Virus record (IMG/VR): IMGVR_UViG_3300019742_000008
Span: 1-38,811 of that record
Source of the DNA: a virus
Length of the DNA stretch: 38,811 nucleotides
Strand: one strand, 5' to 3'
This document shows, in pieces, positions 1-38,811 of this stretch. Numbering within the stretch: position 1 is the first letter of the stretch; each line of letters opens with the position of its first letter. The translations under genes and the position numbers were made by a program. The notes under the pieces are model-generated. The model worked only from the letters and a program-made list of their open reading frames with translations, was not told where the DNA came from and searched no databases.

Positions 1-50
1 CGTATTCAGGTTCTTTAACCTCTACAACTTCTTCAGCTTTAACCTCTACC
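1..50. repeat. Terminal redundancy, left copy
   Basis: Matches 38762-38811 at 49 of 50 positions (difference at 44/38805). It marks the closure of a circular or circularly permuted genome. Confidence 0.85.
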
Positions 51-193
51 TCTTCAACAGGTTCTTCTTTAAGAGTTTCAACAACTTCCTCTACAGGTGC
101 TGCTTCAACTACTTCTTCTGTCTTAACTTCCTCATCAGAACCAAATAAAAGATCCTCAATTTTAGAAAGTATCGTTTTCTTGTCTTTACTCAT
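1..193 (-). CDS. Putative separately expressed scaffold protein (nested start)
   Basis: An in-frame ATG (protein begins MSKDKK) at 193 inside the protease gene sits 2 bases downstream of a perfect copy of the late-promoter motif (196-226). A product from here would contain only the acidic/coiled scaffold, about 137 aa once the remainder at 38541-38811 is added. The arrangement mirrors lambda C/Nu3, where a scaffold is made from within the protease gene, but here by a separate promoter rather than only a separate start codon. Inference from motif position; not proven by the coding sequence alone. Confidence 0.55.
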   Translation of the reverse strand, partial: MSKDKKTILSKIEDLLFGSDEEVKTEEVVEAAPVEEVVETLKEEPVEEVEVKAEEVVEVKEPEY

Positions 194-760
194 ACTATTA
201 TAACTATTTATTGTTTCTTCTGTTACATTTTCAGTTAATTCCTTACTGTTTCGTACTAATATATCAGCAAATCTACCCTCAATACTAAAACCATTAATTA
301 ACCCATCTTTAGCCATCTGATATACATTATCATCTTCTATTTTCATAGATATTAACCATGTTCCTACAGGTACATCAATACCAAACTTAACAGATTTATC
401 GTGTACATTATCTTCTTTAATCCATGATTCAGAAACCGTATTACTATCTAATGGTATTGCGTGTTCTAATGTTGTTTCACTTTGAAAACCGTTTTTAAGG
501 AACATTTCAGAGGCTTTACGTACTGTTTCATCACTAAAAAACACATTAAATATACCTGTACTATCTTTTCTAGGTATTAGTTTATTAGGTATTAAAGCAG
601 CACCCATTAAAATACGCTTTTCGTCATCTACTACAGCCATTTTAACATTTTTACTTAATGCTACCCAATCAGACTCAATAGCAGGGTCTGAAACTAAAGA
701 TATAGCGAACACCCCCTTTTCTTTTGTTTCTTCATCTAAAAATAATTCGTATGTTTCCAT
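1..760 (-). CDS. Prohead serine protease (XkdF-like) with in-frame scaffold, N-terminal part
   Basis: Begins at the ATG at 760 and runs off the window at base 1; it continues at 38541-38811 when the terminal 50-base repeats are overlapped, giving about 326 aa. Residues 1-175 resemble the PBSX XkdF/peptidase S78-type prohead protease: LIPNKLIP near 57-64, LEHA with His100, PVGTW near 131-135 and GFSIEG with Ser159. These are the candidate catalytic His and Ser. Residues 190 onward are an acidic Glu/Val-rich low-complexity and coiled stretch typical of a scaffold. The major capsid gene follows directly. Known for the family: the protease matures the capsid and removes the scaffold. A late-promoter motif lies upstream (778-808) and another lies inside the gene (196-226). 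Confidence 0.85.
   Translation of the reverse strand, partial: METYELFLDEETKEKGVFAISLVSDPAIESDWVALSKNVKMAVVDDEKRILMGAALIPNKLIPRKDSTGIFNVFFSDETVRKASEMFLKNGFQSETTLEHAIPLDSNTVSESWIKEDNVHDKSVKFGIDVPVGTWLISMKIEDDNVYQMAKDGLINGFSIEGRFADILVRNSKELTENVTEETINSYNSMSKDKKTILSKIEDLLFGSDEEVKTEEVVEAAPVEEVVETLKEEPVEEVEVKAEEVVEVKEPEY
196..226 (-). promoter_or_regulatory. Late promoter motif inside the protease gene (scaffold/capsid)
   Basis: GTAACA (221-226), 14 bases, TAGTTATAATA (196-206) on the minus strand, 2 bases before the in-frame ATG of the scaffold segment. It is conserved although it lies in coding sequence. Confidence 0.7.
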
Positions 761-777
761 TTGATAAATATTTATAT

Positions 778-808
778 TATTATAACTAAGTTTTTAGTTG
801 AATGTTAC
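778..808 (-). promoter_or_regulatory. Late promoter motif, protease gene
   Basis: Minus strand GTAACA (803-808), 14 bases, TAGTTATAATA (778-788). Start codon 17 bases downstream. Confidence 0.75.
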
Positions 809-812
809 ATTT

Positions 813-2276
813 TTAACCGAATGTAGCAGTATCTTCTATTTGTCTATCTAAAGCTTGTTGTGTTGTAACTGAACTAGCAACAACAAACGCTTGTATAGGT
901 GTATCTGTTGAAGAACTTATACTTTCTGCTAATTGATTAGTACTAGAAGCACCTATAACATTAAACTCAGGAGCTAATTGTGGTATTTGTGGAGTAGACA
1001 AAGCACCAGCTGGAGCACCTCCAACACCACCACCAGCAGGATTTGGTGTAGATAATATACTTTTAACAGAAGCAAAACCTTTTAAAGCTACGGCTGCTGC
1101 TGCTATAAAGTTGAAAGGGGGTTTTAAAGTAAGTGCCTTTGTTATACCTTCGTGAACGTTCCATATTGCCTGAGCTAAAGCAAAAGCTTTACCAGCTGTT
1201 GATGCTCTACCGAAAGCCTCTATAGCTGCATTAGCAAAATCATTAACTATATTTTTCTTTTCATCTGAAATTTGTTTTTCTGTTTGAAGGGTGCTTATTT
1301 GAAAATCTTTACTTAGTTCTTGCCTTCTCAATTCAGCATCAGCGTATGCTTGCGTTCCTATATCAAGAGTTTCCATTTGTTTAGCTAATAACGAATCTTC
1401 TGCTTCGAACTCCCTTCTCAATCTTTCTTTTGACGCTTCAAGTCTTGTTAATAAGGCTCTTTCATCTAATTTAAATACTTCATTTCTAATTAGACCTTCT
1501 GTTTCTAAAAGTGTGTTAAGTTCTTGTTGTAATGCAACCTCATTTACTTTTTGCTCTGAGCTTTGACTTGTTATTCTTTCTTTTATTTCAAGTATTTTTA
1601 TTTCCGCATCTAATTTAGCTAATAAACTCTCTTGCGTTCCTAATTTTTCGTTTTCCTGAGTTAAAAATTGTAGATTTGTTTCGGCTGCTGCCAACTCTAT
1701 ATCTAATTGAGATTTTAATATCTCTCCTAATCTTTCGTTAGCTCTTATCCTTTCAAATATTGATAAACTAACATCATCTCTTATCTGTCTTTCTATTTCC
1801 GCTGCCTCTTGTGATCTTAACTGTGTCTTTTGAAATTCTTTTTCTGATATTTCTATCTGCTTTCTTAGTCTTAAAGTTTCTTTAGCGTTATTAACAGCAT
1901 CTTCAAAACTATTACCTCTAAATATATTATTTATTGTTTCAGCGGCTAAGGTTAACGCATCAGCCGAAGCATCACCTAAAAATAAATCTTGAAACTTAAC
2001 TAAAGCGGCAACGACTAAACCGATACCAGCAGCTTTTAACGCTATTCCAGCAGCCTTAATAGCAGTTGAAAATGTTTTAACCCCTTTAGCACCTCTACTA
2101 AATCCTTTTTCAGCATCATTACCTGTTTTTTTAGATTTCTTACCTAAAGTATCAGTAGTGTCATTTACTTCTTCTATTGATTTGTCAAGTTTATTTACAG
2201 ACTTATCTAATGATTCAACCTCTTTTACGCCATCATCTGCATCAACCTTTAATATTATTGTTTTTTCAATTGCCAT
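813..2276 (-). CDS. Tail tape measure protein
   Basis: 487 aa. The N-terminus (residues 1-65) is charged with heptad-like spacing, followed by a hydrophobic Ala/Gly segment near 68-95 (TAIKAAGIALKAAGIGLVVA). A long helical coiled-coil region follows (about 110-350), then an Ala-rich hydrophobic stretch near 385-405 and a Gly/Pro/Ser/Thr-rich tail. This is the usual composition of tape measure proteins in Bacteroidetes siphophages. It sets tail length and takes part in DNA passage. At 487 aa it is short for the family and suggests a short tail. It lies downstream of the tail-tip genes and directly before the protease, an unusual place. Confidence 0.75.
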   Translation of the reverse strand: MAIEKTIILKVDADDGVKEVESLDKSVNKLDKSIEEVNDTTDTLGKKSKKTGNDAEKGFSRGAKGVKTFSTAIKAAGIALKAAGIGLVVAALVKFQDLFLGDASADALTLAAETINNIFRGNSFEDAVNNAKETLRLRKQIEISEKEFQKTQLRSQEAAEIERQIRDDVSLSIFERIRANERLGEILKSQLDIELAAAETNLQFLTQENEKLGTQESLLAKLDAEIKILEIKERITSQSSEQKVNEVALQQELNTLLETEGLIRNEVFKLDERALLTRLEASKERLRREFEAEDSLLAKQMETLDIGTQAYADAELRRQELSKDFQISTLQTEKQISDEKKNIVNDFANAAIEAFGRASTAGKAFALAQAIWNVHEGITKALTLKPPFNFIAAAAVALKGFASVKSILSTPNPAGGGVGGAPAGALSTPQIPQLAPEFNVIGASSTNQLAESISSSTDTPIQAFVVASSVTTQQALDRQIEDTATFG

Positions 2277-2413
2277 TTTATACGTCTTTTAGCATTGTTA
2301 TATCCTTCTTTTATACTCTCAGGCGCTTTATATTTACCCTTAGCAATTTCTATTAACTCGCTTTTACCATAAAACTCATCAACCTTTAATAATTCTAATA
2401 TATTCTTAAGCAT
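2255..2413 (-). CDS. Small hypothetical protein upstream of tape measure
   Basis: 52 aa, beginning MLKNILELLK and ending in a basic helix (NAKRRIKWQLKKQ). Its end overlaps the first 22 bases of the tape measure gene, as expected for translational coupling. It fills the gap between the YfiM-like gene and the tape measure. No family recognised; it could be a small tail-assembly factor. Confidence 0.5.
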   Translation of the reverse strand: MLKNILELLKVDEFYGKSELIEIAKGKYKAPESIKEGYNNAKRRIKWQLKKQ

Positions 2414-2415
2414 AA

Positions 2416-2769
2416 TTAAAATATGTATTGCGTTTTTCTATAATCTTTATTTCTACCTAATTTATGCATCCATTGCCAAAACTTAGCAGTTAAATAACCT
2501 GTAATAAATGTTATCGCGGCATCAGTAATACTAAACTTGCCGTAATCTATATAATCATAAACTTCTTTACCTATTGAAATTAATAAAACGCTTTTTACAT
2601 CAATATCAAAAGATTTATTAAAGTCGTTAGTTAAACTCATTGAAAATAAATGAGATAAATTAGCCGTTGCAAAACCAGCAGCAGAATGTAATTTAACATC
2701 TGCCGTAGTTGTTATTTGACCGTAGTTTAATAACGGTATAAATAATAATATTAAAAGTATTTTTTTCAT
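2416..2769 (-). CDS. YfiM/DUF2279-like secreted membrane protein
   Basis: 117 aa. The N-terminus is a signal peptide (MKKILLILLFIPLLNYGQ). The core GKEVYDYIDYGKFSITDAA followed by a hydrophobic helix (ITFITGYLTAKFW) resembles the YfiM/DUF2279 lipoprotein family, although no lipobox Cys is present. It sits among tail and receptor-binding genes, so it could be an envelope-directed protein made late, for example in lysis or superinfection exclusion; that role is inference. Confidence 0.5.
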   Translation of the reverse strand: MKKILLILLFIPLLNYGQITTTADVKLHSAAGFATANLSHLFSMSLTNDFNKSFDIDVKSVLLISIGKEVYDYIDYGKFSITDAAITFITGYLTAKFWQWMHKLGRNKDYRKTQYIF

Positions 2770-2771
2770 AA

Positions 2772-3578
2772 TTATATATTTCTTCCTAATGTAGTTTGAA
2801 ATGTTTGTATTATATTATATAAATTTAAGGATTCAGTATCATTTAATCCTTCTCCAGCAGTTGCAAAAGAAAATTCTCTATCTGAAAAAAATGAAGGTAA
2901 AACACCGTTTTCATTCCTTGCACCTATATACATACTATAATCAACTATATTTGTTGATGCACTTGATATTGTTTGGATTTTAGAACTGTTTTTGTAATTA
3001 ACATATTGAGAACTAGACAACCTAGATGTTAAGTAAAATCCTTGTGAGTTAGAGTTTGAGAGAGGTGAGAATAATGTTGTTTGAGCACCACCATATAAAT
3101 TACCATCTGTAAAACTTACATTTAATTGTGTAAAATTAATAACAAATGTATTATCTCTAGCTCCCATTTCAATTCCGCCATTAGAAGCTGTATTATTAGG
3201 TATATATATAGATATATGAACATTATTTAAATCTCCAATAAAAAAAGTATCAGCATACCCAGTTATTCCATCACCTTTAACACCTGTACTAGAATGTGTA
3301 AGAACACCGTTAAAATCTAGTCTGTAAGCTAAATCTGTATCTAATGGATTTTTTAAATTAAATTTATGTTGAGATGCTGTTCCCCCAACAAATGGATATA
3401 TCGCTTTCATTTTAGACCATATACCATTTGATTTTAAACCTGCAACTAGTGTGCATATAGCTTCTTTCTGTGTTAAATCTGTTATATTAGCGTTAGTTAT
3501 AAATAGATTTGCATCTGCATCAGCACAGATAAAACCATCATCCATAAGCACTCTTCTTTTTAAAAACTTATTTACCAT
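2772..3578 (-). CDS. Tail-associated protein with LamG-like fold (receptor binding?)
   Basis: 268 aa, lying 2 bases after the upstream tail gene. The pattern of beta-strands with Gly/Asn turns (GDGITGYADTFF, then NVHISIYIPNN, then YKNSSKIQTISS, then YSMYIGARNENG and EFSFATAGEGLNDTES) is typical of concanavalin/LamG-like domains in Bacteroidetes phage tail proteins. Such domains bind glycans, so a host-recognition role is likely. The end, LYNIIQTFQTTLGRNI, is also a recurrent ending in this group. Assigned by context and pattern only. Confidence 0.5.
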   Translation of the reverse strand: MVNKFLKRRVLMDDGFICADADANLFITNANITDLTQKEAICTLVAGLKSNGIWSKMKAIYPFVGGTASQHKFNLKNPLDTDLAYRLDFNGVLTHSSTGVKGDGITGYADTFFIGDLNNVHISIYIPNNTASNGGIEMGARDNTFVINFTQLNVSFTDGNLYGGAQTTLFSPLSNSNSQGFYLTSRLSSSQYVNYKNSSKIQTISSASTNIVDYSMYIGARNENGVLPSFFSDREFSFATAGEGLNDTESLNLYNIIQTFQTTLGRNI

Positions 3579-3580
3579 AA

Positions 3581-4876
3581 TTATATTTCTTCAAACCAAT
3601 ATTCAACTCTATCTCCATTATACCATACAGTCATGTACATATCCGTACTTATTACAAAATCACTACCTTTTATTTTTGTTCCTCCTGTTACAGTTGGTTC
3701 ACTTGCAGCGTTTATTAAAACTCTTGCGTAAGCGTTTAAAACTGTACCTGTTGTTGTATATGATGTAGATGTATTTGCACTACTCATATTATATAAAATA
3801 CCGTAAGGATTAGTTAAATTTAATACAGTTCCACTACTTTCAGATGGTGATACTTCACTCCACAACCCATCCTTTCTACCATAAGTTTTACCATCTATTG
3901 GAGCTTCTTCTACTCCACTAATTAAAACATCATTACCACTACCTTGATGTATTTCTATTAAATCTAAAAAGTAACCTGCAAAAGATTTAAAAGGATATAC
4001 TTGTAATATGTCAATATCTGCAACTGGTAAGTTTAACTTAGAAGCGTCTATACTTATTTTTTGCCATGATAAACTTGAACTATCAAAACCATTCTCACCG
4101 TTATTAAATATATAAGTATTACCTACTTGCGTTACACCATTAAAGAATTTAATATAAATATAACTACCTTCAAAATCTGCTTTTAACTTTATATAGAAAG
4201 TAAGTAAATTAATATTAGATGTTGATTCTACAGAAACCCTTTGTAGTGTTGTTTTATCTCCTTGTAATGGATTTGTAGCTTCTATTGAGTGAGTACCACT
4301 AAAAGCATCGTTAGTTGAATCTACTATTGTGCCTGAACTAAATAAAGTATCCCATTCAGTTGGTGTACCTACATTTTCGTCATATACTAATTCATTGTTT
4401 GTGCCTTCAGGTATTGTTGCTAACGCTCTAACTATAACTTGTTTAATAGGATATACTAAACTTGGGTCGTAATCAGGTGGTACTACTAAAGCAGTTGTTG
4501 CTGGTGTACCTGTTATTTTTCCTACCGTTCCAACTGTTGCTGGTGATATTGGGGCAATTGCAACTATTAAATCTATTCTGTCTAGTGTAGCATCAGCAGT
4601 ATCTAATGTAACAACTCCAGGAGTAGATGAATAAAAAGTACTTAAAACAGGATAGTTATTAGCAGTTACATCAAAAGATAATCCACTACTCCATTCCGCA
4701 CCAACATCTATAGGCGTAACACCTGTAACGCCACTTGACTCTATAGCTATTACTCTATCATCAAGATTATTATGTTTATCTTTAATCTCATTCATATCAA
4801 GGTCTTGCACTTGATTTTTCCTAACTGTTTTAGGTTTTATACCAACCTTATCTTCATATGTTATTTTATCGCTCAT
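3581..4876 (-). CDS. Tail fibre / receptor-binding protein
   Basis: 431 aa. The first 50 residues carry a short charged helix (DLDMNEIKDKHNNLDDRVIAIES) like the trimerisation heads of fibres. Beta-rich Thr/Val/Gly repeats follow, then a segment at about 160-315 with a carbohydrate-binding-module-like jelly-roll pattern (WDTLFSSGTIVDSTNDAF through YFLDLIEIHQG), and a short C-terminal domain. It lies directly downstream of the large tail-tip protein. A host-surface binding role is inferred from position and composition. Confidence 0.6.
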   Translation of the reverse strand: MSDKITYEDKVGIKPKTVRKNQVQDLDMNEIKDKHNNLDDRVIAIESSGVTGVTPIDVGAEWSSGLSFDVTANNYPVLSTFYSSTPGVVTLDTADATLDRIDLIVAIAPISPATVGTVGKITGTPATTALVVPPDYDPSLVYPIKQVIVRALATIPEGTNNELVYDENVGTPTEWDTLFSSGTIVDSTNDAFSGTHSIEATNPLQGDKTTLQRVSVESTSNINLLTFYIKLKADFEGSYIYIKFFNGVTQVGNTYIFNNGENGFDSSSLSWQKISIDASKLNLPVADIDILQVYPFKSFAGYFLDLIEIHQGSGNDVLISGVEEAPIDGKTYGRKDGLWSEVSPSESSGTVLNLTNPYGILYNMSSANTSTSYTTTGTVLNAYARVLINAASEPTVTGGTKIKGSDFVISTDMYMTVWYNGDRVEYWFEEI

Positions 4877-4880
4877 ATCT

Positions 4881-6890
4881 TTAGCTTATATCAAAATTTA
4901 AATCGTAATTCAATCCATCAAATCCTACTGGTACTTCTTTCGATACAGCACCTATATAGTTTAATAATTCCAATCTTACTTTACCTGTTGTTAGATTTGT
5001 GTTTATAGTATTTATAATATACACCCTATCTCTTATAATTAACTTATCATTAAGACTTATGTTACTAATTACAGATAATGGCATAATAGCATCAAACTTA
5101 TATACACGTCTTTTATTATCGTAAAGGTCTGTAATATAGTCCTCCCAAAAGTTAGAATATAAAGAAACTTTACTGCCTACTTCTGAATTAGGATTAACTG
5201 GTGGTGGTGCAAAATTAAATGTACTTATTTCTTCACCAAAATTTAAAGAGTGTGTTATATCTGCTGTTACTGTTTTATTCTCTTGACCTACATTTAAATA
5301 AGTTTTAACTTCAAAAATTAAATCGTTTTCATCTTTAAATCCAAATCCATCTGTTAAATTAGTTACATTTCTATTATAAAATAAGAATGGTTTAATATCT
5401 GTAGGTTCTAAATCTTTATCAATTACTTTACCTACTAATAAATCAGAGAAGCTATTATCTAACACACTTGATATATTTTCTAACAATATATTTTCAAATG
5501 GTAATTCAATATCTAAAGTACCTCCATCATAAACAAATTCAGATTCTAAATCACCATATCCAACTTTATTAGTTTCTCTAAATTGCTCACCTAATATTGT
5601 ATCTGTTTCTTCATACTTAAAATTGATACGCTTATATAAATTAGGTTTGTTAATTTCTAAATCTGATATATCAATATACTTTGTTATATCCTTAGCTACC
5701 CCATCTTCATACCATTCATTTAAAGGTGTTAGATTAAATGAAGTTGCGCTTAATGGTTCAACTACCAAGTTAGAAGCCTTAACTAAACCACCTATAAATT
5801 CTGTAACGGTCATATCAGGTAGGTTAGCTGCTATTGTTGTATTACCGTTTGTTATTGTTGTTACAGGTGTAGTATCACTTAATCCTTGACCTGATATATT
5901 ATATCCTGCAACAAATTTAAACTCTACAATAGATGACACATAAATATTGTAAACGCCTATTCCGCTACTTACGAATATTGGAGGGTTATTAGAAGACCCT
6001 ACTAAATCATAAGTAACACTATTACTAGTAGTTGTATTCTCTATTCTAATTCTATATCCTATATCTTCATATCCAATCTCAGGGGTAACACCAAATGTAA
6101 AGAAGTTAAAAGCACCGCCATTAAAATTTATATTAGAAAAAACTTGCAATTCATCACTATATGCTTGTATATTTCCTTTCTCTTTACTCAACCACATATA
6201 CAACTCATCTATATGATTAGTTGCGTTAAAGAAGTTATCTGAAAATGTTATACCGTAATAAGACTCTATAGCTTCAATTATAGAATTTATTTTAATAGCT
6301 GGTTTAAACTCTCTATAACTCACTCCATTAGTACCTGCTACATAATACTTAATATCATCATCCTCTAAACTTGTTCCTGTTGCATCCCATTGCCAATTAC
6401 GTTCTGAGCTAATCATAGGATAAATAATATCACCACCAAACAACCCAGTAGTAATACCAGTCTTTACATTAGCACTTGTATAATCATGGTCATAAGCAGT
6501 TAATGGTAGTACATCTAATTTATCATCTCCAAACAAATCTGATAAGTTAACTAAGTTACCAAAGAAAGTAATATTATAAGATATAGGTTTACCATTCTTT
6601 AATTTAGCACCCTCTAACTGTATAACACCCTCTTTAAACGGTGTATAGTTTAACTCTATATTAGCAGTCTTTCTAGTTTTAGCATTAAACCCATCTATTA
6701 TATCTGAGTTATACCAGTGTTGGAATATCTTATTATTATTAACTGAAGCTGGTATATTGAAAGATTGTGTAAAGTCTGTAAAAACCTTACTTATATCTTT
6801 TATGTTTTGAACTGAACTACTTAAAGATATAGTTTCATCTTCAAATAAAGTTAATCTCTTGCCTTCTATGTATATCTGTACCTTATACAT
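4881..6890 (-). CDS. Tail tip / baseplate hub protein
   Basis: 669 aa, the largest virion protein here. The N-terminal part contains the segment FTDFTQSFNIPASVNNNKIF followed by HWYNSDIIDGFNAKTRKTA, which I recognise as characteristic of large tail proteins of Bacteroidetes phages. The gene sits between a distal-tail-like protein and the fibre gene, and its ATG overlaps the neighbour's stop by one base. It likely forms the hub on which the receptor-binding proteins sit. Exact function unproven. Confidence 0.6.
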   Translation of the reverse strand: MYKVQIYIEGKRLTLFEDETISLSSSVQNIKDISKVFTDFTQSFNIPASVNNNKIFQHWYNSDIIDGFNAKTRKTANIELNYTPFKEGVIQLEGAKLKNGKPISYNITFFGNLVNLSDLFGDDKLDVLPLTAYDHDYTSANVKTGITTGLFGGDIIYPMISSERNWQWDATGTSLEDDDIKYYVAGTNGVSYREFKPAIKINSIIEAIESYYGITFSDNFFNATNHIDELYMWLSKEKGNIQAYSDELQVFSNINFNGGAFNFFTFGVTPEIGYEDIGYRIRIENTTTSNSVTYDLVGSSNNPPIFVSSGIGVYNIYVSSIVEFKFVAGYNISGQGLSDTTPVTTITNGNTTIAANLPDMTVTEFIGGLVKASNLVVEPLSATSFNLTPLNEWYEDGVAKDITKYIDISDLEINKPNLYKRINFKYEETDTILGEQFRETNKVGYGDLESEFVYDGGTLDIELPFENILLENISSVLDNSFSDLLVGKVIDKDLEPTDIKPFLFYNRNVTNLTDGFGFKDENDLIFEVKTYLNVGQENKTVTADITHSLNFGEEISTFNFAPPPVNPNSEVGSKVSLYSNFWEDYITDLYDNKRRVYKFDAIMPLSVISNISLNDKLIIRDRVYIINTINTNLTTGKVRLELLNYIGAVSKEVPVGFDGLNYDLNFDIS

Positions 6891-7954
6891 TAATAAATAT
6901 TATTGATTACATTATTAGCATATTTAAAACTCATAGTATAATTTATAAGTTTGTCGTTAACTCGTGTCTTGTATGTTAAATCTTGCGATGTTATATTAAC
7001 AGGATTATCATCTACCCAAACCAACTCACTAAGTATTAATTGTTTTATTACTTCGTTTTGTTCTTCTCCTATATAGCCAGTATTTAATGTAATACTTTCT
7101 TGACCTGTTACATTATAGTTTTTAAATTGATGTTTATCTGTTCCGTATGTATATTGATTAGAAACTACACTACCTATAATAGCGTTGTAACTATCTCTTT
7201 TAGTCGATAAACTTTCTATTGATTTCTTAAACATAAAGACTCTTTGTAAAGCACCATTAGCATCATAAAACTTAACTTCTTTAGGCGTGTATTTACACTC
7301 ATCAACTATGTTAATAGTTATAGTTTCTTGCAATACTGCACTACGATATAGTTTAATCTCATCTACATCACTTGTATTAGTTAAATACTGCATCTTATCA
7401 TAAGAAAATAAAGAAGCTACTGGAGTAGTTAAATCATCAGTATCTATAACTACACTATCTTTTAACCATTCAACTTTATCAATACCATCTGTATTAGCAT
7501 ATATAGGTATTAATTTTGATTCACCTTCTAATATATTTATCTTATTAACTATTATATTAGATCCTTGTGGATTAACACCGTTTATAAAATCACCATATCC
7601 ATCAACAGCTAAATAAATATCATTAATAACTGATGGTTGTGGATCAGTAGATTGTACTACTGTTAATTCTGTTTCAACCCATAAAGCATCTGAGAAAGTA
7701 TTTAAAGCATCTATATAAGCATTTCTATTGTGTTCAAAGAAATCTCTAACTAATTCACTAACTTCGAATATAATATTAGTACTTGAAGCACTTAAAGCGT
7801 TTTTAGTAATTATATATGTTGCAGATGCTGGTTTACTCGCAGTACTACCACTCCAAATAAATACTTTTAACTCAGCACTTATAATTTCTGCCGCACCTGT
7901 AGCTGTTATATAAAACGGTGAACGTGCTAATATCTTCCCTTGAAATGTTGCCAT
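6890..7954 (-). CDS. Probable distal tail / minor tail protein
   Basis: 354 aa, beta-rich, with an N-terminal strand pattern (GKILARSPFYITATG, then SAELKVFIWSG) and a middle region with Ig-like features (SKLIPIYANTDGIDKVEWLKD). Its start and stop each overlap the flanking genes by one base, so it is part of one tightly packed tail operon. Position upstream of the hub gene suggests a distal-tail or adaptor role. No named family is certain. Confidence 0.5.
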   Translation of the reverse strand: MATFQGKILARSPFYITATGAAEIISAELKVFIWSGSTASKPASATYIITKNALSASSTNIIFEVSELVRDFFEHNRNAYIDALNTFSDALWVETELTVVQSTDPQPSVINDIYLAVDGYGDFINGVNPQGSNIIVNKINILEGESKLIPIYANTDGIDKVEWLKDSVVIDTDDLTTPVASLFSYDKMQYLTNTSDVDEIKLYRSAVLQETITINIVDECKYTPKEVKFYDANGALQRVFMFKKSIESLSTKRDSYNAIIGSVVSNQYTYGTDKHQFKNYNVTGQESITLNTGYIGEEQNEVIKQLILSELVWVDDNPVNITSQDLTYKTRVNDKLINYTMSFKYANNVINNIY

Positions 7955-8484
7955 TATTTACTATCTGTATTTAATTCATCTAAACTAAATTCTATAAATG
8001 TTTCTAGATCTAAACCGAATGCTTCAATAATATCATCTGGTAAATTCTTAAACTCTTTACTAAAAGGGTCGCTTAAAAAATTAGCTGCTGCTATCCCTTT
8101 TTCTTTTATCTTTCTGTTTATTAAAAATGCTAAACTGTTGATTCTTGATTCTGTTTGTTTTACGAAAGAGTTTGTTTTTGTATCTCTTAAACGTATAGGT
8201 TTGCTTTTTATCCATTTCAATAGTTCATTAACAGGAATACCTTTACCTGGTTTTCTACCTCTATCAACATTCTCGCCGTAATCCTCCATTGATATATCAA
8301 ATTGAAAAGACTTACCAGACTTACTAACACTAGCATTATATTTAATAGAGTTTCTTAACTTACCGCTATTATCAATCTTTCTACGTTTGCCGTTTACAGT
8401 TCGTGTAGCACCAACATTAATCTTTGCTAACTTAGTAACACGCTCACCAAACTCATCTAATACTATTTTAACATTACTATCCAC
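7954..8484 (-). CDS. HK97 gp10-like neck / tail completion protein
   Basis: 176 aa. The middle, with SGKLRNSIKYNAS near residues 41-53 and YGENVDRGRKPGKGIPV near 69-85, matches the HK97 gp10/minor-tail family, in which a buried 'L..SI' strand and a 'Y...VE/DxGtkP' motif are typical. The C-terminal half is helical. Such proteins close the head-tail joint. It overlaps the preceding gene by 8 bases. Confidence 0.65.
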   Translation of the reverse strand: MDSNVKIVLDEFGERVTKLAKINVGATRTVNGKRRKIDNSGKLRNSIKYNASVSKSGKSFQFDISMEDYGENVDRGRKPGKGIPVNELLKWIKSKPIRLRDTKTNSFVKQTESRINSLAFLINRKIKEKGIAAANFLSDPFSKEFKNLPDDIIEAFGLDLETFIEFSLDELNTDSK

Positions 8485-8950
8485 AATTCTGAACTGTATT
8501 AGGTACGTCTATTGTAAAATCAACACTCCAACCTATTGCAAGGTTAGGAAATGTATCTCTAACTCTTACAGCAGATGTAGTACCTTGTAACTCCCAATCA
8601 TTATCTTGCAACAATCCACTACGTAAAGACTTATCTAGGTTTTCTATTACTGCTAATGTAGAGTTTAAAACATCTTGCTCGTTGTCTATTCCTTTCCAAA
8701 TTTCATTCTCTTCTCTTAAATCCTTTTTAGTAATATCTACCATATCTATAACAGATACAGTAATAGTAAATCTAACAACTCCTGTAACAAATTCAGCACC
8801 AGAAACAAATATATGAGATAATGGGTATATCTCTTGCTTATTCATATCTACATCATTAATTTGCTCTACACCTATCTTAACAGTGTTAACATCATTATCA
8901 GCTATTAGGTGCTCGTATATAGATTTAGTTACCTCGTAATATGCTATCAT
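8477..8950 (-). CDS. Tail terminator-like protein
   Basis: 157 aa with an alpha/beta layout: an N-terminal helix (YYEVTKSIYEHLIADN), strands (YPLSHIFVSGAEF, VVRFTITVSVIDMVDI), a helix (DVLNSTLAVIENLDKSL) and a last strand pair (IGWSVDFTIDVPN). That order is typical of tail-terminator/tail-completion proteins. Its ATG overlaps the TGA of the frameshifted chaperone product (ATGA at 8947-8950), which also argues that the -1 frame upstream is real. Called by fold pattern and context. Confidence 0.5.
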   Translation of the reverse strand: MIAYYEVTKSIYEHLIADNDVNTVKIGVEQINDVDMNKQEIYPLSHIFVSGAEFVTGVVRFTITVSVIDMVDITKKDLREENEIWKGIDNEQDVLNSTLAVIENLDKSLRSGLLQDNDWELQGTTSAVRVRDTFPNLAIGWSVDFTIDVPNTVQNCG

Positions 8951-9683
8951 TTTTTAATTCTTTTAGCTTCTAATTCGTTCTTTTCTTTCTCAAACTCTAA
9001 CCATGTTAGACACTTATGTAATCCTAGTTTAGTGACGTTTTCAAACTTATCAAGTTGTCCTCCAGCAATTGCGTAAATGCTTTGATACCAACCCCATTTT
9101 CTTCCAAAAGTTGCTTCGCTTGTGTATTCGTCTGTACTTCCTTCTCCAAATAAGCTAGGGTATGAGTTAATAGTTCGCTCCCTAAATTGTAAAAAAAAAC
9201 CTTAGCACCCATAACTATATCTAAAGAGACTTCTTTCATTATATCACAGTACTTTTCAGAACTCTCATAATCTTCTATTAGATACATATCTTTAGTTTTA
9301 TGTGTTATAGGTCTATACATAACCGCCATAGCTCTATGTAAATCTGATGAGTCTGTTAGATAGTTTTGTAAGTCTATAAACTCTCCTATACTCATATCTT
9401 CTAGGTTAGGTATAAAACCATACTCTATTCCTTGATAAGTAAACCTTCGTTTAAACTTTTGTATTTGCTTAAAAGCTTTATCTATTACTCCTACTACTTC
9501 ATTAAAATCAGATACCTTAATACTATTAACATCTTTAATCTTTACATTACAAAATATCTCAACAGCTTTTAAGTTTAAGAACTCTGTATCATCTTCATTA
9601 GCTTCAACTATACTCATATACTTCTGATAGTCTTTTAGCTTTATCTCGCTTAAATCAGTTGGTATTTTTAATTTAACTTTCAT
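8947..9683 (-). CDS. Tail assembly chaperone, -1 frameshift product (gpGT-like)
   Basis: Reading to V-F-F at codons 162-164 and slipping -1 on T TTT TTT continues 81 residues to TGA 8947-8949, for a product of about 245 aa. The -1 segment (FGRKWGWYQSIYAIAGGQL, then DKFENVTKLGLHKCLTWLEF) resembles the C-terminal half of tail assembly chaperones in this phage group, with the W-x-W/Y 'SIYAIAGG' core. Lambda G/GT is the known precedent. Alternatives are transcriptional slippage on the homopolymer or a sequencing indel. Confidence 0.6.
9024..9683 (-). CDS. Tail assembly chaperone, zero-frame product (gpG-like)
   Basis: 219 aa. An acidic/hydrophobic alpha-helical protein lying between terminase and tail genes. 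A run of nine T on the coding strand (plus-strand A9 at 9191-9199) falls at codons 162-165. A second frame (-1) opens just before it, after a TAA that ends four bases upstream of the T run. Residues 165-219 (YNLGSELLTHTL onward) are therefore dual-coded with the -1 product; they use more G-ending codons than the rest. A perfect late-promoter motif lies 2 bases upstream of the ATG (9686-9716). Confidence 0.65.
   Translation of the reverse strand: MKVKLKIPTDLSEIKLKDYQKYMSIVEANEDDTEFLNLKAVEIFCNVKIKDVNSIKVSDFNEVVGVIDKAFKQIQKFKRRFTYQGIEYGFIPNLEDMSIGEFIDLQNYLTDSSDLHRAMAVMYRPITHKTKDMYLIEDYESSEKYCDIMKEVSLDIVMGAKVFFYNLGSELLTHTLAYLEKEVQTNTQAKQLLEENGVGIKAFTQLLEDNLISLKTSLN
9191..9199 (-). other. Slippery T9 site for -1 frameshifting
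   Basis: Nine T on the coding strand in the chaperone gene. It satisfies T TTT TTT in the zero frame, and the -1 frame opens just upstream of it. Confidence 0.6.
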
Positions 9684-9685
9684 AA

Positions 9686-9716
9686 TAATATAACTATAAT
9701 TTTGTTTGTTTGTTAC
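9686..9716 (-). promoter_or_regulatory. Late promoter motif, tail operon
   Basis: GTAACA (9711-9716), 14 bases, TAGTTATATTA (9686-9696), 2 bases before the chaperone ATG, in the 33-base gap after the terminase. Confidence 0.8.
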
Positions 9717-10916
9717 CTAATAAACATTATACGCTCCAGCGTTAGGATTTCTAAGGTGATGTTCTATATTATATCTTGCACCATCTATTGAGTGATTCCA
9801 ATCATCTACATATAACTTACTTCCTTTATCAGCATAAACATGGTTATTTAACTCTTTACCTATATTAGTTGATTCTGGTGATACTATCAATTGATAATCT
9901 TGCATTAATGTTATACCTGTTTCTATTAACCCTTTCTTATGTTGTTTAATGTTACAACCTCTATGTTTTAAGTCGGCTACTAATCTAGGGTCAACCTCAG
10001 ATATAATTAATTTATCGCCTACCTTTTCAAGTATTAACTTAGCTAAGTCATCAACTTTTAAACCTTTCCTATATATCTGTTCTTTAAGGTATATTATCTT
10101 CTTAGCTTTATCTATTGCAACCTCTGTTAATGTATCAGGATCAACACTAAAACCAAAATCCATACCACAAGAAGTCTGTAATTTATCAGGATTGAATACA
10201 CCATATTCCCAGTTATCAAATACAACACCCTCAGCCTTATCTAACCATCCACCCATAACCTTGTGTTTATATTTAGATGGATTTACACGTTTTATTCTTT
10301 CAACATCTCTTATATAGCTTTTAGAAAGATTATCTATATTATCTAAATATGTTGTATGTATATAATTAACATCTTCTTTAGTTGTATTAACCCCTGCCTC
10401 TACACCCATATCTTCAAAGAACTTTTTATATATCCAATGTTCTTTTGTTGTTGGGTTCATTAACAATATAACTCTATTTTGAACACCCTTTTGTCTAACT
10501 GATAAATTAATAGTATCAAATTTATCTTCATCTATTAATTCCTCAGCCTCATCTAACACCCATGTAGATAAACCTGTTATTGATTTTAAGTTCGCTGTTT
10601 GATCTCCTGAGGATGTTTTAATACCTCTAAACAATATCCTACTACCTGATATCTTATTTATAATCTCATCCTTAGTTATAATGAAATCATTTATCTTATT
10701 CATCAGTTCTATCTTTTCTAAGAACTCAGGTATAATAGAAATTGAGGCGGATCTCAACGTATATCTAGTGTATAATATAGTGTGACCAACCTCATACGAT
10801 AATAGGTTAATTAAATATGTTATAGCAAATGATTTACCACTACCTCTACCACCTGTTACAATAGTAAATTTAGATTCATTCCCTATTCTTTTGTACTTCT
10901 CATTTAGTTTTACCAA
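9717..10916 (-). CDS. terL: Terminase large subunit (PBSX/XtmB-like)
   Basis: 399 aa. Walker A GGRGSGKS at residues 22-29; Walker B VLDEAEE at about 120-126 with Asp122/Glu123; coupling motif LLMNPTT near 150-156. The RNase H-like nuclease begins at CGMDFGFSVDPD (Asp252), with further acidic residues in SEVDPR (about 305-310) and near DDWNHS toward the C-terminus. The family pumps DNA into the prohead and cuts the concatemer. The gene overlaps the small subunit by 17 bases. Length is normal for PBSX-type large subunits. Confidence 0.92.
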   Translation of the reverse strand: MVKLNEKYKRIGNESKFTIVTGGRGSGKSFAITYLINLLSYEVGHTILYTRYTLRSASISIIPEFLEKIELMNKINDFIITKDEIINKISGSRILFRGIKTSSGDQTANLKSITGLSTWVLDEAEELIDEDKFDTINLSVRQKGVQNRVILLMNPTTKEHWIYKKFFEDMGVEAGVNTTKEDVNYIHTTYLDNIDNLSKSYIRDVERIKRVNPSKYKHKVMGGWLDKAEGVVFDNWEYGVFNPDKLQTSCGMDFGFSVDPDTLTEVAIDKAKKIIYLKEQIYRKGLKVDDLAKLILEKVGDKLIISEVDPRLVADLKHRGCNIKQHKKGLIETGITLMQDYQLIVSPESTNIGKELNNHVYADKGSKLYVDDWNHSIDGARYNIEHHLRNPNAGAYNVY

Positions 10917-11160
10917 AATTCAACAACTCATTAAAACTTAAAGTTTCACCATCAGAAGTAACATCTAAACTTTCTTTTGGTTTACCGTATCTATATTCTA
11001 AATATAGTTTTATAGCATTAAAATTACCATCACTAATAAGGTCGTTCAATTTATTAATAGCATTATCACCATCAATAATATTATCTAACCTCTCTATTAG
11101 TTTTAATTCGTCTGCTTTACTTTTACGACCTGCGCCTGGTCTTGATCCTCCATGTGCCAT
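10900..11160 (-). CDS. terS: Terminase small subunit-like DNA-binding protein
   Basis: 86 aa. Starts MAHGGSRPGAGRKSKADE, the N-terminal 'GG.RPGAGRK' signature seen in many small terminases. A helical body (LKLIERLDNIIDG and so on) and FNAIKLYLEYRYGKPKE follow. Its end overlaps the large subunit gene, the usual arrangement. Small subunits recognise the packaging site and stimulate the large subunit. A late-promoter motif lies upstream (11186-11216). Confidence 0.75.
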   Translation of the reverse strand: MAHGGSRPGAGRKSKADELKLIERLDNIIDGDNAINKLNDLISDGNFNAIKLYLEYRYGKPKESLDVTSDGETLSFNELLNFGKTK

Positions 11161-11185
11161 ATCTTGAAAAAACTTGTTTATTCAA

Positions 11186-11216
11186 TAATATAACTAAAAA
11201 CTTAGTTCATTGTTAC
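11186..11216 (-). promoter_or_regulatory. Late promoter motif, terminase genes
   Basis: GTAACA (11211-11216), 14 bases, TAGTTATATTA (11186-11196). Start codon 25 bases downstream. Confidence 0.8.
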
Positions 11217-11629
11217 AACGTATAAGTTTCATATAACTTTTTAATATCGCTAACTACATTTTGCATAGCTTTAACACCGCTATTACAGTTAGCACATATC
11301 TTAGGTGTAATTCTAAATAATCTTCTATACAATCTAACTAATTCAAATACATCAGGCTTAGAGTATTTATTTTCATCATGTCGTTTAATGTAATCATTAA
11401 ACCATGTGTATTCAGACTCTACCATACAATTAGGTTTATATCTAAACATTTCATTTAACTTAGCCTTACGTTCATTACATCCACAGTCTTTACCATTAGC
11501 TAACCACTCAACAGCCTTTTTAACTCCAGTCGCTTTAGTTATCTTTTCAATAGTATCACCTAATCCTTCAGACTTCTTAATACTTTCTTTGTACTCTTTA
11601 GTACGTTTATCTATTTTCTTTTTTGCCAT
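11213..11629 (-). CDS. Conserved Cys-containing phage protein of unknown function
   Basis: 138 aa. The first 20 residues are basic, followed by GLGDTIEKITKATGVKKAVE and the Cys-rich segment KDCGCNERKAKLNE; another pair, CANC, lies near the C-terminus. The GLGDTIEK...CGC combination recurs next to terminases in Bacteroidetes phages as far as I recall, without a known role. The four cysteines could bind a metal. Its stop codon lies inside the -35-like half of the late promoter for the terminase genes. Confidence 0.6.
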   Translation of the reverse strand: MAKKKIDKRTKEYKESIKKSEGLGDTIEKITKATGVKKAVEWLANGKDCGCNERKAKLNEMFRYKPNCMVESEYTWFNDYIKRHDENKYSKPDVFELVRLYRRLFRITPKICANCNSGVKAMQNVVSDIKKLYETYTL

Positions 11630-11634
11630 AGTTA

Positions 11635-11880
11635 TTATTTAATCCATTCATATATATCTACTGAATCTTTTTTATTAAAGAAAATATAAGGATGCTTTAA
11701 AAATACGATAGTTTCTTTAGCATAAGCTAAATTAGCTATAACCTTATAACCTCTATAATATCCGTAATCAAATTTATTATACAACCTAATATATAAGTCG
11801 TTAGATAATTCTAATGTATCTAAATTGCTTTCTGAAGGTGCTAAATCTATAACTTTATTAATTTGATCTAAATTACTCAT
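11635..11880 (-). CDS. Hypothetical protein coupled to the sigma factor
   Basis: 81 aa. Acidic N-terminus (MSNLDQINKVIDLAPSESN) followed by a Tyr-rich alpha/beta part (YNKFDYGYYRGYKVIANLAYA). It begins in a 4-base overlap with the stop of the sigma-factor gene, so the two are translationally coupled. It could modulate the sigma factor, for example as an anti-sigma or co-activator, but nothing in the sequence proves that. Confidence 0.5.
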   Translation of the reverse strand: MSNLDQINKVIDLAPSESNLDTLELSNDLYIRLYNKFDYGYYRGYKVIANLAYAKETIVFLKHPYIFFNKKDSVDIYEWIK

Positions 11881-12467
11881 ATCTTATCGTAATCGTTATT
11901 AAAATAATCTTCAAAATCTTCTCCAAACTTTTCTTTAAGTTTATTCATACTCTTTTTAATAGAGTAACTAACAGCTCTCGTTGTAATACCTATACCGTTA
12001 CTAATTGCCTTATCATTTAATTTCATAGTATTAGATATTAACCTTGCATCTTTCTGAGAACCGTTAGCCATATCTCTATAACTCAAACCAGAATACATAT
12101 AACACTCAAACAAAGTTCTATCGTAGTAATCCCACTTATTTATTTCTTCATGTATTTTATATATTAATTTATTAAAACATTCTTCTTTATCACAGTTATC
12201 AATTTCTTCTAATTGTATTTGATCTATATCAATATGATAGTTTACAGATTTCTTTTTTATAAAGTCTAAAGATAAATTTCTTATAACAGTATAGAAGTAA
12301 CCCTTATTTATATCATCACCATACTTTTTATTATACAATTCTATATTTAAACGATCCAACTTAATATACATATCTTGTACTACATCTTCAGCATCTTCTT
12401 TATTATTAAGAAAACTATAAGCTATTCTAATCCAATCGTTATGATATTTACATATTTTATCTAACAT
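11877..12467 (-). CDS. ECF-type RNA polymerase sigma factor
   Basis: 196 aa. Region 2: residues 11-75, with DAEDVVQDMYIKL (25-37) for core binding and FYTVIRNLSLDFIKKK (58-73) for -10 recognition and melting. Region 4: about 115-180, with TLFECYMYSGLSYRDMA and ITTRAVSYSIKKSMNKLKEK, a helix-turn-helix. Between the two helices sits an extra segment of about 25 residues (135-159) not usual in ECF factors. It lies upstream of every late gene on this strand. Inference: it directs host RNA polymerase to the five GTAACA-N14-TAGTTATAWTA promoters; the AAC-type -35 suits an ECF factor. Confidence 0.85.
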   Translation of the reverse strand: MLDKICKYHNDWIRIAYSFLNNKEDAEDVVQDMYIKLDRLNIELYNKKYGDDINKGYFYTVIRNLSLDFIKKKSVNYHIDIDQIQLEEIDNCDKEECFNKLIYKIHEEINKWDYYDRTLFECYMYSGLSYRDMANGSQKDARLISNTMKLNDKAISNGIGITTRAVSYSIKKSMNKLKEKFGEDFEDYFNNDYDKI

Positions 12468-12469
12468 AA

Positions 12470-12664
12470 TTAACCAGCTAAATAATCCATTAATACAAAA
12501 TCTCTTTTTAAAGTTAGCGTTTGACCATCAAAAAACACATTAACAGAATCATCTTCTACATTCTCTCTTGTGTGAAAATAACCGTTTATTTTATTCTCAT
12601 CTATAACACCGTCAACATACTCCTGGTTTTCAAATTCATCTATATATAATATCTTTACTTTCAT
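12470..12664 (-). CDS. Small hypothetical protein, first gene of the sigma operon
   Basis: 64 aa from the ATG at 12664 (MKVKILYIDEFENQ). An in-frame ATG at 12682 would add six residues. I prefer 12664 because a -7-like TATATTCG ends 5 bases upstream, with a TTA element 21 bases further, which would give a nearly leaderless mRNA. Acidic, mostly beta by pattern. Followed after 2 bases by the sigma-factor gene. No family recognised. Confidence 0.5.
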   Translation of the reverse strand: MKVKILYIDEFENQEYVDGVIDENKINGYFHTRENVEDDSVNVFFDGQTLTLKRDFVLMDYLAG

Positions 12665-12689
12665 ACGTGCGAATATAATCATTATTATA

Positions 12690-12795
12690 GTAACATCCTA
12701 ATTTTTTCTACGAAACTTTTTTTAATAGTTTTCGTAACTCTATTTTGTAGATTGAATTATTATTTATATCTTAGCGGTATCAAAAACAATATATT
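12690..12795. promoter_or_regulatory. Divergent control region between late-regulator and early operons
   Basis: It separates the sigma operon (minus) from the replication genes (plus). For the plus strand, TTG (12745-12747)-N19-TATCTTAG (12767-12774) fits the Bacteroidetes -33/-7 pattern with one change. Just upstream is an inverted repeat, TACGAAAC (12709-12716) with GTTTTCGTA (12728-12736). The word TAGTTTTCGTAA (12726-12737) recurs at 16924-16935 at the same distance from the next promoter, so it may be an operator. Confidence 0.6.
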
Positions 12796-12906
12796 ATGAC
12801 AAAAGCAGAAAAAATAAGTAGAGCAGTAATAGTTGGATTAATAATAGTAGTCGGACTAATAATAGTAATAGATGCTTGTATGTATCCAAAACCTTATATG
12901 ATATAA
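12796..12906 (+). CDS. Small one-helix membrane peptide
   Basis: 36 aa: a short basic head (MTKAEKISRA), then one hydrophobic helix rich in Ile/Val (VIVGLIIVVGLIIVI), then a short tail. First gene after the divergent promoter. Its stop overlaps the next ATG (TAATG). Role unknown; early single-helix peptides of phages often act on the host envelope or on host proteases. Confidence 0.5.
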   Translation: MTKAEKISRAVIVGLIIVVGLIIVIDACMYPKPYMI

Positions 12907-13016
12907 TGGGAAATTACTTACCACCAGAAGAACACGAAAACGAATGTGCTGAATGCGGTACACCATGCGATAATGAATATTGCAGTAAAGAATGTTTTAT
13001 TAACTCACATAGATAA
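12906..13016 (+). CDS. Small Cys-rich zinc-finger peptide
   Basis: 36 aa with CAECGTPCDNEYCSKEC, a CxxCxxxC...CxxxC pattern that suggests a small zinc knuckle like those in short Bacteroidetes proteins that recognise cut or protein termini. Translationally coupled to the previous gene by TAATG and followed 3 bases later by the next gene. Function unknown. Confidence 0.5.
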   Translation: MGNYLPPEEHENECAECGTPCDNEYCSKECFINSHR

Positions 13017-13019
13017 ATT

Positions 13020-13214
13020 ATGAAAACAATTAAATTAGACACTGGAACAATTGAATTAGATAAAAATGATAATATCATAAGACTAGACTTAATTAGTTTA
13101 GATGAATGTGATAAGTTAATATCAGAATGTGCATTAGTAACACCTGATATTGATTTAGAAGTTGAGTCATTATATGTAGAACAAATTAATAACCAATTAC
13201 AAAATATATTTTAA
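13020..13214 (+). CDS. Hypothetical early protein
   Basis: 64 aa, strongly acidic (MKTIKLDTGTIELDKNDNII onward) and with no recognised motif. It lies 2 bases before the Rad52-like gene in one operon. A small acidic protein beside a single-strand annealing protein might regulate it or mimic DNA, but that is speculation. Confidence 0.5.
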   Translation: MKTIKLDTGTIELDKNDNIIRLDLISLDECDKLISECALVTPDIDLEVESLYVEQINNQLQNIF

Positions 13215-13216
13215 TT

Positions 13217-13882
13217 ATGGATTTAAACGAATTAAAAAAAGAAATGCCTTTTAAATGGAGGGTTCAAAGCACTAATCAATACGGTTCTAATTGTGTTGCT
13301 TATATAGACGCAAGATACGTTCAAGACTTATTAGATGATGTTTGTGGTGCTGAATATTGGCAAGTAAGATACGAAGAGCATAAAGGAAACTTATTTGCAA
13401 GTATTGGCATTAACGTATCAAAAGGTGATGGTATTGATGTTCCTGAGCAGTGGGTTTGGAAGTCTGACTGTGGTACTGAAAGCCAAGTAGAAAAACAAAA
13501 AGGTGAGGCAAGTGATGCTTTTAAACGTGCTGCTGTTATGTGGGGTATTGGTAGGTTCTTATATTCTTTAGGTATTATTAAGATTAAAGAAGTTGTAGAA
13601 AAAAATGGTAAGTTTCATCCTGCTTTAAACGGTCAAAGAATTTGGGATATTAATACTCATTGTAATAATTTACATAACAATGTTACACCACCTAAACAAA
13701 AGCAACCTACACCTGAAGAGCTTGAAAATAGAAAGCCAGCATTTAAAAAAGGAGGATATGAATACTTAACAAGTGATAAAGCGACTAAAGAACACATACA
13801 GTCAGCTTTAAATAAAAACAGAATGACACCAGTACAACGTAAGAACTTAGAAAATTTAATTAAAACATTTGACTGTGTATAA
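13217..13882 (+). CDS. Rad52/22-family single-strand annealing recombinase
   Basis: 221 aa. The conserved core runs from PFKWRVQS (11-18), AYIDARYVQDLLDDV (28-42) and WQVRYEEHKGNLFASIGI (48-65) to KGEASDAFKRAAVMWGIGRF (95-114), which is the signature of the Rad52/Sak-type phage annealing proteins. The C-terminal third is basic and less conserved, as is usual. It pairs complementary single strands during phage replication and recombination and is grouped with the SSB-like and NinG-like genes. Confidence 0.85.
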   Translation: MDLNELKKEMPFKWRVQSTNQYGSNCVAYIDARYVQDLLDDVCGAEYWQVRYEEHKGNLFASIGINVSKGDGIDVPEQWVWKSDCGTESQVEKQKGEASDAFKRAAVMWGIGRFLYSLGIIKIKEVVEKNGKFHPALNGQRIWDINTHCNNLHNNVTPPKQKQPTPEELENRKPAFKKGGYEYLTSDKATKEHIQSALNKNRMTPVQRKNLENLIKTFDCV

Positions 13883-14093
13883 ATTAGAAACTGTAAATGT
13901 AACTCTTAAAGTCTATGAACACAACATCATAGGCTTAGAGAGTTATTTAAACGAACACTTTGAAGTAATATCATATAAGATATTGCCTGATACAGAAGAA
14001 CTATATGAGAATGATCCACACTTTAAGAAGTTAGTAAAGGAAGTTAAAAGAGTTCAGAGATTAAGAGATGACTATATATTTAAGAAGAAATGA
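13869..14093 (+). CDS. Hypothetical protein with non-ATG start
   Basis: 74 aa; the frame holds no early ATG, so translation must start at TTG 13869 or GTG 13875, both within the end of the Rad52-like gene, implying coupling. The mid-part (YEHNIIGLESYLNEHFEVISYKIL) is alpha/beta and the C-terminus basic. Its TGA overlaps the following ATG (ATGA). No family recognised. Confidence 0.5.
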   Translation: MTVYKLETVNVTLKVYEHNIIGLESYLNEHFEVISYKILPDTEELYENDPHFKKLVKEVKRVQRLRDDYIFKKK

Positions 14094-14503
14094 AATTCAC
14101 AATAGTAAAACAATTTAACAACACGTTTAAGGTCGCTTATGATACTGACTATGATAAGATGAAGCGTATTAAAGTAGGTGACCTTTTACAATGTGAAATT
14201 AAGAAACCTAGAAACTATCAATTTCATAAAAAGTTCTTTGCATTGCTTAACATGATATATCAAAATCAAGAGAGATATAACAATATAGACCACCTAAGAA
14301 ATGATTTAACTATTGAGGCTGGATTCTATACGTTAAGACAAAATCTCAAAGGAGAAGAGATATATGAAGCTGATAGTATTTCATTTTCAAAGATGAATGA
14401 AGAAAAATTTGAAGATTATTACAGTAAATGTTTGGATGTTATTGTAAAATACTTTAACTTTGACAAACAATCAATAATAGATAACGTAGAACAATATTTT
14501 TAA
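14090..14503 (+). CDS. DUF1367-like phage protein (NinB-type context)
   Basis: 137 aa. GDLLQCEIKKPRNYQFHKKF (31-50) followed by ALLNMIYQNQERYNN is the recognisable core of DUF1367 proteins, which sit in the recombination clusters of lambdoid phages. The typical 'R....H.kffaLl...' pattern is present. The biochemical role is not established. It overlaps the previous gene by 4 bases. Confidence 0.6.
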   Translation: MKFTIVKQFNNTFKVAYDTDYDKMKRIKVGDLLQCEIKKPRNYQFHKKFFALLNMIYQNQERYNNIDHLRNDLTIEAGFYTLRQNLKGEEIYEADSISFSKMNEEKFEDYYSKCLDVIVKYFNFDKQSIIDNVEQYF

Positions 14504-14513
14504 ACTATAAATT

Positions 14514-14708
14514 ATGAGAACAAAGAAAAAATCAGTAAGAGAATTAGCATTACAAGATTTAGCAGATGAATTTTCATCAGATGAATATTGTAGTACAGGA
14601 GATAGATTTGTCGTTTTACCAATTGATTTAATGGGTAATGATGTTAGTGAACTTAACCATGAATTAGGATTACATAAAATTAATAAACATAATAAAAAAA
14701 GGAAATGA
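14514..14708 (+). CDS. Hypothetical early protein
   Basis: 64 aa. Basic start (MRTKKKSVRELALQDLADE), an acidic Ser/Asp middle and a Lys-rich end. Its stop overlaps the start of the next gene (ATGA). No recognised domain. Confidence 0.5.
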   Translation: MRTKKKSVRELALQDLADEFSSDEYCSTGDRFVVLPIDLMGNDVSELNHELGLHKINKHNKKRK

Positions 14709-14923
14709 ATAAGATAGAAAAAACAGAAGTAAGTACTATTAAACACCAGGAGCACTACAATGATAAATACGGTACTCTTTATTTAATAGGTTTACAAAGA
14801 GGTTGGAATCTTTACCAATTCGACATTGTCAAACGTATTGATAGATGTTTAAAAAAAGGAGAGTTTGAGAAAGACTTAGATAAGACAATAGAAGTAATTA
14901 AAATGTTTAAACATAATCAATAA
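14705..14923 (+). CDS. DUF3310-like protein
   Basis: 72 aa. The layout HQEHYNDKYGTLYLIGLQRG, then FDIVKRIDRCLKKG, then FEKDLDKTIEVIKMF, follows the DUF3310 family ('HY....eviDfi...gl.f..GnaiKYi.R...K....DLeKA.wyl'), small helical proteins widespread in phages. It lacks the exact Arg/Gly residues at some points, so the match is moderate. Part of the early operon. Confidence 0.5.
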   Translation: MNKIEKTEVSTIKHQEHYNDKYGTLYLIGLQRGWNLYQFDIVKRIDRCLKKGEFEKDLDKTIEVIKMFKHNQ

Positions 14924-14931
14924 ATAAATAT

Positions 14932-15282
14932 ATGGAAGTACAAGGAAAGATTAAATTAATTAGAGAAACTGCAACATTTGGAGCAAGTGGATTTAGAAAA
15001 CGTGAAATAGTTATCACAACAAATGAGCAATATCCACAAGACCTACAATTAGAGTTCGTACAAGATAAATGCGATGTTTTAAACGGTTACGAAGTAGGTC
15101 AAGATGTTGTAATAGGTATTAATTTACGTGGTAGAGAGTGGATTAACCCTGAAGGTAAAGCAGTTTACTTTAATACTATTCAAGGATGGAATATTAAAAA
15201 GTTAGAAGTTACAGATGTACCGCCAATATCTCCAATAACAGAACCTTTAAACGAACCAATTGACGATGGACTACCGTTTTAA
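14932..15282 (+). CDS. DUF3127 SSB-like protein
   Basis: 116 aa. The pattern MEVQGKIKLIRETATFGASG, FRKREIVITTNEQYPQ, LQLEFVQDKCDVLNGYEVGQ and LRGREWINPEGKAVYFNTIQ matches DUF3127, an OB-fold family of Bacteroidetes and their phages. The tail DDGLPF resembles the acidic C-terminal tip of single-stranded DNA-binding proteins, which recruits partners. It probably coats single strands for the annealing protein encoded upstream. Confidence 0.75.
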   Translation: MEVQGKIKLIRETATFGASGFRKREIVITTNEQYPQDLQLEFVQDKCDVLNGYEVGQDVVIGINLRGREWINPEGKAVYFNTIQGWNIKKLEVTDVPPISPITEPLNEPIDDGLPF

Positions 15283-15302
15283 TAAAACATTAACACTTTA
15301 AA

Positions 15303-15334
15303 TTAGCTTACTACCATTTTAATTCGTACCTTTG
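15303..15334 (+). promoter_or_regulatory. Host-type promoter before the HNH-like gene
   Basis: TACCTTTG (15327-15334) matches the -7 consensus TAnnTTTG fully; TTA (15303-15305) lies 21 bases upstream as a weak -33. The gene at 15360 starts 26 bases downstream. Confidence 0.55.
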
Positions 15335-15359
15335 TTATTATTAACTTAAATATATAAAA

Positions 15360-15872
15360 ATGAAGGTATGTTTTAAATGTGGTATTGAAAAACCATTAAG
15401 TGATTACTACAAACACAAACAAATGGGGGATGGTCATTTAAATAAGTGTAAGACTTGTAATAAAAATGACACAAAAAAAAGAACTGATGTTTTAAATTTA
15501 GATCCAGAGTTTATTGAAAGTGAAAGGGCTAGGCACAGAGAAAAATATCATAGGCTCAACTACAAAGAAAAACAAAAGATTTGGGATAAAGATAAGCCTT
15601 GGAAGAAAACACAGGTATATAAAAATCTTAGTAGAAAGTTTAAAACACCTAAAGGAATACAATTACACCATTGGAATTATAACGATGAATTTTTAGAAGA
15701 TGTAATTTTTATGCCAATTAAAGATCATAGGCGTTTACATAATCAATTAATATTAAATTTAGAAACTAGGATATTCTCAACTAAGCAATTATTTGAGTTA
15801 GATACAAAAGAAAAACACATTAAATTTATAGAGTTATTAAAATTAAACTATGAAACAAAAAAAAGGAGTTGA
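15360..15872 (+). CDS. HNH-like zinc-binding protein
   Basis: 170 aa. Two CxxC pairs near the N-terminus (C4/C7 and C30/C33) form a zinc ribbon of the 'MKVCFKCGIEKPLSDYYK' type known from phage HNH proteins. The later part has IQLHHWNYNDE (His103-His104) and KDHRRLHNQL (His123, His127), an HNH-like arrangement. It probably binds or nicks DNA; whether it is a homing enzyme or part of replication is unclear. It has its own host-type promoter and overlaps the next gene by 23 bases. Confidence 0.6.
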   Translation: MKVCFKCGIEKPLSDYYKHKQMGDGHLNKCKTCNKNDTKKRTDVLNLDPEFIESERARHREKYHRLNYKEKQKIWDKDKPWKKTQVYKNLSRKFKTPKGIQLHHWNYNDEFLEDVIFMPIKDHRRLHNQLILNLETRIFSTKQLFELDTKEKHIKFIELLKLNYETKKRS

Positions 15873-16233
15873 TGGTAAATTAGATAAAGCATGGAGTCAG
15901 TTAGTTAAACTTAGAGCAGGAATGAAATGCGAAATAGAAAACTGTAAACACAAACCAAATTTAAATAGTCATCATATATTTAGCCGTAAAAACGCTGCAA
16001 CTAGATGGGATGTTGATAACGGTATTTGTTTATGTGTAGGTCACCACACAATGAGTAGTAAATTTTCAGCGCATGGCAACCCTATAGCTTTTACGTACTG
16101 GTTAGAAGAATACAAAGGAAGTGATTTTATAGATGATATTTCTAAAAAGGCACATACTACTAAGAAATGGTTTAAGTTTGAAAAAGAAGAGTTATTAGAA
16201 GAATTAAATAATCAAATAAAAGAACTACAATGA
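15850..16233 (+). CDS. NinG/HNH-type recombination nuclease
   Basis: 127 aa. C27 and C32 with SHHIFSRKNAATRWDVDNGI (40-59) and CLCVGHH (60-66) make an HNH motif with the 'HHI..R....trwdv.NgicLC..HH' signature of NinG/HNH enzymes that process Holliday-junction or flap DNA. Later residues include a helical Glu-rich tail. Placed in the recombination cluster with the annealing protein. Its TGA overlaps the next ATG. Confidence 0.7.
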   Translation: MKQKKGVDGKLDKAWSQLVKLRAGMKCEIENCKHKPNLNSHHIFSRKNAATRWDVDNGICLCVGHHTMSSKFSAHGNPIAFTYWLEEYKGSDFIDDISKKAHTTKKWFKFEKEELLEELNNQIKELQ

Positions 16234-16373
16234 AATTAACAGCAAAAGATAATACAGAAGCTTTTTATTTCGATAGTGACGAATGGTTTAGTGCATGGAT
16301 TGAGGCAGAAGATTACGAAAAAGCGAAAAAAAGATATAATAAACTATTAAGAAAAAGAACACATAAGATATGA
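16230..16373 (+). CDS. Small hypothetical protein
   Basis: 47 aa: aromatic and acidic first half (TEAFYFDSDEWFSAWIEAED), basic second half (YEKAKKRYNKLLRKRTHKI). ATGA overlaps at both ends show it is translated in the chain 15850-16926. Confidence 0.5.
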   Translation: MKLTAKDNTEAFYFDSDEWFSAWIEAEDYEKAKKRYNKLLRKRTHKI

Positions 16374-16534
16374 GCACACATATATTTCCAAAAGATAACG
16401 TAAAGAAAACAGGTGATTTTATGGTTAATAAAAAAGAAATTAACTTACTTGATTTTAAAAATGGTAGATACAACAACCTAACAACAACAGAACAACAACA
16501 CTTTAAAGATTATTTAGAAGCTAATAAATTATGA
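16370..16534 (+). CDS. Small hypothetical protein
   Basis: 54 aa (MSTHIFPKDNVKKTG, later TTTEQQHFKDYLEANKL). It overlaps the upstream and downstream genes by 4 bases each (ATGA), which supports it as a real coupled gene. No domain recognised. Confidence 0.5.
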   Translation: MSTHIFPKDNVKKTGDFMVNKKEINLLDFKNGRYNNLTTTEQQHFKDYLEANKL

Positions 16535-16926
16535 TAACACCTAATGAAGTTGAAGATGTTTTACATTATTTTTACAATAACCATGACAATAGATCAAGCG
16601 TTATTGCTAAGAACCTGAATTTAAAACTAAGAAGTGTTAACTATATTATAGATTTACATTTATCTAAGAAGCGTAATTATATGGGCACACCTATTAACAG
16701 AAGTAAAACAAGACATAATAATAGAAAAAGGGTTATAGTTCATGACCACGAAGATAAATTTATTGGTGAATATGAATCTATAATAGAATGCGCTAAAGAA
16801 TTAGGAGTAAATGAAGGTTGTATATCTAAGTTTATAAATGGAGTTCGTGGGGTTTATGGTGTTTATGGAGGTGGTTATACAAGTCATTATAACGGAAAGA
16901 AATATAGTTATTCATTAGTTTCGTAG
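16531..16926 (+). CDS. DNA-binding protein with HTH and NUMOD1-like helix
   Basis: 131 aa. Residues 8-45 (NNHDNRSSVIAKNLNLKLRS) look like a winged or simple helix-turn-helix; residues 68-105 (HDHEDKFIGEYESIIECAKE, then LGVNEGCISKFINGVRGVYG) match NUMOD1, a DNA-binding element of homing nucleases. No nuclease domain is visible, so it is either a free-standing DNA-binding protein or the remnant of a homing enzyme. Last gene before the structured RNA region. Confidence 0.55.
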   Translation: MITPNEVEDVLHYFYNNHDNRSSVIAKNLNLKLRSVNYIIDLHLSKKRNYMGTPINRSKTRHNNRKRVIVHDHEDKFIGEYESIIECAKELGVNEGCISKFINGVRGVYGVYGGGYTSHYNGKKYSYSLVS

Positions 16927-16973
16927 TTTTCGTAAATAAAACTTTTTAAATAAGTAAATAAATTGTATATTGC
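16919..16973 (+). promoter_or_regulatory. Candidate promoter with repeated operator-like word
   Basis: TAGTTTTCGTAA (16924-16935) is identical to a word at 12726-12737, and TTTCGTA (16919-16925) stands directly before it. A -7-like TATATTGC (16966-16973, 6 of 8 to TAnnTTTG) starts 31 bases after the word; the distance at the divergent promoter is 30. The -33 is weak. Confidence 0.4.
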
Positions 16974-16979
16974 GACGTA

Positions 16980-17072
16980 GTATTAACTCGTGCAGGTTTT
17001 AATACACTTAAAGACATTATTTATACCGTTATTAGTAAGAGCTGCACCTCTGAAAGTAACGGTATTTTTTTT
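16980..17072 (+). ncRNA. Predicted two-hairpin RNA with complementary loops, ending in a terminator
   Basis: Hairpin 1: GTATTAA (16980-16986) with TTAATAC (16999-17005); its loop holds GTGCAG (16990-16995). Hairpin 2: ATACCGTTA (17023-17031) with TAACGGTAT (17057-17065), an inner AGAG/CTCT stem and a six-base loop CTGCAC (17042-17047), followed by eight T. The loops are exactly complementary, so a kissing interaction is possible. It could be a free small RNA or a leader that controls the gene at 17086. Confidence 0.5.
17023..17072 (+). terminator. Intrinsic terminator / attenuator
   Basis: Nine-base-pair perfect stem ATACCGTTA/TAACGGTAT directly followed by T8 (17065-17072), 13 bases before the ATG at 17086. 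Because it precedes a gene, readthrough control is possible. Confidence 0.65.
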
Positions 17073-17085
17073 AACAATATTAAAT

Positions 17086-17364
17086 ATGAAAGAACTAAAA
17101 CAGTATTTTGTAGGAATCGGACAAGTTAAAGGTTATATATTTAACCAAATCAAAGCATCTAAGTACGCTTATTTGTACGAAGTATCAGAAAACAATGTAA
17201 TACATTACGAAGTTTTTAAAAGACGTGAAAATACACTTTATGAATGTATATCATATCCTAGTGATAAAGCATTTGGAGTTTGGGCTTGGACTTGCAATAC
17301 TTTGTGTCGTGCAGAAGATAAGTTTAATGAAATTGAGTTAAATGAATTATTAAAAGAAGATTAA
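17086..17364 (+). CDS. Hypothetical phage protein
   Basis: 92 aa from ATG 17086 (MKELKQYFVGIGQVKGYIF). An upstream in-frame GTG at 16990 lies inside the structured RNA and is rejected. The sequence reads like a small antiparallel-beta protein that acts on other proteins (KYAYLYEVSENNVIHYEVFK, then RRENTLYECISYPSDKAFG), a type common in Bacteroidetes phages. No function known. It stands behind a terminator, so expression may be conditional. Confidence 0.6.
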   Translation: MKELKQYFVGIGQVKGYIFNQIKASKYAYLYEVSENNVIHYEVFKRRENTLYECISYPSDKAFGVWAWTCNTLCRAEDKFNEIELNELLKED

Positions 17365-17367
17365 ATT

Positions 17368-18048
17368 ATGGCAGATAATAAGAAAGCTGTTATAGTTTAC
17401 GCTGATTGGATTGATAAATTTGAAGAACTTACAGATGAAGAAGCTGGTAAGTTAATCAAACACTTCTTTAGATATGTTAACGATATGAATCCAGAAGCAC
17501 CTGATAGAACTACTAAACTTATGTTTGTAGATATTAAAAATTCACTTAAAAGAGATTTAGAGAAGTGGGAAAAAACATTAGAAGGTAGAAGTAAAGCAGG
17601 TAAAGCTAGTGCAGAAAAGAGAAGATTAGCTAAATTAGCACAACAAGAAGCAACAAATCCAACAAGTGTTGAAAATGTTGAGAAAAATCCAACAAATCCA
17701 ACTGATAGTGTAAGTGATAGTGTAAGTGATATTATATATACAGAAAAAGAATTTATCCAAAGATGGACTGATGCAAGAGAGCATTATCTTAAAAAACCTT
17801 ATTTTAAATCTAAATTAGAAGTATTAGATAAAATAAAGTTAGATAAAATATCTGAAATATACACTAAAAATCAAATAGACAATGCTTTAAAAGGTATGTT
17901 TACTCAGAAAGGTATATTAGACCACTTATTACTACAACCTACTCACTTTTTAGAGTTAAAAAACTTTGAAATGTATTTAACTTGTTCTATTACTAAGGAA
18001 CAAGTATATGATAAGAAAGGATTTAAAAAAACTATCGATAGGATATGA
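17368..18048 (+). CDS. Replication organiser-like protein (DUF6291-type N-terminus)
   Basis: 226 aa. N-terminal domain (about 8-75: VIVYADWIDKFEELTDEEAG, KLIKHFFRYVNDMNPE) is the phage domain found at the front of replication organisers. A Lys/Ala-rich hinge (SKAGKASAEKRRLAK) and a Thr/Asn/Pro linker (85-120) follow, then a helical C-terminal domain. The gene order organiser, then a small helical protein, then an ATPase is that of a replication initiation module. Confidence 0.55.
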   Translation: MADNKKAVIVYADWIDKFEELTDEEAGKLIKHFFRYVNDMNPEAPDRTTKLMFVDIKNSLKRDLEKWEKTLEGRSKAGKASAEKRRLAKLAQQEATNPTSVENVEKNPTNPTDSVSDSVSDIIYTEKEFIQRWTDAREHYLKKPYFKSKLEVLDKIKLDKISEIYTKNQIDNALKGMFTQKGILDHLLLQPTHFLELKNFEMYLTCSITKEQVYDKKGFKKTIDRI

Positions 18049-18491
18049 AACCATACAAAGTGATAGAAGATGCTCAAAGGGTTATTTATAAATTAAAGAA
18101 TAAAATACAATACTCTAAGTATAAAAAACAAGATGTAAAGGATATTAACACGTTAATTAAAGCATTAAAAACTTTTGATAGTATGCTAGTATCAAAATAT
18201 AAAACGGATGCAGTAGATACGTTATTATATAGTTTATTTTACAAGGTTCTAATGGATCATAAAGCATATAAAGATAAAATACCTATACATGAGATGATGG
18301 ATATTATAATGACAGATATAAGTTATGGTGCAGAACTAAAGAAAAAAGAGGTTGTATCTATACTTAAAAATCATGAGATGCAAAATAAAATTAAAAACAA
18401 TACTGTATTTGATAAAAATTATATTAACTTTGATAAAATATTAGACAGAACAGTATTAGAATTAAAAACAAGAATGAAATGGATGAAATAG
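18045..18491 (+). CDS. Helical protein of the replication module
   Basis: 148 aa, almost entirely helical and Lys-rich, with MKPYKVIEDAQRVIYKLKNK at the start and IPIHEMMDIIMTDISYGAEL in the middle. It overlaps the previous gene by 4 bases and the ATPase gene by 13. Position suggests a helicase loader or accessory factor, but no signature confirms it. Confidence 0.45.
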   Translation: MKPYKVIEDAQRVIYKLKNKIQYSKYKKQDVKDINTLIKALKTFDSMLVSKYKTDAVDTLLYSLFYKVLMDHKAYKDKIPIHEMMDIIMTDISYGAELKKKEVVSILKNHEMQNKIKNNTVFDKNYINFDKILDRTVLELKTRMKWMK

Positions 18492-19420
18492 ACGAAAGTT
18501 TATACGATAATATCGAAGAAAATTTACCTGAAGAAAAAACATTTGATGAATTATTTAAAGAATGTTTTGTAGATTTAGATAAACCAGTTAAACCATTAGA
18601 CGTATTAGTTTATATAGGTTTAGATGAAAGAGGCTTTAAATCTCCTGCAATTACGAGGGGTGAGTTAAGCTGTATTTATGCACCTTCAAAGGCTAAAAAA
18701 TCATTTAATAAATCACTTATTGAAGCTGCATTTATAGGTGGAAATTCAACAAACTATTCTGATTTAATAGTTGGTAATAGGAAAACAAACGGATATGTTA
18801 TATCTATAGATACTGAACAAGGTGAGTTTTATGCATCTAATTCATTCAGAAGAGTTGAAAGAATTGTAGGTAATAGGTATGATAAATTTTTACCCTTTCA
18901 AATGAGAAAACAAAGCGTAAAAGATAGATTAAGGTTTTTAGATAATTTAATTTGTAATTCTAAATACTCTGGAGATATTGATATTATTACAATTGATGGA
19001 TTAGCTGATTTAGTAACAAATACAAACGATATAGAAACAAGTGCAGAACTTGCTGAAAAGTTATTACAATGGTCTGCATTAGGTTTACATATTTGTTTTA
19101 TACTTCATAAAAATCCAAATTCTCAAAAAGCTAGAGGTCACTTAGGAAGTGTAACAACTATTAAATGTGAAACTATGATTTCAATGGATAGACTTATAGA
19201 TGAAAATGGAGAAGGTGAAAAGAATACAGTTAAAATTAGTTGTAGTCATTCTAGGGGTAGAGATTTTGAAGATTTTTATTTAACAGTAAATGACGATGGT
19301 TTACCATTTACACATAGTAATGAATCAGAAAATATATTTAAAGAACCAGGATATATAGAACCACCATTGAAAAATGTTGATCCAAAAGATGCTTTTACAG
19401 ATGAAGAAGTACCATTTTAA
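18479..19420 (+). CDS. RepA/DnaB-like replicative ATPase (AAA_25-type)
   Basis: 313 aa. RecA-fold features: GELSCIYAPSKAKKSF (61-76) at the Walker A position, VISIDTEQGEFYASNSFRRV (107-126) as motif 1a, IDIITIDGLADL (167-178) with Asp173 as Walker B, and HICFILHKNPNSQKARGHLG (204-223) as the sensor loop. The family contains hexameric helicases such as RepA. The Walker A reads APSKAKKS, without the usual second Gly, although the catalytic Lys-Ser pair is kept. Last gene of the replication operon. Confidence 0.75.
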   Translation: MDEIDESLYDNIEENLPEEKTFDELFKECFVDLDKPVKPLDVLVYIGLDERGFKSPAITRGELSCIYAPSKAKKSFNKSLIEAAFIGGNSTNYSDLIVGNRKTNGYVISIDTEQGEFYASNSFRRVERIVGNRYDKFLPFQMRKQSVKDRLRFLDNLICNSKYSGDIDIITIDGLADLVTNTNDIETSAELAEKLLQWSALGLHICFILHKNPNSQKARGHLGSVTTIKCETMISMDRLIDENGEGEKNTVKISCSHSRGRDFEDFYLTVNDDGLPFTHSNESENIFKEPGYIEPPLKNVDPKDAFTDEEVPF

Positions 19421-19450
19421 AATATTTATTAAATAAATATGAGTATATAG

Positions 19451-19481
19451 TTGTTTTATAAATAAATAGTTTGTAAATTTG
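19451..19481 (+). promoter_or_regulatory. Host-type promoter at the head of the accessory region
   Basis: TTG (19451-19453)-N20-TAAATTTG (19474-19481), a perfect match to TTG/TAnnTTTG. The non-coding stretch 19421-19735 also holds a right-end copy of the cassette boundary (about 19487-19520) and a 32-aa membrane peptide gene. Confidence 0.65.
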
Positions 19482-19570
19482 AAAATAAACACAACTCACA
19501 GTTAACTGTATAGTGTTTGGTTGGTTTAAATATATTAAAAATAATTTTATTAATTAAAACATAAAGATAA

Positions 19571-19669
19571 ATGTTTATACTTGGATTTATTATAGGTTAT
19601 TTAATAGCTTTAGTTAATGTATTTATTATATATTATAATTACAAAAACAATCCTAAAAATCAGCCATAA
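19571..19669 (+). CDS. Single-helix membrane peptide
   Basis: 32 aa: MFILGFIIGYLIALVNVFII, then a short polar tail (YYNYKNNPKNQP). One transmembrane helix. It lies between two boundary repeats, like the other cassettes. Too short to classify. Confidence 0.45.
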   Translation: MFILGFIIGYLIALVNVFIIYYNYKNNPKNQP

Positions 19670-19677
19670 ATGACTTT

Positions 19678-19705
19678 TAACTTAATACTGTAACATTAGT
19701 AGCGT
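19678..19705 (+). repeat. 28-base boundary repeat, copy 1
   Basis: Identical over 28 bases to 29020-29047. Both copies stand 31 bases before the start codon of an unrelated small gene, and both begin TAACTTAATACTGTAAC. Confidence 0.7.
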
Positions 19706-19735
19706 GAATTTAACAATAAACTTAATAAAAATATA

Positions 19736-20029
19736 ATGACAAAAGCAGAAGAAATATTAAATAAGCACCTTAAAATAATGGATGCAGAAACAATGATAGG
19801 AAAGCATGGAAGAACACATAAAGCTGTTATAAATGCAATAAATGAAGCTATTGATTATGCGCATAGTTCTCTACAGTTAAATGAAAAGTACAAGAAAGTT
19901 ACCTTTAATGAGTGGATAGATTTAATGGAATACAAAAAGATAAAAGGTGAATGGTATAATAAACACGGATATTTAAGGAGTTACCAAAGTTTAATAGTGA
20001 AATACGAAAGTATGATGTCAGACCTTTAA
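19736..20029 (+). CDS. Small helical hypothetical protein
   Basis: 97 aa. An N-terminal half with a helix pair (TKAEEILNKHLKIMDAETM, then AVINAINEAIDYAHSSL) of a type frequent in small Bacteroidetes phage proteins, then FNEWIDLMEYKKIKGEWYNK. First sizeable gene of the accessory array; preceded by the 28-base boundary repeat. Function unknown. Confidence 0.55.
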   Translation: MTKAEEILNKHLKIMDAETMIGKHGRTHKAVINAINEAIDYAHSSLQLNEKYKKVTFNEWIDLMEYKKIKGEWYNKHGYLRSYQSLIVKYESMMSDL

Positions 20030-20098
20030 TTGTTTAGAACGAATTAGTAAATGATTGAGTTTAAGTAAAAAGAGAAATAATTTTAAATAAATAACAAG

Positions 20099-20362
20099 AT
20101 GAAAAAAGTATTAAAAATGTTAGAGTTAAATAACAATGTTAAATTAATTATTTACATAGTTGTTGCAAGTGTTTTATTAAGCTCTTGCACAAAACCAAAA
20201 AAACCAATAGAAAACTTTAAAGGAGGTATTATATATGACAAACATACTTACACAGCTCCAACTGAATATTCTTATGATGTTAGAACTAAAGATAAATTTG
20301 TTAAAGTTTTTGTATATAAGTTAGATCATGACCTTTATAAAATAGGTGATACAATTAAATAA
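20099..20362 (+). CDS. Small lipoprotein
   Basis: 87 aa. Hydrophobic segment IIYIVVASVLLSSC with lipobox LSSC at about residues 27-30, then a polar domain (TKPKKPIENFKGGIIYDKHT onward). It would be anchored to the envelope. Phage-encoded lipoproteins often block superinfection; that is an inference here. A 69-base boundary repeat precedes it. Confidence 0.6.
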   Translation: MKKVLKMLELNNNVKLIIYIVVASVLLSSCTKPKKPIENFKGGIIYDKHTYTAPTEYSYDVRTKDKFVKVFVYKLDHDLYKIGDTIK

Positions 20363-20419
20363 AATATTTGTTACAACTGGACACATAAATGATTAGTTAA
20401 ATATAAACACAAAACAGAT

Positions 20420-20689
20420 ATGAGATTAAGACCTAAAGAAAAAGCTGAGAATATATTAAAACAAGCTATACATAAAATTGAGGATTGGAACTTAAAATAT
20501 TGTTTAGAAAAAGACATAAAAGAACATAAATCCAGTTGTAGTAATGTAGCTTGGTTTAGATGGAAGGGTGTGGCTGAGCTTTGTATAATAGAACAACTAA
20601 ATTTTATGAATGATTTAGGATGGGATATTGAAACAAATGGTAATGTAATTTACTTTACAGAGGTACTCGAAGAATTACAAAACCTTTAA
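20420..20689 (+). CDS. Hypothetical protein
   Basis: 89 aa. A basic helical start (MRLRPKEKAENILKQAIHKI), a Cys/Trp-containing middle (HKSSCSNVAWFRWKGVAELC) and an acidic end (VIYFTEVLEELQNL). Start context ACAAAACAGATATG is shared with the gene at 22854. Not recognised. Confidence 0.5.
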   Translation: MRLRPKEKAENILKQAIHKIEDWNLKYCLEKDIKEHKSSCSNVAWFRWKGVAELCIIEQLNFMNDLGWDIETNGNVIYFTEVLEELQNL

Positions 20690-20695
20690 TTAATT

Positions 20696-20850
20696 ATTTA
20701 TAAGAGTTGGTGATTAGTAATTGAGGGGTTTGATGGTTCTTTTATATAAGGCTTTTAAGCTGAGGTTTAACAACCGTTACCGAAAGTATTTTAGACTAAT
20801 ACACAATTATTAACACGCAACTAATTTTATCTAATTCGTTGCGTGTTAAT
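20696..20850 (+). repeat. Intergenic element E1
   Basis: Begins TTATAAGAGTTGGTGATTAG, contains GCTGAGGTTTA and CCGTTA like the other elements, and ends with a perfect 13-base-pair inverted repeat ATTAACACGCAAC (20809-20821) / GTTGCGTGTTAAT (20838-20850). The right arm carries the -33 of the next promoter. Confidence 0.6.
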
Positions 20851-20869
20851 AAAAAATAAAGTACATTTG
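20839..20869 (+). promoter_or_regulatory. Host-type promoter giving a leaderless transcript
   Basis: TTG (20839-20841)-N20-TACATTTG (20862-20869), then AATT and ATG at 20874. With the start only 4 bases from the -7 box, transcription should begin at or next to the ATG. A near-copy stands at 24823-24853. Confidence 0.7.
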
Positions 20870-20873
20870 AATT

Positions 20874-21158
20874 ATGGAAAATAAAAAATTTGAATTTAAG
20901 CAAGGAACTTACGGAGATTACATTACTTTTAATGGTAAAGAATTAAGTAAAAAAGAACTTTTAAAAATATTAAATGACAAGCAATTAAATTTAGGTGTAG
21001 TTAGCAGTAGTTGTTTAGTTGATATGGCAGAACAAATGCAAAAAGAAAACAAAGTAATGATAAAAGGTGCAAAAGGACACGATTCTTTGGCTTACTACAA
21101 AGGTATAGATTTAGGAATAGATAGAATTATTAAGTTAATAAAGCGCAATTACTGCTAA
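20874..21158 (+). CDS. Hypothetical protein from a leaderless promoter
   Basis: 94 aa. N-terminal half is beta-like (KKFEFKQGTYGDYITFNGKE), followed by QLNLGVVSSS and a helical C-terminus. A 19-base DNA word (20979-20997) coding for KQLNLG is identical to one in the gene at 24858, which has the same promoter and the same length, though the rest of the proteins differ. Its stop (TGC TAA) falls inside the boundary motif GCTAAC. Unknown function. Confidence 0.55.
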   Translation: MENKKFEFKQGTYGDYITFNGKELSKKELLKILNDKQLNLGVVSSSCLVDMAEQMQKENKVMIKGAKGHDSLAYYKGIDLGIDRIIKLIKRNYC

Positions 21159-21209
21159 CTACATTAGAGTAACATTAGTACGGTTTAATACAAAAGTAAA
21201 TATCGAATT

Positions 21210-21356
21210 ATGAACAGTGAAAAACTTATAGAATTAAAGATAAAAAGTAAAGAGTTAATACAATTAAATGAAAACTATCATAAATATATATACCTGACAA
21301 GTTTTGAATGTATTAATAGGGAAAAAACAAGGTTAGTAACAAGCTTTGGATATTAG
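21210..21356 (+). CDS. Small coiled hypothetical peptide
   Basis: 48 aa: MNSEKLIELKIKSKELIQLN, then ENYHKYIYLTSFECINREKT. An amphipathic helix with leucine spacing. It fills the first part of the 21159-21518 gap, the rest being element E2. Confidence 0.4.
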   Translation: MNSEKLIELKIKSKELIQLNENYHKYIYLTSFECINREKTRLVTSFGY

Positions 21357-21362
21357 TATTAA

Positions 21363-21500
21363 TTGTTACGCATTAGTTGGTGTTTGTCTTGGATAAGTTC
21401 TCGCAGAAGATTACAAATAGGTATTACGTTGAGGTTTAAAGAAAGATACCGTTAACACTACGTAATATGTTAAAATTGCTACTAACTTTATTAGAGTATG
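21363..21500 (+). repeat. Intergenic element E2
   Basis: Left end TTGTTACGCATTAGTTGG, right end ACTAACTTTATTAGAGTATG. Bases 21374-21411 are identical over 38 positions to 27957-27994 in E8. It contains TCGCAGAAGAT, TTGAGGTTTA, ACCGTTA and CTACGTAATATG, the conserved interior words. Confidence 0.7.
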
Positions 21501-21518
21501 AATTGTTAAATTTAAATT

Positions 21519-21752
21519 ATGAGAATAGATAATATAAAAACGGAAAGTGAATTTTGGGATTTTGCAGATGTATGGTATCAAAGAACTAAAAGATTAGCTT
21601 TTATTATGAATAATGAAACTGAACCAAATAAAAAAGCAAAAGCGACTAAACTATGGAATATAATGTATAAAAGAATGTTAAAAATTATACCAATAGCAAC
21701 AAAATTTAAAACATTTATACCTAAACCTCGATTTGAAAAAGGTGGTATTTAA
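21519..21752 (+). CDS. Hypothetical basic protein
   Basis: 77 aa, helical and basic (SEFWDFADVWYQRTKRLAFI, then KKAKATKLWNIMYKRMLKII). It sits alone between elements E2 and E3, the clearest single-gene cassette layout. Unknown role. Confidence 0.5.
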   Translation: MRIDNIKTESEFWDFADVWYQRTKRLAFIMNNETEPNKKAKATKLWNIMYKRMLKIIPIATKFKTFIPKPRFEKGGI

Positions 21753-21756
21753 TAAT

Positions 21757-21891
21757 TTATACGCATAGTTAACATTTAGTTTTAGGTAAGCTATCGCAGA
21801 AGATAACAAATATTATTTAAGCTGAGGTTATCACTTATTACTCAGGATTCCTACGTAATATGCAATTATTACTCCCAACTTTAAATTATAA
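21757..21891 (+). repeat. Intergenic element E3
   Basis: Left end TTATACGCATAGTTAACA, right end CTCCCAACTTTAAATTATAA. Its first 50 bases closely match E4 (from 23961). Interior words TATCGCAGAAGATAA, GCTGAGGTTA and CTACGTAATATGC are present. Confidence 0.7.
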
Positions 21892-21906
21892 AAGAAGTAA
21901 AGAATT

Positions 21907-22167
21907 ATGAAAACAAAAATTAAAGGAATTTTAACAGAATACAATTTTGACAGAATAACATTTGATGAAGCTACAGACGCTTTATTACTTTTATGTAATA
22001 GTTCTCAGCTTTTGTTATGCATAGATAGAGGAGAGTGGAAAAACCATTTAACTGATGGTAAAAAATATAAACTTATTTGCGAAAGTGATGAAACTTACTG
22101 TTTAATAGATGATAGTGGTAAAGCTCATTATTATAACAAAGATAGGTTTGAATTAGTTGAAGCATAA
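21907..22167 (+). CDS. Small protein with C-terminal SH3-like domain
   Basis: 86 aa. N-terminal helical module (ILTEYNFDRITFDEATDALL) and a C-terminal module LLCIDRGEWKNHLTDGKKYK, then LICESDETYCLIDDSGKAHY and RFELVE. The second module shares its pattern with the gene at 24129 (C-D at start, L-T-x-G-K-x-Y, then R-F-E) and resembles small SH3-like barrels. Likely a protein-interaction module; target unknown. Confidence 0.55.
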   Translation: MKTKIKGILTEYNFDRITFDEATDALLLLCNSSQLLLCIDRGEWKNHLTDGKKYKLICESDETYCLIDDSGKAHYYNKDRFELVEA

Positions 22168-22248
22168 TAATTGCTTATGAACTGTATTAGAGTATGGCAA
22201 GTAAAAAAATAAAAGCGATGGCTGATAATTTTGGTAAAAATTAAAACA

Positions 22249-22452
22249 ATGGAGACTAAACTATATAAATGCGCACCATTAAATTGGGATGAAAGACGAT
22301 CCTTTTTAATATGTAAAAGAGTTATTGGAAGAAAATATGTTTTTTACGAGGTTGTAAAAAGATGGAGTATAAATGGATATGGAGAAGAAGGAACGTTCTC
22401 AAATTCTTTAAAAGGAGTTACATATTCAGAAAACGAAATAAAATTAATATAA
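22249..22452 (+). CDS. Small hypothetical protein
   Basis: 67 aa from ATG 22249 (METKLYKCAPLNWDERRSFL). A TTG at 22231 in frame is a weaker start. Beta-rich with Tyr/Lys (ICKRVIGRKYVFYEVVKRWS). A right-end boundary copy with GGCAAGTAA lies at 22176-22206. Confidence 0.45.
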   Translation: METKLYKCAPLNWDERRSFLICKRVIGRKYVFYEVVKRWSINGYGEEGTFSNSLKGVTYSENEIKLI

Positions 22453-22465
22453 AAACAAAATAAAA

Positions 22466-22768
22466 ATGAAAAATTTAACGGATAGAAAATTAAACATAAG
22501 AACGTCTTTAATTAATTTTAGAGATGGGCATATAAATATAGAGGAAGCTGAAAAAAGAATTTTTAAAATGGTGGAGGATAAACCGAAATTGAGAGTTTAT
22601 CCAAAAGTATTAGAAAATAATGGAGATGTAGAAGATGTATTTTTTAATATAGATATAGTCGTAGATAAGCAAAACAATCTTATGGTTATGGATAGAAGCA
22701 ATGAGGATGTAAATGATTTTATAGATTGTAACACGTTAATTGTTAAACACATAAAGCTTAGACCTTAA
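22466..22768 (+). CDS. Hypothetical protein
   Basis: 100 aa. N-terminal helical module similar in type to those at 21907 and 24129 (NIRTSLINFRDGHINIEEAE), then a beta-rich domain (KPKLRVYPKVLENNGDVEDV, FFNIDIVVDKQNNLMVMDRS). Follows the gene at 22249 after 13 bases. Not recognised. Confidence 0.5.
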   Translation: MKNLTDRKLNIRTSLINFRDGHINIEEAEKRIFKMVEDKPKLRVYPKVLENNGDVEDVFFNIDIVVDKQNNLMVMDRSNEDVNDFIDCNTLIVKHIKLRP

Positions 22769-22853
22769 TTAAATTTAGTATGTGTAGATGGCTTATTTTT
22801 TTATTTGTTATACGCATAGTTATAAGATGTAAACGTTTAAATACAAAACAGAT

Positions 22854-22973
22854 ATGGAAATATTAACACATATTGTAAAAGGTATTTTGATAATAATAGC
22901 ATTTATAAGCTTTAGTACACTTGTATTTTTAGCACTTGCTTTTATTGGTAAGCTATTAGATAAAAGTAGGTAG
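22854..22973 (+). CDS. Single-helix membrane peptide
   Basis: 39 aa with a long hydrophobic helix (GILIIIAFISFSTLVFLALA) and a basic end. It is framed by inverted boundary copies: CGCATAGTTATAAG before the gene and CTTATAACTGTATTAG after it. Role unknown. Confidence 0.5.
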   Translation: MEILTHIVKGILIIIAFISFSTLVFLALAFIGKLLDKSR

Positions 22974-23055
22974 TTTATACCTTATAACTGTATTAGAGTA
23001 TGAGTAGGAAAAAAAGAGGAATGCAAAATATTTTGAAAAAATATAATATTTATAG

Positions 23056-23085
23056 TTGTTTATTGAATATAAAGTATTATCTTTG
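23056..23085 (+). promoter_or_regulatory. Host-type promoter of a small operon
   Basis: TTG (23056-23058)-N19-TATCTTTG (23078-23085), perfect -7. It drives the genes at 23126, 23293 and 23430. Here the leader is about 35-40 bases. Confidence 0.65.
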
Positions 23086-23125
23086 AGTATCGAAATAAGA
23101 TAATAACTAATAAAAAAATAAAATT

Positions 23126-23293
23126 ATGTATACTTTAAACCAAATGACAGAAGCAAGAAACTTAGTAGGAACTGATATTAATGAAACTGAATATGTAGAT
23201 CATTTAGTTATGGAAAATGAAAAAACTTATTTTCAGATAATTAGTTTAAAAGGAGATGAAAGATTATTAGAAATTACAGAGATTGTAAAATAA
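23126..23293 (+). CDS. Small hypothetical protein
   Basis: 55 aa (MYTLNQMTEARNLVGTDINE onward), alpha/beta. Its TAA overlaps the next ATG (TAATG), so the three genes 23126-23747 form a coupled operon. No family recognised. Confidence 0.5.
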   Translation: MYTLNQMTEARNLVGTDINETEYVDHLVMENEKTYFQIISLKGDERLLEITEIVK

Positions 23294-23433
23294 TGGGAAA
23301 CAAAGAAATAACTCAATACTTTTCTAAATGGAGAAAGTGTTTGGTTTTTTTTACGGATAGCATTGGTAATAAGTACAAACCAAATAAAGCAGTAATAAAA
23401 GAATTTAATAAGTTTAAATATAAATTAAGATGA
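23293..23433 (+). CDS. Small basic hypothetical protein
   Basis: 46 aa, Lys/Arg/Phe-rich (ITQYFSKWRKCLVFFTDSIG, then NKYKPNKAVIKEFNKFKYK). Overlaps both neighbours (TAATG and ATGA). Could bind nucleic acid. Confidence 0.5.
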   Translation: MGNKEITQYFSKWRKCLVFFTDSIGNKYKPNKAVIKEFNKFKYKLR

Positions 23434-23747
23434 AAGATATTAATGAGGATAAAGTTTTAAAAATACTAACTAATTCGTTTGTGTGTGTTGGTGAAAATAT
23501 GAATATATGCACTAAAACAGATAAAGATTTAATAATGTTAGCTAAAGATATATCTAAGTTGATGAATGGAATTGATTTAGAGAATGTAAGGAGGATTATA
23601 GATACTGGAACTTATATAGGTGGTAGTGGATTTACGCAAACCGATAGAAATATATTAAAAATTGAAATACATAGTTTTGGAAATTACATAGGTAATTGTT
23701 TAAAAATAGGAGATAAAGTAGATTTAATTCATTATCATAATAAATAA
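23430..23747 (+). CDS. Hypothetical protein
   Basis: 105 aa. Helical first half (EDKVLKILTNSFVCVGENMN, DLIMLAKDISKLMNGIDLEN) and a Gly-rich second half (YIGGSGFTQTDRNILKIEIH). Third gene of the coupled operon. Unknown. Confidence 0.5.
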   Translation: MKDINEDKVLKILTNSFVCVGENMNICTKTDKDLIMLAKDISKLMNGIDLENVRRIIDTGTYIGGSGFTQTDRNILKIEIHSFGNYIGNCLKIGDKVDLIHYHNK

Positions 23748-23760
23748 AAAAAATATAAAA

Positions 23761-23922
23761 ATGGAACAATATGAAAAACCAATACTTGGAATATTAACAG
23801 AGGAGCAAGTAAATAGAGGTGTAAGTGTTTGTACACTTTGTAAATATAAACAACACCCTTACGGAGGAGATGATTGTCGTAAATGTATAAATGAAGGACA
23901 ACCACACCAATTCTATTTATAA
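23761..23922 (+). CDS. Small zinc-ribbon protein
   Basis: 53 aa with two Cys pairs (CTLCKYKQHPYGGDDCRKC), a CxxC-N9..10-CxxC zinc ribbon; the N-terminal MEQYEKPILGILTEEQVNRG reads as a short helix. A probable DNA- or protein-binding peptide. It is followed by the E4 hairpin and T run. Confidence 0.5.
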   Translation: MEQYEKPILGILTEEQVNRGVSVCTLCKYKQHPYGGDDCRKCINEGQPHQFYL

Positions 23923-23930
23923 TTTAATTT

Positions 23931-24106
23931 ATGCGGTGTAGATGGAGCTTTTTTTATTACTTATACGCATAGTTAATATTTAGTTTTAGGTAGGATTTCG
24001 CAGAAGATAATTAATAAAGCTAATAGTTGAGGTTTAAAAAGCATTACCGCAAATTATACGTAATATGCTAAAATTAATTTTAACTGTATTAGTGTTTGGC
24101 AAGTAA
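23931..24106 (+). repeat. Intergenic element E4 with leading hairpin
   Basis: Opens with TATGCGGTGTA...T7...TATACGCATA, an inverted pair around a T run (terminator-like), then the common words TTTCGCAGAAGATAA, TTGAGGTTTA, ACGTAATATGC and the right end TAACTGTATTAGTG, then GGCAAGTAA. A second copy of the GTGTAGATGG hairpin lies at about 22779-22819. Confidence 0.65.
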
Positions 24107-24128
24107 ATAAAAATTAAAAATAAATATT

Positions 24129-24452
24129 ATGGATATAAGTGAAAGAGTTTTAAAAACAATTAGAAAAATTGCAATTAATAGAAATATACCTGAAGACAGA
24201 GTTACTTGGGAGCAAATAGCAAAAGAACAAGCAATTGAATTAAACGATTTATTTGCTAAACGCATAGTTAACTGCCAAAGGGAACAGTTGGTTTGTGTAG
24301 ATAATGCAAATTACGACTACCTTACTATCGGAAAAGAATATGAACTTTTAGAGGAAAGCAAAGAGTATTATAAAATAGAGAATGATTTAGGTGGTATTGC
24401 AAGTATGAGTAAAGTTAGGTTTGAAAAAGTATCTAAAACCAATTGCAGTTAA
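24129..24452 (+). CDS. Small protein with C-terminal SH3-like domain
   Basis: 107 aa. A helical N-terminal module ends at LNDLFAKRIVN, and the SH3-like module begins at LVCVDNANYDYLTIGKEYEL, as in the gene at 21907. The DNA at the joint (24259-24271, ACGCATAGTTAAC) is itself a copy of the cassette boundary, as though two units had fused. Its stop lies in another boundary copy (GCAGTTAACTG). Confidence 0.55.
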   Translation: MDISERVLKTIRKIAINRNIPEDRVTWEQIAKEQAIELNDLFAKRIVNCQREQLVCVDNANYDYLTIGKEYELLEESKEYYKIENDLGGIASMSKVRFEKVSKTNCS

Positions 24453-24496
24453 CTGAATAGTGCATAACAAGTAAATAGTAAATAAAACAAATTATT

Positions 24497-24784
24497 ATGG
24501 ATATAAAAAAAGATATTAAAGAAACATTAAACGCTTACAAAAGTGAAGTTGACAATTTTAATGATGCAATTTTTGAAGATAAGATTAATGCATTAACAGA
24601 CGATTTGAATGATTTATTTGTTATGCACAAAGTTAACCGAAGTTTACCAATAGATACAAGACAAATTTTTAGATGGTTACTTGGGTATGAAGATTTTCCG
24701 CAAAGAGTGAGTGGTGAAGGTAGATATTACTGGAGAAAATATTTAAGAAGAAAGTTATCGGAGATAGGTATAGAGATAAAGTAA
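24497..24784 (+). CDS. Hypothetical helical protein
   Basis: 95 aa. N-terminal module ends LNDLFVMHKVNR, parallel to LNDLFAKRIVN in the preceding gene, and then diverges (TRQIFRWLLGYEDFPQRVSG, then RYYWRKYLRRKLSEIGI, basic and aromatic). The joint again contains AGTTAACCGAAG, a boundary-like word shared with the gene at 24858. Unknown function. Confidence 0.5.
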   Translation: MDIKKDIKETLNAYKSEVDNFNDAIFEDKINALTDDLNDLFVMHKVNRSLPIDTRQIFRWLLGYEDFPQRVSGEGRYYWRKYLRRKLSEIGIEIK

Positions 24785-24822
24785 GTGGTAAATTACGGAT
24801 TAACGAATTTAGCTAAAATTAG

Positions 24823-24853
24823 TTGCGTGTTAAAATAAATTATAGTATATTTG
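24823..24853 (+). promoter_or_regulatory. Host-type promoter giving a leaderless transcript, copy 2
   Basis: TTG (24823-24825)-N20-TATATTTG (24846-24853), AATT, ATG at 24858. The bases GTTGCGTGTTAA over the -33 are the same as in the promoter at 20839. Confidence 0.7.
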
Positions 24854-24857
24854 AATT

Positions 24858-25142
24858 ATGGAAAAAATATTAAAACAATTTTTTAAAGAAGCAAACAGTT
24901 ATCAAAGTATTGATCCAACTTGTTTTGATTTAGATGAGTTTACAGAAACTTGGTTAAAAGACAATAAGAAGCAATTAAATTTAGGTGAAGTTAACCGAAG
25001 TAAGCGTGTAAATATTATTACCTTTGAGAATAATACAAGGTGTTTTAAATTAAACGAAAAAGAACTACTTAATATGATAAAGAAAAACAGACTTGAAAAA
25101 GGCGATATACACTATAAATGTGAACTTGTGAGAAAATATTAG
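24858..25142 (+). CDS. Hypothetical protein from a leaderless promoter
   Basis: 94 aa (MEKILKQFFKEANSYQSIDP onward). It shares promoter layout, length and one 19-base word (24969-24987, KQLNLG) with the gene at 20874 but little else. The C-terminal half is basic and helical. Unknown. Confidence 0.5.
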   Translation: MEKILKQFFKEANSYQSIDPTCFDLDEFTETWLKDNKKQLNLGEVNRSKRVNIITFENNTRCFKLNEKELLNMIKKNRLEKGDIHYKCELVRKY

Positions 25143-25193
25143 TAGCTTATTACGGATTAACTTTATTAGAATAACAAATGAAAAAATAAAACA

Positions 25194-25397
25194 ATGATGT
25201 TAATAGATACAAAATTTAAATTAGGAGATACTGTTTACTTACAAACAGACATTGAACAACAAAAACGATTAGTCACAGGTATTAATATTAGACCAGGAGG
25301 TTTAGTTTACTTATTGAATTGCGGAGTGACTGAAAGTTATCACTATGATTTAGAAATAAGCGAAGAAGTAAATGTATTAATTACAAGCACAAACTAA
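25194..25397 (+). CDS. Small SH3-like protein
   Basis: 67 aa. FKLGDTVYLQTDIEQQKRLV, then TGINIRPGGLVYLLNCGVTE and SYHYDLEIS form the pattern of a small barrel protein common in Bacteroidetes and their phages, with the 'lGD.VYl.tD.eq....V.gi...p....Y.l..g...s.H...Ei' signature. Function unknown. Start is one of two adjacent ATGs. Confidence 0.6.
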   Translation: MMLIDTKFKLGDTVYLQTDIEQQKRLVTGINIRPGGLVYLLNCGVTESYHYDLEISEEVNVLITSTN

Positions 25398-25420
25398 GTT
25401 TTTGTGATTTTTATATTTAG

Positions 25421-25554
25421 TTATTCACTAGTTGGTGATTAGTTTTAAAGAATCTATCGCAGAATTTAATTAATAAGAAAGTAGTTGAGGTTATGAACAA
25501 GGTATCGCAAAAATATAGTCATATGTTAAAATTAACTCCAACTGTATTAGTATA
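25421..25554 (+). repeat. Intergenic element E5
   Basis: Left end TTATTCACTAGTTGGTG pairs with right end CTCCAACTGTATTAGTATAA. Interior words TATCGCAGAA and GTTGAGGTTA are present. Confidence 0.7.
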
Positions 25555-25589
25555 AGATTTGTAATGAATTATATAAAAGTATGTTTTAA

Positions 25590-25621
25590 TTAGGATATTA
25601 GAATATATTATATTAAATTTG
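25590..25621 (+). promoter_or_regulatory. Candidate host-type promoter
   Basis: TAAATTTG (25614-25621) is a perfect -7; a weak TTA (25590-25592) lies 21 bases upstream. A boundary copy TTATGCATAGTTATAAC lies between it and the gene at 25682. Confidence 0.5.
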
Positions 25622-25681
25622 AATATTATTAATAGACTTTGCATTATAAATTTTATGCATAGTTATAACAAGTAAAACGAT

Positions 25682-25816
25682 ATGAAAGACAAGGTAACAA
25701 CTACAGTAATAATAGCAACAATATGTTTGATAGTTTGGACTATAATGAGTAAATATATTGGATTTGAAACAACTGTTTTGTGTGCTCTAGCTTTAATTTA
25801 TGGTAGCCAAAAGTAG
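25682..25816 (+). CDS. Two-helix membrane peptide
   Basis: 44 aa: VTTTVIIATICLIVWTIMS and TTVLCALALIYGS are two hydrophobic helices with a short loop, and the ends are charged. Similar in size to small holin-like or exclusion peptides, but it lies far from the lysis genes. Confidence 0.5.
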   Translation: MKDKVTTTVIIATICLIVWTIMSKYIGFETTVLCALALIYGSQK

Positions 25817-25856
25817 TTTTATTTGTTATAACTTAATAGAATAAAAATTTTTAATT

Positions 25857-26009
25857 ATGAAATATATAACAATAATGTTGATGAAATATCAACTTAGAAA
25901 AGCAAAAAGACAACAACGTAAAAACGATAATACAATAGTGAAACAAGCGTTTGAGCATTTAATAGAGAATTATAAAAGTACAATAATGTTTTTAGACGCT
26001 AATAATTAA
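25857..26009 (+). CDS. Small basic hypothetical protein
   Basis: 50 aa. MKYITIMLMKYQLRKAKRQQ, then RKNDNTIVKQAFEHLIENYK: a basic N-terminal helix and an amphipathic second helix. Boundary copy GTTATAACTTAATAG precedes it and E6 follows. Confidence 0.45.
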   Translation: MKYITIMLMKYQLRKAKRQQRKNDNTIVKQAFEHLIENYKSTIMFLDANN

Positions 26010-26016
26010 TTGTATT

Positions 26017-26148
26017 TATTCACTAGTTGGTTGTGGTTTTTGAGGCAATGAATGGTTTATAACAAATACAAGACTAACAAAGGTTAGCTTAAATACCATT
26101 AGCATTAAAACTAATACACAAATATCACTCCCAACGAACTAGTATAAC
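26017..26148 (+). repeat. Intergenic element E6
   Basis: Left end TTATTCACTAGTTGGTTG and right end CCAACGAACTAGTATAACC are complementary at their tips. The 12-base word ACTAATACACAA is shared with E1. Confidence 0.65.
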
Positions 26149-26167
26149 CTAAGATAAAATTTTAAAA

Positions 26168-26923
26168 ATGATATTAAGAAGAATGGGTAATAAAACAAAA
26201 CTTGCGGCTGGAATAATTAAATATTTTCCTAAGCACAAAATGTATATTGAGCCTTTTTTTGGTGCTGGAGGTATGTTTTTTAATAAGCCTAAAGCAAAGT
26301 ATAATATTGTAAATGACCTTGATAGTGATGTATTTAATTTATTTAATGTAGTCAGCACAAAAAAAGACGAATTAGAACAAGCCTTTTATCAAATGCCTAT
26401 ACATAGTGATTTACTTGAATATTGGAAGGAAAATATTGAATTGTGTGAAGTTAGGAAAGCATTACGGTTTTTATTTTTAAGTAACATAACTTTTATGGGT
26501 GCAGGAGCCTCAATTAAATATGGCACAGAAAACCCGAAAAACAGTGTTTATAAATATATAGACAAGACTTTTAAGTTAATACATGATGTTCAATTTATGA
26601 ATAAAGATTTTAAGGTGTTTTTTAATAGCATACAGATTAGGGATGTAGAACAAACCTTTATTTATTGTGATGCGCCATATTTAGACACTGACGATAATTA
26701 TGTTAAAGGCTTTACTAATGAGGATAGTTTTGATTTATTTGAAGCACTGACTGAAACAAAGTGTAAATGGGCTATGAGTGAATTTGACCACCCTTTTATA
26801 TTAGACCAAGCCAAAAAGCGAGGGCTTAATATTATTTTTGTAGGCGAAAGACAAAATTTAAAGAATAGAAGAGTTGAGGTTTTAATAACAAACTACGAAA
26901 ATAAACAAGGGGTTTTATTTTAG
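26168..26923 (+). CDS. D12-class (Dam-like) DNA adenine methyltransferase
   Basis: 251 aa. RRMGNKTKLAAGIIKYFPKH at the N-terminus (cofactor motif X), motif I YIEPFFGAGGMFFN near residue 31, motif IV FIYCDAPYLDTDDNYVKGF near 163-180. The catalytic DPPY is DAPY here, an uncommon variant. The target is likely an adenine in a short site such as GATC. Orphan, without a partner nuclease; phages use such enzymes against host restriction. Only distantly related to the two other methyltransferases in this window. Confidence 0.85.
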   Translation: MILRRMGNKTKLAAGIIKYFPKHKMYIEPFFGAGGMFFNKPKAKYNIVNDLDSDVFNLFNVVSTKKDELEQAFYQMPIHSDLLEYWKENIELCEVRKALRFLFLSNITFMGAGASIKYGTENPKNSVYKYIDKTFKLIHDVQFMNKDFKVFFNSIQIRDVEQTFIYCDAPYLDTDDNYVKGFTNEDSFDLFEALTETKCKWAMSEFDHPFILDQAKKRGLNIIFVGERQNLKNRRVEVLITNYENKQGVLF

Positions 26924-27059
26924 GTTATGCGGAGTTAACTGTGGGCTTTGGGAATGATACAAAAACATTACCGTTTAAACAAAAATAAGATCCAAGTAAG
27001 CGCATTGTTGAGGTTTATTAAAACCAACCCAACTCACATTTAACTGTAGCAGTATTATG
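26924..27059 (+). repeat. Intergenic element E7
   Basis: Left GTTATGCGGAGTTAACTGTG pairs with right CACATTTAACTGTAGCAG (AGTTAA-CTGTG against CACAT-TTAACT), with TTGAGGTTTA inside. It starts at the methyltransferase stop codon. Confidence 0.65.
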
Positions 27060-27115
27060 AAAAGTATTGTATAATTTAAGAATAGATTAATAAATAATAA
27101 ATAAAATTTAAGATT

Positions 27116-27379
27116 ATGAGAAATTTGATTAAAAGTAAAGTGAGTAAATATTTTTTATATACGCTGTTATGCGCTTTTTTAGTTGGGTGTAAAAATGACC
27201 AAAATGTAATAGATACTATTGAATGGATTGAAAAATCAGAAAAACCAGTACAAGTAACTAAACATAGTATGAATGGTTGGACTTTGGAAAATAGATATAC
27301 TTTAATAGATAATAAAGGTAAAATATATAGTACTGGTTGTGTTGAATTAACACTACCTAAAACTATAATTGCGCATTAA
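27116..27379 (+). CDS. Small lipoprotein
   Basis: 87 aa. Signal FLYTLLCAFLVGC with lipobox LVGC (Cys25), followed by KNDQNVIDTIEWIEKSEKPV and a small beta-rich domain (TKHSMNGWTLENRYTLIDNK onward). An envelope protein; possible superinfection exclusion. Its TAA overlaps the boundary CATTAACGCATTG. Second lipoprotein of the region. Confidence 0.6.
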   Translation: MRNLIKSKVSKYFLYTLLCAFLVGCKNDQNVIDTIEWIEKSEKPVQVTKHSMNGWTLENRYTLIDNKGKIYSTGCVELTLPKTIIAH

Positions 27380-27475
27380 CGCATTGTGTATGGCAAGTAG
27401 ACGAAGAACGAACCTCTAAATTAAAAACTGAATATTAATAGGCTATTTGCTATACACTTTGTTAGCAGTAGTTAA
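27374..27475 (+). repeat. Intergenic element E10 (distinct hairpin)
   Basis: TTGTGTATGGCAAGTAG (27384-27400) pairs with CTATTTGCTATACACTTTG (27443-27461) with few mismatches, leaving a loop of about 40 bases. The element ends in GTTAGCAGTAGTTAA. Confidence 0.65.
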
Positions 27476-27486
27476 AATTAAACAAG

Positions 27487-27744
27487 ATGGAAGTTAAAAA
27501 TTTAAAAATGGCTGGTTGGTACGCATCTTATATGCAAGACGACCAAGGAGAAGCCTTAATAGAATGCCAAGAAAAGAAGATAAAACAATTAACTGACCTT
27601 ATAGAAACTATAAAAGGCGAAATTGAATTAAACAAAGAACCAAAAGAATACAATGCTGAAATGGTTTTATATTCGATTGAAGCATTAATAGACCAAACTA
27701 AAGAAGTAGAGCATATAAGAGGTTACTTTAAATGGGTAGGTTAA
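27487..27744 (+). CDS. Hypothetical acidic coiled protein
   Basis: 85 aa. KKIKQLTDLIETIKGEIELN reads as an amphipathic, coiled helix, with an aromatic N-terminus (LKMAGWYASYMQDDQGEALI). It is exactly framed by 15-base inverted sequences, GTTAGCAGTAGTTAA (27461-27475) and TTAATTACTGCTAAC (27741-27755), 14 of 15 matching. Confidence 0.55.
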   Translation: MEVKNLKMAGWYASYMQDDQGEALIECQEKKIKQLTDLIETIKGEIELNKEPKEYNAEMVLYSIEALIDQTKEVEHIRGYFKWVG

Positions 27745-27790
27745 TTACTGCTAACTTTATTAGAATATGAATTTTTAAAAAATAAATTAT

Positions 27791-27934
27791 ATGAAAACAA
27801 AAATAAATTACTGTGTAAACTGTGAAGAAGAAGTAAAGTTTATAAATGGTAAATGTGAAAATTGTAAAGGAAAGTATAATGATGTAGTACCAGCATCTTG
27901 TAGAAACGATTATAAATATGACTTAGGCGATTAA
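27791..27934 (+). CDS. Small zinc-ribbon protein
   Basis: 47 aa with CVNCEEEVKFINGKCENC, a CxxC-N11..12-CxxC zinc ribbon, then a polar tail with a further Cys. Second ribbon peptide of the accessory region. Probably DNA- or protein-binding. Confidence 0.5.
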   Translation: MKTKINYCVNCEEEVKFINGKCENCKGKYNDVVPASCRNDYKYDLGD

Positions 27935-27945
27935 TTTTTTAATTG

Positions 27946-28084
27946 TTTATATTCACTAGTTGGTGTTTGTCTTGGATAAGTTCTCGCAGAAGATCATAAA
28001 CAGATAAACAAGTTATGGTAATCACAAGGTACGATTAGCACTACGTAATATGCCAATATAAACTCCAACTGTATTAGTATAACC
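27946..28084 (+). repeat. Intergenic element E8
   Basis: Left end TATTCACTAGTTGGTGTTT is complementary to right end AAACTCCAACTGTATTAGTA. Bases 27957-27994 are identical to E2. CACTACGTAATATG is also shared with E2. Confidence 0.75.
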
Positions 28085-28112
28085 AATTGTAAACAACAAA
28101 AATAAAAGTATT

Positions 28113-28850
28113 ATGAAATATATGGGAAGCAAAAATAGATTTGCAAAAGAGATTTTACCAATTATATTGAAAGGTCGCAAGCCTGAGCAGTATTATATAG
28201 AGCCATTTGCTGGAGGTATGAATATGATTGATAAAGTAACAGGAAACCGAATAGCAAACGATATACACACTGAACTTATAGAGATGTGGAAAGCACTTGT
28301 TTACGACCTTTGGAAAGCTCCAAGAAATGTAAGTAAAGAATTATACCATAAAATTAAAAATGAAAAACAAAATTATAGCAAAAAGTTAGTTGGATGGACT
28401 GGTTTTTTATGTAGTTACAGTGGTAAGTATTTTGGTGGATATGCAGGAGATTACCCTGAAAGCAGAAGATTAAAGAATGGTAAATTACCAAACTACCAAA
28501 CAGAAGCAATAAATAGTACTTCTAAACAAATACCAAAATTAAAAGGTGTTGAGTTTCTTAATTTAAAATATAATGAAATAGAGATACCGAAAGAAAGTAT
28601 TATTTATTGTGACCCACCTTACCAAAATACGACTGGATATAGCAATAGCTTTAATCATATTTTGTTTTGGGATTGGGTAAGAGAAAAAAGTAAACAAGGG
28701 CATAAAGTGTATGTAAGTGAATATAATGCACCTAAAGACTTTGTTTGCGTATGGGAGAAAGAAACAAAAAGCCAATTAAGTGCAAATGGCGTTATTGGAG
28801 GAAATAAAAAAAGCGTTGAACGGCTATTTGTTTATAATGGTTATGCATAG
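28113..28850 (+). CDS. D12-class DNA adenine methyltransferase, paralogue A
   Basis: 245 aa. MKYMGSKNRFAKEILPIIL (motif X), YYIEPFAGGMNMIDKVTGNR (motif I), IIYCDPPYQNTTGYSNSF (motif IV, intact DPPY), C-terminal KVYVSEYNAPKDFVCVWEKE. It is closely related to the gene at 29779, with the first 56 bases identical, so the pair is a duplication. The last codons (GGT TAT GCA TAG) merge with a boundary copy TTATGCATAGTTA, which supplies the stop. Likely modifies phage DNA against restriction. Confidence 0.88.
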   Translation: MKYMGSKNRFAKEILPIILKGRKPEQYYIEPFAGGMNMIDKVTGNRIANDIHTELIEMWKALVYDLWKAPRNVSKELYHKIKNEKQNYSKKLVGWTGFLCSYSGKYFGGYAGDYPESRRLKNGKLPNYQTEAINSTSKQIPKLKGVEFLNLKYNEIEIPKESIIYCDPPYQNTTGYSNSFNHILFWDWVREKSKQGHKVYVSEYNAPKDFVCVWEKETKSQLSANGVIGGNKKSVERLFVYNGYA

Positions 28851-28890
28851 TTATTATTAGTTAAAGAGAAATACAAAACAATTACCATAT

Positions 28891-29016
28891 ATGATACCTA
28901 AAGAAGAAAAAACAGAAACAAGTGAAAAAGAGTTAAGAAGTTATAAAAAACACTTAAATACTTGTGCTAAAAACCGTAGGGAAAGGAAGAAGCGAAAAAA
29001 GTCAAACTTTAATTAA
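28891..29016 (+). CDS. Small highly basic peptide
   Basis: 41 aa, ending in NRRERKKRKKSNFN. Probably nucleic-acid binding. Preceded by ACAAAACAATTACCATATATG and followed by the 28-base boundary repeat. Confidence 0.45.
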   Translation: MIPKEEKTETSEKELRSYKKHLNTCAKNRRERKKRKKSNFN

Positions 29017-29019
29017 TTA

Positions 29020-29047
29020 TAACTTAATACTGTAACATTAGTAGCGT
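29020..29047 (+). repeat. 28-base boundary repeat, copy 2
   Basis: Identical to 19678-19705, again about 30 bases before an ATG (29078). Confidence 0.7.
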
Positions 29048-29077
29048 TGAAATATTAACAAATTAAATTTAAAAACA

Positions 29078-29371
29078 ATGAACAAAGAACAATTATTTGA
29101 AGAAATAGACGAAATATATAGTGAATGGCACGGTGGTGTTTTACATATTGGAAAAGAAAGAGAAGATCGTATTAAAAAAATACTAAGCAAAGCTATTAAT
29201 TTTACAGATAGTTATGAAATTGTTAAGGAAAAGAATACGCATACTTTCGAGGTTGATTTAAACAGTAAGAAAGCACAAAAATACAGATGTGAACAAGCAG
29301 AAAAAATACTTAATACACCTTGTAAGGTATATCTTTTCGATGGTGAAAACTATATTGAACTTAAACCTTAA
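29078..29371 (+). CDS. Hypothetical protein
   Basis: 97 aa, charged (EEIDEIYSEWHGGVLHIGKE, DRIKKILSKAINFTDSYEIV, then EVDLNSKKAQKYRCEQAEKI). Alpha/beta pattern without a recognised signature. Between two boundary copies. Confidence 0.5.
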   Translation: MNKEQLFEEIDEIYSEWHGGVLHIGKEREDRIKKILSKAINFTDSYEIVKEKNTHTFEVDLNSKKAQKYRCEQAEKILNTPCKVYLFDGENYIELKP

Positions 29372-29430
29372 TATTTTATAACTTTACGCTAATAAAAACA
29401 GTATTAACAAATATTTTAAATTATAGAATT

Positions 29431-29535
29431 ATGACGAAAGTTAAAGATAAAATTATAGTAGGAATAATGATATTTATAATTATTAGACTTGCTTTTGCAA
29501 TTACAGTTGGTAAACAAGTAATAAGTTTACCTTAA
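29431..29535 (+). CDS. Single-helix membrane peptide
   Basis: 34 aa: basic MTKVKDK, hydrophobic IIVGIMIFIIIRLAFAITV, short tail. One transmembrane helix. Flanked by boundary-like TAACTTTACGCTAATAA and GTTAACTACAGTTAA. Confidence 0.45.
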   Translation: MTKVKDKIIVGIMIFIIIRLAFAITVGKQVISLP

Positions 29536-29576
29536 TAATATTGTTTTTATTAATTAGTTAACTACAGTTAAAAAAT

Positions 29577-29735
29577 ATGTTCGAAAGAAAGATAATAGTA
29601 AACGGAAGTAAAGTTTTAAATAAAATACGTTCGAAGTTTAATGAACAACCCTTATACAAAAGAGCTTTGTTTGATATAAAGTTTGAGTTAAAGGAGATTA
29701 AGTTGAGGTTAATTAACTTTTTTAATTGTTTTTAA
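29577..29735 (+). CDS. Small basic hypothetical protein
   Basis: 52 aa (MFERKIIVNGSKVLNKIRSK, then FNEQPLYKRALFDIKFELKE). Basic and amphipathic. No family recognised. Confidence 0.4.
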   Translation: MFERKIIVNGSKVLNKIRSKFNEQPLYKRALFDIKFELKEIKLRLINFFNCF

Positions 29736-29778
29736 CGTACACTTATAACCATTGTAAACACAAATAAAAGACAGAATT

Positions 29779-30501
29779 ATGAAATATATGGGAAGCAAAA
29801 ATAGATTTGCAAAAGAGATTTTACCAATTATATTAAAAGATAGAGAGCCTGAACAGTATTATACTGAACTATTTGCAGGAGGTATGAATACCATTGATAA
29901 AGTAACAGGGAACAGAATTGCAAACGATATACACACCGAACTTATAGAGATGTGGAAAGCCCTTGTTTATGATGGTTGGCTTGCACCTACTGAAATAAGT
30001 AGAGAAACTTACAAAATGATTAAAGACAAAAAACAAAATTATGAACCTTGGTTAGTTGGATGGACTGGATTTAATTGTAGTTACAGCGGTAAGTATTTTG
30101 GAGGATATGCAGGACGTACAAAAACAAAGTTAGGCACAATAAGAGATTACCAACTTGAAGCAAGAAAAAACACTTATAAACAAGTAGAAAACTTAAAAGG
30201 AGTTGTTTTTGTGAATGATGAATACAACAAAGTTAAAATACCAGAAAATAGTATTATTTATTGTGACCCACCTTACGAAAATACGACTAAATATAGTAAT
30301 GACTTTAATCATATTTTGTTTTGGGATTTTGTAAGAGAAAAAAGTAAACAAGGACACAAAGTGTACGTAAGTGAATATAATGCACCTAAAGACTTTGTTT
30401 GCGTATGGCAGAAAGAAGCTAAAAGTAGCCTTAGCGCAAATGGTGTTATTGGTAAAAGTAAAACAAGCGTTGAAAAACTATTTGTTTATAATGGTTATTA
30501 G
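29779..30501 (+). CDS. D12-class DNA adenine methyltransferase, paralogue B
   Basis: 240 aa. Same motif order as the gene at 28113, with YCDPPYENTTKYSNDF intact. Motif I reads YYTELFAGGMNTIDK, so the usual E-P-F is E-L-F; this could alter cofactor binding. The middle, target-recognition part (about 75-140) is the most divergent from paralogue A, which suggests different sequence preference. Its stop falls in boundary E9 (GGT TAT TAG). Confidence 0.85.
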   Translation: MKYMGSKNRFAKEILPIILKDREPEQYYTELFAGGMNTIDKVTGNRIANDIHTELIEMWKALVYDGWLAPTEISRETYKMIKDKKQNYEPWLVGWTGFNCSYSGKYFGGYAGRTKTKLGTIRDYQLEARKNTYKQVENLKGVVFVNDEYNKVKIPENSIIYCDPPYENTTKYSNDFNHILFWDFVREKSKQGHKVYVSEYNAPKDFVCVWQKEAKSSLSANGVIGKSKTSVEKLFVYNGY

Positions 30502-30626
30502 GAGTTGGTTGTAGGCTTTTGGAGGAGCTTGGCGCATTAATAACAAATAAGCTATTACGTTGAGGTTAAAAAACAATTACCGTTAACGATTAAAGCCAAC
30601 CAAACTTACTACCAACTACTAATAAC
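30494..30626 (+). repeat. Intergenic element E9, longest perfect tips
   Basis: GTTATTAGGAGTTGGTTGTA (30494-30513) pairs with TACTACCAACTACTAATAAC (30607-30626) with 3 mismatches in 20. TTGAGGTT and ACCGTTA lie inside, so the whole could fold into one hairpin of about 130 bases. Confidence 0.75.
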
Positions 30627-30649
30627 ATTAATTCAAAAAATTGAACCAC

Positions 30650-30883
30650 ATGAAAACCATTGAAAACACTAAGAAAACTTTAGATTTTATAGCTATAAAG
30701 TTTGAAACAGACCAATTAGATAATTATAGTTTAGTTCAAATTATTGAACTTGGATTCTCTTATTTAAATCTTATGACTATTTCAGATTATGCTAAAAAGA
30801 ATAACCTTAGTTATAATGGTGTTAAGAAGTGTAGAGAAATTATAACCATAGGGAATGTTAAATTTGTAATAGATAACGATTAA
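30650..30883 (+). CDS. Small DNA-binding-like protein
   Basis: 77 aa from ATG 30650; the in-frame TTG at 30641 is a weaker start. The C-terminal LMTISDYAKKNNLSYNGVKK, then CREIITIGNVKFVIDND follows the excisionase/MerR-type pattern ('isdYAk.n.lSy.tVkk......i...g.kyvI.'), a helix-turn-helix with a wing. It could be a small regulator. Starts the last plus-strand gene group. Confidence 0.5.
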   Translation: MKTIENTKKTLDFIAIKFETDQLDNYSLVQIIELGFSYLNLMTISDYAKKNNLSYNGVKKCREIITIGNVKFVIDND

Positions 30884-30892
30884 CTTATAACC

Positions 30893-31432
30893 ATGAAAAA
30901 AATAAACGTAATATTAGTTGTATTGTTGATAATTTGTGTATATTTGCTGTTTACAGAGGATAAACCAGAAGTTATTACTAAAACAGAAACTAAGATTGAG
31001 TACGTAACAGACATAATAGACAATACTAAACCTCAACAAATAGTTGAAAAGATTATTAAAGTACCTAAAGAAGTAATAGTAAATGATACTATCACTAAGA
31101 TAATTTATAAAGATAAAGAAGTAAATGAATATAAATATTTAGACAGTCTTAGTAATGGAATTGTTAAAAGCACTATATTAGCTGATAACATTTATAAACG
31201 AGATTTAGAACTAGAAACGTTCAATACAACTAAAACAATAGAAACCACTAAAACGATATATAAGAGCAGTTTATTTATTGGTGGTACAATGAATCTAAGT
31301 AACGATTTAAACGTATTAAACCCAACCGTAGGACTGTATTACAATAGAAAAAGTAAGTTCTTAGTTGGTGCAGGAGTAGGAATATCAAATAATAAAGCAA
31401 ATATTAATTTAACTTTCGCAATAAAATTATAA
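30893..31432 (+). CDS. Membrane-anchored periplasmic/outer-membrane-type protein
   Basis: 179 aa. One N-terminal transmembrane helix (INVILVVLLIICVYLLF), an extended Lys/Val/Thr-rich periplasmic part (residues 25-125), then a short beta-rich end (SLFIGGTMNLSNDLNVLNPT, LYYNRKSKFLVGAGVGIS, ANINLTFAIKL). An inner-membrane anchor with an outer-membrane-like end resembles a unimolecular spanin in layout, a possible lysis role. It lies, however, on the early strand. Confidence 0.5.
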   Translation: MKKINVILVVLLIICVYLLFTEDKPEVITKTETKIEYVTDIIDNTKPQQIVEKIIKVPKEVIVNDTITKIIYKDKEVNEYKYLDSLSNGIVKSTILADNIYKRDLELETFNTTKTIETTKTIYKSSLFIGGTMNLSNDLNVLNPTVGLYYNRKSKFLVGAGVGISNNKANINLTFAIKL

Positions 31433-31435
31433 TTT

Positions 31436-32173
31436 ATGAGTAAAGAGATTAGACCTCGTTTAAAAGGTAATATTAAAAAAGCGTATAAAAATTTAATTAA
31501 AAATGAAAATAGAGTTTTAATAATTGGTGATTTACATGAGCCTTTTTGTTTAGATGGTTATTTAGAATTTTGCAAAGAACAATACGCTGTAAATAATTGT
31601 AATAAAGTTGTTTTTATAGGTGATATTATTGATTCTCATTATCCTAGTTTTCATGAAACAGATCCAGATGGTATGGGGGGTGGTGACGAATTAGATTTAG
31701 CAATTCGTAAAATATCTAAGTGGTATAAAGCTTTTCCTGATGCTGATATAACAATTGGAAATCATGATTTAATAGTGATGAGAAAAGCTTTTAGCGGTGG
31801 TATTCCTAAAAGATGGATAAAGAGTTTTAATGAAGTTTTAGAAACCCCAGGATGGAATTTTGTTGATGAAGTCGTTATAGATAATGTTTTATATTGTCAC
31901 GGTATAGGCTCTAAAGCTATTAATAAAGCAAAGAATAATATGCAAAGTACAGCTTGTGGACATTATCATATTGAAGCTTATGTACATTGGTTTGTAGGTA
32001 AGATGCAAAAAATATTTGCAATGCAGGTAGGCAGTGGTTTAGATGTAAAGAGTTATGCTGCTGCTTATGGTAAGTGGTTTCCTAAACCATCAATAAGTAT
32101 AGGAATTGCAATAGGTGGTCATACAGCATTTAATGTAATGATGGATTTAGATAAGGATTATAAAAATAATTAA
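31436..32173 (+). CDS. Calcineurin-like metallophosphoesterase
   Basis: 245 aa. Metal-binding set: GDLHE (Asp32, His34), IGDIID (Asp63), GNHD (Asn109-His110), YCHG (His155), and GHYH (His176, His178). The family cleaves phosphate esters of nucleotides, nucleic-acid ends or proteins. The substrate here is unknown; phage members may clear nucleotide signals or trim DNA ends. Follows the membrane protein after 3 bases. Confidence 0.85.
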   Translation: MSKEIRPRLKGNIKKAYKNLIKNENRVLIIGDLHEPFCLDGYLEFCKEQYAVNNCNKVVFIGDIIDSHYPSFHETDPDGMGGGDELDLAIRKISKWYKAFPDADITIGNHDLIVMRKAFSGGIPKRWIKSFNEVLETPGWNFVDEVVIDNVLYCHGIGSKAINKAKNNMQSTACGHYHIEAYVHWFVGKMQKIFAMQVGSGLDVKSYAAAYGKWFPKPSISIGIAIGGHTAFNVMMDLDKDYKNN

Positions 32174-32208
32174 AATAAATTAGGTAGTTTAAATAATTAT
32201 AACTACTT

Positions 32209-32279
32209 TAGCATTGTTAAACTTTTAAACGGTTTGTCAGCACCGTTGATCCGACTGGCTTAGTGCAACAACTTTTTTT
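32209..32279 (+). ncRNA. Candidate GC-richer structured RNA in the convergent gap
   Basis: The segment 32228-32270 is about half G+C while its surroundings are very AT-rich. It can form AACGGT (32228-32233)/ACCGTT (32242-32247), or alternatively GTCAG (32236-32240)/CTGGC (32255-32259), and ends in T7 (32273-32279). A -7-like TAGCATTG lies at 32209-32216. It may be a small RNA or only part of the termination region. Confidence 0.35.
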
Positions 32280-32325
32280 CTCATTATAAATTAAGTTGGT
32301 TTATTTCAAATTGCGCTAAAAAATT

Positions 32326-32363
32326 AACCTACTAGTGAAACGGAATGACGCTAGTAGGTTTTT
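32326..32363. terminator. Bidirectional intrinsic terminator
   Basis: AACCTACTAG (32326-32335) and CTAGTAGGTT (32351-32360) form a perfect ten-base-pair stem with T5 on the plus side and an A-rich flank (T-rich on the minus strand). It separates the plus-strand gene block from the lysis genes that converge on it. Confidence 0.8.
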
Positions 32364-32434
32364 ATATGTTATATGATATAAAAATGCTATTTTCTTATCA
32401 TTTATATTTAATTACGTATAGTTTTATCAATTAT

Positions 32435-32773
32435 CTATACATTCATTTCAAAGTGAGGTGTATCTACAAATGATTTAAAGTTACCACCCCATCTGTTTTT
32501 CTTATGTAAGCTTTCCCAAAAATCACCTAGTTTCTGCAACTTTTTTTTATCGTATGTTAGTTTACCGTCAATAAAGAAATTAAAGTCAACAGCAAGTCTT
32601 TTAAGGTGTTTACTCTTCATTGTTTTAGACTTTCCAGTAGCTAAGTAATGCTTTTGTAAATATTGACTTCTATAAGCATCTCCAAACGTTAAACCAACCC
32701 CTACACTATTTGCAAAATGTATAAGGTCGGCAATGTTTAAACTAAATATTATTTGATTCTCTGAAAGTTTCAT
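32435..32773 (-). CDS. M15-family peptidase (endolysin)
   Basis: 112 aa. The motif SKHLKRLAVDF (54-64; His56, Asp63) and the C-terminal PHFEM (His107) are the zinc ligands of VanY/L-alanyl-D-glutamate or D-Ala-D-Ala peptidases (SxHxxxxAxD ... HFE). DAYRSQYLQKHYLATGKSKT upstream also fits. A single catalytic domain without a wall-binding part, normal for Gram-negative hosts. It overlaps the upstream gene by 4 bases and lies at the end of the late operon. Confidence 0.85.
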   Translation of the reverse strand: MKLSENQIIFSLNIADLIHFANSVGVGLTFGDAYRSQYLQKHYLATGKSKTMKSKHLKRLAVDFNFFIDGKLTYDKKKLQKLGDFWESLHKKNRWGGNFKSFVDTPHFEMNV

Positions 32774-33045
32774 TTTGCAAATTTTACATACATAATTATA
32801 GCAGATACTAACCCAGCACCGATAGCGTAAGCTTTTTCTATTCTCGTTAGTCTAACGTCAAATCTTGTTACTCTTTCTATCCATCCTTTTGTTTTTGTAG
32901 ATGGATCACCTATTAAGTGAAAGGTTAACTTTTGAAAGTCGTCATTTAACTTTTTACTATTGTTTTTTATTTCTGTAACATCTGATTTTATATGATCTAC
33001 ATCATTTCTTAATACTACAAATTCTTCTCGGTCTTGTGTTGTCAT
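32770..33045 (-). CDS. Membrane protein of the lysis cassette (holin-like)
   Basis: 91 aa. A charged coiled N-terminal part (VLRNDVDHIKSDVTEIKNNS) and a single C-terminal hydrophobic helix (AYAIGAGLVSAIIMYVKF). This layout is that of 'haemolysin XhlA'-type phage holin partners. It directly precedes, and overlaps, the endolysin gene. Confidence 0.6.
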   Translation of the reverse strand: MTTQDREEFVVLRNDVDHIKSDVTEIKNNSKKLNDDFQKLTFHLIGDPSTKTKGWIERVTRFDVRLTRIEKAYAIGAGLVSAIIMYVKFAK

Positions 33046-33062
33046 GTGAGGAAACTAATTAT

Positions 33063-33242
33063 TTACTTTTTTATACTATTATACAAATCTATTGCTCCTT
33101 GTGTACCTATATACATTAATGAGATATAAACCCATTCAGAACCGCTAATACTACCTTTTAATATTAGTATAGTAGCTATTAAAAATACAGTAAGCTTTTT
33201 ACTTATAGTCCAAGCTAAGACTTTATCAACTAATCCTTTCAT
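33063..33242 (-). CDS. Small two-helix membrane protein (holin candidate)
   Basis: 59 aa: KKLTVFLIATILILKG and EWVYISLMYIGTQGAI form two hydrophobic helices with charged ends. It sits directly before the XhlA-like gene and the endolysin, the expected position for a holin. Confidence 0.6.
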   Translation of the reverse strand: MKGLVDKVLAWTISKKLTVFLIATILILKGSISGSEWVYISLMYIGTQGAIDLYNSIKK

Positions 33243-33244
33243 AT

Positions 33245-34231
33245 TTACGCTTCTACTTTGTGCCCCTCCGCTATTATTGACAATGAATTTAATCCTGTTA
33301 AATCGTCTTGTATTATAACCTCTAAATTATCATCTTGTCCAACTCTAAGCGAAACTCCTATCTTATTTTGACCTGCAAACGTTAATCTACTTACAAAACC
33401 ATCTAGTCCTTGTGCTGGATTTGTAGTGTCATAAATATTAAAATCATAGGCTATGTTAGATATATCTGCATTTGTTTTAACGTTAAATATATTATTAGTT
33501 AAATCTCTTATTTGCCTAAAAACTAATCCATTATCTAAAGCGTCTCCATCTCCAAAACCTGATAAGTCAATACCTCCAGTTGTAGTACAAGTAATAATAA
33601 TACGTGTTATATCCGTATCTGAAGGTGTAGATGGTATTCCTAATCTATGCTTAAAAACTACAGGTGTAACAGAACCATTAACAGCCATATTAGTTATAGC
33701 ATCAACAGCTTGTGAGCCTATAGCGTAAGGAAAATCTATGGGAGTATCTACAGTTACAACATTAGCAGCTACATTTAATATTGTAGCATAATAAAACTTA
33801 TCAGAATTAACATCTACTAACCTGAAATGATGACCGACTGTGAATCCTGTATCATCAGAAACCGTAAATGTTCTTTCACCTACTACAGCTTCTACAGTTA
33901 TAGTTGTTCTTACATTCTCTAAAGCCATTGGTAATATAATAACAGGAGTTGTTTGATCCTGTATTCTAACATCTAAAGTACCAGAGCCACCTGAGTTATT
34001 TCTAAGCCAATCTAATAAGGTTGGTAAATCAGCCCATGCAACCTCATCTTTATCTACTAAATCACTGAATTGATATTCTTTATTTTGAGAACTATCATCT
34101 ATATATTTAAACTGTATAGTGTTGTTGTAATCCTTATATCTAACCCTATCTTGTGGATATTCTACAGTTTCAAGTGTTATTGTATCTGTTATTATCAGAT
34201 AATTTCTTATTACCTCCAGCTTTTTTGCCAT
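33245..34231 (-). CDS. Virion-associated protein (unknown)
   Basis: 328 aa. N-terminal VIRNYLIITDTITLETVEYP and VRYKDYNNTIQFKYID are typical of small structural proteins in Bacteroidetes phages; the middle is beta-rich with Thr/Val/Asp repeats (ITVEAVVGERTFTVSDDTGF, GHHFRLVDVNSDKFYYATIL). Located between the head-tail adaptor and lysis genes, so probably a minor virion or tail protein. No family named. Confidence 0.5.
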   Translation of the reverse strand: MAKKLEVIRNYLIITDTITLETVEYPQDRVRYKDYNNTIQFKYIDDSSQNKEYQFSDLVDKDEVAWADLPTLLDWLRNNSGGSGTLDVRIQDQTTPVIILPMALENVRTTITVEAVVGERTFTVSDDTGFTVGHHFRLVDVNSDKFYYATILNVAANVVTVDTPIDFPYAIGSQAVDAITNMAVNGSVTPVVFKHRLGIPSTPSDTDITRIIITCTTTGGIDLSGFGDGDALDNGLVFRQIRDLTNNIFNVKTNADISNIAYDFNIYDTTNPAQGLDGFVSRLTFAGQNKIGVSLRVGQDDNLEVIIQDDLTGLNSLSIIAEGHKVEA

Positions 34232-34295
34232 CTTTTATATATTTTTTTAGTTTAAGTACGTTTTCTTTCTTTGGTTTGTATCGCTTCACTTCCAT
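34170..34295 (-). CDS. Small basic peptide overlapping the next gene
   Basis: 41 aa, very basic (MEVKRYKPKKENVLKLKKYI, then KDGKKAGGNKKLSDNNRYNN). Starts 2 bases after the adaptor gene and overlaps the first 62 bases of the next gene in another frame. Real or not is uncertain. Confidence 0.35.
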   Translation of the reverse strand: MEVKRYKPKKENVLKLKKYIKDGKKAGGNKKLSDNNRYNNT

Positions 34296-34296
34296 A

Positions 34297-34800
34297 TTAT
34301 AAACACCATCCACCAGTATAGTTTACAGTACTATCTGGGTTTATTTTGTTATCTGTATTAGTTGAATACTCAGGGTATAGTTGACTATTATCACATAAAT
34401 AATCTACTAATCTTTGAGTGTAGTATTGTGCAAAATCTCTTTCTTTCTGTACTAAATAATCTACTTCTGACTTATCTACACTAATACTATTATCTGATAC
34501 GTGTTTAAATACACCACCATTACCAACTGTATAAGCTGCAAACGGTAAATATTCAGCCCCAGCAAAATGTATTAAAGCATCTTGTATATAGTCGTTAATT
34601 AAAGTAATCTCATTAGCATTTAAATCGTTTGCTATAATACCAGCTTGTAAACGTCTGTATAAATCCGTACCTAAATAGTTTTGTATATGTATTTCCTGAG
34701 CTATTTTAATATAGTTCATAAACTTATCAGTATCTACATTACCATCTAATATAGTATTCCTCTTTAAATCTTCACTCTTTATAAATAATGCTGTTGCCAT
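34297..34800 (-). CDS. Head-tail adaptor (gp6-like)
   Basis: 167 aa, helical. The pattern FIKSEDLKRNTILDGNVDTD, KFMNYIKIAQEIHIQNYLGT, DLYRRL, and later ALIHFAGAEYLPFAAYTVGN is that of head-tail connector/adaptor proteins of Bacteroidetes phages (DUF6712-like). It forms the ring below the portal. Placed 3 bases after the portal gene, as expected. Confidence 0.65.
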   Translation of the reverse strand: MATALFIKSEDLKRNTILDGNVDTDKFMNYIKIAQEIHIQNYLGTDLYRRLQAGIIANDLNANEITLINDYIQDALIHFAGAEYLPFAAYTVGNGGVFKHVSDNSISVDKSEVDYLVQKERDFAQYYTQRLVDYLCDNSQLYPEYSTNTDNKINPDSTVNYTGGWCL

Positions 34801-34803
34801 ATC

Positions 34804-36582
34804 TTATTTGTTTACAAATCCTTGATTAGGCATATTAACAGGAGCTACACTAACCTTGCTATCGTTTGCAGGTGCTCTAAAACCCTCTTGCCTTGCCTTT
34901 GTTGTACTTATTGTTGGTGCTAATGGGCTTTTAACATCTATTTTAGTATCTGTACGCTGTACATAAGTCTTTCTAAACCACTTATGATGACAACCTCCAC
35001 CACCTTTATATAGCCAAATAGAATAGTTATCTGCACCAGCTAACCCCCATCCTGGATTAACACTTTGATTCTCCATTGCTATAATATCTTCTTTTCTGTA
35101 AATTTTAGAAGCACTAACCATTCTTTTACAAAAATCTCTACTATTTTCACCTGCTCTTAACGGTGCGTATTGATAACGAACTTTAAATTTAACACCTTGA
35201 CTATTTTCACCATCTTGCTCACTTGATGCGTTAGGTCTAGCAGTACCAGTTGTTACAAATCTATAAGCTTTAGATAAAAATGATAGTTTAGGTATTTGAC
35301 TATCTAAATAATCTTCCATTAGATAATCTACTTCACGCTCATCTATTAACTCCCATTTATCTAAATCTTCATCTTCTCCTAAATCAATTAAAGCGTTAGC
35401 TATTAAACTATCGTCTTGATGTGCTGATAATTCTGTATTTTCATTATCTACAACTGTTTCAGCATCTTCTGTTTCTTCTGTATTTGTTTCTACAACTTCT
35501 TCAGTAGTTTCTTCATCATCCATAAAAGGATTTAAACTAACAAACTCTAAATCTCTTGTATTATTATTGAACTTATCTAACTTATCAAATCCTTGTATTA
35601 ATAATTGTCTAAAAGGATTAATAACTAAGGTTTCAAACAATACGGAAGCTACTTTTAATTCATCTGCATTAGAACCAAATCCTGTGCTTGTCGATAATCC
35701 TAATAATAATGGACTTGTAACTCTATGAGAAACTAATATTTTTTTCATAGATTCATCAGATAAGAATTGATATTGATCACTTGCATCAGATAAAGGAACA
35801 GCCTCTATTGTAGCTGCTGCTTCTTTATTATCGTTAAAAGCTATTATAGCTCTACCAGCATTTGAACTACCTTTATATTTAGCCTCTACTCTTCTTACAA
35901 CTTCTTTTCTTTTTTCTTCACTATTAGCTTCACCATTATTGAAATTGATTAACATGCTTGGAGCTAAACCGTTTTGTATATTATTTATATGATAATTACC
36001 AACTTCTTCTTCTAACTCTGCATATTGTAAACCTCCTTGATAATCTACTGTACTATAATAAAATAAACCGCTATTATATGGTTTTATATAAAGTATCTCT
36101 ACACCAGCTTTTTCTTTAGATTCAAAAGTAGGTATTCTATCTAAATCTGATATAGTTCTAACCTTAGACCAATCTCTTGAATGATAATAAGCATTTATAA
36201 TACCTTTTTCATCTGCTTTTTCAGCTGCTAAACTTTCTACAGGTATATGTGACCCTTTTACAGACTTTCTACCACCGAAATACTGTAATTGAATAGCACA
36301 TTGTCCCATTCTTTTTAAATCGTTTACAAGTCTTTTAATATCATCTTGTGGAATGGTATCATAAAAAGATTCATCATTTAAACCTTCTCCAAAAATATAA
36401 TCTATAACAGAGTTGATAACAGCACCATTTGTAGCACTTCCTCTACTTCTATCTATTAAATATTGAAAATAGCTATTTTTAGTACCATAAGTAACGTATT
36501 TTTTACTAGGCACTTCTTTTATTTCTGGTTGTACGTAATTACTTAAATTAACTATACTTATTCTACTTTCTTTACTGTCCAT
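34804..36582 (-). CDS. Portal protein with C-terminal extension
   Basis: 592 aa. The first 360 residues show portal features: KKYVTYGTKNSYFQYLIDRS, VINSVIDYIFGEGLN, a strand-rich clip region (AIQLQYFGGRKS), and RVTSPLLLGLSTSTGFGSNA before a long helix (LKVASVLFETLVINPFRQLL). A Glu/Thr-rich acidic linker follows (about 365-405), then a separate C-terminal domain (about 470-560) with RDFCKRMVSASKIYRKEDII, NPGWGLAGADNYSIWLYKGG and CHHKWFR. Portals form the DNA gate. The extension's role is unknown. Confidence 0.75.
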   Translation of the reverse strand: MDSKESRISIVNLSNYVQPEIKEVPSKKYVTYGTKNSYFQYLIDRSRGSATNGAVINSVIDYIFGEGLNDESFYDTIPQDDIKRLVNDLKRMGQCAIQLQYFGGRKSVKGSHIPVESLAAEKADEKGIINAYYHSRDWSKVRTISDLDRIPTFESKEKAGVEILYIKPYNSGLFYYSTVDYQGGLQYAELEEEVGNYHINNIQNGLAPSMLINFNNGEANSEEKRKEVVRRVEAKYKGSSNAGRAIIAFNDNKEAAATIEAVPLSDASDQYQFLSDESMKKILVSHRVTSPLLLGLSTSTGFGSNADELKVASVLFETLVINPFRQLLIQGFDKLDKFNNNTRDLEFVSLNPFMDDEETTEEVVETNTEETEDAETVVDNENTELSAHQDDSLIANALIDLGEDEDLDKWELIDEREVDYLMEDYLDSQIPKLSFLSKAYRFVTTGTARPNASSEQDGENSQGVKFKVRYQYAPLRAGENSRDFCKRMVSASKIYRKEDIIAMENQSVNPGWGLAGADNYSIWLYKGGGGCHHKWFRKTYVQRTDTKIDVKSPLAPTISTTKARQEGFRAPANDSKVSVAPVNMPNQGFVNK

Positions 36583-36916
36583 ATATTACGTATGTATTAT
36601 CTTTAGTTGTATCTTCTACAAATTCTCCATCATTCATACTAAAAGTATCTATATTTTGGTTTGTACAGAAGATTCTACCTCTAAAAATTAGTGTATTATC
36701 TGTTTTTGTTATGTCTATATTGTAAAAAACATCTTCTTTTAGTGTAAATATTTCTGTAATTTCTAAATATCCACCGTTAGTAGTTGTTGATATATTTGTA
36801 TCTGAAATACTTGTATTAGTTTCTTCATTAGTTATAGTATAATTAACCAATGATACAAATTCTCTAGGAATGAAATTTAATGTTTGTGCAGATGCACTTT
36901 CTAATAAAATCTTCAT
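36572..36916 (-). CDS. Small virion protein upstream of the portal
   Basis: 114 aa from ATG 36916 (MKILLESASAQTLNFIPREF). A longer reading to 36964 would pass through the promoter motif and is rejected. Beta-rich (SLVNYTITNEETNTSISDTN, LEITEIFTLKEDVFYNIDIT), a size and pattern like small head/neck or tail proteins of this phage type. The late-promoter motif 36919-36949 ends 2 bases before the ATG. Confidence 0.55.
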   Translation of the reverse strand: MKILLESASAQTLNFIPREFVSLVNYTITNEETNTSISDTNISTTTNGGYLEITEIFTLKEDVFYNIDITKTDNTLIFRGRIFCTNQNIDTFSMNDGEFVEDTTKDNTYVIYGQ

Positions 36917-36918
36917 AC

Positions 36919-36949
36919 TAATATAACTATAATTACTTCTATTTGTTAC
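36919..36949 (-). promoter_or_regulatory. Late promoter motif, portal-adaptor-lysis operon
   Basis: GTAACA (36944-36949), 14 bases, TAGTTATATTA (36919-36929), 2 bases before the ATG at 36916 and directly after the tube terminator. Confidence 0.8.
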
Positions 36950-36953
36950 AATA

Positions 36954-36984
36954 TAAAAAACCACCTCGATTAAGAAGTGGTTTA
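36954..36984 (-). terminator. Intrinsic terminator after the tail tube gene
   Basis: On the minus strand AACCAC (36979-36984) pairs with GTGGTT (36959-36964), with further pairing inward, followed by six T. It lies between the tube gene and the next late promoter. Confidence 0.7.
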
Positions 36985-37009
36985 AAACATTATGAAAGAA
37001 AAATTAAAA

Positions 37010-37549
37010 TTAAGGTGTTATTTGTACCGCACTAATTGTAGCTGTTGTTGTTGGTATGTCAACATCTAAGAAATTAGCTGGAGTAGCTTCTTCAGCTGTC
37101 ATAGTTAAAGTATAACCAGCAGCGTCACCTTTAGCTCCACCAGTTAAAATAGTACCACCTGTTACATCAGCACCATTCTTTAACCCCATTACTAAATAAT
37201 TGTCATTATAGTCTTGAAGTATAATAGTAGGACTAGCCCATACTAATAACTTTACCTCTTTATGTGTAGCCTTGTCAAGTTTCGGTAAAAAAACGTTTAA
37301 AGACTGTGCGAAAAATGATGTTCCATTACTAATATCTTTAGTTATAGTACCAGCATCAAATGTATTGTTATTTCCTTTTAAATCAAATTCAAAGAACTCA
37401 GGAGCACCAGCAAACGTTGTAATAACGTCTGTATCTGTTACATCGAAAGTAATTGCACCTAAATCATCAGTAGTAGCAAACATTTTTTTAATACCTCCTA
37501 AAGCATCGAAACAACCCTTTCCCCTTCCTGTTGTTAAATCACAAGCCAT
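37010..37549 (-). CDS. Probable major tail (tube) protein
   Basis: 179 aa. Begins MACDLTTGRGKGCFDALGGI, a start seen in tail-tube-like proteins of Bacteroidetes phages. Beta-rich core (EFFEFDLKGNNNTFDAGTIT, FAQSLNVFLPKLDKATHKEV, YLVMGLKNGADVTGGTILTG). Flanked by terminators on both sides, as fits a highly expressed structural gene next to the capsid gene. A head-decoration protein is the alternative. Confidence 0.55.
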   Translation of the reverse strand: MACDLTTGRGKGCFDALGGIKKMFATTDDLGAITFDVTDTDVITTFAGAPEFFEFDLKGNNNTFDAGTITKDISNGTSFFAQSLNVFLPKLDKATHKEVKLLVWASPTIILQDYNDNYLVMGLKNGADVTGGTILTGGAKGDAAGYTLTMTAEEATPANFLDVDIPTTTATISAVQITP

Positions 37550-37564
37550 ATTTATATTGGTTTT

Positions 37565-37599
37565 AAAAAAGGGTAAGCAGACAAAACTACCTACCCTTT
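37565..37599 (-). terminator. Intrinsic terminator after the major capsid gene
   Basis: On the minus strand AAAGGGTA (37592-37599) pairs perfectly with TACCCTTT (37568-37575), followed by a T run (37565-37570). Partial termination here would raise capsid over tube and portal expression. Confidence 0.75.
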
Positions 37600-37622
37600 A
37601 TATTATTATTAAAAATGTTTAA

Positions 37623-38537
37623 TTATACAGATACGTAATAAACAATATCTTCACTATTATAGTAACCTACACCAGCGTTATAAACTACTTTACCTCTTAC
37701 TTGACCTGTCAAAAGTCCAATTTCATCTTCATCAACTACTCTAATATCATTTTGATCTGATAAAAGACCTGTTGCAAATACTAAGTTAGATTTTTCATAA
37801 ACAATAATAGTATTAACTGGTAATCCGTTAACTTCTGTTAATGTATATTTTCCAAATTTAGCTTGTTTTTCATCTGCTGTACCGTTCCAAGCAATACCTT
37901 TAGATACTAAGTAGAACCAATAAGATTGAAATACATCAGGAGATACTAAAACGTTTAAATCTTTACGTCTTAAAGAAATAGGAATTGCTGCTAAAACTTT
38001 TTTTAATTCAGACTCAACATTAGCTTCTGTAATTGCTGCACCTAATTGAGTAGGCTTAACAATTGATCCATCTGCTGCAAATTGCTCAATAAAACCACCA
38101 AATTCACCAGTAGTAGCTGCTAAACCATTCCAAATGTCATCATCAATTTTTTCAGCTTGTGATTTCATAACTTCCGCTAAAATAGCTTCAGAAATATCAC
38201 TTGCCATCATATCATTGTGAGCAGAAGCTCCAAATCCATCCTCAGACCATGTTTGTCTAAAATCTTCCTTACATACTTGGAAGTTATTCATTACTTTTTC
38301 AGGTGTTAAAACCTTTTCAGAAAGTGTAATAGCTCCTGCTGGAGTAAAATCACCACAAGAGTAATCTACAGTTCCATCTGTATAAGCTATTTTTCTTAAA
38401 TTAAGTTTGTAATTAACATTAGGCGTTACCGTTAATAATCCTAATCTTAAAGTGTCAGCTTCTTTAAATGAAGCACCTATAATTTCACCAGCTACCTTAC
38501 CAGCGTAATTTGATCCAACTGTTACTGTTGTTGCCAT
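37623..38537 (-). CDS. Major capsid protein (HK97 fold)
   Basis: 304 aa. The gene follows the scaffold by 3 bases. An N-terminal part with conserved Cys (VDYSCGDFTPAGAITLSEKV, NNFQVCKEDFRQTW), a long helix (ISEAILAEVMKSQAEKIDDD), and a P-domain-like alpha/beta pattern (LKKVLAAIPISLRRKDLNVL, VSPDVFQSYWFYLVS) fit Bacteroidetes-phage capsids of HK97 fold. Its transcript likely starts at the promoter within the protease gene and ends at the terminator 37565-37599. Confidence 0.8.
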   Translation of the reverse strand: MATTVTVGSNYAGKVAGEIIGASFKEADTLRLGLLTVTPNVNYKLNLRKIAYTDGTVDYSCGDFTPAGAITLSEKVLTPEKVMNNFQVCKEDFRQTWSEDGFGASAHNDMMASDISEAILAEVMKSQAEKIDDDIWNGLAATTGEFGGFIEQFAADGSIVKPTQLGAAITEANVESELKKVLAAIPISLRRKDLNVLVSPDVFQSYWFYLVSKGIAWNGTADEKQAKFGKYTLTEVNGLPVNTIIVYEKSNLVFATGLLSDQNDIRVVDEDEIGLLTGQVRGKVVYNAGVGYYNSEDIVYYVSV

Positions 38538-38540
38538 ATT

Positions 38541-38811
38541 TTATTTGTTTTTTTGAATTGCATGGAGTATTCTATTCTCCGTTGTTGATAAATTTACTTC
38601 TTTTACTTCTGGAGAATGTACTATTTTTTCAGCATCTGGTTTTTCATCCACTTGCTTCTGTAATTCAACATTCTTAGCTTCTAATTCTTCTTTCTCTTTA
38701 GTGAAAGTAGCACTTAGTTCTGTGATTTGGTTAGATAATTTACTAAACTCTTCTTTAGTTGCGTATTCAGGTTCTTTAACCTCTACAACTTCTTCAGCTT
38801 TAACTTCTACC
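38541..38811 (-). CDS. Protease-scaffold protein, C-terminal part
   Basis: This is the 3' part of the gene that starts at 760. The frame enters at 38811 and ends at TAA 38541-38543, three bases before the capsid ATG. The residues are an E/V-rich repeat followed by a predicted coiled coil (EFSKLSNQITEL, then EKEELEAKNVELQKQVDEK), which suits a capsid scaffold. Bases 38762-38811 repeat bases 1-50 except for one change (38805 versus 44), which is synonymous (GAG/GAA, Glu). Joining the ends without overlap would create a TAG stop, so overlap is the better reading. Confidence 0.8.
   Translation of the reverse strand, partial: VEVKAEEVVEVKEPEYATKEEFSKLSNQITELSATFTKEKEELEAKNVELQKQVDEKPDAEKIVHSPEVKEVNLSTTENRILHAIQKNK
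38762..38811. repeat. Terminal redundancy, right copy
   Basis: Same 50 bases as the left end, with one synonymous change, pointing to a mixed population rather than an exact assembly overlap. Confidence 0.85.

Follow-up and report, generated by a model that had tools for sequence, protein, structure and literature searches.

The region between positions 19,421 and 30,626 of the viral DNA analysed here (the window; 38,811 nt in full) contains small genes separated by imperfectly palindromic elements, which raises the question of whether these genes are exchangeable cassettes and which enzyme would move them. Using an unsupervised chain search, we resolved positions 19501–30616 (plus strand) into 45 chained segments that alternate in the order AAC-X-GTT-Y-AAC, each flanked by a ~20-nt inverted repeat private to it. 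The chain scored 526, compared to 76–114 for 12 dinucleotide shuffles; the remaining genome gave 58–108 and the reverse strand 144. As the search presupposes AAC and GTT at junctions, the invariance of these triplets is not evidence. Arm pairing was assessed by a permutation test on hand-picked junctions, nearly the same ones being found by the unsupervised search. X arms paired with their own partner at a mean of 31.8 (15.7 when swapped) and Y arms at 28.7 (13.6 when swapped), and 0 of 20,000 permutations attained the observed pairing sum for X and Y alike, confirming the complementary tips described in the original prediction. Junction spacers measure about 5–8 and 2–6 nt, and R and L box pairs with AAC...GTT polarity are present, as in CALIN/attC sites. 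Among the 22 Y starts of the window, none has the core consensus GTTRRRY/RYYYAAC, and conservation beyond AAC/GTT is loose.

The array comprises a leading Y segment (19501–19681, with a 32-aa ORF at 19571–19669) and ~23 complete X+Y cassettes, all on the plus strand. In cassette 21487–21879, Y pairing is weak and the unsupervised search skipped the junction pair. Nine genes cross the left junction between X and Y, and the pairing arms therefore sit within coding sequence. This applies to cassettes 19682–20040 (X184+Y175; gene 19736–20029, junction at 19866), 20041–20377 (X118+Y219; lipoprotein-like gene 20099–20362, junction at 20159), 20822–21159 (X178+Y160; gene 20874–21158, whose stop TAA lies within the terminal TAAC), 21880–22182 (X121+Y182; gene 21907–22167), 24085–24453 (X182+Y187; gene 24129–24452), 24454–24804 (X178+Y173; gene 24497–24784), 24805–25161 (X185+Y172; gene 24858–25142), 27045–27380 (X121+Y215; lipoprotein-like gene 27116–27379), and 29024–29382 (X187+Y172; gene 29078–29371).

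The nine full elements noted earlier were recovered as gene-free Y segments belonging to repeat families D3–D10, some Y elements being homologous repeats. They close cassettes 20378–20821 (X328 with gene 20420–20689; Y116 at 20706–20821, element 20696), 21160–21486 (X216 with gene 21210–21356; Y111 at 21376–21486, element 21363), 21487–21879 (X281 with gene 21519–21752; Y112 at 21768–21879, element 21757), 22989–24084 (X983 with four genes at 23126–23922; Y113 at 23972–24084, element 23961), 25162–25542 (X269 with gene 25194–25397; Y112 at 25431–25542, element 25421), 25833–26135 (X193 with gene 25857–26009; Y110 at 26026–26135, element 26017), 26136–27044 (X798 with D12 adenine methyltransferase gene 26168–26923; Y111 at 26934–27044, element 26924), 27756–28069 (X203 with gene 27791–27934; Y111 at 27959–28069, element 27946), and 29737–30616 (X767 with D12 methyltransferase gene 29779–30501; Y113 at 30504–30616, element 30494). 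The remaining cassettes are 22183–22988 (X636 with genes 22249–22452 and 22466–22768; Y170 with a 39-aa gene), 25543–25832 (gene-free X119; Y171 with gene 25682–25816 and arms GTTATAACAAGTAAAA / TTTTATTTGTTATAAC), 27381–27755 (short gene-free X80; Y295 with gene 27487–27744), 28070–29023 (X780 with D12 methyltransferase gene 28113–28850; Y174 with gene 28891–29016), and 29383–29736 (X174 with gene 29431–29535; Y180 with gene 29577–29735). The methyltransferase gene 29779–30501 is an 81% duplicate of the one starting at 28113, with homology limited to X.

We dropped the nine gene-free elements as att sites, as gene-carrying Y segments bear the same arms. The arm orientation opposite to attC, reported earlier, proved an artefact of that choice: integron polarity is restored when the X segments are taken as the centre of reading, or when the minus strand is followed outward, starting at the recombinase of related arrays. 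Several of the "single ends" seen at other gene boundaries bound gene-carrying Y segments. Domain shuffling was also dropped as an explanation for coding sequence across left junctions; it is simpler that a cassette is X+Y and that its gene may cross the inner junction. Some exchange at left junctions is possible, given the X-only and Y-only homologies between phage sequences. Support for the X length classes having arisen through homology was weak. Exact-pattern scans of the interiors (CGCAGAAGAT..TTGAGGTT and others) in viral and genome contigs returned chance coding matches, a known relative, or nothing, and the interiors are therefore not the conserved part.

The same chain was found in the Polaribacter phages P12002S/L, Danklef, and Freya. 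Scores in L056 (a relative of the window phage), P12002S/L, and Danklef_1 reached 40–58 per kb, compared to about 4–14 in shuffles, while none stood out among P12024S/L, Harreka, phi10:1, and phi19:1. Near-identical isolates of these sister phages differ by whole X+Y cassettes, which is the gain or loss of gene-plus-element units that the original prediction had proposed to look for; it was seen in Danklef, P12002, and Freya, i.e., in relatives and not in the window's own species. Danklef_1 and Danklef_2 differ by one 777-bp unit, with joins directly after CTCTAAC and after CAGGTAAC that have only the letters TAAC in common. Of seven Freya genomes, six make up a nested series, located at a single fixed site adjoining a tyrosine recombinase (arrays C2; C2–C4; C2–C5; C2–C5+C8; C2–C6; C2–C7; and one without C5). 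All Freya joins lie directly after AAC with zero gap, and the differences occur at ACCCCTATAACAACAATAAG adjoining the recombinase. Rightward of AAC, L093 and L095 match at 99.7% identity; leftward, they are unrelated. One P12002S/L crossover lies at the spacer/L-box edge instead of at AAC and counts against the model.

The right boundary of the window array is attI-like (AAC followed by TACTAATAACATTAATTC; 30614–30640, plus strand). From this AAC onward, the window and its relatives L056 and L212 have a common flank, with different cassettes to the left. Recombinase-bearing arrays have comparable attI-like sites (AAC followed by TATTATATAT). The letters following AAC are TACTAATAAC in the window and ACCCCTATAAC in Freya. 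Fixed insertion sites beside a recombinase, with cassette differences, were found in Freya and L093/L095, the direction of change not being readable. In the window, the boundary at 30616 is conserved without an adjoining recombinase, and a Pfam search revealed no tyrosine recombinase (PF00589), serine recombinase, or Y1 transposase, in support of the predicted cassette array without a recombinase. A peptide-pattern search with the flanking ATPase-like gene found zero relatives.

Among homologues of the Freya recombinase in IMG/VR, the chain was located directly upstream in 53 of 55 cases (shuffles: 0 of 55) and downstream in 2 of 51. The Freya-type enzyme, directly beside its array, is XerA-like, 271 aa long, and PF00589-positive, and array-linked recombinases keep the catalytic R, H-x-x-R, H, and Y. 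By definition, intI encodes a tyrosine recombinase with an extra IntI-specific domain around patch III (PMC9668308). Residues 175–259 of IntI4 face only query residues 172–208 in the array recombinase, which therefore lacks the IntI-specific region, and TIGR02249 (IntI) scores of 96–154 bits remain below the curated cut-off of 265. Accordingly, no complete integron with such an intI was found in the window or its relatives. What is unusual for integrons is the direction of the cassette genes: over 49 arrays, 290 of 305 ORFs point toward the recombinase.

The chain, the exact-boundary differences in relatives, and the recombinase linkage together argue for an integron-like cassette system, and we consider it probable that the region is a cassette array without its own recombinase, recombined at AAC by a tyrosine recombinase supplied in trans. 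The window thus represents an integrase-less, CALIN-like form. A cassette would extend between successive AAC triplets and comprise an X and a Y part, with its gene or genes in X, in Y, or spanning the two. Once a cassette is excised as a circle, its X and Y arms, two of each, would meet as one long, imperfect, attC-like hairpin (Y arm–AAC–spacer–X arm...X arm–spacer–GTT–Y arm), the folded single strand being the presumed substrate. A tyrosine recombinase, presumably of the Freya type, would swap strands at the AAC triplet and insert cassettes beside the fixed attI-like site. Freya-type phages would encode this enzyme themselves, with the window phage keeping only boundary and sites; as it has no detectable recombinase, changes would have to rely on an enzyme from the host or a co-infecting phage. 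The predicted site-specific, fold-driven capture in trans thus finds support in the AAC breakpoints and recombinase linkage of relatives, but not in the window phage itself. The Danklef recombinase gene carries a TGA stop and Danklef isolates still differ by one cassette, which fits trans action but does not prove it.

Other explanations account for part of these data. The array could be a plain CALIN, in which IntI, an integron integrase of the host, moves ordinary attC cassettes. Seventeen CALINs have been described in virulent phages; P12002L was reported to carry one, and of two attC sites tested from it, P12002L_attC2 was recombined with attI1 by IntI1 (Qi et al. 2023; PMC9892861). P12002L shares its chain type with the window. 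The system is partly known, the likeness extending to phage-borne cassettes, attC-like sites, a missing integrase, and methyltransferase cargo. The window differs by its continuous chain, ~23 cassettes, and genes crossing sites, and its array type is linked to a recombinase other than IntI, scoring below the IntI cut-off. In addition, GTTRRRY occurs at only 2 of 97 Y starts over eleven arrays and 26 of 252 in 49 further arrays, and we regard this explanation as rather unlikely. Still less probable are Xer/pdif-type modules, in which junctions would be double-strand dif-like sites in alternating orientation, served by host XerC/XerD. Acinetobacter plasmids carry such accessory modules with alternately oriented sites and a recombinase in trans. 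The L-spacer-R junctions of alternating orientation, the XerA-like enzyme, and the one crossover at the other spacer edge agree with this. However, modules of the pdif type are bounded by a conserved 28-bp site for XerC/XerD, whereas here apparently only AAC/GTT and private arms of ~20 nt are kept, the latter as pairs and not as sequence; double-strand sites would not need such arms.

Homologous recombination at repeated boundary sequences has a precedent in the mobile regulatory cassettes of T4-like phages. It would agree with the homologous Y repeats and with cross-phage homology edges clustering at junctions (40% within 20 bp versus 17% for random positions). Nevertheless, joins in Danklef, Freya, and L093/L095 have just about 4–8 nt in common, relatives already show joins limited to the AAC triplet and lacking homology in the flanks, and the nested series sits at a single fixed site next to the recombinase, which makes it very improbable. 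We give least credence to retained intergenic RNAs, suggested earlier, or terminators. Hairpins are present and three Y elements fold into long ones, but single elements mostly fold no better than shuffles (z −4.7 to +1.1), so that RNA folding was discarded as the main signal. Moreover, Rfam returned zero families even at E 5, pairing arms extend into coding sequence and bracket entire genes, and relatives exchange cassettes at the junctions.

The integron-like reading also invites comparison with recombinase-associated acquired interbacterial defence (rAID) loci of Bacteroidales (PMC12247911), which likewise combine a tyrosine recombinase, co-oriented short genes, and conserved intergenic motifs. 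In rAID, the recombinase lies upstream and the cargo is T6SS immunity, whereas here the arrays are in phages, the relatives' recombinase lies downstream at the 3' end, and the window has none; in L218, a rAID-like locus of B. ovatus, we did not detect the alternating chain. With mobile and chromosomal integrons (IntI, attI, attC), the arrays have in common a recombinase by a fixed site, cassettes that differ at this end, a GTT/AAC triplet as the point of crossover, and folded-site logic. They differ in the XerA-like enzyme without IntI-specific region, the rarity of GTTRRRY, and cassette genes read toward the recombinase. Furthermore, stems reach far beyond the R box, and many of the X segments are long coding stretches that do not resemble classical attC loops, which was counted against the model.

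We found no description of the recombinase linkage, chain logic, or nested series in the searchable literature. We lean slightly toward a separate integron lineage of Bacteroidota phages, with a XerA-type recombinase without IntI domain, folded hairpin cassettes whose genes point toward it, cassette-wise swapping, and service in trans for recombinase-less phages. This lineage may resemble the ancestral stage that led from Xer recombinases to integron integrases. As integron-like behaviour is linked here to a recombinase that lacks the IntI-specific domain, the purpose of that domain and the origin of integrons from Xer become testable; software demanding the domain would not classify arrays that do carry the recombinase as complete integrons. 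The model offers a concrete mechanism for flavophages to gain and exchange their numerous small accessory genes, among them DNA methyltransferases that probably serve to counter host restriction. A nested cassette series, of a kind normally inferred for bacterial integrons alone, is seen here in co-isolated phages.

The window comprises an entire IMG/VR record (38,811 bases). It represents a tailed phage whose terminase shares 57% identity with that of the related Nonlabens phages P12024S/L. Its terminase is 98% identical to that of IMG/VR contig 3300019752_000017, a close relative (L056/L057); as both window ends adjoin there, the window genome is circularly permuted. The array (19501-30616) lies between two conserved genes, one ATPase-like (18479-19420) and one small (30650-30883).

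Boundaries within the array are of two types, left junctions (~TTATAC-GCATA-GTTRR) and right junctions (~YYAAC-TGTATTA-GTATAA). These alternate, and the array is thus a chain of X and Y segments, AAC-X-GTT-Y-AAC, in which nearly every segment sits between the arms of an inverted repeat (~20 nt) of its own. For hand-picked junctions, arms paired better with their own partner than with swapped ones (X, 31.8 versus 15.7; Y, 28.7 versus 13.6), which none of 20000 permutations reached in either case, nor for Y with the first six bases left out. Because hand-picked junctions could bias this test, we wrote a chain search without prior positions. The window array scored 526, a value without a formal E-value that was judged against 12 dinucleotide shuffles (76-114), the remaining genome (58-108), and the opposite strand (144). 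AAC and GTT triplets do not count as evidence, since the search demands them. Searched and hand-picked junctions largely agreed, differing in two extra Y segments and one skipped weak pair. The nine full elements of the original prediction exist and correspond to the gene-free Y segments of 110-116 bp; several of its single ends are the bounds of gene-holding Y segments. In nine cassettes (one X plus one Y), a single gene spans X, left junction, and Y, which places pairing arms inside coding sequence. Genes crossing the left junction (window 24129, 24497, 24858, and 20874; L056 3518 and 4914; also P12002S) share a recurrent in-frame peptide at that junction (..LNDLF..xVN, ..QLNLGVVS, ..LSLNGVG), because the sequence of the site gets translated.

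The same chain was found in L056, Polaribacter phages P12002S/L, and Danklef_1 (40-58 per kb; shuffles ~4-14 per kb), and arrays also occur in L212 and L198, two further relatives of the group to which the window's phage belongs. Freya, Danklef, Leef, and P12002 are isolated phages; the IMG/VR contigs are predictions, some perhaps non-viral. P12024S/L, Harreka, phi10:1, phi19:1, and contigs G002-G004 were unremarkable in the chain scan. In L212, the array occupies the same slot as in the window, next to a phosphoesterase 81% identical to the window's. The cassettes of window, L056, and L212 differ up to the last right junction; from its AAC on, the three right flanks are homologous.

Closely similar isolates differ by whole cassettes in Freya, Danklef, and P12002. 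Over the region compared, Danklef_1 and Danklef_2 differ by one 777-bp unit carrying a methyltransferase gene and are otherwise 99.9-100% identical. The unit has a right junction at each end, and only the letters TAAC are shared at the join. The Danklef recombinase gene has a TGA stop (L065; Danklef_1 record position 41006-41455), yet the isolates differ by this cassette. Differing blocks of P12002S and P12002L are bounded by right junctions, with one crossover at the far spacer edge. The arrays of Freya_1, 2, 5, 6, 9, and 10 are nested in one another (C2; C2-C4; C2-C5; C2-C5 plus C8; C2-C6; C2-C7), and Freya_8 carries C2-C4, C6, and C7. Every Freya join lies exactly behind an AAC, with zero gap, and members of the series vary at a single fixed site, ACCCCTATAACAACAATAAG, adjoining a 271-aa tyrosine recombinase. 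Either gain or loss could give this pattern. The original Freya paper took the recombinase gene as a hint of a possible temperate lifestyle and mentions neither integrons nor cassettes (PMC8776804). The recombinase-linked loci L093 and L095 share 99.7% identity on the right side of the last AAC and no relationship on the left side. For the species of the window itself, no cassette exchange was observed.

Linkage to the recombinase extends to distant relatives of the Freya enzyme (36-39% identical) on unrelated IMG/VR contigs. A six-sequence profile retrieved 80 loci, 55 with enough upstream sequence; a chain lay directly upstream, on the recombinase strand, in 53 of these (median 50 per kb; shuffles mean 9.3, maximum 14.3), and downstream in only 2 of 51. 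Across 49 distinct arrays, the strand of the recombinase carried 290 of the 305 ORFs. The matched coding region started a median of 76 bp after the last AAC, and a TATTATATAT-like motif often followed this triplet. Catalytic residues are conserved, and the best match among solved structures is the XerC-like (XerA-type) enzyme 4a8e. Scores reached 146-191 bits against the XerA model (cut-off 220) and 96-154 bits against the integron integrase model (curated cut-off 265), in both cases below the cut-off. The stretch matching IntI4 175-259, which holds the integron-specific region, has shrunk to ~37 residues. Judged by its sequence, the recombinase is not an IntI as defined in PMC9668308, so software needing the integron-specific domain would miss these loci as complete integrons. 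The gene is absent from P12002S/L, undetected in the window, and likewise not seen in the window's relatives, whose contigs are partial.

Cassette exchange is most likely explained by folding and joining. A cassette would extend from one AAC to the next; once it is excised as a circle, X would be joined directly to a Y arm on either side, and both arm sets could form one long imperfect hairpin. Such merging would account for private complementary arms on both X and Y. The array-linked recombinase, presumably the enzyme involved, would join the folded, probably single-stranded cassette site to an attI-like L-spacer-R site, and would be supplied in trans in the window's phage. Viewed from the recombinase outward along the minus strand, the phage arrays have the order and crossover (G|TT) of integrons, with just the genes turned round. 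Qi et al. (2023) identified 17 CALINs (integrase-less attC cassette clusters) in phages, P12002L included, and demonstrated that one P12002L site recombines with attI1 through IntI1. The rAID loci of Bacteroidales (recombinase-associated acquired interbacterial defence) likewise bring together a tyrosine recombinase, small genes in one orientation, and motifs in the intergenic stretches; however, their recombinase is upstream of the array. On Bacteroides ovatus plasmid NZ_CP081918.1, a rAID-like locus has co-oriented genes of immunity type downstream of an integrase, with short motifs recurring between the genes. Chryseobacterium plasmid NZ_CP041688.1 carries a similar chain (44 per kb) downstream of a longer, 347-aa recombinase, in opposite chain orientation, possibly a cellular or plasmid version of the system. 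A literature search, thin on subscription journals, turned up no paper on how the chain is organised, on a XerA-type enzyme at the end of such an array, or on the Freya series.

Regarding other observations, X lengths in the 49 recombinase-linked arrays cluster in narrow classes with few between, i.e., 40-44 (27 segments), 75-84 (48), 105-114 (22), 115-124 (97), and ~180-199 (12); window X segments cluster as well. Most segments of equal length in isolate arrays show little interior similarity. The window array holds three promoter-like stretches of the TAnnTTTG type (20807-20867, 23050-23096, and 24815-24857), two with related repeats adjoining a hairpin or half hairpin; that at 23050-23096 resembles stretches of Danklef and Freya phages. 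The terminase match in OQ791282.1 ('Shigella phage Henu10') has the same coordinates as in Riemerella phage PT15, and the host label of this record may be wrong. Three D12 adenine methyltransferase genes lie in the one window array (26168-26923, 28113-28850, and 29779-30501); two are 81% identical, and their homology does not extend beyond their X segments.
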